Assembly (NCBI GenBank): GCA_026770025.1
Contig: JAMXDE010000004.1
Coordinates: 3,149,501 to 3,213,500 of the forward strand
DNA length: 64,000 nt
Direction: 5' to 3'
Source of the DNA: Craspedostauros australis
Lineage: Eukaryota > Bacillariophyta > Bacillariophyceae > Mastogloiales > Achnanthaceae
The stretch's first letter is position 1. Each line of letters begins with the position of its first letter. Below are positions 1-64,000 of this stretch, piece by piece. The translations under genes and the position numbers were made by a program. The notes beneath the pieces were generated by a model. The model was given only the letters and a program-made list of their open reading frames with translations. It did no database searches and was not told the origin of the DNA.

Positions 1-34
1 CTCCTTCTCTCATGGACTCAACCACCATCTTGAC

Positions 35-3000
35 ATGGACTTCATGCCAGCACCCAAGGACGAGGCCTTCTTCGCGAGCCAGAATCGCTACCTCTTCGCC
101 GTGCTCACTGAGCATGTCAAGACTTCCAAGAGTCGGCGCATCATCCGTGCCTACAAGAAGTCCTGCGATGGCCGTGCGGCCTACGCCGACCTCGTTGACA
201 GCTACACCAGTGGTGTCGTCGGCGAGACTCTGTCCATCAAATACAGAGACACCATCGTCGCCTTCCGTCTGGACCAGACTTGGACCAAGACCCGCGAGCA
301 ATTCCTCGATGCCTGGGAAACCAAGCTCGATGACATCGAAGAGCTCGATGATGCATGTGTCGATGAGGCGGTCAAGCAGCAATGGTTGCGCACCGCCATC
401 GGTCCCGATGTTGACTTGACTCGGGCCTACACCAACGTGAAGTCCAACTCCCGTCAACGTCACAAGCAATCTCGCGGCTTCATCAAGGTTGGTGTCTCCT
501 TCGAAGACCTCCTTGAGTTCGTTCGAGATGAGGCACAATCCCTCGATGCCAACCAGCCTCGCACCACATCTCGGCGCAAGGTCAACAACGCCAAGACCAG
601 CGGCTCTGCTGGCAAAGGCAATGGCAAGGACTATGCCAAGGACGACCGCCGTTCCATTCCCAACGACGAATGGCGTGAGATGTCCAAGGATCAGCGCAAG
701 GCATTCCTCGAAGCAAAGGGAAAGTGGCGCAAGAACAAGGGCAAGGGCAAGGCTGACTCCCACCGAGCTGCCAACAACGCTGCCACATCTTCGGGCACCA
801 CCGACACTCCTTCCGCAACCCCGTCCGCTGGCAACACGGACTCTTCCAAGGCTGGTGACCAGTCCACTGCCATCGATCGCCTTCTCGCGCAGACCAAGTC
901 CACCTCTTCGTCTGACGATACTCCTCAACTGGTCTACAAGGGCCAGACCTGGCGCCTTGCCAACTCCACGGTGGTCCGGTACAGCTTCAACAAGCTTGTC
1001 AAGGACCACTCTGGCTCTCTCGTCGACAGCGGTGCCAATGGTGGCCTGGCTGGCGATGACGTCCTCGTTCTCTGCAAGACAGGACACACCGCCGACGTCA
1101 GTGGCATTGGTGACTCTGCCATCGCCAACCTCGACATCGGTACGGTTGCTGGTCTCATCCAGACCACCGAAGGGCCCATCATTGGTAAATTCCACCAATA
1201 TGCGCTCTACGGAAAGGGCAAGACCATCCATTCATCCAACCAGCTTGGTGCCTTCGGAATGGATGTCAACGAGCGCCCACGGAATCTCCCTGGAGGTCGC
1301 CAGACCATCATCACACCAGGAGGCCACATCATCCCACTGGCTGTCCGGCAAGGCCTGTCCTACATGGACATGGCCAAGCCCACCCGCTCCGAACTCGACA
1401 AGTATCCACATGTCGACTTCACCGCGGACGACGAATGGGACCCTTCTTCCCTCGACCAGGAGATGAACCTCGACGACGTCGACGATGATGACGCCGCAGC
1501 ACTCCAGCGCCGCGAGAACAACTCTACCGTTCTCACGGCCTACACTGGTGCTCGCCAAGCCGACATCGCTGACAACCCGGGCAGCATCATTGCCACTCGC
1601 AAGCCTGCCGACTACGAGGCTCTCCGACCCCACTTCGGCTGGATTCCAGCTCGTCGCGTTCGCGACACTCTTCGGTGTACCTCCCAGTGGTACCGTACCG
1701 CCGAGCGCTTCTCCATGCGCAAGCATTTCAAGTCTCGGTTCCCAGCGGCCAACGTCGACCGTCTCCATGAGACGGTTGCGATGGATACGCTCTTCTCCGA
1801 TACCCCTGCTCACGACGACGGGGTTCCCGGCCATGGCGGCTGCACCATGCTTCAGGTGTACGTCGCTCTCGACTCTCGGTTCACGGCCGGCTTCCCCATG
1901 CCATCCGAGAGCCGCATCTCCGACACTCTCCGTGACTTCATCCGACGCCACGGGGCTCCCGACCTACTGATGTCCGACAACGCCAAGGCGCAGATCGGTA
2001 ACAAGGTTATGGAGATCCTCCGGCAGTATCACATCCGTGATCACCAGAGTGAGCCGGAACATCAACACCAGAACGGCGCGGAACGCCGGATCCAGGATAT
2101 CAAACGCACAACCAACGGTGTGATGGATCGCACGGGTACTCCCGACCGCTTCTGGCTGATCTGCACGCTCTATGTGGTTGATCTCTTCAATCACATCGCG
2201 CAGGTCACCGCTGGCTCCATCACCCCCCTCCAAGCCGCCTTCGGACAGCGACCGGACATCTCCAAGTTCCTGTCCTACCGATGGTGGCAACCTGTCTACT
2301 ACCGGGTTGACAACCCCACCTTCCCCAGCCAGTCCAAGGAGCGCAGTGGGCGCTGGGCCGGTCCCTGCCTGCACAAAGGCGATGATCTTACCTTCTGGGT
2401 CCTCGACGACGAGACCCAGCGACTTCTTCCTCGGTCTGCCATCCGACCTGCCGACGACTCTGCCACCCGCAATCTTCGTGCGGACTTCCCCTTCCCCATT
2501 GTTGGGGAGGACGATGGCTCTGATGCCATGAATGTGGCGAATGGGGAGCCAGACGACGACATCTCCGTCCCTCCTGACTCCGACCCCATCGTACACTCCC
2601 TCGCCGATTCCATCCTGGCTGACCGCCGCGGCACAGACCCTGAAACAGTGGGGAATGCCAAGGTCCACATCCCGAAGTTCTCTCCTGAGGATCTCGTTGG
2701 GATGACCTTCATCCACGAGAAGGATGGCCAGCAAGTCAAAGCGGAGGTGGTGCAAAAGGTCAATGACCTTGACGCAGCCAACCACCAACGCATCAAGATG
2801 CTACTCGCACTGGCTGATGGGGAGACGCATGACCTCATTTCCTACGTTGAGCTCGCCGACATCATCGAACGGCAACAGGAGCACAACGACGACCCTGACG
2901 CCAAGTGGGAGTTCGACTCCATCATCGGACATGAGGGTCCCCTCTCATCTTCCTCTCCCTCCTACAAGGGATCGAGCTTCAACGTCATCGTCAAATGGGG

Positions 3001-4903
3001 AGACGGCTCCACCTCCACCGAACCCCTCTCCATCATGATTCAGGATGATCCTGTCTCCTGCGCTGCCTACGGCCGCCGCCACGAGCTGCTCGACGAGCCT
3101 GGCTGGAAGCGCCTCAAGCGCCTCGCCATCCGCACCCATCGTCTCGAGCGACAGGTCCACGTCGCCAAGTCCAAGACCTTCAACCACGCTCCCACCTTCC
3201 AGTTCGGTGTCCAAGTCCCTCGCAACCACAAAGAAGCGATGCGACTCGACGATAAGAACGGCAACACTCTCTGGGCCGATGCCGAGAAGAAGGAGATGGA
3301 CCAACTCTTCGGGTACCACACCTTCAAGTCTCTCGGCAAAGGCGCCCCTGTCCCCTCCGGCTTCCAGAAGATCCGCCTTCAATGGGTCTATGCTGTGAAG
3401 CATGACCTCCGCCACAAGGCGCGCTGCGTCGCTGGTGGTCATCTCACCGACCCCTGCAAGGATGCATCCTACGCAGGTGTGGTCAGTCTTCGCTCTCTCC
3501 GCCTCTCCCTCCTCGCCGGTGAACTCAACGGCATTCCAACCTGGGTTGGAGACATCGGCAATGCGTATCTTGAGGCCTTCACTCAGGAACGCATCTGCTT
3601 CATCGCTGGCGACGAATTCGGTGACTTCGCTGGTCATACCATGCAGATAGTCAAGGCACTCTACGGCCTGCGCACATCGGGCGCCCGATTCCATGAGGCT
3701 CTCGCCGACACCCTTCGCGACATGGGTTTTCTCCAATGCCGCTCCGATCCCGACGTCTGGATGCGTGACGCCAACTCCCATTGGGAGTACGTCTGCGTCT
3801 ACGTTGATGATCTCACCGCGACGATGGCCGACCCCAAGGCCTTCTTCGACATCCTCTCTTCGAAGTACGGGTACCAGCTCAAGGGAGTTGGTCCTATCAA
3901 GTACCACCTCGGTGCTGACTTCGGCCGTGATCCCGACGGCACTCTCAAGCTCTCCCCGCAATCCTACATCAAGCGGATGATGGAGAACTACGAACGCATG
4001 TTCGGCGAGCTTCCCCGCAAGATCAGCTGCCCTCTCGACAAGGCCGACAGTCCGGAGCTCGACACCTCTTCCGAACTCAGCGAAACCGACAAACGCAAGT
4101 TCATGTCGCTCATCGGTGCACTCCAGTGGTGTATCTCCCTCGGACGGTTTGACATCTCTGTCGCCGTCATGACGCTGGCACGCTTCCGCTCAGCTCCACG
4201 CCAAGGGCATCTGGACCGCGCCAAGCGAGTGTACGGATACCTTCGCAAGCACCCTGATGCTGCCATCCGCTTCCGCACCTGCGTTCCCCGCTTCGATCTT
4301 CACTACGAGGTTCCCAACCATGACTGGATCTACTCCGTCTACGGGAAGACCTCTGAGGAGATTCCGGACGACATCCCCGAGCCGAAAGGCAAACCAGTCC
4401 GAACCACCACGTTCGTCGACGCCAACCTTCTCCACTGCCAAGTCACTGGCAGATCGGCCACCGGCGCACTCCATCTGGTCAACCAGACCCCCATCGAATG
4501 GTTCTCCAAGCGTCAAGGCACGGTTGAGACCGCCACCTACGGGTCCGAGTTCGTCGCTGCCCGTCAAGCTACGGAGCAGATCATCTCCCTCCGTCTTGCC
4601 CTTCGTGAAATGGGCATTCCGATCGACGGCCCCAGCTGGATGCTGGGTGACAACCAGTCCGTCATCACCTCCTCCACGGTCCCCAAGAGCATGCTCTCCA
4701 AGCGCCACAACGCACTGGCCTACCATCGCGTCCGGTCCGCTGTCGCCGCTGGCATCCTCTACTTCATCAAGATCCCCGGCACGCAGAACGTCGCCGACGT
4801 GATGACGAAGTTCCTTCCATGGGCTGTCTTCTGGCCCCTCGTGAAGCCCATCCTCTTCTGGAAAGGGCACACCGAGTCCTCTTCCCCGACCTACAAGACC
4901 TGA
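35..4903 (+). CDS. copia gag-pol polyprotein
   Basis: The frame encodes 1622 aa from the first ATG visible, but it is open to the window edge, so the true start may be upstream. The N-terminal ~290 aa is gag-like and rich in Lys, Ser and Thr. The protease motif DSGANGG is at residue ~331. The integrase core is near residues 580-720, with a MSDNAKAQ segment and HQNGAERRIQDIKR. The reverse transcriptase carries VYVDDLTA near base 3800, and RNase H fills the last ~250 residues. It is presumed to be processed into particle, protease, integrase and reverse transcriptase proteins. The assignment rests on motif order; the lineage is inferred. Confidence 0.9.
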   Translation: MDFMPAPKDEAFFASQNRYLFAVLTEHVKTSKSRRIIRAYKKSCDGRAAYADLVDSYTSGVVGETLSIKYRDTIVAFRLDQTWTKTREQFLDAWETKLDDIEELDDACVDEAVKQQWLRTAIGPDVDLTRAYTNVKSNSRQRHKQSRGFIKVGVSFEDLLEFVRDEAQSLDANQPRTTSRRKVNNAKTSGSAGKGNGKDYAKDDRRSIPNDEWREMSKDQRKAFLEAKGKWRKNKGKGKADSHRAANNAATSSGTTDTPSATPSAGNTDSSKAGDQSTAIDRLLAQTKSTSSSDDTPQLVYKGQTWRLANSTVVRYSFNKLVKDHSGSLVDSGANGGLAGDDVLVLCKTGHTADVSGIGDSAIANLDIGTVAGLIQTTEGPIIGKFHQYALYGKGKTIHSSNQLGAFGMDVNERPRNLPGGRQTIITPGGHIIPLAVRQGLSYMDMAKPTRSELDKYPHVDFTADDEWDPSSLDQEMNLDDVDDDDAAALQRRENNSTVLTAYTGARQADIADNPGSIIATRKPADYEALRPHFGWIPARRVRDTLRCTSQWYRTAERFSMRKHFKSRFPAANVDRLHETVAMDTLFSDTPAHDDGVPGHGGCTMLQVYVALDSRFTAGFPMPSESRISDTLRDFIRRHGAPDLLMSDNAKAQIGNKVMEILRQYHIRDHQSEPEHQHQNGAERRIQDIKRTTNGVMDRTGTPDRFWLICTLYVVDLFNHIAQVTAGSITPLQAAFGQRPDISKFLSYRWWQPVYYRVDNPTFPSQSKERSGRWAGPCLHKGDDLTFWVLDDETQRLLPRSAIRPADDSATRNLRADFPFPIVGEDDGSDAMNVANGEPDDDISVPPDSDPIVHSLADSILADRRGTDPETVGNAKVHIPKFSPEDLVGMTFIHEKDGQQVKAEVVQKVNDLDAANHQRIKMLLALADGETHDLISYVELADIIERQQEHNDDPDAKWEFDSIIGHEGPLSSSSPSYKGSSFNVIVKWGDGSTSTEPLSIMIQDDPVSCAAYGRRHELLDEPGWKRLKRLAIRTHRLERQVHVAKSKTFNHAPTFQFGVQVPRNHKEAMRLDDKNGNTLWADAEKKEMDQLFGYHTFKSLGKGAPVPSGFQKIRLQWVYAVKHDLRHKARCVAGGHLTDPCKDASYAGVVSLRSLRLSLLAGELNGIPTWVGDIGNAYLEAFTQERICFIAGDEFGDFAGHTMQIVKALYGLRTSGARFHEALADTLRDMGFLQCRSDPDVWMRDANSHWEYVCVYVDDLTATMADPKAFFDILSSKYGYQLKGVGPIKYHLGADFGRDPDGTLKLSPQSYIKRMMENYERMFGELPRKISCPLDKADSPELDTSSELSETDKRKFMSLIGALQWCISLGRFDISVAVMTLARFRSAPRQGHLDRAKRVYGYLRKHPDAAIRFRTCVPRFDLHYEVPNHDWIYSVYGKTSEEIPDDIPEPKGKPVRTTTFVDANLLHCQVTGRSATGALHLVNQTPIEWFSKRQGTVETATYGSEFVAARQATEQIISLRLALREMGIPIDGPSWMLGDNQSVITSSTVPKSMLSKRHNALAYHRVRSAVAAGILYFIKIPGTQNVADVMTKFLPWAVFWPLVKPILFWKGHTESSSPTYKT

Positions 4904-4904
4904 A

Positions 4905-5559
4905 TGTCCGGGACACGCTTTGGGGAGTATTAGCGCACGCTAAATCTCTAACAATAGCGACACCCGTCGACCAATCAGAAATCTCCACTTTTCTTACCTT
5001 TTCCGTTCCGAACGGAAATTTTGGTCGAAAATCCGTTGTGTCAGATTTGTGTCGCATTTCGCGTCGCAAGAATCGTTTTCCCTCAATCACAGATCCAAAA
5101 ATGTCGTGGAAATTGATTTCTTGCCAAGATGAGCCAATCTGCCCAATCAGGACAGACTTGGATCTTGGGTGTGACACGTGCGAATCTTGCCCTGACCTTC
5201 TCAAGTGAATACGATCAATCGTGTGATCGTACTACTAGCAACATCGTGAGAAGACGTAATTTACAACACGGGCTATCGCGGTGTTTTGTTCATTGACCTT
5301 TTGCACCTCATCTTCACGCAGTAACACGCACATTTGTCGTGTTGTCTCCGTGTTATTTTCATCTGCAATTGCATGAGATCATGTCATGCCTCTATCATGC
5401 TCACAGTTCCAAGAAGACAATCTTGTGAGCTCGACAGCATTCCAACTACCATACGAATAATACAGTAAACAAACACTCTCCTCACCAACAACAACGACTT
5501 GATCACTCTACGTTCTCGGTGCGGTATCCTTCACACCCATCTACGATTACGTTCTAACA
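4905..5559 (+). repeat. probable 3' LTR of the first copia element
   Basis: The segment starts TGTCCGGG right after the gag-pol stop and can be closed at ...TTCTAACA, giving TG...CA ends and about 655 bp. The boundaries are inferred, because the partner LTR is outside the window. It contains no convincing gene. Confidence 0.55.
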
Positions 5560-6259
5560 CCGATCGAAGGTAAGAGAAGCATGCGCAGAGGAATACGACG
5601 GCCAGTGTCACACAGGAGGAGGCACGATGCTGTACGCAAAGTCACACGACAGCAAACGATACCACCTTGTGGCGTTGTAGCAGGAAGCAAAGCGTCTCCA
5701 GACGGTAGCGAGCTGAAGCGATGTGCACATGCTCGTGCTCCTCGCACAACACCAAAAGGCTCATTGTGGCATGCTGCGGCCACATTCCTAGCCACCCAAC
5801 GACATGCGCGCGTCCCAGCCGCGTCTACGAGCACCTGTCCTGCCGTTGCCAAGACCGCGCGGAGTTTGCATCCGCTGCGCGCACATCGATGATGATCGCG
5901 ATGCCTATTGCGGCGCCTTGAAGCGATCGATTGCATTCCGTCGCAGGCATCCAAGCGCAAATCGATCGTTTAACACCCGTTTCGCACACATCATGAATGG
6001 CCAACTCAACAACTGCTCCGGGACCTCTCACACTCGCGTCTCTGTCTCTGCCCGTACTTCATCCACCAAAACGGCTCATGGTCGCTGAAATCAATGCTCT
6101 GCCGGCTTCCGTGGTGTACCAATTCGATTGCGACGCTCTTTTCCGCCACGGACTGTGATTCCCAATCGCCGGCTCTCCGTCTGCATCACAAATTGCGGTG
6201 CAAAGAACAGAAATCGCCCCGAACTGCAAATCAGACCACCATCCCGTAGAAACCGCACG
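5560..6259. other. intergenic / upstream region of the secreted-protein gene
   Basis: This is the region between the end of the copia LTR and the ATG of the next gene. I see no coding, RNA or repeat signal. It probably holds the promoter and 5' UTR of the gene starting at 6260. Confidence 0.5.
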
Positions 6260-9200
6260 ATGTTCAAGTTCAAGGCTGCCCTCCTCGGCGCGCTCCTCCT
6301 TGCAAGTGCAGGATCCACAGAGGCCGTGTTGCGCGGAAGCAGAGCTGTGGGGCAGACCGAAGAGCTTCACGTCATGATGCAGGCCACCCGTACCCTCAAG
6401 GCTGGTAACGGCGACGGCGACAAGAATAACAAGGAGGAAGCCAAAAAGAACAAGGACACGGAAGCACCAACCAGCAACCCAACCGCCACCCCTGGCATGC
6501 CGACAGCGGCCCCAACGTCGGCTCCAACGTCGGCTCCGACCGCTACTCCCGGTATGCCGACAGCGGCTCCAACGTCGGCTCCGACCGCTACCCCCGGTAT
6601 GCCGACAGCGGCACCAACGTCGGCTCCGACCGCTACCCCCGGTATGCCGACAGCGGCTCCAACTTCGGCTCCGACCAGCGGCCCAACTTCGGCTCCGACC
6701 AGCGCTCCAACTTCGGCGCCAACATCGGCACCAACCAGTGCACCCACTTCGGCGCCAACATCGGCACCAACGTCGGCACCGACCAGCGCTCCAACTTCGG
6801 CTCCAACTTCTGCCCCAACCAGCGCACCCACTTCGGCTCCCACCAGCCGCCCGACTGTCTCTCCCGGTATGCCAACGCCTGCCCCAACCTCGGCCCCGAC
6901 CAGCGCGCCCACTTCGGCTCCAACCTCGGCCCCAACCGCGCCGACTGCAGCTCCAACATCTGCTCCAACTCACGGACCAACTAGCGCCCCGACATCCGCA
7001 CCAACCTCGGCTCCAACATCTGCTCCAACATTCGCACCGACCAGCGCACCCACTTCGGCACCAACATCGGCTCCAACATCCGCTCCCACGGCATTCGATG
7101 CCACCGTCATCGTCGCGTGCAACCCTGACGTGTCCCCCTCTTCACCGCTGACGCCAGAAGAGCTTGCGGTCAAGACCATCATCTGCAACAAGGAGAAGGC
7201 ATCGTGCCGTCAAGCCGTGCGCGCCGTCCGCAGCAGTTCAGATCTCCAGACTTTCTTTGGATGCATCGGCGACTTGGGTGAGAACCAGGCTCGCGCTGGA
7301 TTCAACCGGTACGCGTCCAATCCGAACCTTTCGGACCAGCTCGAAAGGGTTGTGTCATCAGGAACTCAGTTTGTCACGGCGCTGCCCGGCGACATGCGCA
7401 CTGCTTGCATGAATGCGAACAACAGCCCATGCTGTGACGGCGGCGGAAGCAACGCATGCGGCTCTTCCAGCCCGACCGCTTTCATGACCGTGGCACTCAA
7501 CGCATGCCAAGGTGCCGACGCCTGTACCGACATGGGTCTCAACCCTCTCATCTTGGATTCATCGTGCAACGGCGCCGAAGCCTGCCGCAACGTGAACGAG
7601 AACGATAACCCCATCCCGACTGTCTCGGGAGTCACTTTCGTCGGCGAAATCGCATGCACCTCGGCAGGCTCTTGCCAGAACGTAGGTGCCTTCTCATACG
7701 GTGATGTCATCATCCTGAACGGAGCCTGCGTTGGAAGCCAGTCCTGCGAGTTCGTCGGTCTTCGTCTCAGGCAGACCACCGCAGGCCGCGTTGTCAGCAA
7801 CATCTTCATCGGGGAGAACGCCTGCAACAACGCAAATTCCTGCCTCAACGTGCATTCATCCGACGGTGACGCAAGGCTCAGAAGGTCCCGCAGAACAGCC
7901 ACCACAACAGCCCGCGAACTGACCACCGCTCGGGGCCTCGCAGCCCAACGCATGGGCGGATCGAAGATCGGAGGCGACCTCATCATCGAGGAGGGTGCCT
8001 GCGTCGGCAATTCGGCGTGCGAAGACCTGGCCTTCGACGATCTCATGACCACCGACGTCGTCCTCTCGCAGGATGTCTGCTCGGGAACCGAGACTTGCAT
8101 CGGTTGCGCCAAGATGAACTGCCCCAACAAATTCACCCAGGTCTATGTCATCAGCAACGCAACCCTCGCGTGCCCCAAGGACAACATGGGCAACCCAACC
8201 GGTGCTACCGTCACACAATTCTGCGTCGACAAAGACGAACAGCCAACCGAGAGCCCAACCTTCGCCCCCACTCCGCTTACCAGCGACGTCCCGTCCGTGC
8301 TTCCGTCAGAGCTCCCGTCCCTGGGTCCAACCGGTACGCCGAGCGCAACTCCATCCGACCAGCCATCCATGCTCCCATCAGAGGGTCCGTCGAACTTCCC
8401 GAGTATCCTTCCATCCGAAGGACCCACCATCTTGCCAACCGGCGCTCCAACCATCAACAAGACTCCGCTGCAGACACTCTGCTTGACAACGCCGGGCGAT
8501 GTCGACTCCGGGTTCGACTTGGGACCGATGGTGCTCTGCGACGACAACATGGGCGTGTGCACCAACTTCGCCAACGCCATCGAGTCACTTCCCGCCAACA
8601 AGGACAGACTCGTCAAGAGCATCTTCGGATGTGGGGACGGTCAAGATCTCTACAACGGCGTTGCCCAAAAGCGCTTCGACGCCATCAAGAACGACCCAAG
8701 CGCCATCACCGCAATCCTTGGTGCCCTTGAGGGAAGCGGTATCCTCATGACTGGAACTGCAGCCGATCTCGCCACACCGTGTGGGTCTTCGTGCTGCGCC
8801 GGCGGGTGCTCCACAACAGTCGCAAGTGATGTCATCACCATCACTCCAGACTCGTGCTCCGGAACCACTGGAGCCGCGTCCTGCACCGATCTTGGCCCCG
8901 ACGTCATCATCCTCGGCAGCTGCCTCAACGACGCGTCCTGCGCTGGCCTTGGCGGCTTCGACAACGAACCCAACGAAGAGGCAGTCACCGGTTCCACAAT
9001 CATCGGACCAGCCGCCTGCACCAACACCAGAAGCTGCCAAAACCTGGGAAAGAACATCTACGGAAACATCCGCATCGAGGGTGCTGCGTGCAACGGTGTG
9101 GAAAGCTGCGACGGTATGGGTGTCCGCGTTGCACAGTCAGATGCAGTCGTCACACCAGTCCTTGCCGATATCATCGTGCAGGAGAAGGCATGCCGGGGAC

Positions 9201-9481
9201 AGAGCTCCTGCCAGAACGTCCATGCTGGAACAGGAAAGACCACTGGAAGTCTCAACATCGGCCAGAATGCCTGCACGTCCGCCGACAGTTGCAGCGGCGC
9301 AGCCGACAGCAACAGTGCTGTCGACGATCTTGTCATCGAAGACGACACCTGCGTGACCGGCACCACTTGCAAGGACTGCGTCGCCACGGACATGTGTGCT
9401 GGTTCCGCCGGCCAGACCTACACCATCAGCAGTCCATTTGTGGACTGCAAAACCCCCAACCCAAGCGCATGCTCCAACTAA
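6260..9481 (+). CDS. large secreted Pro/Thr-linker, Cys-repeat protein
   Basis: The product is 1073 aa. I chose the ATG at 6260 because it gives a clear signal peptide (MFKFKAALLGALLLASAGS); the frame is open further upstream but that part is not signal-like. Residues ~69-278 are a low-complexity linker of SAPT units. Two homologous Cys-rich modules follow (residues ~280-655 and ~735-1073), joined by a second linker of PSDQPS/PSEGPS type (~665-730). Each module begins with a helical segment containing a Cys pair, then CCxGG, then several rungs of about 35 residues of the kind SCQNVGAFSYGDVIILNGAC, which suggests a disulfide-stapled beta-solenoid. Such linkers are common in diatom secreted proteins. 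A cell-surface, cell-wall or adhesive role is inferred; no catalytic motif is seen. Confidence 0.85.
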   Translation: MFKFKAALLGALLLASAGSTEAVLRGSRAVGQTEELHVMMQATRTLKAGNGDGDKNNKEEAKKNKDTEAPTSNPTATPGMPTAAPTSAPTSAPTATPGMPTAAPTSAPTATPGMPTAAPTSAPTATPGMPTAAPTSAPTSGPTSAPTSAPTSAPTSAPTSAPTSAPTSAPTSAPTSAPTSAPTSAPTSAPTSAPTSRPTVSPGMPTPAPTSAPTSAPTSAPTSAPTAPTAAPTSAPTHGPTSAPTSAPTSAPTSAPTFAPTSAPTSAPTSAPTSAPTAFDATVIVACNPDVSPSSPLTPEELAVKTIICNKEKASCRQAVRAVRSSSDLQTFFGCIGDLGENQARAGFNRYASNPNLSDQLERVVSSGTQFVTALPGDMRTACMNANNSPCCDGGGSNACGSSSPTAFMTVALNACQGADACTDMGLNPLILDSSCNGAEACRNVNENDNPIPTVSGVTFVGEIACTSAGSCQNVGAFSYGDVIILNGACVGSQSCEFVGLRLRQTTAGRVVSNIFIGENACNNANSCLNVHSSDGDARLRRSRRTATTTARELTTARGLAAQRMGGSKIGGDLIIEEGACVGNSACEDLAFDDLMTTDVVLSQDVCSGTETCIGCAKMNCPNKFTQVYVISNATLACPKDNMGNPTGATVTQFCVDKDEQPTESPTFAPTPLTSDVPSVLPSELPSLGPTGTPSATPSDQPSMLPSEGPSNFPSILPSEGPTILPTGAPTINKTPLQTLCLTTPGDVDSGFDLGPMVLCDDNMGVCTNFANAIESLPANKDRLVKSIFGCGDGQDLYNGVAQKRFDAIKNDPSAITAILGALEGSGILMTGTAADLATPCGSSCCAGGCSTTVASDVITITPDSCSGTTGAASCTDLGPDVIILGSCLNDASCAGLGGFDNEPNEEAVTGSTIIGPAACTNTRSCQNLGKNIYGNIRIEGAACNGVESCDGMGVRVAQSDAVVTPVLADIIVQEKACRGQSSCQNVHAGTGKTTGSLNIGQNACTSADSCSGAADSNSAVDDLVIEDDTCVTGTTCKDCVATDMCAGSAGQTYTISSPFVDCKTPNPSACSN
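6466..7092 (+). repeat. coding minisatellite (SAPT repeats)
   Basis: Imperfect 12-bp units encode Ser-Ala-Pro-Thr, interspersed with ATPGMPTA units. The tract is in frame in the secreted-protein gene and is likely variable in length between alleles. Confidence 0.85.
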
Positions 9482-10264
9482 GCACGAAGCATGGTCTGGC
9501 CATGACGCGTGCGCGCATGTACAAGCCACGGCGCCGGTATCTGCCCCCAAGCCCTACGCGCTGCTGCCGATCCTCAGTTGTTGAGAGGACGGCAAGGCAC
9601 GCGAATCAACTGCCCGACCACTTGGGTTGGCCTGTGCCCGAAGATTGTGCCTCGCTCGCGCTCACTTCCACACTCATACTCATACTCACATTCACAAACA
9701 TCCCATCAATTGAAACGCCACACCATCGAACCAAAAGAAAACAACCAGAAAACACCCCAGAAAAATGAACAGTGACCCGATTCGCAAACCCGCCCCACCC
9801 CGGACGATGACGTTATCGGGGTGGGCCTGTTCCTGACGTCCATAGAGGCGACGTATCTTGTGCACGGAGACGACCGGCGACGAAGTGTCTGCCTACCGGT
9901 ATCAACCGCATGAAAGTCCGAAAGGAAAAAGGATTACAGCCGTCTGCACAAGAGGCTGTGTCGTCTTGCCCATGTCCACATTGGAGTCTAAACCGCGGAA
10001 AGGGCATGTGCTGTCCCACGACCTCTTCTTTCGAGTAGATCACACCAATCCTTGGCCACAGCTTTGCCATGGAATGATTTGATAGCATCTATAAATTAGC
10101 AAAGAGAGCAGCACATGTGAAAACAACACTCTTCTTCCGCACTGTTGCATGTCATAGGTCGTGCTCTTATGGGTGTTGTACATACGTGTAACATGCGTAA
10201 TTCTCCTCATCTCCTTTCCATTTGGCCGGAGCACCATTTCGTGAGCGATTCGGAGACGCAGAAT
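9482..10264. other. convergent intergenic region
   Basis: This stretch lies between the stop of the secreted protein (+) and the stop of the small minus-strand frame at 10265. Reading frames here have no recognizable composition or homology. It probably holds two facing 3' UTRs. Confidence 0.4.
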
Positions 10265-10414
10265 TTAATTCTCGTCTGGCCGGCCATCCGGAGGCTCCAC
10301 GATCACCAACCACATCACAGCCATCAGCAACAGCACCAACATCAAAAACATCACAGCTTTCTTCTTGTTCACCTGCGGAACCTGCCGCCGCTGTGTTCTC
10401 TGATGCGAGCGCAT
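10265..10414 (-). CDS. possible 49-aa single-pass membrane microprotein
   Basis: A short minus-strand frame starts at the ATG at 10414. In order it has a basic N-terminus (MRSHQRTQRRQ, then NKKK), one strongly hydrophobic segment (residues ~20-39, AVMFLMLVLLLMAVMWLVIV) and a short acidic tail ending PDEN. An in-frame stop lies upstream of the ATG, so this is the first start in the frame. It resembles the general design of small ER or organelle membrane subunits, but I do not recognise a family. Its start faces the RNA-binding protein gene across a short AT-rich stretch that could serve as a shared promoter. Without conservation or transcript data it could be chance. Confidence 0.4.
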   Translation of the reverse strand: MRSHQRTQRRQVPQVNKKKAVMFLMLVLLLMAVMWLVIVEPPDGRPDEN

Positions 10415-10572
10415 CTTGTCTGATCGTTCCAAGCATAGATCATAGTGCCATACGATCCATTCTATAATCTTACACTATATTATATAATACTCATACGACC
10501 TACAGCACCTGCAGTAGTGAGACGGTCCACCATTTCTGTTCTGTTCAGCCAGCCGTTGAAGTCTGAATAATC
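10415..10572. promoter_or_regulatory. possible bidirectional promoter
   Basis: These 158 bp separate the ATG of the minus-strand microprotein from the ATG of the plus-strand RBM34-like gene. An AT-rich run (TATATTATATAATA, around 10476-10489) is the only TATA-like feature. The bidirectional role is inferred from layout. Confidence 0.3.
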
Positions 10573-11772
10573 ATGACGAGCCTCCTTGGATCGATCTTCG
10601 GCGGAGAAGCGCAGAAGGATGAAACCAGGGAATCGCTGTTCGATGAGTCGAAGGCGCTTCCAGAACGCCCGCAGCACAAGCCCGTGGAACGGCCGCCCAG
10701 CCGCGATAGAAGTGGCGACGGCGATGCCACTTTCTCGGAGGAAGCCGCAGATGGCAACAAGCGGAGAACGAAGGGCAGGAAGCCACAGAAGCCAGCTGGC
10801 GCAACGCAGAACCCGGAGGACGGCAATGACGCTGGCGGCAGAATTGACGACGAGCGCACCATCTTCGTCGGCAACCTCCCCCTCATTTCGCGCAAGGCGC
10901 TGGCCAGGCTGTTTGCTGACTGCGGGACGGTCCACAGCGCGCGTCTGCGCAACATCCCCGTCACGGGCATCAAGCTTCCGCCCTCCGAGGCCGGCAACCA
11001 GGATCTCATGCGCAAGGTTTGCGTCAACACGGGGAAGATAGAATCCGCCGCGGCCACGGTGCAAGGATACGTCGTCTTCAAATCTGCGGAATCGGTTGAG
11101 AAGGCGCTGCAGCTCAATAACGTCTTGAAAGTGGAAGGACACACGTTGCGCATCGATCGTGCGAAACCCACGATTGATGCATCGCGCAGCGTCTTCGTCG
11201 GCAATCTGTCGCACGGCCACACCGACGAAGCGTCATTGCAAAAGCACTTCGAAACCGGCTGTTCGTTGGACAAGGGCGACATCGAAGGTGTTCGAATTGT
11301 GAGAGACAAGGAAACGCGCCAATGCAAGGGATTCGGTTACATTCTGTTCCGCGACAAATCATTGGCAGCCTCGGCGCTGAAGCTGCACGGCACAACGTAC
11401 AACAAACGAGAGCTGCGCGTTCAGGTGTGTGGCAAGCGATTGAAAGGTGGCAAAGGCAATCGCAGCACAGCCAAGAAGAGTGCTGCGACCGGCGCTAGCG
11501 TCCCCAAATCACCGTCGAACGGCAAGCAACGCCAGACGAAATCCGCCGGCGCCGTCCACGAACAGGCAACCGCAGGAGCATTTCGTCGCATCCTCGCCAA
11601 GCAGGCAACGCAGTCGTCCAAATCCTATTCAGAGAAAGACCGCAAACGCGGCGCCAAGCGCAAATCGTCCACCAATTCCAAACGCGCCGCCATCGAAAAG
11701 AAGACTGAAAAACGAGTCAAGAAGCTGCATAAACGAATGGTCAAGGGTATGGGAAAGAATAAGAATCGATGA
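10573..11772 (+). CDS. RBM34: RBM34/Nop12-like RNA-binding protein (ribosome biogenesis)
   Basis: The product is 399 aa and intronless. A Lys/Glu-rich N-terminus is followed by two RRM domains. RRM1 is at ~95-187, starting RTIFVGNLPL; its long loop insertion before KIESAAATVQGYVVF is typical of the RBM34/Nop12 family. RRM2 is at ~198-280, with SVFVGNL (RNP2) and CKGFGYILF (RNP1). The C-terminal ~110 residues are highly basic (KKTEKRVKKLHKRMVKGMGK), as expected of a nucleolar protein. Family members act in 60S pre-ribosome assembly; that role is inferred from the domain layout. Its stop lies 5 bp from the stop of the convergent acyl-CoA ligase gene. Confidence 0.85.
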   Translation: MTSLLGSIFGGEAQKDETRESLFDESKALPERPQHKPVERPPSRDRSGDGDATFSEEAADGNKRRTKGRKPQKPAGATQNPEDGNDAGGRIDDERTIFVGNLPLISRKALARLFADCGTVHSARLRNIPVTGIKLPPSEAGNQDLMRKVCVNTGKIESAAATVQGYVVFKSAESVEKALQLNNVLKVEGHTLRIDRAKPTIDASRSVFVGNLSHGHTDEASLQKHFETGCSLDKGDIEGVRIVRDKETRQCKGFGYILFRDKSLAASALKLHGTTYNKRELRVQVCGKRLKGGKGNRSTAKKSAATGASVPKSPSNGKQRQTKSAGAVHEQATAGAFRRILAKQATQSSKSYSEKDRKRGAKRKSSTNSKRAAIEKKTEKRVKKLHKRMVKGMGKNKNR

Positions 11773-11777
11773 AATTA

Positions 11778-13586
11778 TTACAGCTTGCTCAACTGCGGCC
11801 GTCCTCCGTACTTGCGAATCAATTCTTGTTTCAGCACCTTGCCCGATGCCGTTTTGGGGATGGTTGGGACGAGAAACAAATATCGCGGTCGTTTGTACTT
11901 GGCCAGATGATGCTGCGTGCAAAGTTGCTGAATGATGTTGAGATTCATGTCGGCGCCGGTGGCAATGACGACAACACACGCCACGGCTTCTCCGAATCGC
12001 TCATCAAGTCTGGGAAACACGGCGCATTCCACAATTTCGGCATGCCGCAGCAGGATGCGTTCGACTTCGGAAGCAAAGACGGTCTCCCCACCTGTCCGGA
12101 TCGTGTCCGTGCTGCGGCCACAAAAGTAGAAGGTGCCGTCATCGACAAATCCCAAATCGGACGTGGTGAGGTATTCATTGGGATTGCGATCGAGCTGCGT
12201 CGGTGCATCGCGATCCCAATACCCATTCATCATCTGCGGTCCTGCGAAGGCGATCAAGCCGATGCGGTTGTCTGTTTTCTGAATTTTTAGTTGAACATGC
12301 GGTGGCGGTGTCCCAATGCAGTCGGCAAACGAGACAGCAGCAGAGGTACGCTGCAGATCCAAAAACGTCAACGACGACGCGGCTTCCGTGCAGGCGTAGG
12401 TTTGGAGGAACCGCGCGTTGGGGAGGATCTTCTGCTTGTACTGTTGGTGGAGCTTGTGCGGGATGGATTGGCCACCGATCAACACCAATCGGACGTGGGA
12501 GTATCGTGCTGTGGGACGTTGTTGATGTGCGTATGCCTGTGCCATGGCCACCAGCATGGCCGGAACGACGACCAAGGTGTTGACGCAGTGCAATGCATCA
12601 TCGGCATTTGTATCCTTCGACAAGCATTTCCAGACAAGCGGCGGATTGAAAGATGCCGGCGATTGCTGCGCGTTCGTTGAGATTGTCGCTGTTGTTGTTG
12701 CTGCTGGATGCGCCGGCAATGCCAAACAACCACCAGCTAGCAGGACCGCCAATGCGCTGCTGAGACCACCAATGTGAAAGAACGGCACAGTCGACGCGAG
12801 CAGAACCGTGTCCAGGGAGTACTCACAAGGAGAATGGCACTTGGCGTACGCCTGGACGAGCAGCGCCCGGTGGCTCAATCGCACTCCCTTTGGTTTGCCG
12901 GATGTTGTTCCTGATGTGAACACAATGATGGCATCCGTGCTCGCGAATGCGTCGCCGCTTCGCAGTTCTGTCAACGATGAACGTGACATTTTGTTAGCTT
13001 GCTTGGTGTCACTTGCATGATCGGATTGCGTTGTCAGCACAGGTCTGGACGATGCGGACAAGGATGGAAGATGCAGGCATTTGCACAGATGTTCGTTGCT
13101 GCTCTTGCTACCATTGAGAATCTGAGACACCCTCTGCGCCGTTGCATGGAATTCACTGCTGTACAGAAGCAAGGTTCTGCACGTGACCGAGCCCTTTCCT
13201 GCTGCCGCTGCTGATGGTGCGAGCGCTCTGGCCATTTCCTGTGCCGTCCATCGCGTGTTCAGCATGACCGGCAACGCTGGAATTGCCCCGTCGTCTGCCG
13301 TGCAAGCCAGCACGGACATCAGCATGCTGAGCGAGTTGGAGGAGAGGTACGCCACGACGACGCTGTGACAACCGCCATCGGTGGCATCCGCAGCAAGTGA
13401 TTCTTGCAGAAAGGTCGACAGCCATCCCTTGTGCCACTGGATCGCCTCCCACGCCTCTCCATAGGTGATAATGTCCCTTCTCGCAACGCCATCCTGCGAT
13501 GGATGAACGACTTGAAAGCAGGATCTGTGCTTGTGTCGTTCGGATACATGCCTCAGATCATGCAGAATCGTCCTCTTCAACTCCAT
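11778..13586 (-). CDS. AAE14/MenE-like acyl-CoA ligase with peroxisomal C-terminus
   Basis: The product is 602 aa from the first ATG (13586); an upstream in-frame GTG at 13610 is not used here. It is an ANL-superfamily adenylate-forming enzyme. The P-loop FTSGTTSGKPKG is at ~223-234, and the core TYACTEAAS and TSDLGFVDDG motifs are present. The hinge region is GRSTDTIRTGGETVFASEVE, and the C-terminal catalytic Lys lies in KTASGKVLKQELI. The GRSxxxIxTGGExV segment and overall length resemble plant AAE14 (o-succinylbenzoyl-CoA ligase of phylloquinone synthesis), so that reaction is the best guess; another acyl-CoA ligase is possible. The last residues are QLSKL, a textbook PTS1 peroxisome signal. 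It is intronless and convergent with the RBM34-like gene. Confidence 0.8.
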   Translation of the reverse strand: MELKRTILHDLRHVSERHKHRSCFQVVHPSQDGVARRDIITYGEAWEAIQWHKGWLSTFLQESLAADATDGGCHSVVVAYLSSNSLSMLMSVLACTADDGAIPALPVMLNTRWTAQEMARALAPSAAAAGKGSVTCRTLLLYSSEFHATAQRVSQILNGSKSSNEHLCKCLHLPSLSASSRPVLTTQSDHASDTKQANKMSRSSLTELRSGDAFASTDAIIVFTSGTTSGKPKGVRLSHRALLVQAYAKCHSPCEYSLDTVLLASTVPFFHIGGLSSALAVLLAGGCLALPAHPAATTTATISTNAQQSPASFNPPLVWKCLSKDTNADDALHCVNTLVVVPAMLVAMAQAYAHQQRPTARYSHVRLVLIGGQSIPHKLHQQYKQKILPNARFLQTYACTEAASSLTFLDLQRTSAAVSFADCIGTPPPHVQLKIQKTDNRIGLIAFAGPQMMNGYWDRDAPTQLDRNPNEYLTTSDLGFVDDGTFYFCGRSTDTIRTGGETVFASEVERILLRHAEIVECAVFPRLDERFGEAVACVVVIATGADMNLNIIQQLCTQHHLAKYKRPRYLFLVPTIPKTASGKVLKQELIRKYGGRPQLSKL

Positions 13587-14032
13587 TGTCGTCGTGTCTG
13601 CCTCCTTCACTCCCTCTTGTTGTTGTTCTTGGATTCAAGTGGACAAGGGGTGGTGCGACGCCATCTTCTTGGTCGTCTTCTTGGAAGTGTCCCTTTGATG
13701 ATCATCTTCATCTCTTGAACTCTCTCGTGGTTTGAGTTGTCACACGTGTTGTTTGTTCATTGGAGTTGCGTCATCGATTCGAAGATTCTGTCACGAGTGA
13801 TTGTGTCCCGAGTAGAAGCAGATTTGGCGCCAAAAATGTTGTTGCGTTTGAGGTGGAGGTCGTATTCATGCAACAAATGCCCAAGGCATTGCATGAGCCA
13901 TTCTGCTCGCCCGGCGATGGAGGATCCCAGTAAAATGCTCTTGGGATATCTATTATACATTATGGTTACGTGAGCGATACCGAGTTCGCAGCAAGGCCCA
14001 TCGATGTCTTCATTCAGATCAAGATGATGCAT
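13587..14032. other. intergenic region
   Basis: This holds the upstream region of the ligase gene and the downstream region of the protease gene, both on the minus strand. I see no further gene, RNA or repeat. Confidence 0.4.
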
Positions 14033-16170
14033 TCAAAGCAACAGGATGATGCATACACCACATGATCCGAATATCCCAAGCACATCAAATGTTATCAACG
14101 ATCGTGCGACACCGCTTTTGGTTGATTGTGCGCCGTTGATCTGGTTTTGAACGCCCGAATCAACGCTTGATCTTTGGCCTGTGTCCCTCGATTCAGCCAG
14201 CGAGTTTTTGTCAGTGACATCGCTCGCAGCTGTCCGATTGGTCGATACTGTGGCTGACGTTGTCGTTGCTTCTGTCGCCTCGGTTGATGTTGGTTGAGTT
14301 GTGGTGGTAGCTGTGTCTGTGTCTGTGCCAGTAGTTGGCTGGGCCGTTGTCGTTGTCGTCGCCGTCGTTGCTGCCGTCGTTGTGGAAGGCGGGGGTTTCT
14401 CGGTCGTGGTGGTCGTAGTCGTTGTTGTTGTTGTTGTTGTTGTTGTTGTCGTCGTCGTAGTGACTGTCGTTGTTGTGGGTGTCGTGGTTGTACTGGTCGT
14501 GGTAGTTGCTGCTGCAGTTGTTGTTACTTCCGCTCCCCATGGTGAATTGATAATGTCAATGATCTCATCGTAGTACCAGCTGGCCGCAATGCCGAAATTG
14601 TTGCAAGAAGCAGCCCTGCCTTTGTGATGGCCAATCACCTTGTTGTCGGGAAAGCTCATGACGGGCGCACCAGACGATCCACCCTGCGTGTCGCAGCTAT
14701 AGGTGAATTCTTCGTACAAAATGCACGCATCATTCTCATTACCCCATCCCGAGGTGTCATAAAAGCTGATTTCCTTCGACCACGATGATGGATGGTGCGG
14801 GATGTATATCTGCTGCCAGAGTTTGTATGATCGTTCGAATTCCAGATACCTGCCCAGTACAATATGATAAGCCATGATCGTGTGACTCCAGTTGTTGAGG
14901 AAAAAACATGAATGCGGCGCGAGTGCAAAGAGGAGTGTGAGCATGCGCATCGATCAATCTGCCGGAAATAATACAATGAGAGAGACCAACGCATGCTCGT
15001 ACACAAAAGGCACTGCCAACGAAACCAAACTCACCCGTACGTCTTGCTCGGGTTGCCCTTGAGATGGACGAGAACGAAGTCGTTGTCTTCGTCTATTCTG
15101 GAGAGCTCATGCTTTTCATTTTCGGGTGCATCCCAGAGAACTCCCTTCAAGCCTCCATAGGAATCCCCATCCGTGCCACCACACACATCATCGGCCATGA
15201 ATTCGAAATCCGTATTCTCCACATCGCGTTGAGTCTTGATGCAATGGTACGGTACCATAAAGATGTCGTGCGGTCCGACCAAAAAGCCAGTGCAACCGGA
15301 ATTGCCGTTGGTCACGACGCGCGCAATCGCGCGAGAGACGGCTGGCAGCCCTCGATACTTGCTCTCGTCAGTGAAGCAGGCAGCATCCGTTGAATCGTCG
15401 ACACCGCAAAGTGCTAGGTTGCGTTGATCTTGCTGGTCCGGCTGGTGCTGATCATTCACATCATATTGATTTATTGCAGAAGAAGCGTGCGCGTTGACTG
15501 ATTCATACGAGTGCTCATTGGAGAAGTGCATTGCTTCTGCTTCGGATGGTTCCGACTCGTGTTGTTCGCGCAGATGCCGCTGCCGGTGCTGTCCCCGTTG
15601 ATGCTGACGTGATGGCAAAGACGGATAACCAGCCGCGTAGCGATCGACATTGAAGTGCACACTCAGAGTGTGAGATTCATCATTCTCGTCAGACTCAATG
15701 GGACATTGCGTCGTGATGTATGCAGTATCCCCCATGACCTGATGGGACCATTGTCGCAGGGACGAGATCTGATCGTCATGACGAAAGATGGTTGGTGTTT
15801 GCTCGTGCTGTGGATCATGCACGAGTAGAGAACAGCCATCATCGATCTGGAACGATTCCAAATGAATGGAAAGGTAGGAAGCACCAGAGTGCTCCAAACG
15901 GTACGATTGCCTCTTTGAATTTCCAACGATGGAATGAATCGATGGCTGTGTTGAGGATATCCATGTGTTGTGGATGTCACCAATGAGATTTGGCGGGTCG
16001 CTCGATGTGATCGATCCCGCTGGTAACTTGTGCGGTCGGGAACTTGGTGCCACTGCCACCGTCACTGCCATTGCGAATGGTATGACCATGGCTGCCATCG
16101 TCATGAACACTGCTGTCGATGTGCGAGTAATTGTCGCCATCGTGAACATCGGTCGGAGCTTCGTCATCAT
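14033..16170 (-). CDS. secreted trypsin-like serine protease, probably GPI-anchored
   Basis: There are two exons, 16170-15035 and 14849-14033, and the product is 650 aa. The intron (15034-14850, 185 bp) has a GTGAGT donor and GGGCAG acceptor, and splicing keeps the frame (KTYG then YLEF). I chose the ATG at 16170 because a signal peptide follows within ~41 residues (FMTMAAMVIPFAMAVTVAVA). The catalytic triad is visible: His309 in VPYHCIK, Asp364 in EDNDFVLVHL, Ser438 in GGSSGAPV, with YIPHHPSSWSKEIS before the Ser. Ser lies on exon 2; His and Asp lie on exon 1. A Thr-rich stalk follows (~486-560), then a C-terminal hydrophobic tail without a cytoplasmic part, which suggests a GPI signal. The substrate is unknown. 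Confidence 0.82.
14400..14460 (-). repeat. Thr-coding trinucleotide tract
   Basis: A (GTT)n/(AAC)n run, in frame in the protease gene, encodes part of the poly-Thr stalk. Confidence 0.8.
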
Positions 16171-16901
16171 CGTCCCGCGTCTTCTACGTTGTTGATCTGG
16201 TGAAATGTTCCTCTGATATGTGCGTACTTGTATGTGACATGCCCCTCTCTTGGGGATGGCGCCATCACACCGAGCCTCCATCATCATCCCTAGTATGCTG
16301 TGGAACGCAGTGTCGTGCGACCACGGCAGAACCATGTGGCGATCTTTGTGGGCTTTCCAGGCGCGAGGAGATTCCGCATGTGCAGATCCATTTGTCCAAA
16401 CAACATCCGAACACGTCCTCATCTCGGTGGTGTTGTGACGGTGTCCCACCAATGTTGCTGGCAAATTAGAGTGGAAAACCGACGCATCGGTCGTGCATAT
16501 TTCATTCGGGTGCAGAGAGTGGATGAATGTTCGCTGTTGTTGCCGTTGTTGTCACCTGTTGGAATCACAGAACATGTCGCATGTTTCTCGTTGCGTTCTC
16601 GTTGTGCCTGTTTTGTGCTGAACGTCGAGTCGTTCGGGATTTTCATCGCATTTTTGACATTTGTGATTGGTTGTGACTGTGGGATTCTTGCTTGCACATG
16701 GTCACAAACGTGACTGGAGTGGTAAAAAGGATGGTGAGATGCTTGTTCGAATGATCACACTGTGCCTGTGAGTGCATACAATTGTGACATTTTGGAGCCA
16801 ACGACGGTTACTCGAGGCTTCAATCCGTTAACAATGTGCGTTTAAACTTCTGTCCTGTGGTATGAATCGTGAATGTTCCGATTCGTGATTTGGGTTTCGG
16901 T
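16171..16901. other. intergenic region upstream of the protease gene
   Basis: I see no supported gene. It contains the protease promoter and the left flank of the 8.3-kb transposon insertion. Confidence 0.4.
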
Positions 16902-16905
16902 TTAG
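16902..16905. repeat. target-site duplication TTAG (left)
   Basis: TTAG directly precedes the left TIR. The same four bases directly follow the right TIR at 25228-25231. Confidence 0.8.
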
Positions 16906-16944
16906 GAGCCCATTCAGTCACAAACCAACGAGTCGCGGGGGGAG
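16906..16944 (+). repeat. left 39-bp terminal inverted repeat
   Basis: It starts GAGCCCATTCAGTCACAAAC and ends in a G-run followed by AG. It is the exact reverse complement of 25189-25227. Similarity stops at once on the inner side. Confidence 0.92.
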
Positions 16945-17934
16945 CAGTCTATATGCGTTTTCAGGTTATTGCAGAATATTATGCAGCGTGTTGTGAAGTA
17001 TATATAAAAAAATATCCGAGGTGGATCATCATTATATTAGATAAGTTATGGGCTGCTGTGGGTTTCAGGTAGACTCCTTGTAGGCACGCACGAAGTGAAG
17101 ACGAACGGATGGTGTCAGAACACGATTTCGTTGATGAGGCTTCGGATCGACGAGAAATACAGCATCACAGTTGACAACTGGTGGTTTCTGGTGGTCTCCA
17201 GAAAGGACGTGGAACCCTGGAGGGATTCCAAAGAGAGACGCTAGCGCTAAGTAAAGAGAAGCCTTGAACCCTGTTCGTTTGTCTTCAAAAATGTCAAAAA
17301 AAGACAACATTGATCTTTTTCGGACAACCAGAGAACATCACAGTTAAACAAGAATCGTCCTTGGCATGTGCTTCATTCCGGCGTTGTGTGCTTGACTTGT
17401 GCTGGAAACAGTTTTGAATTATTTTGATCCAATCGATGTGTTTCCAACCGTTCGACAGTTAAGAGGTCATGCGTACAGACGGATCTTCTGCCATATACAT
17501 AGCACCAGAATGAATTGACGATCGTGTGGGAAATTGTTGGTTGGGGTTGCTCCAGCGGCTTTCGGAGCGTCGGGACAACGGAGGAGGTTCCGTTCGGCCT
17601 CCCAAAAATCAGTGCAGCAACAACAACAGTCCACCTCCGCAACCCCAAACAACTCAAACACAATCACAACCAACAGGCAGAAAAGAGACAACCAGAGTGA
17701 CAACAGCATCAAGCATCATTGTTGCAGACAACAGAAAAGACACAAAAAGCAACAGCGCACTCCTTGACAACGACATGCAATCGATCAACAATCAAGTCAC
17801 ATAGAATCAAGAACAACCCGAGCAACCTCTGTCAACAACAAGACCAATTGAATCGAAACAGGTGATGAAAGTGCAAACCGTGCAACATCGAACACATCCA
17901 TGCTGGAGGCGTGAGTGAGCCAATGCACAGGCAT

Positions 17935-19952
17935 CGTCCATAGGCAGCAGGGGATCATTCGCAGCTCCACGACAAGTCAACCATCCATGGCCGCACCATC
18001 CAATCCACAGCGATTGTCGATGTGCAGCAGGAGATCATTCGCAGCTCCATGACAAGTCAACCATCTGCAACCGCACCATCCAATCCACAGTGATTGTCGA
18101 TAGGCAGGAGATCATTCGCAGCTCCACGACAAGTCAACCATCTGCAACCGCACCATCCAATCCACAGTGATTGTCGATGTGCAGGAGATCATTCGCAGCT
18201 CCACGACAAGTCAACCATCCATGGCCGCACCATCCAATCCACAGCGATTGTCGATAGGCAGGAGATCATTCGCAGCTCCATGACAAGTCAACCATCTGCA
18301 ACCGCACCATCCAATCCACAGTGATTGTCGATAGGCAGGAGATCATTCGCAGCTCCACGACAAGTCAACCATCTGCAACCGCACCATCCAATCCACAGTG
18401 ATTGTTGATGTGCAGGAGATCATTCGCAGCTCCACGACAAGTCAACCATCTGCAACCGCACCATCCAATCCACAGTGATTGTCGATGTGCAGGAGATCAT
18501 TCGCAGCTCCACGACAAGTCAACCATCCATGGCCGCACCATCCAATCCACAGCGATTGTCGATAGGCAGGAGATCATTCGCAGCTCCATGACAAGTCAAC
18601 CATCTGCAACCGCACCATCCAATCCACAGTGATTGTCGATGTGCAGGAGATCATTTGCAACTCCACGACAAGTCAACCATCCATGGCCGCACCATCCAAT
18701 CCACAGCGATTGTCGATGTGCAGCAGGAGATCATTCGCAGCTCCATGACAAGTCAACCATCTGCAACCGCACCATCCAATCCACAGTGATTGTCGATAGG
18801 CAGGAGATCATTCGCAGCTCCACGACAAGTCAACCATCCATGGCCGCACCATCCAATCCACAGCGATTGTCGATGTGCAGGAGATCATTTGCGACTCCAC
18901 GACAAGTCAACCATCCATGGCCGCACCATCCAATCCACAGCGATTGTCGATGTGCAGCAGGAGATCATTCGCAGCTCCACGACAAGTCAACCATCTGCAA
19001 CCGCACCATCCAATCCACAGTGATTGTTGATGTGCAGCAGGAGATCATTCGCAGCTCCACGACAAGTCAACCATCCATGGCCGCACCATCCAATCCACTG
19101 CGATTGTCGATGTGCAGCAGGAGATCATTCGCGACTCCACGACAAGTCAACCATCCATGGCCGCACCATCCAATCCACAGTGATTGTTGATGTGCAGCAG
19201 GAGATCATTCGCAGCTCCATGACAAGTCAACCATCCATGGCCGCACCATCCAATCCACTGCGATTGTCGATGTGCAGCAGGAGATCATTCGCAGCTCCAC
19301 GACAAGTCAACCATCCATGGCCGCACCATCCAATCCACAGCGATTGTCGATAGGCAGGAGATCATTCGCAGCTCCACGACAAGTCAACCATCCATGGCCG
19401 CACCATCCAATCCACAGTGATTGTCGATAGGCAGGAGATCATTCGCAGCTCCACGACAAGTCAACCATCCATGGCCGCACCATCCAATCCACAGCGATTG
19501 TCGATGTGCAGGAGATCATTTGCGACTCCACGACAAGTCAACCATCCATGGCCGCACCATCCAATCCACAGCGATTGTCGATGTGCAGCAGGAGATCATT
19601 CGCAGCTCCACGACAAGTCAACCATCTGCAACCGCACCATCCAATCCACAGTGATTGTTGATGTGCAGCAGGAGATCATTCGCAGCTCCACGACAAGTCA
19701 ACCATCCATGGCCGCACCATCCAATCCACTGCGATTGTCGATGTGCAGCAGGAGATCATTCGCAGCTCCACGACAAGTCAACCATCCATGGCCGCACCAT
19801 CCAATCCACAGCGATTGTCGATAGGCAGGAGATCATTCGCAGCTCCACGACAAGTCAACCATCCATGGCCGCACCATCCAATCCACAGTGATTGTCGATA
19901 GGCAGGAGATCATTCGCAGCTCCACGACAAGTCAACCATCTGCAACCGCAAC
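17935..19952. repeat. satellite array, ~26 units of 77-80 bp, inside the transposon
   Basis: Each unit contains GATCATTCGCAGCTCC, GACAAGTCAACCATC and CCAATCCACAG. Two main variants alternate (CCATGGCCGC versus TGCAACCGC), and the unit link is either GATAGGCAG or GATGTGCAGCAG. Higher-order copies exist: a segment at 18790 recurs at 19421 (offset 631 bp), and one at 18094 recurs at 18402 (offset 308 bp). The open frames through the array reflect the repeat and are not taken as genes. The array lies just past the 3' end of the transposase gene. Confidence 0.93.
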
Positions 19953-20108
19953 ATCCTATCTTTCGCAGATTCACTCTTTTCTTTTATAGTGCAGACATTT
20001 ATTTTATGAACTTCCCATGGTGCATTATCGATGCCATTCAGTATTTTCGATCCCAACCTTGGGCTGAACATCGTGCCTTGGACATGCCACCGGACATTGA
20101 AGAGCACC

Positions 20109-23100
20109 TTATTCTTCGATTGTCTGTGAACAGGTGCCCTCCTTTGGCGTCCATGCATCCATGTCACACATATGCACATACTCTTTCTTGTCGCGCTCGT
20201 TGGCGGTCTTTTTGCCTCGTTTGTCTGCACCTATGTTGGTTGCAGTTGTGATGGTACTGCCACTCTTACGCTTTTTGGTTCCGCCTGAACTAATGAGCCT
20301 CTTGTTCGCGTCGATCGTTGCAGCGAAGAATGTCTTGATCTTGGTTCGACTAGTTTGCATCCTGGCGAGCCAGTTGGTTCGCAAGGGCCCGGTGTTGCAC
20401 AAGGTTTCATATGCAGTGTACGCAGTCAGCTGATGAGCCTTGACACGTTCACCCTCAAGCTTCAATTCCAGCAAAGCTGCAGCTACCTCTGGATCAAGCT
20501 TGGATCGTCCCTGGGTGCTCGAGAATGCCCAACCACTGTTAATCATGTATGTCTGAGGTCTCCTCACCATGGGCTCTTGGTCTCCAATTTTGTCACTGGG
20601 AGGCACTAGATCTCCAACTTTGCTTGGGTGCGTTGGTTTGGTTTTGGCGAGGTCTTCTTTCTCTCCAAATTTCGCAGCTGGTTTGCCTCTAGAAAAGTCG
20701 TCCAGCACTTGGTGGTAGGCGGATAACTTCGTCCTGTGCTTCACGTCGATTGTAGCCTTGCTAGCATGAATCTTCCTTGGCTTCTCTTCTTTGACCTTCT
20801 TCTTTCTTGCCTTGACTGGTTTTAACCCAGGTATGCGTTTCCGATCACCACCACAGATCGTAATGTCCAGCTTGCGTACAGTATACTTATCCAAAGCTGA
20901 CTTGGCGATTGTCTCTGGCTTCGAGATACCAGAGGAAGCAAACAACAAGACAGCCTCCTTCAGCCAACACACCTCGTGGGTGGATCGCACCCCTGTCCCG
21001 CTTGTGAAGGCCTTGCCAGTAGGATGAAGCAGAATGGCATCCATTTCGACCTTGCTTGCATCCAGAAGGAAGGCAACTGAAGATCGCACCGGAAAGTCAC
21101 ACATATTTTGAAACACCTCTTGTTCCGTTGTTGCCTTGTGACCTGACCTGACCGCCTTGCGTAGTTGCCCACTCACAAAGCTGAAGTGTGTATCAATTGG
21201 GCACTTGCCAGTTTGAGCTTCAGTATACACCCATTGTGTGATCTTTGGTAGATGTGCCATTGCCTCTTGGTTCTGTGCATGGTAGATGAATGGGACAAGT
21301 TGTTGACTTGCAAAGCAGCTCGCATTGTCACTCTCAATGACAAGAGTCTTGGCACCTGGATGCACCTCCTGTACAAGCCCTGGCAAAACTGTCAACACTG
21401 CTGCCACCATCCTGTGGTCTTGAGCTTTGTGTCCTTTGACCAGGAGGTCAAGGAAACGATGGTGAAATTCGCCTTCTTCAAAAACTGTGGTCATGACACC
21501 AAGCAGTGACATGCCATTCTTCCCGAAGAAATCCTGTTGTGACTCCAATCGCTCTGAAGGTAAGATCTTCTGTTTGAAGTCAACGATGCAAAGGACCTTG
21601 CCTTCCTCCAGCTTCAGACTCTCTCTGATCTCGCAAAGCTTGATGAATTGCACCTTGGCCCAGATCTTGTGAGCCATGAATGACTGCAAGCGAAGTTGCA
21701 ATTCGTCGATGGCATCCACCATGGTTGCAAGTTCTTGCTCGTATGCTGTGCCCTTCATTTTGTTCAGGATGGCAGCAATGCAAGGCTTCACAATGCAAGG
21801 AAGGAATGACATGGTATTTCCACATATGTCACAAGATCCCTTCCGAGTGGAACACTTGTTTTTCTCAAGAGCAAATGAAGCGCAGTGGAATGCGTCTTCA
21901 GAGCACATCTTCTGCATGTGTGAGAAGCCATACTCCCACTGCACGAACACTGAGATTGCGTGCCATTGCTTCAGCACTTCATCGCGAGTCCCAGGCAACA
22001 GCAACATTGGCAGTGGGGGTGGAGGCTTTGGAACCTTGTCAGGATCCACCTTGTCAGCCATTGGGACTTCATATGGATTCTCCTTGCTGGGTGTTGGGAT
22101 GCTGCTGAGTCTATGGAGCATGTCCTTGAATATCTCTGATGGCCTGTAGAAGTCGATGTAGTACGATGAGAGGCCAGCATGACATTGACTATGCCGGGTG
22201 AGCAATTTGGCCAATTCGTAGAAGGTTGGCCTCCCAACACGATCAATGGTGGACTTTTGGTACTGTCGGAAAAGTTCGTCAATGCTCCAAGCACCCAACT
22301 CGAACACAGGAAGATCAGGGAAGTCCTCACCCCGGAACTTGATGGACCGGCACAACCCAGGCTTGAAGTGAGTGTTGTGGGCGATGAACTGAATGACATT
22401 GTCCAGCTTTGCTGAAGCAATCCGGAAGCTGTTCTTCCTTGTTGGGAAATCCTTTCCAGCAGCAAGGACAGCATTGAGCTTCTTCAGTTTGCGATGAGTA
22501 TGATCTGTTGTGTCCCAATGTTGTGCATGATGGTTGTGTGCAATGGGTGGTGAAATTGCATGGCTATAGGCTTGTAGAAACCTATTGCTCTCCTTGACAG
22601 ACTTGGCCACTCCCATCACCGACTTGAAGCATTGAGAGGTTTGGTCTGTTGTGTTGAAGCATAGGGTAGCACAATTCTTGGCCATCTGGACAGGATAGAT
22701 GGGCAGTGCCTCTTGGCAGTAGTCAAAAGCATCCCTGAAGTCAACAGGAGCAACTTGATGTGACACCAGAGTCTTCGATACAAAGTCGTGGACATCCATT
22801 TGAATGCCACGGTAGGTTCTCCAGGCACGAGGTTGACTTTTGTCTGGGATGTGATGCCAACCATCTGGTGGGAAGTTGCGGAGTTTAGATGGATCTCTCT
22901 TCATGATGCGGTACATCTCCATGAGAATGTCACGGGCTGTAGGAGTGGATGGAGTGGTTGCCATGGGCACATTAGAATTGTTGATCGATTCTACGTCGCT
23001 GTCACTGTCATCCGGTGGTTCAAAAGCAGGATCGGACCCATCATCGTCACTGGTGCTGGTGCCATTGCCTGGCAGATCATTGGCACTGTTATCACCATGG

Positions 23101-23648
23101 AGAGCCATGTGGTGGGTGATGGGCATACTCTCTGGGAAGCGGACAGCATGATGCATGTCATTGGAGAGAGGCTGAAGTTGATTGTGGCAGATGAATGTAT
23201 TCCAGGGAGACTCCAGCAATGTAGGTGGGGTTAAGATATCAACAAGTCCCGTTTGATTGGGAGGGTGAGGCTGGTTGAATTTTGGAGTGTGCAATTTACA
23301 AGCACGCAGATAGCTTGCTACTGGACCCTCCGGCTTGGTGCTGTCATGATTGAGTGTGTGGTTTTGGTTCATGTGGAGGACGCTCCAAGCATGACATCTG
23401 TGGATTGAGGAGCCACCAAATTGGTAGCTGCGAAGGTAGTCAATGATGTGACAGTTAATTGGTGAACCACCATTGACAGCAGCACCACTGTGTGCTCTCT
23501 GTTGTGGGGGGAAGTCTTGATCAGAGCTGGCAGCATGGCAGTGGTGAACTGGGGGGATGTTTGCTTCATCCTCATTCCCAGGCCTTGGAGGTGTTGTTGC
23601 CAGTGATTGCTGGTGCCCATCAATTGGTGGAGGCTTTGAGCTTGTCAT
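20109..23648 (-). CDS. transposase of the 8.3-kb element (DDD/DDE type, family not recognised)
   Basis: The product is 1179 aa from the first in-frame ATG (23648); the frame is open further upstream without ATG. The N-terminal ~240 residues are low-complexity (Pro, His, Asn) with an acidic stretch near 200-220. Residues ~470-500 carry a conserved-looking AGLSSYYIDFYRPSEI segment. Residues ~599-623 are Cys-rich (KGSCDICGNTMSFLPC) and may bind zinc. The catalytic core is read from LCIVDFKQKILP (Asp690), VIESDNASC (Asp774), then TEAQTGKCPIDTHFSF (Glu810 or Asp819). The C-terminal ~200 residues are Lys-rich with nuclear-localisation-like KRGKK. Presumed to cut and join the TIRs. The call rests on acidic motifs and on its position between perfect TIRs. 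Confidence 0.72.
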   Translation of the reverse strand: MTSSKPPPIDGHQQSLATTPPRPGNEDEANIPPVHHCHAASSDQDFPPQQRAHSGAAVNGGSPINCHIIDYLRSYQFGGSSIHRCHAWSVLHMNQNHTLNHDSTKPEGPVASYLRACKLHTPKFNQPHPPNQTGLVDILTPPTLLESPWNTFICHNQLQPLSNDMHHAVRFPESMPITHHMALHGDNSANDLPGNGTSTSDDDGSDPAFEPPDDSDSDVESINNSNVPMATTPSTPTARDILMEMYRIMKRDPSKLRNFPPDGWHHIPDKSQPRAWRTYRGIQMDVHDFVSKTLVSHQVAPVDFRDAFDYCQEALPIYPVQMAKNCATLCFNTTDQTSQCFKSVMGVAKSVKESNRFLQAYSHAISPPIAHNHHAQHWDTTDHTHRKLKKLNAVLAAGKDFPTRKNSFRIASAKLDNVIQFIAHNTHFKPGLCRSIKFRGEDFPDLPVFELGAWSIDELFRQYQKSTIDRVGRPTFYELAKLLTRHSQCHAGLSSYYIDFYRPSEIFKDMLHRLSSIPTPSKENPYEVPMADKVDPDKVPKPPPPLPMLLLPGTRDEVLKQWHAISVFVQWEYGFSHMQKMCSEDAFHCASFALEKNKCSTRKGSCDICGNTMSFLPCIVKPCIAAILNKMKGTAYEQELATMVDAIDELQLRLQSFMAHKIWAKVQFIKLCEIRESLKLEEGKVLCIVDFKQKILPSERLESQQDFFGKNGMSLLGVMTTVFEEGEFHHRFLDLLVKGHKAQDHRMVAAVLTVLPGLVQEVHPGAKTLVIESDNASCFASQQLVPFIYHAQNQEAMAHLPKITQWVYTEAQTGKCPIDTHFSFVSGQLRKAVRSGHKATTEQEVFQNMCDFPVRSSVAFLLDASKVEMDAILLHPTGKAFTSGTGVRSTHEVCWLKEAVLLFASSGISKPETIAKSALDKYTVRKLDITICGGDRKRIPGLKPVKARKKKVKEEKPRKIHASKATIDVKHRTKLSAYHQVLDDFSRGKPAAKFGEKEDLAKTKPTHPSKVGDLVPPSDKIGDQEPMVRRPQTYMINSGWAFSSTQGRSKLDPEVAAALLELKLEGERVKAHQLTAYTAYETLCNTGPLRTNWLARMQTSRTKIKTFFAATIDANKRLISSGGTKKRKSGSTITTATNIGADKRGKKTANERDKKEYVHMCDMDAWTPKEGTCSQTIEE

Positions 23649-24443
23649 GGTTGGAAATGCTGGTGGGTTGCTCTTTTTGGCAGGCTGTGATACACAACAA
23701 TAGAGTGAAGCTGGTTGTGGTTGGTCCAATGAGCCACACAGCAAACAGTCTTTGCTGAAAGAATGGGTCTGGAGTCTTTTTGCAGAGATGATATCCTTTG
23801 TGGAGGATGATGGAGGAGGTGGGTGTCACTGTGGCAACAGGAGGGGCAAAATCAAGGCAGGTCGGAGGTGAACGGATGCTCCTGGTGTTGCGCGTGAAGC
23901 AAAGCGAAGCCCCATGGTTTCGGGGAAACAGTCATTGAGAACCAGCAGTTGCGCAACAGAATTGCAAGGGGTATTGCGTTGGTGCGTATGGGAACAGTGA
24001 TGCGTGAAGTGCTGGTTGCTGGACACAAGAGTTCGGAACCACCACCACAACAACGACATGAAACACCACCTCCACAGACACGTCCGCAGGGATCCTACGG
24101 GGTCCCAAACCATCAAAACACGGATTGACGAATACAAAAGTGTTCGTATGCATCTGACAGCCAGTAGTAGAGTGACGCGGTCGACAAAGAAACGATCATG
24201 TTGCAGCAGTGAGCAACACAAAACGACTGCGCAATAGCCATCGCACTTCGCGCCATTTCAGAACACAAGCGCTCGAGGAGAAAAATCTCTCGCTTTGTTC
24301 ATGAGCCAATTCATCCGCTGCGTCTCGGATGTGGTGCAGAGTAGAGAAACCAGAGACACATGCAAATCCTCAGTGACAGCAGATCTCTAAGCCACATTCA
24401 TCCTCACAATTGACATAGCCAGTGGAGGCCACATTGCTGTTGC

Positions 24444-24445
<2 letters not shown>

Positions 24446-24476
<31 letters not shown>

Positions 24477-24515
24477 GTTTAGTATTATTATTATTATGAT
24501 TGATGATGGTGATGG

Positions 24516-24556
<41 letters not shown>

Positions 24557-24611
24557 GTGATGATGATGGTGATGATGATGATGATGATGATGATGGTGAT
24601 GGTGATGGTGA
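24446..24611. repeat. trinucleotide tracts (ATT)n and (GAT)n
   Basis: An (ATT)n run is followed by a long (GAT)n run inside the transposon, upstream of the transposase gene. Apparent poly-Asp and poly-His frames here are repeat artefacts. Confidence 0.9.
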
Positions 24612-25188
24612 TCACCTGTGGCCCTGGTTGACCAGACAAAGCAGACGGAATTTTGTTGTTCCTGTTCCGTTCCTGTCGAGAGTGCAAGTCGAGTCGCCAG
24701 TAATCGCATTCTGTGACACAACAGCGCTGTGATGTCGAACACGACGATCACCTGAACAGACTGAAAAAATCACCGAAGCAAAACGACTCTTCCGCACCGA
24801 CAGTAGTCAAAAGCGCAAAATATATGTCTGTCCGTCAACACAACCACCAGCAATCGCGAAGGCTCAGGCAGCGACGGCTCGGATGTGCGATAAAAACACC
24901 CGGTACGAAATCTACGGGCGATGGTGATGGTTCTCACCAAGACGAGCATGCCTGTTTGCACAAACACAACTCCGCGACACGCCGAACAAGAACAACAAAA
25001 CACGGCCCAAATTAGGTGGAAATGCTGTGTGGACCATCAACACGACGTCTTGCTGCAACCCGTTTTTGTTGAACCGGCATTGACGGAAGATTGACGGTTC
25101 TCATCAAAAAGTCGGACCGACGGAGCATTGCTACAACACGGCGCACTGCGAGAGCCTCGGAAGGACGGACCAACTGGCCAAAAAATGT

Positions 25189-25227
25189 CTCCCCCCGCGA
25201 CTCGTTGGTTTGTGACTGAATGGGCTC
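25189..25227 (-). repeat. right 39-bp terminal inverted repeat
   Basis: It is the exact reverse complement of 16906-16944 and is followed by TTAG at 25228-25231. Confidence 0.92.
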
Positions 25228-25231
25228 TTAG

Positions 25232-26176
25232 ATCGTGGGATCTTTGTGGAATTCCTTGGAGGGAACGTGGTAGGTACCATCTTGTGCAAGAACAGATGGC
25301 TTTCACACGACCGATTGCCGCAACAATGGAGTTGTTGGCGGAATTTGAAGGTCACAGACGTGTTTCGCTTTACCAACTCCGCGCGCTGCCTTTGCGGAGA
25401 GTGCGGTTGTGGTTGTGGTTGGATGCTCAGCAACGTCCATCCTTCAATTCGTCTTTCAATTCACTACGCATCCTGCATGAACAAGAGGTTCTCGACGTGA
25501 GTGGAACATACTCGTATTCGTAGACATACTATTCTATATTACGGTTCTGGACGCGAGGTTTCATTTGGTACGAACACTCCCGCCTACTGTATCCCCAACA
25601 TGCTGTGCTCATCTCGATGTCATCGCTGCTCCATGTCCCAACAACGCCTCGACAGTTCGACATGCCAACTTCATCAACCAGCACGAGCCAAAGAAACACA
25701 GAGAGTAGCGGCAACAGAAACAAGATCGAACACATCAATTCAGACCCGCTGCCATCCTGCGACGACGAATGTTTGTTCCTTGAAGTCAAGAAGCCCGTCG
25801 TTGCAGGTGGCGGAGGCAGGGCCACAGAGCCCTGTTGCGTTGGCACGAAAGCGAACCGCCTTCGCACGCACGAGTCAATCGAGAGCGGAAGGCCAACATC
25901 GACTCATGTTGACATGCGACAAACTGTGTCACAGAAGGAGCCACCTCCTGTGATGTCTCCCTCTTGCCACCAATCCACACAAAGACAGAAGAGCCAGACA
26001 ACCAACACAGCACAACCAGGAGTGAACCGACCTCCAATCTGGAAAGAGACTCTCCGAGCGTGAAGCTGACACCCCACCAACAAACCAACTTGCTTTGCTC
26101 CGGCACACATCATTCATAACATTATATTCTACATGCGAATATCCCATCTTCTCTGAAAGATACGTGTACGAGTACG
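25232..26176. other. intergenic region upstream of the ABCA gene
   Basis: There is no supported gene in this stretch. It should hold the promoter and 5' UTR of the transporter starting at 26177. Confidence 0.4.
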
Positions 26177-29100
26177 ATGTCGTTACAAGAGGAAGCGATG
26201 GATGCAGCGGGTGGCAAAGACTACATGCCGAGGGACGTCGAGGAACCGCTCAGTGACGTCTTGCGAGACCAAGGATCCACCGACGGCGAAGGACAAGTGC
26301 CGCCACTGGAGCTCAGGACGGTGTCATGGATGCGACAATTCAGCTTCACAATTCACAAGAATGTCTTGCTCATCGTGCGCCGTCCCGTGATGCTCTCGGT
26401 GATGATGCTGAGCAGCGTCGCGGCTGCGATATGTGGTTGGTTGTTGGCCCGACCAAAGGATGACGCGATCTTCGGCCCGCTGACTCCGTGCGGTCTCCCG
26501 GACCCGGCCTTCGTAAGGCAGCTACCCTACGATGATCAAACCAATGTCCAGACCAGCCAAAATGATGGTTTCCGTGACGGCATCGCCGTCGCCCTCATGT
26601 CGTTGGGACCGATGATCAACGCGGTCTGCGTTTTCATGGTGTTGCACGAGGAGTTCTCGAACCAGCTCATTGGTGTCCTCCGGGCGCTGGGACTGCGGGA
26701 TAGTGTGTAAGTACAACGATCCAGCCTTGCTTTCTTGCTTGCTTGGTGCTCGACATTGTGTGACAGAACGATCGGGTGGTGTATTGGCATGCCTGCATCA
26801 GCATGTCTATACGCTACGTGCCGCCATGAGCACACGTATCGCCATCATCTTCATCATCATCATCATCATCATCATATCAGAACTCCTCAAACTTGCCTTG
26901 CTTATTTGGTCGTTCCCACGTTATTGCTTGTCATTCTGCGCCATTGGGTCCATCATCGCAGGTATTGGGCATCCTGGTATGTTCTATTCATGACAATCAA
27001 CTGCATCAACGCTGGGATGGTCACCATCACAATCAAATCTCTGGTAAGTTCGTTGCTGCTCTTGTTGCTGCCGGTGCTTCACGTGCGATCACACCAATTT
27101 CCTTTCATCCTCGCTCATCTCGTACCAGTATGAAATGCCAAGCGCTGCTGGACTGCACGTCGATATAACACTGCCCACACTCGACCGCACCGCATCCAGG
27201 CTGTTCTGACGTACTGTCATTGGTGTTGCTTCAACTACCTGCTCTCCTATTATTCCAGCCGCTACACGCGTTCGAGAACATCTACGCAGGTGGCATCTTC
27301 GCGTCCTACTTCTTCCTGCACTTCGCGCTCGTTCCCACGTCATTCTTCTTGGCCGCTGCCATGCGTCACATCAAACGCGGCGTGGTGTGGATGATCCTCG
27401 TCATTCTCATTGCGGTATGGATCACGCCCATCTTTGTGGGTTCGGACAGCAGCATCGTGGATGGTCCGAACGAGTCGAGGTACGACGTAGCGTATCCCAG
27501 CGGATTCATTTGGGCCAACAAGGATACCAAGGATCATCGACAGGGTTGCAACTACCCCTTGGTCTCAGAAGAGCGCGGCGGTATATTCGAGTTCGAGGAA
27601 GAGCGCAGGCAAATTAGGGACGATGAATTCTTCGTGGGGTGCTACGTAAGCCCATCATGGCACTCCGACGCCTGGAATCCTGTCAGCTCAAAGCAGCGAT
27701 TCACGCTGGGATTCCATTTCCTCACGCCTTACTTTCATTTTCATGGCATGTGGAGTGCGTTCATCGGCTTCACTGCCATGCCTGGCAACAGCTTCAAGGC
27801 GGAGCACTTTGGGAAATCCCCTGAGGACCTCTCCATTGAGGCGCTTCCGGCACCTCCCGATCCGCGCAATGGAAAGACATCCAAACTGTTTGAACAAGGC
27901 AGGACAGTCCGCGCCCACAGCACCCAACGGTACTTCCCATGCACCTACGTGGACAATGTTGGGTGCATCAGACCATCCAACTGCCCGCTGCCGGACCGAG
28001 AAGGTGCGGGACTTTGCAGCTACATGGACAACTGCGCCAGCATCGAAGGCACAGGACCCATCGCAGATTCACCATCGGCGGCAACTCTGTTGGGGTATCT
28101 TGTGATCGACGCACTTCTCTACCTGTTTCTCGCAGCGTATGTCGCACTGGTTTTTCCTGGCTTGAATGGAAAACCAGAAAAGTTCTACTTCTTCCTACTG
28201 CCAGGCTACTGGCTGGGAACAAGTTCCTCCGACAGCGACAACAGAGCACCAGGCTCGAGACGAGACGCCATCACCATCGACAACGTCCGCAAGGTGTACG
28301 GTCAGGCGGAAGCGCTGAAGGGCATTTCCATGACCATGAACCGTGGGGAGGTGACGGCGTTGCTTGGACACAATGGAGCCGGAAAGACCACCCTGTCGCA
28401 TGTGATCAGCTGCGAGATCGGGTCCACCTCTGGCAACGTCCACGTCTTTGGCAAGTCCGTCAACAGCGATTCATATGCTGTCCGCTGCATGGTTGGCCTT
28501 TGCAAACAAGGTAAGCGAGCCAATGCATATCATCGCCCTGGGCTGTGAAGTGTTGCTTCGGATGCCAGCATGATGATTCCACCATTCCGCAGCCATCACT
28601 CACATGTGTCATCAATTATTTCTCGCCTGCCTTCTGTTCGTCTCAATCCTGGCAACTGCATGATCAATTGTGCGACAAGATGACTACCTCTGGGACAACC
28701 TCACCGCAAGAGAGCATCTGGAACTATTTGCTGGACTGCGAGGCGTGCCCGACGAGGATCTGAGCCGCACAGTGCAGAGGTGGCTAGAGAGTGTCAACTT
28801 GGCAACCGAGCAGCTGCAACGAAGTTCGGCTTTCAGCGGCGGCATGAAACGCAGACTTTCGGTTGCGTTGGCCACCATCGGCGAACGGCAATTGATCATC
28901 CTGGATGAACCAACAACTGTAAGTCAGATACGTGCACTACGTATGCTTTCCGTATGTATGTTGCAGACGATTCAAACAATGTGCTCGCACATGCCATCCC
29001 CGCATTTGCTGAATCGACTCTCCCACCAAACGTTGCTCACAATTCCTCCCACAACTGCTCCCTGTTCCGATCAATTCTGATGTACCTCCCGCGTTCTTAT

Positions 29101-32100
29101 CCATCGAATTATGCTGCATGCACGCTTCAGGGCATGGACCCGCTGAACCGTCGCTTTGTCTGGCGCCACATCGATGAAATCAAGGAAAACAGGGTCGTCA
29201 TCCTGACAACGCACGCAATGGAAGAAGCCGACTTGCTCGCGGACGAAGTTGCCATCATGAAGAAGGGCGAGCTCGCTGCCTTCGGAAGTCCACTGCAGCT
29301 CAAGACCGAGCACGGCAGCGCCCTGCAATTCTCGTTGCTCGTTGAGAAGGAAGACGTCCAGGACACTGAAGCGCATCTGCGCAGCTGCTTTGGCGACAAC
29401 GACGCTGATGTGACCATCGATGCAGCATCTGCAGGGAACATCACAGTGAACATCCAACGAATTGAGAGTGGAGACGACCAGCAGGGCGTCAGCGTCGAAC
29501 TGCTTGCCTCCTTCGTGTCGTGGCTCAACGGCGACGAATCCTTGGTGCAGGAATACGGATTCTCCAACAGCAGCCTCGAAGAAGTCTTTCTCAAGGTCAC
29601 AGGCGATTCTGCGGCTCTCACTGACGAGGCCATGAATTCTTCGGCGCAAGAAGGCGGGCAGCAGGATGAAACGGAATTCAATCAGAATCAACATCCTGAG
29701 ACAGAAGACGACCACGCCGCCGCACAGGCCAAGCCAGACCGCCTCCAAGAAATCGCCGGCTTCAAACCAAGGCTCACCGTGATGAACCAGGTCATAAGTC
29801 TACTGCGCTTTCTCCTGGCAAGAAACTGGATATACAGCTCTTCCATCGCGAACTACATCATCTACGCGCTTTTCATTGCCACCACGATCGTGGCAGGGTT
29901 GGCCGCCAACGGGTCAGACAACCGTGCAGCCCTCACATTGCCAATCGTCCTGGTTTCTTTCATGTTCGTGGGAATTTGTGGCATGCTGTACAGCGACCGC
30001 AACGAAGGACTCTTCCACCTCATGCGCACCCAGGGCATGCTCGCCCAATCCTTCCTCATCTCCATCATGACGTACGCGTACATCGTTCAAACGCTCTTCA
30101 CATTCATCGTTCTGTCCATATTTGCAGCGTTGCCAATCTTCTCCAGCCAAGACGTGTGCCCCAAAAACGATTGGGAGTGCTCGTCATCGTTTGGGCAAAA
30201 CCCGCAACTGCATTTCTACGACACGACCTTTCTGGAATCCTTCGACGACAGGGTGGACAATAAGCCGGTCACGCTCAGAGCCTACCGAGAACCTGCCGGA
30301 TATGGTCCCGTCGTTGTACTGGTTGTCCTGTTCTCTCTTTCAGTTCCAGGATCCGTGCTCGCAGGATCCTTCATCCCAGGATACAAGCTACCGATGGCCT
30401 TCCTTGGTCTCGTGTGCATCGTTGCTAGCCTCTTGCCGTTGGTCATATACTTCGTACATGATCAATCAGACCAGGAGCGGGAACTCGACTGCGCCAATGA
30501 CTTCCAGGAATATTCGGGCAGGCCACTGTTTACCATCGAAAACATCACCGAGTTTTGCGACACCGGAATCAACAGCACTGCTCCAGACGAATACTTCATG
30601 AACTGCGTGGGATTCGCCATCAATGGCTACCAGCAGTACTGTACCTCGAGAGCAGGATCGATCCTCCCACAATTCGGCCTCTTCCAGGGCCTGTCGATGG
30701 TGTACACGGGCAGGGTGACATTCATTTCGGAACCGGAAACCTACGTCGAAGACGTACTCATCCCCAACATGAAGGGCGTCAGTTGCACTGGCTCAACCTG
30801 CGAATTCCCCTACGCGAAGCGTACGTTCACGTACGTGCTTGGTTACATGCTGCTAGGCGTCGCTTGCATTTCCATCCTGGGCGTCTTGTGCACGTTTGTG
30901 CTGGCATTCCCCACCGGCCCAGTGCTGCGAGCACGAGCGCATATGAGCCATTTCATCAGCATTCTCCTTTGCCGGTCGTCTGGAGCTGATGAGGCAACAC
31001 AGAGGGATGCAGATCACAGAAGCGATGGCGACGAGCCCAACGGCAACAGCACCTCCAAGCGAAACATCACCAAAACTACAGCATCAACTATCCTGGATGA
31101 GGTGAAGCAGGAAAGTAGGGAAGTACGCGAGCTCATTGCCCCCATGGTGACGAAACATAGAGAAGGCGAAGTTGAGGAGGGTACCGTGAATGAAACTGTA
31201 ACACTGATCCATTCTCAAATCCCAAGGGACGACTGCGATCCCATCCTCATGCACAACCTCTCCAAGACATATCCAGCGTTGGGCGGTCGACCGCCGAAGA
31301 AAGCGCTTGAGAAGCTGGATATGCACGTTCCTCGTGGTCAATGCCTTGGCTTTCTCGGGAAGAACGGCGCCGGAAAGACAACAGCTCTGAACATACTTGC
31401 TGGCGCGCACGATCCCACGGACGGATTCGCCCTGGTGGGCGGTTACGACGCCGCCTTGGAGCGCATTTCTGTCTTCGAGCGTCTTGGAAACTGCCCTCAG
31501 TTCGATGTTGTTTGGAGAGGCCAGACGGTGCAGACGCACTTGGAGTTCTTCGCAAGGTTGAAGGGATTGCCATCGTCAGAAGTGAAACGCGTCGCCCATG
31601 GCATCGCAGAAGCTGTCGGGTTGGGAACCGAGGGGGTCTATACTCGGAAGGCCGGTGCATTGTCCGGCGGGATGAGGCGCCGCCTCTCCATCGCCATGTC
31701 TCTCATTGGATCTCCGTCCGTGCTGGTCCTGGATGAGCCAACAACGTAAGTCCATGCTGCTACTGCCGCTGCTGGCTGCTGTCTATTTCTGCCCAGTGGC
31801 TCAGTTCATTCCTACCAATTCAGGCATGTCTACTCACACAAGGTGTTGGCAACAATTCATTCCACACCATTTGCCACTTCTGCTCCTCGACGCTCTATGA
31901 ACAACGCTGTGGTGCCAAATTCATTTGAACATGCATCTTCACACACACGCACACGCATAACCACAGCGGCCTGGATCCATCCACGCGCAACAACATCTGG
32001 GCGTTGGTGAATTCCTTCAACTCGCAAGATCGCAGCACAGTCATCACAACGCACATGATGGTGGAAGCTGATACCCTGTGCAATCGCATCGCCATCATTG

Positions 32101-32426
32101 CGGATGGAAAACTGAAGGTGATTGGCAACCAGCAACACCTCAAGGACCGGTACGGATCCGGGTATCTCCTACAGCTCAATCTCGTCAAGAGCGACATCGA
32201 CAATCAGGAAAGCGCGATGGCATTTGTTTTGAAACGCCTGCACAGCGATGCCACGCTCGCCACGAAGCAAGCCAAGACCCTCCACGTTAACCTGCCGCGC
32301 GATCTTGATCTGGAGCGAGTCTTCCGTGCCTTGTATAGCCCGGAGAGCAAGACAGAGGGCCGCATTAACCAGTTCCTCTTGTCACAGTCGTCGCTGGAAG
32401 ATGTCTTCATCGCCTTGGGCGACTAG
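26177..32426 (+). CDS. full-length ABCA-subfamily transporter, six exons
   Basis: Exons are 26177-26706, 26962-27043, 27259-28510, 28680-28918, 29131-31745 and 31967-32426, giving 1725 aa. All donors are GTAAG(T/C) and all acceptors are AG, and every junction keeps the frame. Layout is TMD1-NBD1-TMD2-NBD2. The first membrane segment is near residue 70, and multispan segments occur near 180-320 and 520-545. NBD1 has Walker A GHNGAGKTT (~572), signature FSGGMKRRLS, Walker B LIILDEPTT and H-loop LTTHAMEEADLL. TMD2 spans ~900-1310. NBD2 has GKNGAGKTT (~1443), LSGGMRRRLS, VLVLDEPTT and ITTHMMVEADTL. All ATPase motifs are intact in both halves. ABCA proteins move lipids across membranes; substrate and location are not shown here. 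Confidence 0.93.
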
Positions 32427-32932
32427 CGTCGGTGATGCAGCGAAGCGCGTGGACAAGAGACAGAACTCTCTATGAGAGTGTGCATCTATTCATACTACGA
32501 GTAATAGTAAGCTGGACTTCGTATTCACCACATGGTTGGCGCACGCGTTCGTGGGATGCAGTGCTCCCTGTCCATAACCGCTTCGGTCTTCTACTACGGC
32601 AAGCTAATTTGGTGCGCGCCTGTGGTGGTATGGCCAAATAGCCGTGTGGCTGTCTCATTCAAATGCTCATGAAATGGTATCGGTCAAGGCCCACGTACGA
32701 CTACTCTGGTATTGTTCGAGACATTCGGGAATCTGTCAGGGAAGCAGCCATCAGGGCGGCCTGGAAGAAATGATAGCACGTGGACGGATTAAAATGAAAC
32801 CATCGAGTTATGTAATACGTTGTTATTGTGTTGCTCAGAAAGTGCGATTGCGTTTGCGTTTGCTGCGCTCTGATGGACTGAAGACTGCATGTCATGGTAG
32901 TATCGACTAGTAAGAGTGGCAATCTTCTTGCT
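32427..32932. other. convergent intergenic region
   Basis: It holds the facing 3' ends of the ABCA gene (+) and the first SPFH gene (-). No gene is seen. Confidence 0.4.
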
Positions 32933-34066
32933 CTACAGTTCATCCTTTCGTGACAATGCAGCGGGTTCTCCCGCCGAAATGGAAAGCGTCTCCACGTCCT
33001 CCAACATCTTGTTGGTGGTGTACGCAAGGACTCCAGTGGTTGTCAAGTTCAAGCTTTCCTTGACGGAGACCAACGTCTCTGCTTCCTTTTCAAATGCGAA
33101 CAGTGTTTCTTGAGCCTTCAGGTTGGCCTCGGTGATGAGCACATTCGCTTCAGTCTCTGCAATGTCCAGGATCCTTTGCGCCTCCTGCTCAGCGGCGAGG
33201 AACTCGGTCCGGGCCTTCGTGATCTCCTGCTTGCGTTGTGTCCGAGCAAGCTCGATGTCTTCCTCCGCGGACTGCTTCTTCGAGATGGCGTCGTCGTACT
33301 CTATTGGCAGCTCCACATTGCGAAGTTGTAGCGAGATGGCCTCGGCGAAAACGCCAAAGTCGTTCGGGTCTTGTGGATCGCCACCAAGCTTCGAGCGAAG
33401 ATTCGCTTCCATCGTCGACTGGATCTCCCCGCGCTTGTTCTGGAAGTTGGAGATGAAGAATTCAGAGCATGAATGCTGGACCGAGCTCTGCCCCGCCGCT
33501 TCGACGATATTGGCCCACTTGCCAAAGTCGCGATACCGAATGACGGCATCGTACAGGTTCTCTTGCTTGATGAGGTACTGGAATGTCACGGAGAACTCAA
33601 CTCGGAGACCATCTCTCGAGATGCAGGCTCCTTCCTGATCGGCGGTGACGAACGTCGAGGGGAACTTGATGAACTTGAATCCCGGAGGACCAGCATGCAA
33701 CCCTCCCGACTGAGATGCATCGTTCAAGATCTTTGAGTACTTGGCGTACTTCAGGCCGTACTCGGTGTTGTCGACCTTCTTGAATGAGGTGGCGAGTACG
33801 GCGATTAGCGTGATCACGAGCGCGAGCACGAACACGCAGCATGAGATGCGTCTGGCTCGGATCATCCCGGGAGTGAGTTCACGACGTTCGGTCTGGCGGG
33901 ACCAACGTGAAGGGCTTGTACTTCGTTGGTGGTCCTTGCTTGAAGGATCTGCCGCACCTGCCGCGTCCTCCACATCTCCCTCGTCCATCAATGGCGTGGC
34001 GGACTTGAACGAAGCATTGAAGCCGATGTCGCCATCGCTCTCTTCACCCTTGGAAGATCGAGTCAT
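32933..34066 (-). CDS. SPFH/PHB-domain membrane protein ending in KDEL
   Basis: The product is 377 aa. I chose the ATG at 34066 because the upstream open frame is basic low-complexity. A polar N-terminus of ~75 residues precedes one membrane segment (ISCCVFVLALVITLIAVLAT). The PHB-like domain follows (VDNTEYGLKYAKYSKI onward, ~95-240), then a long charged helix rich in Ala, Glu and Gln (~250-340), typical of SPFH proteins that form ring scaffolds. The last four residues are KDEL, the ER retrieval signal, so the domain probably faces the ER lumen, as in erlins. Function is inferred as a membrane-microdomain scaffold. It is divergently arranged with a second SPFH gene. Confidence 0.85.
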   Translation of the reverse strand: MTRSSKGEESDGDIGFNASFKSATPLMDEGDVEDAAGAADPSSKDHQRSTSPSRWSRQTERRELTPGMIRARRISCCVFVLALVITLIAVLATSFKKVDNTEYGLKYAKYSKILNDASQSGGLHAGPPGFKFIKFPSTFVTADQEGACISRDGLRVEFSVTFQYLIKQENLYDAVIRYRDFGKWANIVEAAGQSSVQHSCSEFFISNFQNKRGEIQSTMEANLRSKLGGDPQDPNDFGVFAEAISLQLRNVELPIEYDDAISKKQSAEEDIELARTQRKQEITKARTEFLAAEQEAQRILDIAETEANVLITEANLKAQETLFAFEKEAETLVSVKESLNLTTTGVLAYTTNKMLEDVETLSISAGEPAALSRKDEL

Positions 34067-34811
34067 GTTGTAATTGCTGCGGCTTTGTTTGATGCAGTTG
34101 TAGTAGTTGTTGGTGTCGTTGGGTTTGTTGGATTTGGTGGAGTGTCGAGCACGAGTTGTGTTTGGCTCACTCTTTGATTTTATGACACAAGATGTGAAGT
34201 GCCCAACAGAGATGAGACGCAGTGTGGTCGCAGGCCTGTCGGTGTCGCACCGAGGGGCGCGAGGAGATCTTTTTGTTTGGCGCATCTGCAATTCAGGTTT
34301 CAGTCGTGACACCGTGTTTGCAAATCGGAATTTCGCGGAATTGGTGGCGTGTTTGTGCTCGTCTGGATGTCGCGGATGTCGCTTCAGACAAATGCACAAT
34401 GAGATTTCGCGATGGACCTGTCGTCTTTGTGTCGTATCAATGACACGACATCACGTTTCGAGTCGTGACATCAACCAACGGGAATGAAACGCAGAACGCA
34501 ACCACGAGCCACGAGCGCGAATGAAAAGATTCGACTCCAAACACGGCAGAACAAGCCAAACACGCAACCCAAACGAGTATCCAAACGAGCAACTAACAAG
34601 CACAAGAACACAGCCCCACAGATCATCAAGAGCAGCACAACCAGCAATCGAGAATAGATAGCAGCAGACATTGATCGGCATCTCATAAAAAGAACTTCAA
34701 AGCACTCGCACTTCCAACGTGCATATCACACACCACACATCACACACCACACATCACACATCAAAGCACTCGCACTTCCAACGTACATATCATATCACAA
34801 CAACAACAACC
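34067..34811. promoter_or_regulatory. shared upstream region of the divergent SPFH pair
   Basis: These 745 bp lie between two divergent ATGs. Near the plus-strand gene a 32-bp segment (34697-34728, starting TCAAAGCACTCGCACTTCCA) is repeated at 34761-34792 with one mismatch. The copies are separated by a CACAC(CA) simple run. Co-regulation is inferred only from layout. Confidence 0.4.
34697..34792 (+). repeat. 32-bp direct duplication in the 5' leader
   Basis: Two copies, 64 bp apart and differing at one base, flank an ACACC-rich spacer just upstream of the ATG at 34812. Confidence 0.85.
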
Positions 34812-35753
34812 ATGGCAAAGGATGGTAGAAATTGCGGCATCTGCCTGCTGCTGACCGGACTGCTCCTCTTCGTCATCCTGTTGCCCCTCAGTTTCGGATA
34901 CATCGACTACTACGAATTCGGTATCAGCAAGCGCAAGTCCACTGGCACCATATTCTACGACAAGGTGTACACGCGCGGGCGCTACCATCTTGGCCCGGAC
35001 AAGACCTTCATCACGTACCAAGCCGACGCGCATTCCGAGTCATTCGAGGAGCTTGCTGTATTTTCAGCGGGAGGCGGCAACGAGTCCATCGGCCTTGCCT
35101 TCGAGGTGGATGTCGACTTCACCTACTTCCTCATCGAGGACGAGATCATTGACCTACACAGAGAGCTCGCGCGAGGATACAAGGATGTGGTTGTGTCACG
35201 TGCCAAGGACGCCATCAAGAACGCCGCAATCTCTGTCACCTTCAATGAGTACTTCCAAGAGCGTAGGTTGGTGGAACGCAAGTTCCGCGATGCAGTGCGA
35301 AACCGATGGAACGAAAAGCCGTCGTTGCATTGCACGTTGGATCAGTTCCATTTGGGACGCATCCGCATCCCCGAGAATGTGGCGCAGAAGCAATTGGAAG
35401 GCCGCATCCAGAACGAACGCAACGACATGGAGGAGTTCCTGCAGCTGGCGGAGCTAGAACGCGAGGAGACCAGCGTACAGGTGAATAGGATCGAGCTGGA
35501 GAAGAGCGTCACGTTGAGGACGGCAAATGCCAATGCATCGCTCATCCGATCCAAGGCACAGTCGGAGGCGGAACGGATCAAGTCCGAGGCACAGATCAAC
35601 GGGACCCGGCTGGTCTATTCTCGTGCCGGCATCACAACCCAAGACCACATGACCGCTTACACGTACATTCGGACATTGAAGAACCGGCCTGATCTGCGCA
35701 TGCATCTCAGCTATGCCTCGCCAGACACAGTCGTCCGAACTCAAGGCTTGTAG
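34812..35753 (+). CDS. SPFH/PHB-domain membrane protein
   Basis: The product is 313 aa. The ATG sits in an ACCATGG context, and the frame upstream is only His/Thr low-complexity. A short N-terminus precedes one membrane segment (CLLLTGLLLFVILLPLSFGY, ~11-30). The PHB-like domain follows (YYEFGISKRKSTGTIFYDKV onward, ~33-200), then a charged alpha-helical region (~205-270, ELEREETSVQVNRIELEK). It is probably a distant paralogue of the divergent neighbour: both have membrane segment, EYG/YEFG entry, PHB domain and coiled coil. It has no KDEL, so it may sit in a different compartment. Confidence 0.82.
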   Translation: MAKDGRNCGICLLLTGLLLFVILLPLSFGYIDYYEFGISKRKSTGTIFYDKVYTRGRYHLGPDKTFITYQADAHSESFEELAVFSAGGGNESIGLAFEVDVDFTYFLIEDEIIDLHRELARGYKDVVVSRAKDAIKNAAISVTFNEYFQERRLVERKFRDAVRNRWNEKPSLHCTLDQFHLGRIRIPENVAQKQLEGRIQNERNDMEEFLQLAELEREETSVQVNRIELEKSVTLRTANANASLIRSKAQSEAERIKSEAQINGTRLVYSRAGITTQDHMTAYTYIRTLKNRPDLRMHLSYASPDTVVRTQGL

Positions 35754-36087
35754 TTGCAATTGTAAACCATCACATCGTAAATGCACGCAATGAATGTTCA
35801 ATATGATACCTATTATCTCTCTTTGTCGGTTTGTTGTTTAGGCATGTGGGCGATGCTGCGATTGTGTGTGGTTTCAATGGATTGCTGGACGCTGGCTGAT
35901 GTTGCCTGGTGGTGGAGGTGGACGTGGTGGTGGTGTCAAGGATGGAAGGAAGACTTGGGAGAACACTTGGCGACCACCGAATCACGAACGCCGATCATTG
36001 TCATCACACCAATCACTTCGAGGAACGCAGAGATTCAGGCTCGGCAGATCCTCTTCACCCACCGATGTCTCCACGACACATGTACAC
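35754..36087. other. intergenic region
   Basis: This is a short gap between the SPFH gene and the methyltransferase gene. Nothing further is recognised. Confidence 0.4.
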
Positions 36088-36202
36088 ATGATTGTAGCAA
36101 TTATGAGACTGATCTATCCAAGCCACCATGCTATTGCCAGTGCGACGGCAATTGCAGTGACATGCTTCATTTGCTTTTGCAACACAGCTGCGGCCACTCC
36201 CA

Positions 36203-36240
<38 letters not shown>

Positions 36241-37533
36241 CTATCATCGTCATGTCTGGCTTTCCATCCAGGTTCATTCCCCTCGGCGTTCAGCCATGAT
36301 CGTTCTCTGACAACGACACGTCGGTCCGCAAGATCGCTTCAGGCGTCATCTCCGAGTCTCTGCAATTGGCATGAACTCAAATCGAGGCCAACCGCATTGG
36401 TAGCAACGATACTAAGATTGGGGTTGACGCCGGATAGTGATGACACCAGAGTGTATAATAACACGCCAGCAGAAGCTCTCTCGGACAAGGTCGATACAAA
36501 CCAGCAATGCACAGCCACAGGCATGTGCACATGCCCTGGAATCTTCGACGTCATCGCAACGTCCAACATGACAGCGATAACAGAAAGCACCGAAGCGCAA
36601 CGAGTGTTTCACGGTCGGGGTGGGATGTATCGCGGGTGCGAGCATCTGGCGTTGGATTGGTTCCACCCTGTCTGGGTTCTGACGAGTTTTTCCACGCTGG
36701 AGGAAGATTCCATCCAATCAATCCAGTCAGCCTTGAAGGACCATTGTCATCGCCATGGATGTTGTTTGAACGAACATGCAGAGGTATCGTCGATTGAATT
36801 GGACAATACTGACGCAAACTATTCCAACGTGACATTGCCACCGATCACCGCAGACACGTTCAACTTCGTGTACCAATGCCGATCGACGGGTAGTTCAGCA
36901 GCATCCAATACGTTGCGGGAAGGAGCCGTGCCGAGACAGCACACTGTGACAGAGAATGGTCTGAAATACGAAGTCCGGTTGCTGCAAGGTCAGAATCAAG
37001 GCATATTCCTCGACATGGCCAATGGCCGGAGATGGGTGCAGGACAACGCCAACAATCAGATCGTGCTCAATTTGTTTGCGTACACCTGCGCGTTCTCGGT
37101 CGCGGCACTTGCGGGTGGTGCGTACCAGGTTGTGAACATGGACATGGCGAAGGGCGCGTTGAAGATCGGGCAGCGCAATCATGAGATGAATCACGACGCA
37201 TTCTGCGAGGCTGCTGCCAGTGGTGACAATGGAGCGAACGATCCGTACCACTCCAGCCAGGTCAAGTTCTTTGCGCACGACATCTTCAAGTCATGGGGAA
37301 AGATCAAGAGGTTGGGTCCGTACGATCGCATCCTCGTGGACCCGCCCAGCTTCCAAAAGGGTTCCTTCGTGGCAAAGAAGGATTACGGCAAGGTGATTCG
37401 GAGATTGCCATCGTTGCTATTGCCTTCCACGAACAGCAAGGCCATGCTGTGTCTGAATGCGCCGGAACTATCGGTCACATTCTTGCAGCAAGGCACGGGA
37501 ATTCCGCTGAAACTGGTGTCCGGATGTTCGTGA
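36088..37533 (+). CDS. RlmI-like SAM-dependent methyltransferase, interrupted by a DNA element
   Basis: Host sequence runs from the ATG at 36088 to 37488 (467 codons). The frame then enters the inserted element and stops at 37533 after 14 extra residues. An N-terminal signal-like segment (IASATAIAVTCFICFCNTAAA) and Ser-rich stretch could be an organelle leader. HGRGGMYRGCEHLALDW and NGLKYEVRLLQGQNQGIFLD follow. The Rossmann core has LNLFAYTCAFSVAALAGGA (SAM-binding) and ILVDPPSFQKGSF, then CLNAPEL. These are hallmarks of the RlmI/RlmK-type class I rRNA methyltransferases. The expected C-terminal strand region is missing here and is found at 42061-42231. An alternative ATG is at 36103. Confidence 0.85.
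36203..36243 (+). repeat. (ATC)n tract coding for poly-Ser
   Basis: A trinucleotide run in frame in the methyltransferase gene, just after the signal-like segment, gives about 12 consecutive Ser. Confidence 0.85.
37489..37515 (+). repeat. left 27-bp TIR
   Basis: It starts CAAGGCACGGG and ends GAAACTG. It is the exact reverse complement of 42031-42057. Confidence 0.92.
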
Positions 37534-37650
37534 TCAGTCCCCGATTCAATCGTGTTTAGGACAATTAATCTTTGGTCGATCTTGTCAATCCCACATCGCT
37601 GAATTTTTTGTCACCGTTGAATTACCGTTATAAGCGTTATTCATCAACGA

Positions 37651-37867
37651 AGTACTTTCAACGTTTGTTGAGTACTTTCAACGTTTGTTCAGTACTTTCA
37701 ACGTTTGTTGAGTACTTTCAACGTTTGTTGAGTACTTTCAACGTTTGTTCAGTACTTTCAACGTTTGTACAGTACTTTCAACGTTTGTACAGTACTTTCA
37801 ACGTTTGTTCAGTACTTTCAACGTTTGTTCAGTACTTTCAACATTTGTTGAGTACTTTCAAAGTTTC
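37651..37867. repeat. left subterminal array of a 20-bp unit (~11 copies)
   Basis: The unit is AGTACTTTCAACGTTTGTTG with variants ending TTC or TAC. Each unit contains the palindromes AGTACT and AACGTT. The same unit, in the same direction, forms the right array. Confidence 0.95.
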
Positions 37868-38088
37868 CCACCAGGCACTGCAACAACCCCGACTCGCAGA
37901 GACCACGCTGTTGCGGAGAGCATCCAAACACGAGTCAATCTGGCCAGAAAAAAAACGCAAAAACTCCACAACGAGTACAATCGGTTTGCAGAGCGAGTGG
38001 TGGAAAGTAGAGTAATGGTTGTTGTGCTGCTTCTCGCACTTCCTCCTCACTGACTTCCTTCTTCTTGACGTTCCCTGCGTCTTGATTG

Positions 38089-38175
38089 TATGATGGATGA
38101 TCAGCGATAGATAATCAGTGATAGATGATCAGTCATGGGCGATCAGTGATTGATGATCAGTGATGGAGGATGGAT
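38089..38175. repeat. imperfect ~15-bp tandem repeat
   Basis: Variants of GATGATCAGTGATAG are repeated about six times next to the decayed copia LTR. Confidence 0.75.
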
Positions 38176-38177
38176 GA

Positions 38178-41100
38178 TGACCAGTTAGCACACGCTTGAA
38201 ACGATGTTGAGGGTGACAACATCCAATGATTCAAATTATAAGGGTTATCGTGTAATGTGGGCTTGTCATTCAATGCTCTATACTCGTACGCTCAGGCGAT
38301 ACCCGAGTTTGCACCGTAATCCCGTTTAAACCGTTTCATACATATTGCTGCTTGGTCCCCTCGATTCGCTGTGGCTTTGCTGACTGTCGGATTGTCACAA
38401 TTTCGCTTCTTTTGGTATGTACCTGCTGCATGCCCCATGCATGGGCACCACAGGGCGCTCATCCCATCCACCATTGCTTGGACCCATGGTCGACCATCCA
38501 CAGGTACTGTCGTGCAGTCTGTTCGTTAAGAACAAGACTTGTTGTGCTTGGACTTCCATCTTGGCCCTGATTGTGGCTTTGTGAGCATGTTGGCGAGGTT
38601 CGATTCTGTAGGCTCATACGAGACCACCATCACACCTGTTGCACTGCATTTTTGTACGAAGTGGTATGCGATGGCTCTTGCTTTCTTTCATAGCTGTGAC
38701 TCTGGGAGTGAGGTGTTGTTCATGACGCTTTGATTGTCAACTCGCATGTCTGCCAGGCCGTCCATAGGGACGCCCATCATGCGCAGCTTATAGCGCATGC
38801 TGATGACAATCTCCATCACTGCCTTGAGCACGATGAATTTACTGCGGAACGTAGACGTTTCAATGCTGTTTTGTTTCTTGTTGAGCCATAGGATGAGTGA
38901 CAAGTTCAAGTACAGTAGAACCCCAGTGCGCGATCGTCGCGTCATGTGGTCACCAGCATGATCCGCATCAACAAAGCAAGTCATCTGGACTTCCTTACCT
39001 CGTGGTGGCGGCATGTCATTCGGTATCTGTTCGTGGGCATTGGCGTAGAAATTGCCCCAATCCGGTTGTGCCACAGTAGGCTTGTCAACATATGCATCAT
39101 CAAAGACAAGACGAGAGCGATCGTGTGAGTTGAGGTATGCAATTACATGAAAGAGAGCATTCAGGTGGCCAGTTCGGGATGCAGCACAGTACAATGGCAT
39201 CATTGAGGTTTCACAGCATATATCAATGCGACCCAGTTCAACAGTCCATCGCAGGATGCCAATGAGCTGTTGGTAGAACAACATCTCCTCATTGTCACAC
39301 AGTGGCGATGCATCCAGCTTGGGTCTGTATCTACTCGGTAGCATGGTGGGTGCCTTCATCTTGAGGCGCCCATCATGGTTGGTATGCCATTTCGTCACAA
39401 TCTTCAGGGCGGCTCTGATGTATTCTTGTATCGGCGCTGCTGTTCTGATCAGGCGGGGAGCGTGGCCCAAAATGGCCATCCGTGTCCTCATGTGCGCGTT
39501 TGGAGGGACTGCCTCTGCCCATCGACATCACACCACGATGCTTGTCACGTGTATTGCGCAATTTCAAGGCGCGTGCCTATTGGATGGATGACATGATGGC
39601 CTATTCTTCTGGTAGGTAGTGGCAATCGGTGATGATGATATTTGGGTCATGTTGTTTGGCCCATCCTTGACCTCCGCGTCCTCCTTTGTTGTTGCGGTTG
39701 TTGTATCTACCGCGGCTGGCGTTGTTCCGTCCCATGGACAATGCCTGACACATTGGTGTTGCTGCCTGTTTGCGGTCGATCACTTCGCTGAGAGCATTCA
39801 CGGTGGATGCGAAGCTGGAACGGATGCTTTCATTCAGCATGATGGCATCACATGCGTTGTGCAAATGCGGCACGCGGATGCTGCACATGAGGTGACGGAC
39901 CTTGGCGTTGTCCACAAGCGGTTCACCACAGTTGGCCATGTCTTCGAATGCAGAGTTCAGACGCTGCATGTATGTCTTGAACATGGAGTTGCGTGACTTG
40001 CCGTCATAGTAGGGGTTGTTGATGGTGCTGGACGCTGCTGCCTTCGTTCTGACCTTGTACGAATCACCACGATAGTGCTCTTGGAGGGTGAGGAATGTGG
40101 CGCATCCATCTCTGGATCGCTCGCTACCCTGTACCCAGTTCCATGTGAGTCTGCTATGTTTGACATGATGGATGACTTGTCACATGGTGGCATTGTCCAC
40201 CCTGTACTTGAGACCTGTCAACATGGCCCTGTCAATGATCTTGCCCTTCATCAATGGCACACCGACCAGAGTGTGCACCGCTGGTGTTCTGTCTTCTTGC
40301 TTGTAGGGGTTTGCGCGAATGATGTAGGAAACCAGGATGTTGGTAGCCCCAAGTGTGTTTTCATTTTAGTTGGTGATGTCCTTGAGGGTCTCGCAGACGA
40401 TATCCACATGGGTGAGAGGTTCAGGAAGGTCCACGGGTGGTGAGTCCTTGGTACGGAAATCTTCCTTGAAGAGGGACCACAAGCTGTTGAGGTGTTCCAT
40501 GGACTCTTCGGCGGCGGAGAAGGGGCGTTGGATATGATGGAAGTGGAAGCGCACATTTCACAGCTTGCGGAGTTTCAACTCATGTACCCAGCCAATGGTG
40601 ACACCTGGGTCCTTGATGTGAGTGGGTGTGGTCAAACGGGTTCCTGACATGTGTGCAGGGTTGTCGATCAAACCACTTCCCTTATGGATGCAATGACATA
40701 GCTTCTGCAGGTTGTTGTTGGTGAACATGAGCAGGTCGTCGAATGTCGTCAGTCCCTGTTCGTTGAGCGCAGTGCCAATGTCGGCCTTGGCAAAGCCCAT
40801 GGTGTTGGTGAGGTAGTTACAAATCTTGTTGGCATTAGTCAACATGGTGGTGTTTGTTTCAATCATTGTGTATGTGTATGGGAGTGTGAGAAGAGGAAAT
40901 GAGAAGGACAGGATACACAACAGTGACAGAAACCACGCTAGGACAAAACCTGTCCCGTTGTGTGTGAGGTTTCAGCATGTACATGTGTCGGTGTCTTGAG
41001 AAGCATAGATGTGGCAACAAGGCACACAATCTAGCACTCAGCTTGAGCTTGTGTCTCAGTAGGGGTTCCGCCTGATCTGCGGTCGGTGCGTCCACGTTAG

Positions 41101-41485
41101 TTTGCCATCCGCACCACGCAACAGCAAACAGTGGGATCTCATCTCCCTGGTACCAATCACAATGTACCAGCACACCATGGGCAGAGGGGATGCAGCATGA
41201 TTCAAGCCGTGCTGGCTTCGTGGCGGTCCACCTTCGGATGGGGTCCCAGTATTATCATCGCCCCTTCAGGCGGTCCCTATGTGCTTGCTTGGGCTCGCAT
41301 GAGCGTACGAGCATGGTGATCTAAGTTGGCACACACATAAAACAATGTTGAGGGTGGCAACATCCAATGATTAAAATTATAAGGGTTAACAGGTCGTGTG
41401 GACCTGTCATGCAATGCTCTATACTCGTATGGTTAGGCGATACCCGTGTTCGTACAGAAACCCCGTGTTAACCGTTTCACACGTA
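38178..41485 (-). mobile_element. old, heavily decayed copia element
   Basis: This is a minus-strand fossil with short flanking LTR-like repeats (about 38178-38342 and 41317-41482; ends approximate) that clearly align but have diverged strongly. Recognisable parts are an RNase H/late pol segment (38.7-39.5 kb), a Gly/Arg-rich gag end (39.6-40.0 kb) and an N-terminal gag segment (40.5-40.9 kb). Much of pol is not recognisable, and many breaks are present. LTR divergence indicates an old insertion. It lies inside the 4.6-kb DNA element. Confidence 0.75.
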
Positions 41486-41636
41486 TCCCTATTTGATGAA
41501 GTACGAAGGACGGTTGTAATTCTGATGGAGCAGAACACGCAGGAAGACAGCCGCCCTCGCCACGAGTGTGTTGTGATGAAGAAATTTGAATCATGTTTGT
41601 AACGGCACGAATCGCTTCATTGAAGAGAATTGTTCT

Positions 41637-41884
41637 CAGCGTTTGTCAAGTACTTTCAACGTTTGTTGAGTACTTTCAGCGTTTGTTGAGTACTTTCAAC
41701 GTTTGTTAAGTACTTTCAACGTTTGTTGAGTACTTTCAACGTTTGTTGAGTACTTTCAACGTTTGTTCAGTACTTTCAACGTTTGTTCAGTACTTTCAAC
41801 GTTTGTTCAGTACTTTCAACGTTTGTTCAGTACTTTCAACGTTTGTTCAGTACTTTCAACGTTTGTTCAGTACTTTCAACGTTT
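41637..41884. repeat. right subterminal array of a 20-bp unit (~12 copies)
   Basis: It has the same AGTACTTTCAACGTTTGTTG unit as the left array, in direct orientation. It ends about 145 bp before the right TIR. Confidence 0.95.
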
Positions 41885-42030
41885 CTTGTCGCGATAGCTG
41901 GTGTTCGGATTTCAAACATATAACGGTTATATACGTTACTGTTGTGGATATACTCCGAGTATTGAGTCGTTCCAATCGAGTCACACGCGAAGTTCTTGAA
42001 TAGTCAGAGTGGTCGAATCCGAACGTGTGA

Positions 42031-42057
42031 CAGTTTCAGCGGAATTCCCGTGCCTTG
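42031..42057 (-). repeat. right 27-bp TIR
   Basis: It is the exact reverse complement of 37489-37515 and is followed by the duplicated CAG. Confidence 0.92.
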
Positions 42058-42060
42058 CAG

Positions 42061-42231
42061 GAATTGGTGCGGGAGGAGGCACCGGAACTTGAATTTGCGG
42101 GACAGATTGAAAATCCATTGTCATTTCTTTCGATTGATCCGGACAGAGCGCTGAAGGTGCTGTTGTACCAAATGAAAGCTGACTGTATTGACGACGAAGA
42201 CTACGAACACAGCAGCAACAACTCCGAATGA
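42061..42231 (+). pseudogene. detached C-terminal part of the methyltransferase gene
   Basis: The first codon after the duplicated CAG continues the methyltransferase frame for 56 codons and a TGA (42229-42231). It reads ELVREEAPELEFAGQIENPL, then SFLSIDPDRALKVLLYQM. RlmI-type enzymes end with just such a segment: an acidic helix after CLNAPEL...FLQ, then a (D)xERxLKVL strand. Without the insertion the protein would be 523 aa. It is not reached by the current upstream frame unless the element is removed from the transcript. Confidence 0.85.
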
Positions 42232-42565
42232 GACGCCGGCAGCGACGACAGGAGATGCGGCTGTATGGACGGCGCTTCCACAAATCTCTGTAATACATAC
42301 GAGTACGCACGACGACTCACGAAGTCTCGTTACATTTTTGGATTCTAAATTCAGACTACATATTGTCCATCGTGTCAATTGCGGCAGAACTCGTTGGACT
42401 TCTTGAATTTCGGAGACCACCAGTAGAATGGCGAAAACCGCGTCACAATTTCCTTCTGAGTTGTGGTAGGAATCCCTTCCCCCGAGTCCACTGCTGGACT
42501 TGATATCACAATCTCTCTCGTGATGTGGACGTGCCCGTATCTGATCTTGATGGCTCGTTTAACAC
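42232..42565. other. convergent intergenic region
   Basis: This lies between the original stop of the methyltransferase and the stop of the minus-strand ATPase gene. No gene is recognised. Confidence 0.4.
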
Positions 42566-45500
42566 TTAATCGTATGCGTCTACTTGCAGCATCCCCGTCG
42601 CCTCCAACCGCTTACGCAGGATCCGCACTTTTGCTGGTGCGCCCCATTCTCCGTACAATCTCAGTGCCTCGTCGAAATGATAGGAAGCATCGTCGTGCTC
42701 TCCATTCCGCAGCCACATCTCCGCTAACCTCTCATTGGCCAAAGCCTGAATGTTGAGCTGCCCTCTCCGTCCTGACAAGCGGATGCACTCTTTGAAATGG
42801 GCATACGCCACCCCGGTTTTCCCTTTCCAACCGAATCGTTCACCGTTGACCATCTCCAACAAGTGATCCGTGTTGGGACATCCTTCCCGAGTCCATTTCT
42901 CCAGATGCCCCCGGCTCTTCTTGGCGATTGCCTTGTACTGTTTGTACGTTTTGTGCTTCTTAGAATGCTTCCCCGCTGCGTAGCTGCAGCTCAATGCAGC
43001 CGCCAATGTGACGTAGACGATGACCGGTTGTCCTGGGGCGTTCTTCATGAGAATTGGAAAGGATGTTAGCGACAAGTCCGCACAAAGCTGAAGCTCTCCA
43101 AAGTACATGCCCGCTTGTATGCTGTTACTGCCGGTGCTCATGACCAATAGGTCCTGTCCATCTTCTTTGTACTTTGGAAGCGACACGTCTTCGTCGAAGG
43201 CTTCACCCTTGAGCATCGTCGTATGAGGTGACCGTCCCAGCAAATTCAATATGACCTGCTGCAGCATACGGAATACTTCCCTTTGCCTCACCATGCCATG
43301 ATCATCCATAACTTGCGTGTACAGCAGACAACCCTCTTCCATTTGTCGTAGGTTGCTGCCAGTGTACACACCAATGTAATGGAACTGAAAGATGGCCCAT
43401 CCGGCAGCATCCACATCGCCTGTTGACATTCCGATTTCGTAGGTCTTCATCAGCTCGGGCCGACAAATGGCGAAGGGCCGAGTCCAATGGAAAACCCCGA
43501 GGTAGGCCGTCACCATGGTCCGGCTCTCCGCGTCACGGCAATCCATCTCCTCCAATAACTTCATGGCATGCTCAGCGTAGGCCGTGGCTGCCTTCACGTT
43601 CCCCAAGAACCAATTGATGATCAAGCCGGAGTAGGCCAATGCGGGAGGCGACCACGTGGTGAGGCCACGCTTGAAAGATTGGTGGACGTTCTCCAGAATC
43701 ATCAGCGGCATCAAGTCGGGCTGCATCATGTAACAGACGTCGCCTAAAGTGTCCAACGTCACCATGATGGCACGCGCCTCTTTGTCCGTTGTAATCTCGA
43801 GCTTTTCTAGCACGGCAGGTGACCACTTGTTCTTCACCTTCGACGACAGACCGATCAGGCCAGTGATCGTCGCGAATTTTTGCATCGCCTTACTCTTCGG
43901 AAGCCGGCACCCTAGCTTGCGCAAGGTCTCCAGACCAAGTGCGATCGGTTCGAAGGAAACATCGTCAGGCTTTGTGATCATCTTCGCTGTGCCAAGGAGC
44001 ACGTGATAGACTCGCATCTTGTCTGCTAGCGGGCAGTCCGCATCTTGCACTGGCTGCGCGTACTCCTCCAACAGGCGTAGGTCTGAATTGACGAATGCGC
44101 ATTCGGCGGCAGCTGTGTAGAGATGGACCGAGTACATTGTGTATTCGCCCACCCAGTGATCGTTTGGCAGCAGTTCGATGGCATGCTTGAAGTAATCTGC
44201 AGCTATTCGGAATGACGCGCATGCGACGGAATCACAGCCCGCCTGGTAGTTGAGCTGAGACACGCGGAATCGCAAGGGATGGCACCGTGATCCAACATGC
44301 GCCGGGAGCAAATCGAGACGAGAATTGATGAGGTTGGCGATGACGAAGATGGAATCCCGCAGGTCTTCATCGTCGAGGCTCTCGACGAAGATCTCGCCGA
44401 TACGGAACCGCAGCTCGGGGAGCTTGTCGGAAGGCACGAGGTTGAGCGCAGCTTCCAGGACTTTGTCATGCACGAAGGAAACGGACTTCTCAGTGCCTGT
44501 GTCCACGCCTGTGTCCACGCCTGTGTCCACGCCTGTGTTTATATCCGTATCCGCGTTGGCGTTGGTGTTGGTGTTGGCGTTGGGGTGAGCGTTGAGATTC
44601 CTGGCGACGGCTTGGTTGGATGCTTCTCTTCGCTGGTTGATGGCACCACTATCGTTATCCCCCGCTGCGTTCTTCTCGTCTTCACCGGAATTTGATGGAG
44701 ACGCTGTGCTAACCACATTGTACTGCTGGCTGGATTGCAAGATGAAGCCTTCCTTTTGGCACGTGTCCAGTATCATCGATAGCTCCTTGGCCACGTCAAG
44801 GGGCGACTGGCCAAACATGTTGCGAAACCAGTCAGAGTGTCCCGAATGCTCGGAGAATCCTTCGACGGCACGGCGGATCATGTCGACGGTGGTGGTGTTG
44901 CCCAGGCACGCCATGAGCGGGAGCACGATGTGCGCCTCCTCGGAGTGTTGCAACTTGTCCGTGAGCAGGTCGAGGACGTTGCTCGTTGCCGACGATCGTT
45001 TGCGAACATTGTCATCGTTCCAGGACCACTTCGTCAGGCCGATGTTGTAGTTGAGCAAGTCGTTGTCGACCAGCATGCGGATGAAGTGCTGGATGAAGAA
45101 GACGTTACCGTGGGTCTTTTCGTAGATGGTGGAGGCGAGCTGGTCGACCATGCGTGGAGACTTTGGATCGAGCAGCTGTATCAGCAGCTCTTTGACGTTG
45201 TCGGTGCTGAAATCGTCGACGTTGATGCGTGCCAGGTGCAGCGATCGTTCGTGATGCGTCGCCTTCAACTTGTCCAAGGCTGTTTTCAGTGTGTGGGAGA
45301 TCTCGTTGGATCGATAGGTGGCCACGACCATGAGGGACGAGACTCTGCCATCCAGCAGGCACTTCTCGATGACTTCCATCGAGGCTTTGTCAGCCCACTG
45401 CAGATCGTCGGCGATCCAGACGATGGGTGTGATGGACGTGACGATCTGGAAGAACCGAATGATGGCGAATCGGAGCTGATCTGCCTGCTTGCCGTAATCC

Positions 45501-46558
45501 AGCGTGCTACGTTCGGCATGATGCAAGTCGCTGATGGTGGAGAAGCTCCCGATGCTGCAGGAGTCGTTGAACGTGCCCTCGCCTCTGCCGCTCTCGTGGT
45601 TCAGATGTGGACGATACTTCGTCCCCACAATATCAACGAGGTTCGGCACCTGCTTCGAGAGGACGGCGAGTGCCGTGCGTCCCAATCCCCTCGAAATCGC
45701 CGTTTTCAACCTCTTGTACTGGTCCTTCCGGAACTGGCGCAGCTGCTCGCGGATTTTGGATGCGGCCGGGCAAGGAATTGATGCCGACGCCGTATCGTAC
45801 TGCAGCTGCGCGATGCTGAAGCAGAGCTTGCTGATGGCCGACCTCACGCTCTCGAGCGGCTGTTGGTCGTTCTGATTGTTCTCGAACTTGGTGGAAACGA
45901 AGAAGAGCTTGCGTCGCACCACCTCGGGCTGCAGCTGATGAGCCAGCATGGACTTGCCCGAACCGGATAGGCCGGCCAACAGCGCCAGGCTGCGACGCGA
46001 TTCATGACGCCGGCTTTGAGAGCGGGCGAGCTTCGGTATCGGCCGTTCTGTGGGAGCATCGCGGCCTGAGGTAGACGACGCGGAAGGCATTTGCGCGTAT
46101 TCGGAGGCGTGACGATCCAGCATCTGGTTCAGTGTCTTCATCTCCTCGCTTCTGCCCACGAGCCTGATCCGACTGAAATCCAGCCGCTCGTGAGAGTACT
46201 CCCTCAATCGATTGGCGTTGATGCTGAGCATTCGGACGGGGCGTTGCGAGGCGTCGTGCATGAGTATCGAGCCTCTGAGGTTGCTTTCCCGCCTGGATGA
46301 TTGGTACTCCGACGCGCTGGAGACGGACATTTCTGTGGTGCTCGTGGTGGACGCCCTGCTTACGTCGCCGGACTGGTGACTGCGATGCGCATCTCGTTTG
46401 GAGAGCCGCAGGGGCTCCGAGTGTTCGGCCCAGTCGGCATCATCGCCGGCATCGTCGCCATCTGCGGGAGCAGACACGATGGTGATGTGCTGTTCATCGA
46501 TACTGCCGACGGCATCGACGTCGCTCGACGATTTCCGCTTGAGGCTGAACAAAGGCAT
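42566..46558 (-). CDS. AAA_16-type ATPase with long helical-repeat C-terminus
   Basis: The product is 1330 aa and intronless. I chose the ATG at 46558 (MPLFSLKRKSSSD) because the frame upstream only translates a simple repeat. A Ser-rich polar N-terminus of ~130 residues precedes IRLVGRSEEMKTLNQML, the usual entry of AAA_16/ORC-like predicted ATPases. Walker A is GLSGSGKS (~196-203) and Walker B is IVWIADDLQWAD (~380). The C-terminal half (~740-1320) is helical with TPR-like character. Related multidomain proteins often continue into kinase, GAF, histidine-kinase or cyclase domains; here the gene stops after the helical part. A signalling or scaffold ATPase role is inferred. Confidence 0.8.
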   Translation of the reverse strand: MPLFSLKRKSSSDVDAVGSIDEQHITIVSAPADGDDAGDDADWAEHSEPLRLSKRDAHRSHQSGDVSRASTTSTTEMSVSSASEYQSSRRESNLRGSILMHDASQRPVRMLSINANRLREYSHERLDFSRIRLVGRSEEMKTLNQMLDRHASEYAQMPSASSTSGRDAPTERPIPKLARSQSRRHESRRSLALLAGLSGSGKSMLAHQLQPEVVRRKLFFVSTKFENNQNDQQPLESVRSAISKLCFSIAQLQYDTASASIPCPAASKIREQLRQFRKDQYKRLKTAISRGLGRTALAVLSKQVPNLVDIVGTKYRPHLNHESGRGEGTFNDSCSIGSFSTISDLHHAERSTLDYGKQADQLRFAIIRFFQIVTSITPIVWIADDLQWADKASMEVIEKCLLDGRVSSLMVVATYRSNEISHTLKTALDKLKATHHERSLHLARINVDDFSTDNVKELLIQLLDPKSPRMVDQLASTIYEKTHGNVFFIQHFIRMLVDNDLLNYNIGLTKWSWNDDNVRKRSSATSNVLDLLTDKLQHSEEAHIVLPLMACLGNTTTVDMIRRAVEGFSEHSGHSDWFRNMFGQSPLDVAKELSMILDTCQKEGFILQSSQQYNVVSTASPSNSGEDEKNAAGDNDSGAINQRREASNQAVARNLNAHPNANTNTNANADTDINTGVDTGVDTGVDTGTEKSVSFVHDKVLEAALNLVPSDKLPELRFRIGEIFVESLDDEDLRDSIFVIANLINSRLDLLPAHVGSRCHPLRFRVSQLNYQAGCDSVACASFRIAADYFKHAIELLPNDHWVGEYTMYSVHLYTAAAECAFVNSDLRLLEEYAQPVQDADCPLADKMRVYHVLLGTAKMITKPDDVSFEPIALGLETLRKLGCRLPKSKAMQKFATITGLIGLSSKVKNKWSPAVLEKLEITTDKEARAIMVTLDTLGDVCYMMQPDLMPLMILENVHQSFKRGLTTWSPPALAYSGLIINWFLGNVKAATAYAEHAMKLLEEMDCRDAESRTMVTAYLGVFHWTRPFAICRPELMKTYEIGMSTGDVDAAGWAIFQFHYIGVYTGSNLRQMEEGCLLYTQVMDDHGMVRQREVFRMLQQVILNLLGRSPHTTMLKGEAFDEDVSLPKYKEDGQDLLVMSTGSNSIQAGMYFGELQLCADLSLTSFPILMKNAPGQPVIVYVTLAAALSCSYAAGKHSKKHKTYKQYKAIAKKSRGHLEKWTREGCPNTDHLLEMVNGERFGWKGKTGVAYAHFKECIRLSGRRGQLNIQALANERLAEMWLRNGEHDDASYHFDEALRLYGEWGAPAKVRILRKRLEATGMLQVDAYD
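44495..44540 (-). repeat. coding 12-bp minisatellite (VDTG)
   Basis: About three to four copies of CCTGTGTCCACG encode Gly-Val-Asp-Thr units in the ATPase, next to an Asn/Thr/Ala low-complexity stretch. Confidence 0.8.
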
Positions 46559-48475
46559 CGCGGAGTGAGAAATGGGGATTGTGGATTGTGAAGTGTGGTA
46601 TAAGCAGAGCAGAGCAGAGCAGAGTAGAGTAGAGTAGAGAAGAGCAGAGCAGAGTAGAGCAGAGCACAACAGAGTACGTTGTTTGGAGATCACTCGTTCT
46701 TCGTGAGAGTTGGAATTGGCAGCTGGAGTTTGTGTTGCGAATGTAGGATGGGGTGTGAGTTGTGATGTAGTTCTATGGGAATGGAATGGTCAGTGTTGGA
46801 CGCAAGGCACAAGAACATGTTACTCGCTTGAGTTGATGTGTTGACTGGTCCGCTCGCTGATGCACGATACCTGTCGCAATCGGCGCGTACGGCATGTACT
46901 CGTGTCAGGTGTGCAGGGCACCGTGGTCTTCTTTCCATCACCACCAATGACCCTTCCTGATTCGTTGTCGACACAGCGCTCGCATGGATGTCATGGCATT
47001 CGGTCCTTGCCGCGCCTCACATACAGACACATACAAGCCACGCAGCCTCTCTCTGTGCGGTGTTGTGATACTGGTGTCGCGAGAGAGCAAGTACAGGCAC
47101 GAAGTGCGAATCGCGCCTCTTGCGCGTTTGTGTTCCACACTCCGATTGGGGATTTACTCGAAGATAACACGCCGTCTTTTCTGATCTCCGGTCCAGTCCA
47201 AGCCATCTCCAAGCCAGTGCTGTCCGCAATGAACTGAAGAAATACTTATGGACCGTGCACGGAACGTTGATCATGACTACTCGTGTCTGCTTCTTCCAAA
47301 TTGTGAAAGGACGATGCGTCGCTCAGCAATGTCTTTGCACTTTTCGTGGAACACACATACAAGCCAGGCCAGAGAATGGAGGCGGTTGTAAGGGTCATAA
47401 TTTCATCATCTGGGCCTCTCGGCCAATCATATCGCTTCATTTAGGGCACAAGATACCTTTCGGCTCCTCACTGAATTGGGGGTCAACGTCGACATAACGT
47501 CAATCGAAATAATTATGAACTCATTGGAGGTGTTTGCGTGGCTCATGATTTCATAACTGGCGAGGCTGGCGCGCCCCTATCCTGAGTCACGACCTCAGTC
47601 CCGTTGAGTCCATCGACTCGATGGTTCGTTATGAGTCGTGTATCTTATCCACGTTTCGTTCTAGATTTACCGGTTGGCGCCATGGTGCTCTTTATGTGCT
47701 TTATCTTCCGATTCTTGAGGTGCTTGCCTAACTATTTCGGATGTTCTTCATATGCTTCCAACTTGCTTGCGTGCCACACGCGCCAGGATGTCCTTCGATC
47801 GTCTATGTATTGCATCTTTCATGTTTTGTTGGTCTTAATTCTGAATATACTTAGCGCGGATGCGTTGGATTTGAAATGCGCTTCGGATGACCCGACTGTC
47901 GACAAGCGTCCTGTGCTGCCTCCACGAAGTCCACATCCATGTTTTTACGGAATCAGTCTGGCCCTTTCTTCCTCTGTGCATCGCCGTCCCCTTCATGTTG
48001 CGTTTGATTCGCATCGTCATTGCTTTCCCTGTACCTGCTCCACCATCCACGGAGCACAGCAATGCATCGATCGGTCCATACATCCGGAAAATTGACACAT
48101 ACTTCACGTTCACCTTCGATTGATCCATCCATCCACCCATTCGTACAATCCATCCACCTGCCGTCTCATTGTCATCACCATGACACCGACACCATACTCC
48201 TGTGAAAATCTCTTCCGTCCTTCCTCCGAAGGCCGATCTTACCATGACGATGTCGCTTGGTTTTACTGAGTCTTCGTCACTGGCATCGCTCCACCGAAGG
48301 AGGTACCACCACTTGAGTGAGTCATCGCTGGTATCAATCACTGCGAAGGCATGGAAGACGAACGTGGCAGCAACATCCTCGCCTCCCGTCACATGACACC
48401 ACAGAAGAAGCTCTGGCCTGGATGCTCTCCACTACCATTGACCCTTGCGGCCCAACTCTGGCGAGGGGCCAACCA
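46559..48475. other. intergenic region with a (AGAGC)n-type leader repeat
   Basis: A short repeat of AGAGC/AGAGT (46603-46672) sits in the 5' leader of the ATPase gene. The rest has no firm gene. A minus-strand open stretch (about 48392-47835) contains SLKWWYLLRWSDASDE and could be an exon fragment, but it lacks an ATG and any recognised domain. Confidence 0.4.
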
Positions 48476-49539
48476 TGTTGGCAAGTTCCGCTCACGGAAG
48501 CCTACGATCATGGAAGATGGTGTTGGTTGATAGTTGTTCGTTTGCTATTTCATTAGTTGGCTACTCCGATCCTCTCGGTGTACGCCTGTTCTCTTGCCCG
48601 ATGCTCTTGGCGCTTCAATCTGTTTCGTAGATTCGATCACCCGACTATGAGTCGGTACGCGAGATGCTCTCTCGCTCCTCTCTGTATTCTCTCTCTCTCT
48701 GTCTTAGCATCGTGTATTTCGTACTACATGATACTCCGTGTTTGATGCGTACTCCGCATCCGACACTCCGTTCATTCAGTACTGGCTTCTACTCCATGAG
48801 TACTTACCATTTGAAGTTCACCTTCAGTATCCATGATCTTGATGCCCTTCAGTCATCGGATCTTCGCCTCCTGCTCTGACTCGGAGACAGCTGTCGACGT
48901 GGTAACACGATGACATCCTGTCAACGTCAGTAGGCGTCCTTCTGCTCTCCAGATGTCACGTTCCATTGGTGATGCAGCAGTCTGTCAGATGATATCGTCA
49001 TCTGAGGTTTAGTTGGGAAGTACCTTGAGATTCTCTTGGTATCATTGATGGATGGACGGACGATATTTCTAATTCCCTCAGAAATCGTCAATTGCAAATT
49101 TCCTCCAGAAATTCCGCTCATTTTCGTGTGTTCCATTTCCGCTGTAATTCTGACGAATCACAGCATACTATCAACACAGATGTAGTTATACCGTCCAAGT
49201 GCGTATGAGAGAATAACGGGTGAACGATGCACATATACACGTACATTTCGACATATACTCACATGTACATCTCGACACCCTTCCTGTGTGCATTCGATCA
49301 TTCGAATGTTCTCGATGTGTCAAGGTACGACTTCTCGTGTTCACGTTGTAAGTCGGCCTTGATGTTCTTGGTGAATCCGTCGCTTGTGTTCTGCTCGGAT
49401 TTGACGAAATGATTTCGATGGTTTTGTTGATTACCATGTTCCTCACGTAGTGATGGCGCACGTCGATGTGCCGCGATCGTTGGGATGTTGATGGGTTCTT
49501 GGCAATGAAGATTGCTCCAATGTTGTCCACACGGACCTT
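48476..49539 (-). mobile_element. minus-strand copia fragment: one LTR plus the end of pol
   Basis: A full LTR (48476-49277, 802 bp, TG...CA ends) is followed by the polypurine tract and the RNase H end of pol, all on the minus strand. It is a close relative of the plus-strand element that starts at 49540. The remainder is not in the window. The simplest reading is that the plus-strand element inserted into this copy and the rest lies past the window end. Confidence 0.85.
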
Positions 49540-50335
49540 TGTCGAGATGTACATGTGAGTATACGTCAAAATGTACGTGTATATGTGCATCGTTCACCCG
49601 CTATTCTCTCATACGTACTTGGACGGTATAACTACACTCGTGTAGATAGTATGCTGTGATTCGTCAGAATTACAGGGGAAATGGAACACACGAAAAGGGG
49701 CAAGATTTCTGGAGGAAATTTGCAAATAACGATTTCTGGGAGAATCAGAAGATCGTCCGTCCATGCATCAATGGTACCAAGAGAATCTCGAGGTACTTCC
49801 CAACTAAACCTCAGATGACGATATCATCTGACAGGCTGCTGCATCACCAATGGAACATGACATCTGGAGAGCAGAAGGACACCTACTGACGTCAACAGGA
49901 TGTCAACATGTCGCCACGTCGACAGCTGTCTCCAAGTCAGAGCAGGAGGCGAAGATGCAATGACCCATGAAGATCATGGATACTGAAGGTGAACTTCAAA
50001 TGGTAAGTACTCATGGAGTAGAAGCCAGTACTGAATGAACGGAGTGTCGAATGCGGAGCACGCATCGAACACAGAGTATCGTGTAGCATGAGCACACGAT
50101 ATTGAGAGAGAGAGTGAGAGAGAGAATACAGAGAGGAGCGAGAGAGGATCTCGCGTACCGACTCATAGTCGAAGATTGAATCTACGAAACAGATTGAAGC
50201 GCCAAGAGCATCGGGCAAGAAAACGGCGTACACCGAGAGGATCGGAGTAGCCAACTAATGAAATAGCAAACAGACGACTATCAACCAACACCATCTTCCA
50301 CGATCGTAGGTTACCGTGAGCGGAACTTGCCAACA
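49540..50335 (+). repeat. 5' LTR of the second copia element
   Basis: It starts TGTCGAGATG and ends CCAACA. The end is set by comparison with the minus-strand LTR at 48476-49277, and it matches the LTR end of the third element. Confidence 0.85.
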
Positions 50336-50417
50336 CGTTTATAAACGATAGATCAGGGCGAGCCCGCGAATCGTATCGTGCGAGGAAGACGAACATCATT
50401 CAAGAGCAGCAGGCTGA

Positions 50418-53400
50418 ATGAGCAAGGAAGAGGAATTGAAAGACATCCCTCTGTCCAATCCGGCTATCAAGAGAGAAGAAGGTGCGAGTGAGACTCCACC
50501 ACGAGAAGAGAAGGAAGCAGCCGCGGCTACTGTCCTATCAGGCGCAAACGCAAGCGCGATCGACGAGACCGAAGAAGAACGGTCTGCAAGACTACACCGT
50601 AAGGAGAAGAGGATTCTCAAGGCGGTCAAGCAAGAGGAGACTGGTGTGACGAAGAGCATTCGCACAGCCAAACAGGGTGGGAAAAGTGAGATACCACCAG
50701 GAGGAGAATTTGTGAGCAAATCAATCCTCGCGAAACAACAAGCGAAAATCGAAGAATCGGCAACACAGAAACCGACGGAAATCAAGGGCGCGAGCGCACC
50801 AACGACGAAACAACGAACCAACATGGTGACATCAGCCAACATGAACAAGCGACGCATCAAGGCGCCGATGTTCAGCGGTGAGCAGGAAGACTACAGCGCA
50901 TGGGAGTCCCAAGCGAAAGCATACGCTCGTGCACAGAAGACGAGAGATGTGATGTTGGGCAAGACCAAGGTGCCAACAGTGAGTGAGATCGCGGCAGCCG
51001 CCGGCGATGACAAGGAAGCGATGGAAGAGATATACGAGCTGGGATGCGACTGCTTCAGTGATCTGATCCTTATGATGGATGCAGAGAAAGGAAAGGGCAA
51101 GCAGGCCATCCAGTACATCAACCAATGCATCTCCGACGACTACCCTGAAGGAGACGCACACGCAGCGTGGAACGTTCTCGCGGAGAAGTTCCGACCATCC
51201 GATGCGGTGACGAAGATCAAACTCAAGCGCCAATTCAACAACGAAAAGATGAAGAGAGACACGGACCCCGACATCTACATCACGCAACTCGAGAGTCTAC
51301 GATCGCGTCTCCACGATGTCAAGTATGAGATCACGGACGAGGAAATGATCATGCAAATCCTCAGCACGGTGAGCAACGAATACAGAACTCACATCGTGAA
51401 CTTCCAACACCAACTCACGTTCAATCCGGAACTGGTTACCATCAACACGATCAGAGGAGTACTCCGTACTGCATACGCCACCCACAGAGGAGGCAAAGCA
51501 TACGTCGACGACTTCCAAGACAGCAACACGAAGAGCAACGACACCGGCTTCACAAGCACCGGTAACTTCAAGGGTACTTGTCACAACTGTGGCGTGTATG
51601 GTCATAGATCCGCCGATTGTCCAGAACGCAAGAAATCGAACAACAAGAAAAACAACAAGATGAATGGAAAGCGCAACAAAGGAAGCGGCTTCAAGGGCAA
51701 GTGTAACTACTGCGGCATCTTCGGACATCGCGAGGCGGAGTGCCGAAAGAAGAAGTTCAACGAGAGCAAGAAGAACAACGAACAAGCCAACGCGGCTACG
51801 GAAGGACACGACAAGAGCGGGCACGAGATGGTACTCTCAGCGCAAGACATGCCGCTCTGCATGTTGGTGTCCGACAACTACATCGAAGACTCCTTCTTCG
51901 ATAACTTCGAGTGCGTCGGAAGTGACGACGAAGTACAGGACGATGAGATCGTCCCGGAGTGGCTCAGCGAGGAGCCCATCATCCACGAGGTGGATCCAAG
52001 ACATGAAGTGAGCTACGAATGCTGCTTCAACGCGCACGACCTGATCGGTTCATACGGCGACGAAGCTGAGATGGACAACGAGGCCAACGATAGCGACATC
52101 GAAGAGGCCATGAGCGATGACGACGACGACACCAACGAGGACGGTGTACATGAAGACAACGAGGCGAACCGTGCCGCGGCGCCGCCTCCTCCAGTGGCGG
52201 GGAACAACAGATCGGGCATCTTTGATGAAGATGACAGCGACGAATCCGAAGACGGCAATCATCCAGACGACAGCTTCAATCCAAACGAGCGTGTCGTCTA
52301 CCCAGGGAACATCGACTTCCCACCTATTGAGGATCCCAACAGGTCCAACTACCTCCTCCGTCACAGCACCATCCCAAATGCAACAGCAACAGCATTAACA
52401 ATCCAAAAGCAGCTCATCTTTGACGCCGTAATGGAAGCGGGAATGCGATTGTTCCCAGGAACCACACGAGGAGCACTCATGCCAATATGGGTGAACATGA
52501 TGGGATCCATCCTATCCGAGCACTTCGAATCAATCGAAGAGATCCTTGTCAATGCGATCATCATCCACCGCATACTGGAAGCGAACAACTCGGAAACGAT
52601 CCCAGAGACGAATCTGCATTACATCCTTGGAGGATGCATGCGCGTGCTCTTACGCGAGCGATCACGCGTCCACCCATATGATCCAGCCACAGGATCGCAT
52701 CGGAACAGTACGATTCCATCGGACTATGCGCAACTACCCGATTACATGGATGATGAGGAGCACCACAATCCATACAACGAAGATGGAGTCCACGAAGACA
52801 ACGATGACGGCAGCTTCAACGACGAGATAGCTGCGGCAGCCGTGGAACAGCTCCACGAGCTGAGCACCAGATACAAGGACAAGGTCAACAAGGACACCTG
52901 GCTCGCCGACAGCGGAGCTTCGTGTCACATCGTCAACTCGGACGCCACTCTATTCAACGTGCGGCACATCAAGTCCTTCGTCCAAGTGGGAGACAGCACG
53001 AAGCTGGACTCTCCCAAGATGGGATCCATTCGCTTGAAGGTCAAGCAGCGAGACAACACTGGCCACGTCATCCGGCTTGATGACGTGAAGTACACACCGA
53101 AAATGGCGGTGAACCTTTTCTCCACGAATAAGGCTCTGTACAACAGTTACCAGCTTGGTAACAACGGCATTCTGATGGACATCATCAACGGATCCGGAAC
53201 GAAGATCGTGTTCGATCGAGTCTTCCCTACATCCAACGGATTCATCACGGGAGTGCAGATGCATCCCATCATGCCGACATACGACGACAAGGCTTGCACA
53301 GCCATCGTCAAGAATCCATCCAAGGAGATCAGCGCGGTGAACCTGCACCGAATGCTCGGCCACGCGCCACTCGAGACCATGAAGCGGACGGCCGCTCAGT

Positions 53401-56400
53401 ATGGATGGAAGATAATCGGCGAGATGCCGGTATGTCGCGACTGCGCGGTCGCAAACGCAAGAGTGAAGAATATTCCGAAGGCAACCATTCCGAGAGCAAC
53501 TCGCCGTGGCGAACGGCTCTTCATTGACATTAGTTACACTAAACACATAAGCTTCGGAGATAAACGCTACTGGACCCTGATCGTGGACGACTGCACGGAT
53601 CACTGCTGGAGTTTCTTTCTCAAGAACAAGAGTGATCAACCAGGGTACATCAAACGATTCGTTCAAACGATCAAGTCACAGACTGGTGACCAACAGATCA
53701 TCTTCAGAGGTGACAACAGCGGAGAGAACAAGTCCACGCAGGATATTCTCATCGATGCAGGACTCAACGTGAAATTCGAATTCACGGCATCGAACACGCC
53801 GCAACAGAACGGCAGAGTGGAACGCAAGTTCGCGTACCTCTACACCAAGATCCGCTCCATGCTCAACGGAGCACAGCTCGACGAAGAGTATAGGCATGGC
53901 CTGTGGGCAGCAGCTGCTAGCACTGCCACCGCCATCGCCAATATCACCGTAGCGAAGAACCAGAAGGAGTCACCACATCGACAATTCTTCAGCAACGATC
54001 CACCATATGCGGATGCACTCCGCACGTTTGGAGAGGTGGGAGTTGTGAAGACTACCTACGGCGGGATCACCGCCAAACTCAAGAACAGAGGAGAAGAGAT
54101 GGTGTTCATTGGATATACACACCAACACGCATCAGGGGTCTACAACATGTACAGACCATCGACCAAGTCACTCATCTGTTCACGGGACATCAAGTGGCTC
54201 AACCAATCATACGGACAGTTCCGTGGCTGGGCACCAGCACCGAACATATCCAACGAAACAGGAACAACGGACGCAGACGGCTTCACAACCATTGGACGGA
54301 AGGGAGCAACGCCAAGGACAGCAACGCGTCAAACATCGGAAGCGAAGAAAGTATCTTTCGCTGACAGCAACAGGTACTACATCCTATCAGACAGCGATGA
54401 TGAGGATAATGAGGACGACGGAGTAGTGACTCAACTAATCCAAAATAACGAGGAGGATCGGAGCGAGTCCAATCATGAGGATGACGAAATCCTACCCTCC
54501 GGCGACGAAGCCGATGATGAGACAGGCGTCATCCCTCCAAATACACCAGCGAGGTCTACACATGACACACCATCCAGACCTCCACCGAGCAAACCAAGCA
54601 AGCGTGACATAGCTAGAAAGGAGAGGATCCGACGTCACGAAGCACAAGGTAGGAAGGGAGAAACTAATCCCAAGTCAACTGCAGGGAAGAGTATTCCCAG
54701 AGCTCTGCGTGACCTCGCAGACTTCAACGAACGAGGTCGAAAGGAAGAAGGCTATGAGAGCGATCCATCATCCAATGAGGCGAGTGACGAACTCAGCGAC
54801 GAGATGATCGACGATTCCAACAACGAAACTACAGATGACGAAGAAATCGAAGACAAAGATGAAGAGATCGAGATCACTCACCATAGCACAACTGGATTAT
54901 ACGGGATGAATGCAATCATCACCGAGAGACCAGCGATCGACATCGGATTGTCGATGCAGGACGAGAACAAGGAATCAGAGAAGCACATCGAACCTACAAC
55001 GTTCGACGGAGCCTTCAATCACCCAGATCCTATCCATCGGAAGGGATATCGAGCAACCATCAAGAAGGAGTTCGACTCCATGGATACACGCAAGGTGTAC
55101 AGCAAGATCAAACGAGACGCCATCCCACGCGGCCGCAGATGCTGCAAGTGCAAATGGGTCTTCAAGCTAAAGCGTGACGGCACACATCGAGCACGGCTCG
55201 TTGCATGTGGCTATTCACAAGTCGCAGGAGTAGACTTCCAAGAGCATTACTCACCTGTCATCCATGACGTGACCTATCGGGTCATGATGGTGATCATGCT
55301 AATCAAGAAGATGGACTGCCCACTCGTCGATGTCGTAACAGCATTCCTACAAGGAGACCTCGACGAGGAGATCTACATGAACTGCCCCAACGGAATGGAT
55401 CATCAACCAGACGAAGCCCTGACCCTACACAAGCCAATCTACGGACTTGTGCAGAGCGCCAGGCAATGGTTCAAGATGTTGGTATCGACCCTCAAGAATA
55501 TCAACTTCGAACAGAGCGCAGCAGACCCGTGCCTGTTCTACAGGAAGACGAACGAAGGAAGCATGATCGTGGCCATCTACGTGGACGATTGCTTCTGTTG
55601 CGGAGACTCCAAGGCACTGGAGACATTCCTGAAGGACATCCAAGGCAGCAAATTCAAGGTGACAATCGAGCGCGGACTCGGAGACTACCTCAGCTGCAAC
55701 ATCGAACTGAACCATGACAAGACTAGAGCGACATTGCGTCAACCACATCTCATCCGACACCTCATCGAAGAGTTCGGAACCAAGGTTGAGAAGATGCAAC
55801 GCTATGGAACACCGGGAACCCCGGGCCAAATCATCGTACGACCATCCGAAGATAACGGACTACAGAAGGTCGGACCGGAAGAACATGCCGAATACCGCCG
55901 AGGCGTTGGTATGCTACTCTTCCTCATCAAGCACTCGCGACCAGATATCGCGAACCCTGTGAGGGAACTCTCCAAGGTATTGATCGGGCCCACCAAGGCC
56001 GCAATGAAGGAGATGTATCGGATCATCAAGTATGTGATCGATACAAAGGACTATGGATTGAAGATCCATCCAGCACGTCCAGACGACGACGGCTGGGACA
56101 TGGAGCTCTTCTGCGATAGCGAATATGCAGGAGACAAGAACACAAGAATCAGCGTAGGGGGATTCATTCTATACCTGTGCAAGGTACCAATCCTTTCGCG
56201 ATCCAAAGCACAGAAGGCCGTCACACTCAGCTCATCCGAAGCAGAATACGTTGCCCTTTCCAAAGCGGCAAAGGAGATCTTCTTCGTCGTGCAGCTACTC
56301 GAAAGTGTGGGCGTCCTAGTGAAGACACCGATCAAGGTCCGTGTGGACAACATCGGAGCGATCTTCATTGCCAAGAACCCATCAACATCCCAACGATCGC

Positions 56401-56576
56401 GGCACATCGACGTGCGCCATCACTACGTGAGGAACATGGTAATCAACAAAACCATCGAAATCATTTTCGTCAAATCCGAGCAGAACACAAGCGACGGATT
56501 CACCAAGAACATCAAGGCCGACTTACAACGCGAACATGAGAAGTCATACCTTGACACATCGAGAACATTCGAATGA
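50418..56576 (+). CDS. copia gag-pol polyprotein
   Basis: The frame encodes 2052 aa from an ATG 82 bp after the 5' LTR. In order: a charged N-terminus and gag (~130-380), two CCHC zinc knuckles (CHNCGVYGHRSADC and CNYCGIFGHREAEC), and an acidic linker. The protease motif WLADSGASCH is near base 52900 and the integrase spans 53.3-54.1 kb (TPQQNGRVERKFAYL). An acidic spacer follows, then reverse transcriptase (AIYVDDCFCCG, near 55.58 kb) and RNase H ending at SEQNTSDGFTKNIKAD. It is longer than typical copia polyproteins because of an extra ~400-residue acidic region between the knuckles and the protease. Confidence 0.92.
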   Translation: MSKEEELKDIPLSNPAIKREEGASETPPREEKEAAAATVLSGANASAIDETEEERSARLHRKEKRILKAVKQEETGVTKSIRTAKQGGKSEIPPGGEFVSKSILAKQQAKIEESATQKPTEIKGASAPTTKQRTNMVTSANMNKRRIKAPMFSGEQEDYSAWESQAKAYARAQKTRDVMLGKTKVPTVSEIAAAAGDDKEAMEEIYELGCDCFSDLILMMDAEKGKGKQAIQYINQCISDDYPEGDAHAAWNVLAEKFRPSDAVTKIKLKRQFNNEKMKRDTDPDIYITQLESLRSRLHDVKYEITDEEMIMQILSTVSNEYRTHIVNFQHQLTFNPELVTINTIRGVLRTAYATHRGGKAYVDDFQDSNTKSNDTGFTSTGNFKGTCHNCGVYGHRSADCPERKKSNNKKNNKMNGKRNKGSGFKGKCNYCGIFGHREAECRKKKFNESKKNNEQANAATEGHDKSGHEMVLSAQDMPLCMLVSDNYIEDSFFDNFECVGSDDEVQDDEIVPEWLSEEPIIHEVDPRHEVSYECCFNAHDLIGSYGDEAEMDNEANDSDIEEAMSDDDDDTNEDGVHEDNEANRAAAPPPPVAGNNRSGIFDEDDSDESEDGNHPDDSFNPNERVVYPGNIDFPPIEDPNRSNYLLRHSTIPNATATALTIQKQLIFDAVMEAGMRLFPGTTRGALMPIWVNMMGSILSEHFESIEEILVNAIIIHRILEANNSETIPETNLHYILGGCMRVLLRERSRVHPYDPATGSHRNSTIPSDYAQLPDYMDDEEHHNPYNEDGVHEDNDDGSFNDEIAAAAVEQLHELSTRYKDKVNKDTWLADSGASCHIVNSDATLFNVRHIKSFVQVGDSTKLDSPKMGSIRLKVKQRDNTGHVIRLDDVKYTPKMAVNLFSTNKALYNSYQLGNNGILMDIINGSGTKIVFDRVFPTSNGFITGVQMHPIMPTYDDKACTAIVKNPSKEISAVNLHRMLGHAPLETMKRTAAQYGWKIIGEMPVCRDCAVANARVKNIPKATIPRATRRGERLFIDISYTKHISFGDKRYWTLIVDDCTDHCWSFFLKNKSDQPGYIKRFVQTIKSQTGDQQIIFRGDNSGENKSTQDILIDAGLNVKFEFTASNTPQQNGRVERKFAYLYTKIRSMLNGAQLDEEYRHGLWAAAASTATAIANITVAKNQKESPHRQFFSNDPPYADALRTFGEVGVVKTTYGGITAKLKNRGEEMVFIGYTHQHASGVYNMYRPSTKSLICSRDIKWLNQSYGQFRGWAPAPNISNETGTTDADGFTTIGRKGATPRTATRQTSEAKKVSFADSNRYYILSDSDDEDNEDDGVVTQLIQNNEEDRSESNHEDDEILPSGDEADDETGVIPPNTPARSTHDTPSRPPPSKPSKRDIARKERIRRHEAQGRKGETNPKSTAGKSIPRALRDLADFNERGRKEEGYESDPSSNEASDELSDEMIDDSNNETTDDEEIEDKDEEIEITHHSTTGLYGMNAIITERPAIDIGLSMQDENKESEKHIEPTTFDGAFNHPDPIHRKGYRATIKKEFDSMDTRKVYSKIKRDAIPRGRRCCKCKWVFKLKRDGTHRARLVACGYSQVAGVDFQEHYSPVIHDVTYRVMMVIMLIKKMDCPLVDVVTAFLQGDLDEEIYMNCPNGMDHQPDEALTLHKPIYGLVQSARQWFKMLVSTLKNINFEQSAADPCLFYRKTNEGSMIVAIYVDDCFCCGDSKALETFLKDIQGSKFKVTIERGLGDYLSCNIELNHDKTRATLRQPHLIRHLIEEFGTKVEKMQRYGTPGTPGQIIVRPSEDNGLQKVGPEEHAEYRRGVGMLLFLIKHSRPDIANPVRELSKVLIGPTKAAMKEMYRIIKYVIDTKDYGLKIHPARPDDDGWDMELFCDSEYAGDKNTRISVGGFILYLCKVPILSRSKAQKAVTLSSSEAEYVALSKAAKEIFFVVQLLESVGVLVKTPIKVRVDNIGAIFIAKNPSTSQRSRHIDVRHHYVRNMVINKTIEIIFVKSEQNTSDGFTKNIKADLQREHEKSYLDTSRTFE

Positions 56577-56596
56577 CCGAATGCACACAGGAAGGG

Positions 56597-57182
56597 TGTC
56601 GAGATGTACATGTGAGTATATGTCGAAATGTACGTGTATATGTGCATCGTTCACCCGTTATTCTCTCATACGCACTTGGACGGTATAACTACATCTGTGT
56701 TGATAGTATGCTGTGATTCGTCAGAATTACAGCAGAAATGGAACACACGAAAATGAGCAGAATTTCTGGAGGAAATTTGCAATCGACGATTTCTGAGAGA
56801 ATTAGAAGATCGTCCGTCCATCCATCAATGGTACCAAGAGAATCTCAAGGTACTTCCCAACTAAACCTCAGATGACGATATCATCTGACAGACTGCTGCA
56901 TCACCAATGGAACGTGACATCTGGAGAGCAGAAGGACGCCTACTGACGTCGACATCTGTCTGCGAGTCAGAGCAGGAGGCGAAGATCCGATGACCGAAGG
57001 GCATCAGGATCATGGATACGGGAGATGACCTTCAAATGGTAAGTACTCATGGAGTAGGAACCAGTACTGAATGAACGGAGTGTCAAATGCGGAGTACGCA
57101 TCAAACACGGAGTATCGTGTAGCACGAAGTACACGATGCTGAGACAGAGAGAGAAAGAGAATACGAAGAGCAGTGAGAGAGC
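56597..57182 (+). repeat. 3' LTR (visible part) of the second copia element
   Basis: It starts TGTCGAG after the polypurine tract and runs 586 bp to the insertion point of the third element. It resembles the minus-strand LTR at 48476-49277 more than its own 5' LTR. Confidence 0.85.
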
Positions 57183-57975
57183 TGTCAGGAATCGGGTGTT
57201 ATGAAACGCATGATTGCCGCACCTCCCAAGAGTGAGAAGACAAGTGCCATGAAACATTGTATTACCGCACCTCCCACTGTGACATTGTGAACACCAAAAT
57301 GTGAGGTACATGACAGGGCGAATGGTACCCTGAGAAGGATGGTGAATGACAAGTGTGGATCGGATGATGATGACTGTGAAGGGTAATGCAATCATCCAAT
57401 ACACAGTTGCATGTCACACAGGGCTGGAATGATGCACTCGTGACCACCATCAGGTACAAGCGAATACAGCCCTCATGTAATGACGAACAAGGAACAGAGG
57501 AGTCGGAATATCCCATTACCACGAAGTACAAAAAGGACCGTGAGAGAACTCTCCGGTGATAATGGATGAGGCTGGTGACGAACCAGCGAAATGCATGTGA
57601 TAAGGGATGGCTGCCTCAACACGAGACATCGTGTGAGAAATTGTGAGAACAACGGTTCAACCGTGAGAACGGTTGTGTCTCTTGTGTTTTGTGAAAAACA
57701 CGAAGATGACGATCCGACCGAGTGAATCGAATCGGTGATGCCTGTGAATCAACCATGTCTACGATGATGAATCTATCAGAGGAAAGACAGGGTAAATTCA
57801 CAAGATGGGCAACCTTGCAAGATGAATGCATGGGAGATGAGCAGATGCAACCATGAGGATTGCAGCAGGAGATCGATCATCAAGATGAAAGAGCAATGAA
57901 GAGCTCACAGTTCGAAAGAGTAGATTCTAATAACGATTAGTCTCCTACTACTAACACCACCCCGGATTTCCAACA
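57183..57975 (+). repeat. 5' LTR of the third copia element
   Basis: TGTCAGGAATCGG...CCAACA. The first 241 bp match 63760-64000 without a difference I can see. Confidence 0.88.
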
Positions 57976-60900
57976 CGTTTCGAAACGTTTAGATTGAAAT
58001 CCTACGTTTCACCCCGCACCATCAAGCCATCATCCACCATCATCATCATGAGTACCATCAACGCCAAAACCGACCGCCTCCCGGTGGTCTACTTCGACGG
58101 CAAGAAGGAGAACTGGAAGTTCTGGCTGGCCAAGTTCCTCTCTCGTGCTAACCGCAAGGGTTACAGAGACATGTTCTTGATGGCCTACTCTGAGGTGGAA
58201 GTGAAAGCTCCTTCTGAGGTTACCGAGAGCCTGGTCCCAACCATCAAGACCGAGGCAGGTATCAAGCTCAAACCCGGCACCAAGGCGAGCGGCAAGGCAA
58301 GCGCCAAACCGAGCGCCGCGGACCTGGCCGAGTACAAGGAAGCGATGGCGAAGTACGCCTACGAAGAACTGACCTTGGCTATTAGCCATGATTCGAAGGA
58401 AGGCAAAGTTGCCTTCGAGGCGGTGTGGGGATGCAAGAGCATGCTGAACGGGGGAGGAGACCCTCGTGCAGCTTGGGTGGCTCTTGAGCGCATCTACGAG
58501 CAGCGCACTGCGCCTATGAAGGCAAAGTTGCTAGCGGAGCTCAACGGGATGCGGCTGAAGAAGGGAGAGAATCCGGATCTCTTCCTGACGGACATGGAGG
58601 TCCTTCGAAACAGGCTGATCGACCTGAAGGTGATCGTCGACGTGGAGCAGTTCAACATGCTCGTCCTCAACGCACTCGGCCGCGAGTACGAGATGGATGT
58701 GAAGCTGCTCGAACTCAAGTTCCTAGGAAAGGAACGAGAGATGACTGTGGGCGACATCCGCGAAGCCGTGAGCCTCACCTACGACCGCCACCATCTCAAA
58801 CATGGTTATAAGCGCGCAGGCAACAACGGTAGCGAAGAGTTCGCACTGATTGGAGTTGGCCAGTTCAAGGGAAACTGTCGCAACTGTGGCGCCTACGGGC
58901 ACAAGAAGGCGGACTGTCGTGCGCCAGCCAAGGGAGGCAACAACAACAAGAGAGGCGGTGGTGCCAAGAAACAAGGCCACAACACCAACGCCAAAGGCGG
59001 ACTCAAGAAGGTGCAGTTCGACGGCAAGTGCAACTACTGCGGAAAGGCAGGGCACAAGATCCTTCAATGCTTTAAGCTGAAAGCAGCGATGAAAGACGCC
59101 GAAAGTGCCAATGTGGCAATGGATGGCGACGACGCGATGGATGATATGGCGCTCATCATCGCGGACGGAGACTTCGTCGAAATCAACGATCATAACGAGA
59201 TTGTGATCGATAGCGACGACGAGGACGACATCGTGGAGTTCATGGGAACATTCCCTCCGGCTGCAAGAGCCGAATCGCCAACCAACGACAGCAAGGTCGA
59301 TATCCTCGAGCTCATGAGTGAAGACCTGATTGAGTACGACGTCATCGACGAGATCATCGCGGACAATGAAGAGATCGCGATGCCTGGAATGGACTTCGAC
59401 GACGCGCCGACTGCGCATGGGAGAGGAACGACAGTGGCTCGCACTGGTAACCCCATCGATCGCTTCTTGCGTGAAGAGATCGACCGCGCATGTGAGAGAA
59501 GCAGAATGGACGCATGGTGCCCACTCTGTCTCACTCGCGGAGCGATGTACTCATGGTGCACGGATTGCACCGAGTATAATCCATTCAAGATCCGCACCCT
59601 CTGGGGAGATGACACTTTCCCACCGAGCACTGAAGCCGAGATTGCTCGCCGTCGCGAGATCCTTGGTCGATTCGGATCAGTGGAGGACGCCGTGAGGGTC
59701 TCCCTATCCAACGTATTGGAGGCGAACGATGTGCGCTTCAATGTGGCACTTCTATGCTACGACGTGAGAAAGGCGACCATCGACGCAGGAGCACAGTGTA
59801 TGGGCGCTCGTGAGCTCTACTACATGCTCACGCAAATCGGGATAAACGGAATGTTCGATGTGTCATGCAAGCTCGTGATGGTTAATGAGCTACTTGAAGA
59901 AAGGCAACTTCCACTCCTCCCAAATCACCTGATCGCGAGAATGAGCAAAATGTCAGCTCAGCGACTCATGTGGATGTACAACTGGGAAGACACCGAAGTA
60001 CGCGACGGAATAGAATGTCGCGAGTTGCCAAAGAAGGGACCCCGTGTGGGGAGTCCGCAATACCGACTGGAGATGGCGGACCACATCGCGATGGCTACTC
60101 GAGGCTATGACTTGGCCATGGTGGTCGGGGATCTCGAGGCGAGCAGCAGCAGCCGCAAGCTCATCGCGCCAGACCAACATGAAGCAAACACATGGTTGGG
60201 CGACACAGGTGCATCATGCCACCTCACGAATAACGATGAGGGGATGACTAATGTGCGCCTCTCTAATTTTTCGGTGAAGGTCGGAAGCGGTAAATTCTTG
60301 CGTGCCACCAAGGTCGGAGATTTACGCATGAAAGTGTTGCAGAAGGATGGCAAGAGCGCCATCATCATCCTGAAGGGAGTGAGGTACGTGCCAAAGCTTT
60401 GGGTGAATCTCCTCAGCATCGGCAAAGCACTCCAGAATGGGTTCGACATCAGTAACAAAGGTGTCATCATCGCATTGGAGAAGAACGGACAGCGCATCCG
60501 GTTTGACCGGATCATGGCAACGCACAGTGGCTTTGTGTTGGGTGTGAACATGGTTCCAGTCCCCAAAGACGAAGAGATGGCGAACATCGGATTCGACACA
60601 AAGAAGCCCATGGATGTGAATAAGTTGCATAAGATGCTAGGCCACGTTGACTCTTACACGATCTCCAGGACGGCGAGACACTATGGATGGAACGTCACAG
60701 GAACGCTCAATCCCTGCGAGGACTGCGCAATCGGGAAGGCAAGACAAAAAAGGCCTGACCAAAACTCTTCAACCACGAGCGAAGCGAGTTGGCGAACGAC
60801 TCTTCATGGATACCTCGAGTGTCCAAGCGACAAGCTTCGGTCACGGAAAGTACTGGCTGCTGGTCATCGATGACTACAGTGATCACTGCTGGAGCTATTT

Positions 60901-63759
60901 CGTAAAGGAAAAAGGCGAAGTCGGGTCCAAGCTGATGTCGTTGTTGAAATGGCTCTTGGGCAATCAACAAGTGACAGTGAAAAATATCAGATGTGACAAT
61001 GCTGGCGAAAATTACAGCGCGGAGAAACTATTGTTGAAGGCAGGGTTCGCCCCAACATTCGAGTACACCGCGGCATCAACGCCACAGCAAAATGGAAGAG
61101 TGGAACGAAAATTTGCGGTACTGTATGGTAAGGTCAGGTCAATGTTGAACCAGGCACACCTACCAAGACAGCTACGCGGCAAGCTATGGGCAGAGGCAGC
61201 AAGGAATGCAACGCAGATTGAGAACATCATTGAGACCAAATCAAGGGAACCTGCGTGCCTGCTGCTCAATGGGCAAATCCCAACCTACGCGCAAGGACTG
61301 CGTGTATTTGGGGAGATCGGAATGGTTTTCATCGGCAGTCGCACTATCAAGGCGAAACTAGATGACAGATCCAAACCTGCCATGTTCGTTGGATACGGAC
61401 AGTCTCATGCGAGTGGTGTGTACCGCATGATGAATCTGGCAACTACGAGGGTCCTAATCACCAGAGACGTGACATGGATGAACCAGTCGTATGGGCAATT
61501 CAAGGGTATTGAGAATGCCAACAGGACACAGTGGGTGGACCTGGAAGACGACGACTTCGATGCCGGAGCAGCACTCCGCAATACGAAGGTGACTTGGGAG
61601 CGTGATACGGGTATCGCGAGGAAAGCGAAGGCCGCATCAGCTGATAAGAGTAGAGAGTCCGGGATAGACCACGACGATACTGAAGATCATACTCGAGAGC
61701 AAGACGAATTGCTACCTGCCCAAGGGGACGAACCATCGGACGAGGAATACGACGATGAATCCGGAAGGGACGAAGAACGAGTGACTCGGAGGCAAGTGGC
61801 TGAAGGCAAACACCTCGAGTACTCTCCCATCAGACCAGTGGCAAGGATGTCACGGATGCTACGCGATTTGGCACCGCACAACAACCCTCCAGGATATGAA
61901 TCCGATTCAGAGTCAGGCAGTGGGAACGATGAACCAGCTGAGGTAGCTGAGACGACCCCTGCAACCGCTGAAGAACGGGACTTCCATACGAACCTATCCA
62001 TGTTCAATCGAGATGTGGCCAGTATGATGATTGACACCACACAAGGAAGGATGAGACTGGATGACTTCATTACAGCAAGCCAACGGGTCGAGAGAGAGAA
62101 ATGGGATGAGATGTCCGAGCATGCATACACGGCTATGATGCTGGACCCCACGACATTCGAAGAATGCTGGGATCATGCAGATCCAGCAAAGCGAAGAAAA
62201 TGGCGGGAGGCCATCAATAAAGAGTTCTACGACATGACGAGACAAGGAGTCTGGCAGAAGATCAAGAAGAACGAAATGCCGAGGGATCGGCGATGTGTGA
62301 AGACGAAGTGGGTCTTCAAGGAGAAGAGGAACGGCGTCTTTCGAGCCAGGTTGGTTGCTTGTGGATACTCGCAGATTGCTGGAGTGGATTTCTCCGCTCA
62401 CCATGCGCCCGTGATCCATGATGCAACATACCGTGTGATGCTGACCATGAAGATGCTGTTGAAGACTGACAGCATTATCATCGACTTTGAAACTGCTTTC
62501 CTACATGGAGAACTCGAGGAGGAGATCTACATGCAATGTCCCAAAGGAATGGAACACGAACCGGATGAATGCCTGCTGCTGAAAAAGACCATCTACGGGC
62601 TGGTACAGAGCGCGAGGCAATGGAATAAGAAGCTTGTGGACATCCTGATCAAGCTTGGCTTCCGGCAGAGCAAGGTGGACCCATGCCTGCTAATTCGGAA
62701 TCGGGAAGGGAACCTCGTCCTCATCGGGACGTACGTCGATGATTGCCTGTGCATCGGAAGCACGCGCGATCTGAAGCAATTGGTGAAGGACATCAAGCGC
62801 GAACGATTCGGAATCAAGATCGAGAATGGTCTCGAGGACTACTTGAGCTGCCGCATCGAATTCAACAAGAACGAAACCAACTGCTGGGTGAACCAGCCAC
62901 ACATCATCAAAAATATCACGGATACATTCAAGAGCGACGTGATGAAGCTTCAGAGATATGGAACCCCAGGGACACCAGGTCAAGGGATCCAGAGAAACAG
63001 TGAAGCACCCAAAGTCGATAAGGATCGACACAGCAGATACCGCAGCGGAGTGGGTATGCTGCTATACCTGGTGAAGCATTCGAGACCGGACATCGCGAAT
63101 GCAGTCCGAGAGCTTACGAAGGTGTTGGATGGACCAACGGCCGCAGCATACAAGGAGATGCTGAGGGTAATGAAGTTCGTGTCGGACACGAGAGATTACG
63201 GATTGAGGATGGAACCCGATCCACTGAAGAACAACGAATGGAAGATTGTGGTGTACACCGACAGTGAATTTGCCGGGGACAAGGACAACCGCATCAGCGT
63301 TGGAGGACATTTGGTCCTATTGCAAGGGGTGCCTATCATCTGGAGATCGAAGGCACAACGCAGCGTGACATTGAGCTCGACCGAGGCCGAGTATGTCGCA
63401 TTATCAGAAGCTGGAAAGGAGATCCGCTTTCTGACACAACTGATGGAGGACATCGGGTTAAAGATGCAGAGGCCTGCAGACGTGATGGTCGATAACGTGG
63501 GAGCGATCTTCATCGCAACCAATCCATCGACATCAGCGAGGACGAGACACATTGACGTGCGCAACCACTTCATCAGAGAATTGATTGCGAACAAGGAAGC
63601 AAGGGCTCGTTTCGTGAAGTCAGAAGATAACATCTCTGACGGGTTCACAAAGAATACAAAGAAGGAGATCTACGATCGGCACAAGGGGAGTATCATTCAG
63701 CCCAGATCGGCATTGGACTGAATATGGTGGATGATATGGTCGGAACGGCAATGGAAGGG

Positions 63760-64000
63760 TGTCAGGAATCGGGTGTTATGAAACGCATGATTGCCGCACC
63801 TCCCAAGAGTGAGAAGACAAGTGCCATGAAACATTGTATTACCGCACCTCCCACTGTGACATTGTGAACACCAAAATGTGAGGTACATGACAGGGCGAAT
63901 GGTACCCTGAGAAGGATGGTGAATGACAAGTGTGGATCGGATGATGATGACTGTGAAGGGTAATGCAATCATCCAATACACAGTTGCATGTCACACAGGG
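63760..64000 (+). repeat. 3' LTR (first 241 bp) of the third copia element
   Basis: It follows the polypurine tract GGAAGGG and is cut by the window end. Confidence 0.9.

Follow-up and report, generated by a model that had tools for sequence, protein, structure and literature searches.

A non-autonomous PIF/Harbinger-like element with Ty1/copia cargo splits one of the copies of a methyltransferase gene in the diatom Craspedostauros australis

Within a window of 64,000 nucleotides from Craspedostauros australis, the whole stretch of DNA analysed here, a methyltransferase gene is interrupted by a 4569-bp element bounded by terminal inverted repeats (TIRs) and a 3-bp target site duplication (TSD). 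Two genes on opposite strands, at 32933-34399 and 34719-35753, adjoin the methyltransferase gene; the product of the latter is an SPFH/Band 7 protein, and the two-gene block is found again at C2:1.97 Mb. The window also holds long Ty1/copia-like reading frames at 35-4903, 50418-56576 and 57994-63721, of which two are each a single open frame (1622 and 2052 aa) and the third consists of two overlapping frames, as well as a tandem array at 17947-19940 with 25.5 copies of a 77-bp unit and 91% matches. The features of the interrupted gene and of the element are the following.

36103..37488, + strand: 5' part of the methyltransferase gene, 462 codons including the left CAG (PF10672; the farther paralog starts at the same ATG)
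37486..37488, + strand: left target site duplication, CAG (one CAG in both empty paralogs; 3-bp TSD in 16 of 16 elements)
37489..42057, + strand: non-autonomous PIF/Harbinger-like (PHIS) element, 4569 bp (missing from both paralogs)
37489..37515, + strand: left terminal inverted repeat, 27 bp
37516..37533, + strand: end of the read-through frame, with a GT after the TIR (a possible, weak splice donor) and then the stop at 37531-37533
37651..37866, + strand: left subterminal array, 20-bp unit, 10.8 copies
38183..38354, - strand: LTR-like repeat, left copy (approximate ends from a repeat finder; 81% over 172 bp, 82.8% over 163 bp)
38355..41323, - strand: decayed Ty1/copia interior with minus-strand frames (tblastn to copia frames)
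41324..41495, - strand: LTR-like repeat, right copy (repeat finder)
41636..41884, + strand: right subterminal array, same 20-bp unit and orientation as the left, 12.4 copies
42031..42057, - strand: right terminal inverted repeat, 27 bp
42058..42060, + strand: right target site duplication, CAG (one CAG in the empty paralogs)
42061..42231, + strand: C-terminal 56 codons and stop of the methyltransferase, severed by the element (identity with the nearer paralog; completes the PF10672 match)

The upstream frame (36088-37530) matches the Pfam family PF10672 (Methyltrans_SAM) with E=1e-69 and 235.4 bits, reaching position 249 of the 286 in the profile. It crosses the left TIR and closes, as an earlier sequence-only reading of this DNA had described, with 14 element-encoded residues (QGTGIPLKLVSGCS) before the stop at 37531-37533. 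On the 3' side of the right CAG, a frame at 42061-42231 has the translation ELVREEAPELEF...HSSNNSE, and its stop is at 42229-42231. When this segment is joined to the upstream part, the 518-aa window product scores 275.6 bits (Pfam cut-off 27 bits) and the match extends to profile position 285 of 286, which bears out the earlier claim that the C-terminus lies beyond the second TIR; an intact paralog (L022) scores 275.4 bits and likewise extends to position 285. The alignment with homologues that had been proposed as a check thus agrees with the joining. It is the Pfam profile and the paralogs that support the joining, because the phmmer alignments to solved relatives (8 of 8 matches) end before the C-terminus, with or without 42061-42231. 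A host product of 523 aa had been proposed. The joining behind that figure holds and the length probably does not: a start at 36103 is more likely than one at 36088, because L022 has an ATG at the former position and an ACG at the latter, so that the predicted product is 518 aa.

By its profile match, the protein belongs to the methyltransferase family PF10672. The earlier label "RlmI-type" holds in this loose sense and fails in the strict one, as the intact paralog scores 58.4 against the NCBIfam equivalog cut-off of 712 for RlmI and 75.9 against that of 466 for RlmK/L. The N-terminus resembles a complex-plastid signal.

The flanking gene has two further copies in the same genome, both on contig C2, and at the insertion point each of them (2 of the 2 other copies found) reads TTCTTGCAGGAATTGGTG, with one CAG and without the element. 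This is the empty-site junction that had been predicted, seen here in paralogs of the same genome and not in alleles of other strains. The farther paralog (L022, C2:1970839-1973024) is 97% identical to the window, and the joined window flanks match it in one alignment across the junction (4866 bp, 95.4%, 8 gaps opened, 144 mismatches or 3.0%). The nearer paralog (L023, C2:3216339-3217200, 98% identity) lies about 26 kb beyond the right end of the element and also gives one alignment across the junction (4700 bp, 98.3%, no gap, 80 mismatches or 1.7%); in the 56 C-terminal codons and the preceding CAG, the window is identical to its continuous frame. The farther paralog retains an open frame of 516 aa and is the only intact gene copy seen, because the nearer one is without the 5' part of the gene, its homology beginning at about window position 36627. 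This break adjoins repeated sequence (L023 1-1500), in which two similar stretches lie some 1.2 kb from each other. Between the window and the nearer paralog dS is 0.027 (343 codons), and between the window and the farther paralog it is 0.041 (516 codons), with a dN/dS of about 0.4 in both comparisons.

Perfect 27-bp inverted repeats at 37489 and 42031 with a CAG outside each, which the earlier reading had pointed out, delimit the inserted element; they sit within a 33-bp inverted pair at 94%. The 20-bp unit of the subterminal arrays is AGTACTTTCAACGTTTGTTC, which is direct and not inverted at the two ends, and the arrays are common to most of the other elements compared. No transposase was recognised by Pfam in the three frames of the window element that were scanned.

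The genome comprises 74.8 Mb (90 contigs) and encodes a plastid-type RuBisCO large chain on C90, whose best solved relatives (7yk5, 5mz2, 5n9z, 5oya and 6ftl) are enzymes of diatoms. The left 595 bp of the element served as the query in a search of this genome for relatives. From this search, in which the best 40 of 51 candidates were scored so that element numbers are lower bounds, at least ten elements were read at both ends: four of 4.57-4.59 kb (the window element and those on C13, C17 and C3), and six of other sizes (C7, 11.3 kb; C46, 1384 bp; C9, 572 bp; C68, 7255 bp; C34, 7631 bp; C1, 15125 bp). A 25-bp TIR core had 58 genome matches at up to three mismatches, while a reversed-pattern control had 0, and together with the exact empty site in two paralogs this rules out chance. 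Six further pairs of TIRs were read at both ends, which brings the total to 16 elements. An exact 3-bp TSD is found in all 16: seven are CAG, seven CTG, one CGG and one TAG, the last two departing from CWG. The 16 counted elements account, with their ends, for 32 of the 58 TIR matches, and the other 26 are left unpaired, among them those on C70 and C49. The TSD counts exclude these two loci, each of which has a single recognisable end, as well as C43, where no end was recognised at up to five mismatches.

The transposase encoded in the C34 element matches DDE_Tnp_4 (PF13359, 3e-15, 56.6 bits against a Pfam cut-off of 24.8). A stretch of 177 residues from it is 100% identical in C1 and C68 and 93-94% identical in C7 (2111750) and C33, and in these five elements (C1, C34, C68, C7 and C33) the stretch always lies between paired TIR matches. 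At 81% identity or more, the transposase occurs at no fewer than 13 loci (best 150 of 346 candidates scored); no solved relatives of it were found at E up to 1. At 11 of these 13 loci, no more than 4 kb separates the transposase from a second frame of 165 aa, and on C1 and C11 the distance is 10 kb and 20 kb, respectively. Searches for Myb/SANT in this second frame gave no match in one member at E up to 1 or in three relatives at E up to 5, and the below-cut-off matches of these relatives were DUF3069 (0.0098), LRS4 (0.019), HTH_71 (0.098) and weaker ones.

The ends, the TSD length and the transposase fit the PHIS (PIF/Harbinger-ISL2EU-Spy) superfamily, in which the family is placed because elements with the same ends encode a DDE_Tnp_4 transposase. 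CACTA/EnSpm elements likewise have a 3-bp TSD and subterminal repeats. This assignment was dropped: the transposase matches DDE_Tnp_4, and the ends are without an initial CACTA.

The window element contains a pair of direct repeats (163-172 bp, 81-83% identity) that enclose about 3 kb with broken minus-strand frames. One of these frames, RNase H-like and at 38688-39491, shares 35% identity with the window's copia frame at 4004-4696 (E=9e-42, tblastn) and 41% with a copia element that is nested within the C7 element (E=3e-65, tblastn); Pfam gave no match for the decayed copia frame at 0.01. The LTR pair and the copia-like RNase H frame, at 35-41% identity to open copia frames, indicate that the cargo is a Ty1/copia remnant. 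The window, C13, C17, C3 and C7 elements, half of the ten, contain this remnant, and they occupy sites with different flanks. The C46 element has one LTR-like repeat, in the same place as in the window element, and the repeat was not found in the C9, C1, C34 and C68 elements. The window element differs from its three same-size sisters by 0.8% with gaps omitted (37-38 sites; 99.15-99.18% identity), or has 96.3-99.0% identity with gaps counted (BLAST). Because the members of the LTR pair are 82.8% identical while the sisters diverge by 0.8%, the copia insertion would be older than the spread of the element, so an old copia insertion has apparently been copied as the passenger of a DNA transposon.

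The TIRs, the CAG duplication and the two paralogous empty sites confirm that an insertion splits the methyltransferase gene. The retrotransposon cargo, the family of the element and the two other gene copies had escaped the earlier reading. Taking all the evidence together, we put a probability of about 0.9 on the following account, in which a duplicated methyltransferase gene received a PHIS element in one of its copies. A non-autonomous element with a CWG target like that of NuwaI would have inserted by cut-and-paste after codon 462, duplicating CAG. A transposase from an element with the same ends probably acted on it in trans, since the window element itself has no recognised transposase. 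The decayed copia would be inert cargo that had entered an ancestor of the window element long before. The host frame would now yield a protein that has lost its last 56 residues and gained 14 foreign ones. As the lost residues complete the methyltransferase profile, the window copy is most likely null, and the intact paralog at C2:1.97 Mb would keep the function.

The element might instead act as an intron, spliced from the GT at 37516 to the CAG of the right TSD that ends at 42060, with a nine-residue in-frame scar (QGTGIPLKL) and the C-terminus restored. The GT lies directly 3' of the TIR, the 27 nt of the repeat are free of stops in this frame, the AG comes from the TSD, and eight of ten elements have a GT immediately after the left 27-bp repeat. 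Moreover, DNA transposons that generate introns and add or remove codons have been described (PMC9860276). Introners, as portrayed in that report, resemble the present case in being TIR elements with a TSD in a coding exon, with an AG from the TSD and a frame that could be kept. However, the present element is far longer: its 4.5 kb greatly exceed the median lengths of 30-654 nt given there for introner families. Further, a recognised cellular coding frame is found at one of 16 element sites, a judgement that drew on as much as 1.4 kb of flank for ten elements and about 200 bp for six, from which short or unknown exons could escape. The introner hallmark of many copies that are each an intron is therefore missing, and an introner identity of the family is not supported. 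The best frames over 13 other sites have no Pfam match above the cut-off (14 frames scanned; the strongest match below it is CFEM at 0.015); the C35 element sits in a copia frame, and the C3 element lies upstream of a weak, below-cut-off PAP_fibrillin match. As a donor context GTGTCC is a poor match to the consensus, the C34 and C68 elements, which bear a transposase, show GC and not GT at the donor place, and alternative AGs lie slightly upstream inside the right TIR (42032-42033 and 42038-42039). Splicing of the element is consequently very unlikely. A shade less probable again is the full claim that a Harbinger-type element with a retrotransposon fossil has become a new intron, its TIR encoding nine exon residues and the enzyme surviving. 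Were it true, CAG sites could gain introns from a CWG-targeting transposon in two frames out of three, the remaining one being unusable because a TGA is met within the TIR.

The direction of the event could also be reversed, with the element ancestral and the two empty paralogs the products of excision that left both copies precisely. This would require two independent perfect excisions, as against one insertion, and the difference between the window element and its sisters (0.8%) is smaller than that between the window and the nearer (1.7%) or the farther (3.0%) gene copy, which leaves excision a prospect too slim to compete. Under insertion, the same comparison suggests that the element arrived last, if substitution rates in the element and in the flanks are similar, and the insertion is thus probably younger than the gene duplications. 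Finally, that the whole 4.6 kb is a single LTR retrotransposon insertion with incidental TIRs is practically untenable, for although an LTR-flanked copia remnant does lie inside the element, the 3-bp TSD and the 27-bp TIRs are outside the LTRs, the C46 element (1384 bp) has one LTR, and the C9 element (572 bp), with TIRs and arrays and no LTR match, refutes the retrotransposon alone as the inserted unit.

The disruption of the gene by a transposon is clear here, though of an ordinary kind. Its use lies in being internally controlled, with the TIRs, the target duplication, two empty paralogs and transposase elements with the same ends all in one genome. It also serves as a warning, since gene calls built on single frames would report a truncated enzyme and the cause would be overlooked. 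The cargo, in turn, is a dead retrotransposon that has been multiplied by a DNA transposon.

By target site, the present family is nearest to the NuwaI group of the PHIS superfamily. According to the NuwaI report (PMC4482050), that group is found mainly in animals, whereas a CWG-targeting Harbinger relative is placed here in a diatom. Among the titles listed in a literature search on NuwaI, CWG and Harbinger, none concerned an alga. Shared with NuwaI, as described in that report, are a Harbinger-type DDE transposase, a 3-bp CWG duplication, paralogous empty sites, and larger elements with two open frames. The two differ in that the second frame of NuwaI has Myb/SANT, which was not detected in the four diatom members scanned, and in that the TSDs of the present family are CAG or CTG in 14 of 16 elements and not CWG in two of 16, in a diatom host.

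The MtPH elements of Medicago, which are PIF/Harbinger-like, offer a second comparison. In the published description (PMC2213677) they have a 3-bp TSD, deletion derivatives, paralogous empty loci, subterminal tandem repeats and nested gypsy retrotransposons, all of which have a likeness in the present family. However, the repeat unit is 60 bp in MtPH and 20 bp in the present element, and the arrays, where MtPH has them at both ends, are opposite there and in the same orientation here. The nesting of single gypsy elements within PIF/Harbinger elements is thus already on record (PMC2213677), whereas the present retrotransposon-loaded form occurs in five elements at different sites. Among microalgae, Tisochrysis lutea is reported to have Harbinger elements in seven potentially autonomous families, some of them expressed (PMC5963040); the likeness is one of a microalgal host, compared by description.

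The Harbinger-type transposases are accompanied by a family of proteins, each about 160 aa long, in which a motif (W..S.A..L ... FR..L..LR; KLRWDGSEAQ ... FP...FR) is repeated twice. Its frames were read in 11 of the 12 loci examined, and four members scanned had no above-cut-off Pfam match. Within the window element, a stretch of about 92 bp at 37918-38010 has 80-85% identity to 18 other places in the genome among the matches listed, and one of these, C13:112660-112753, adjoins a related transposase match.
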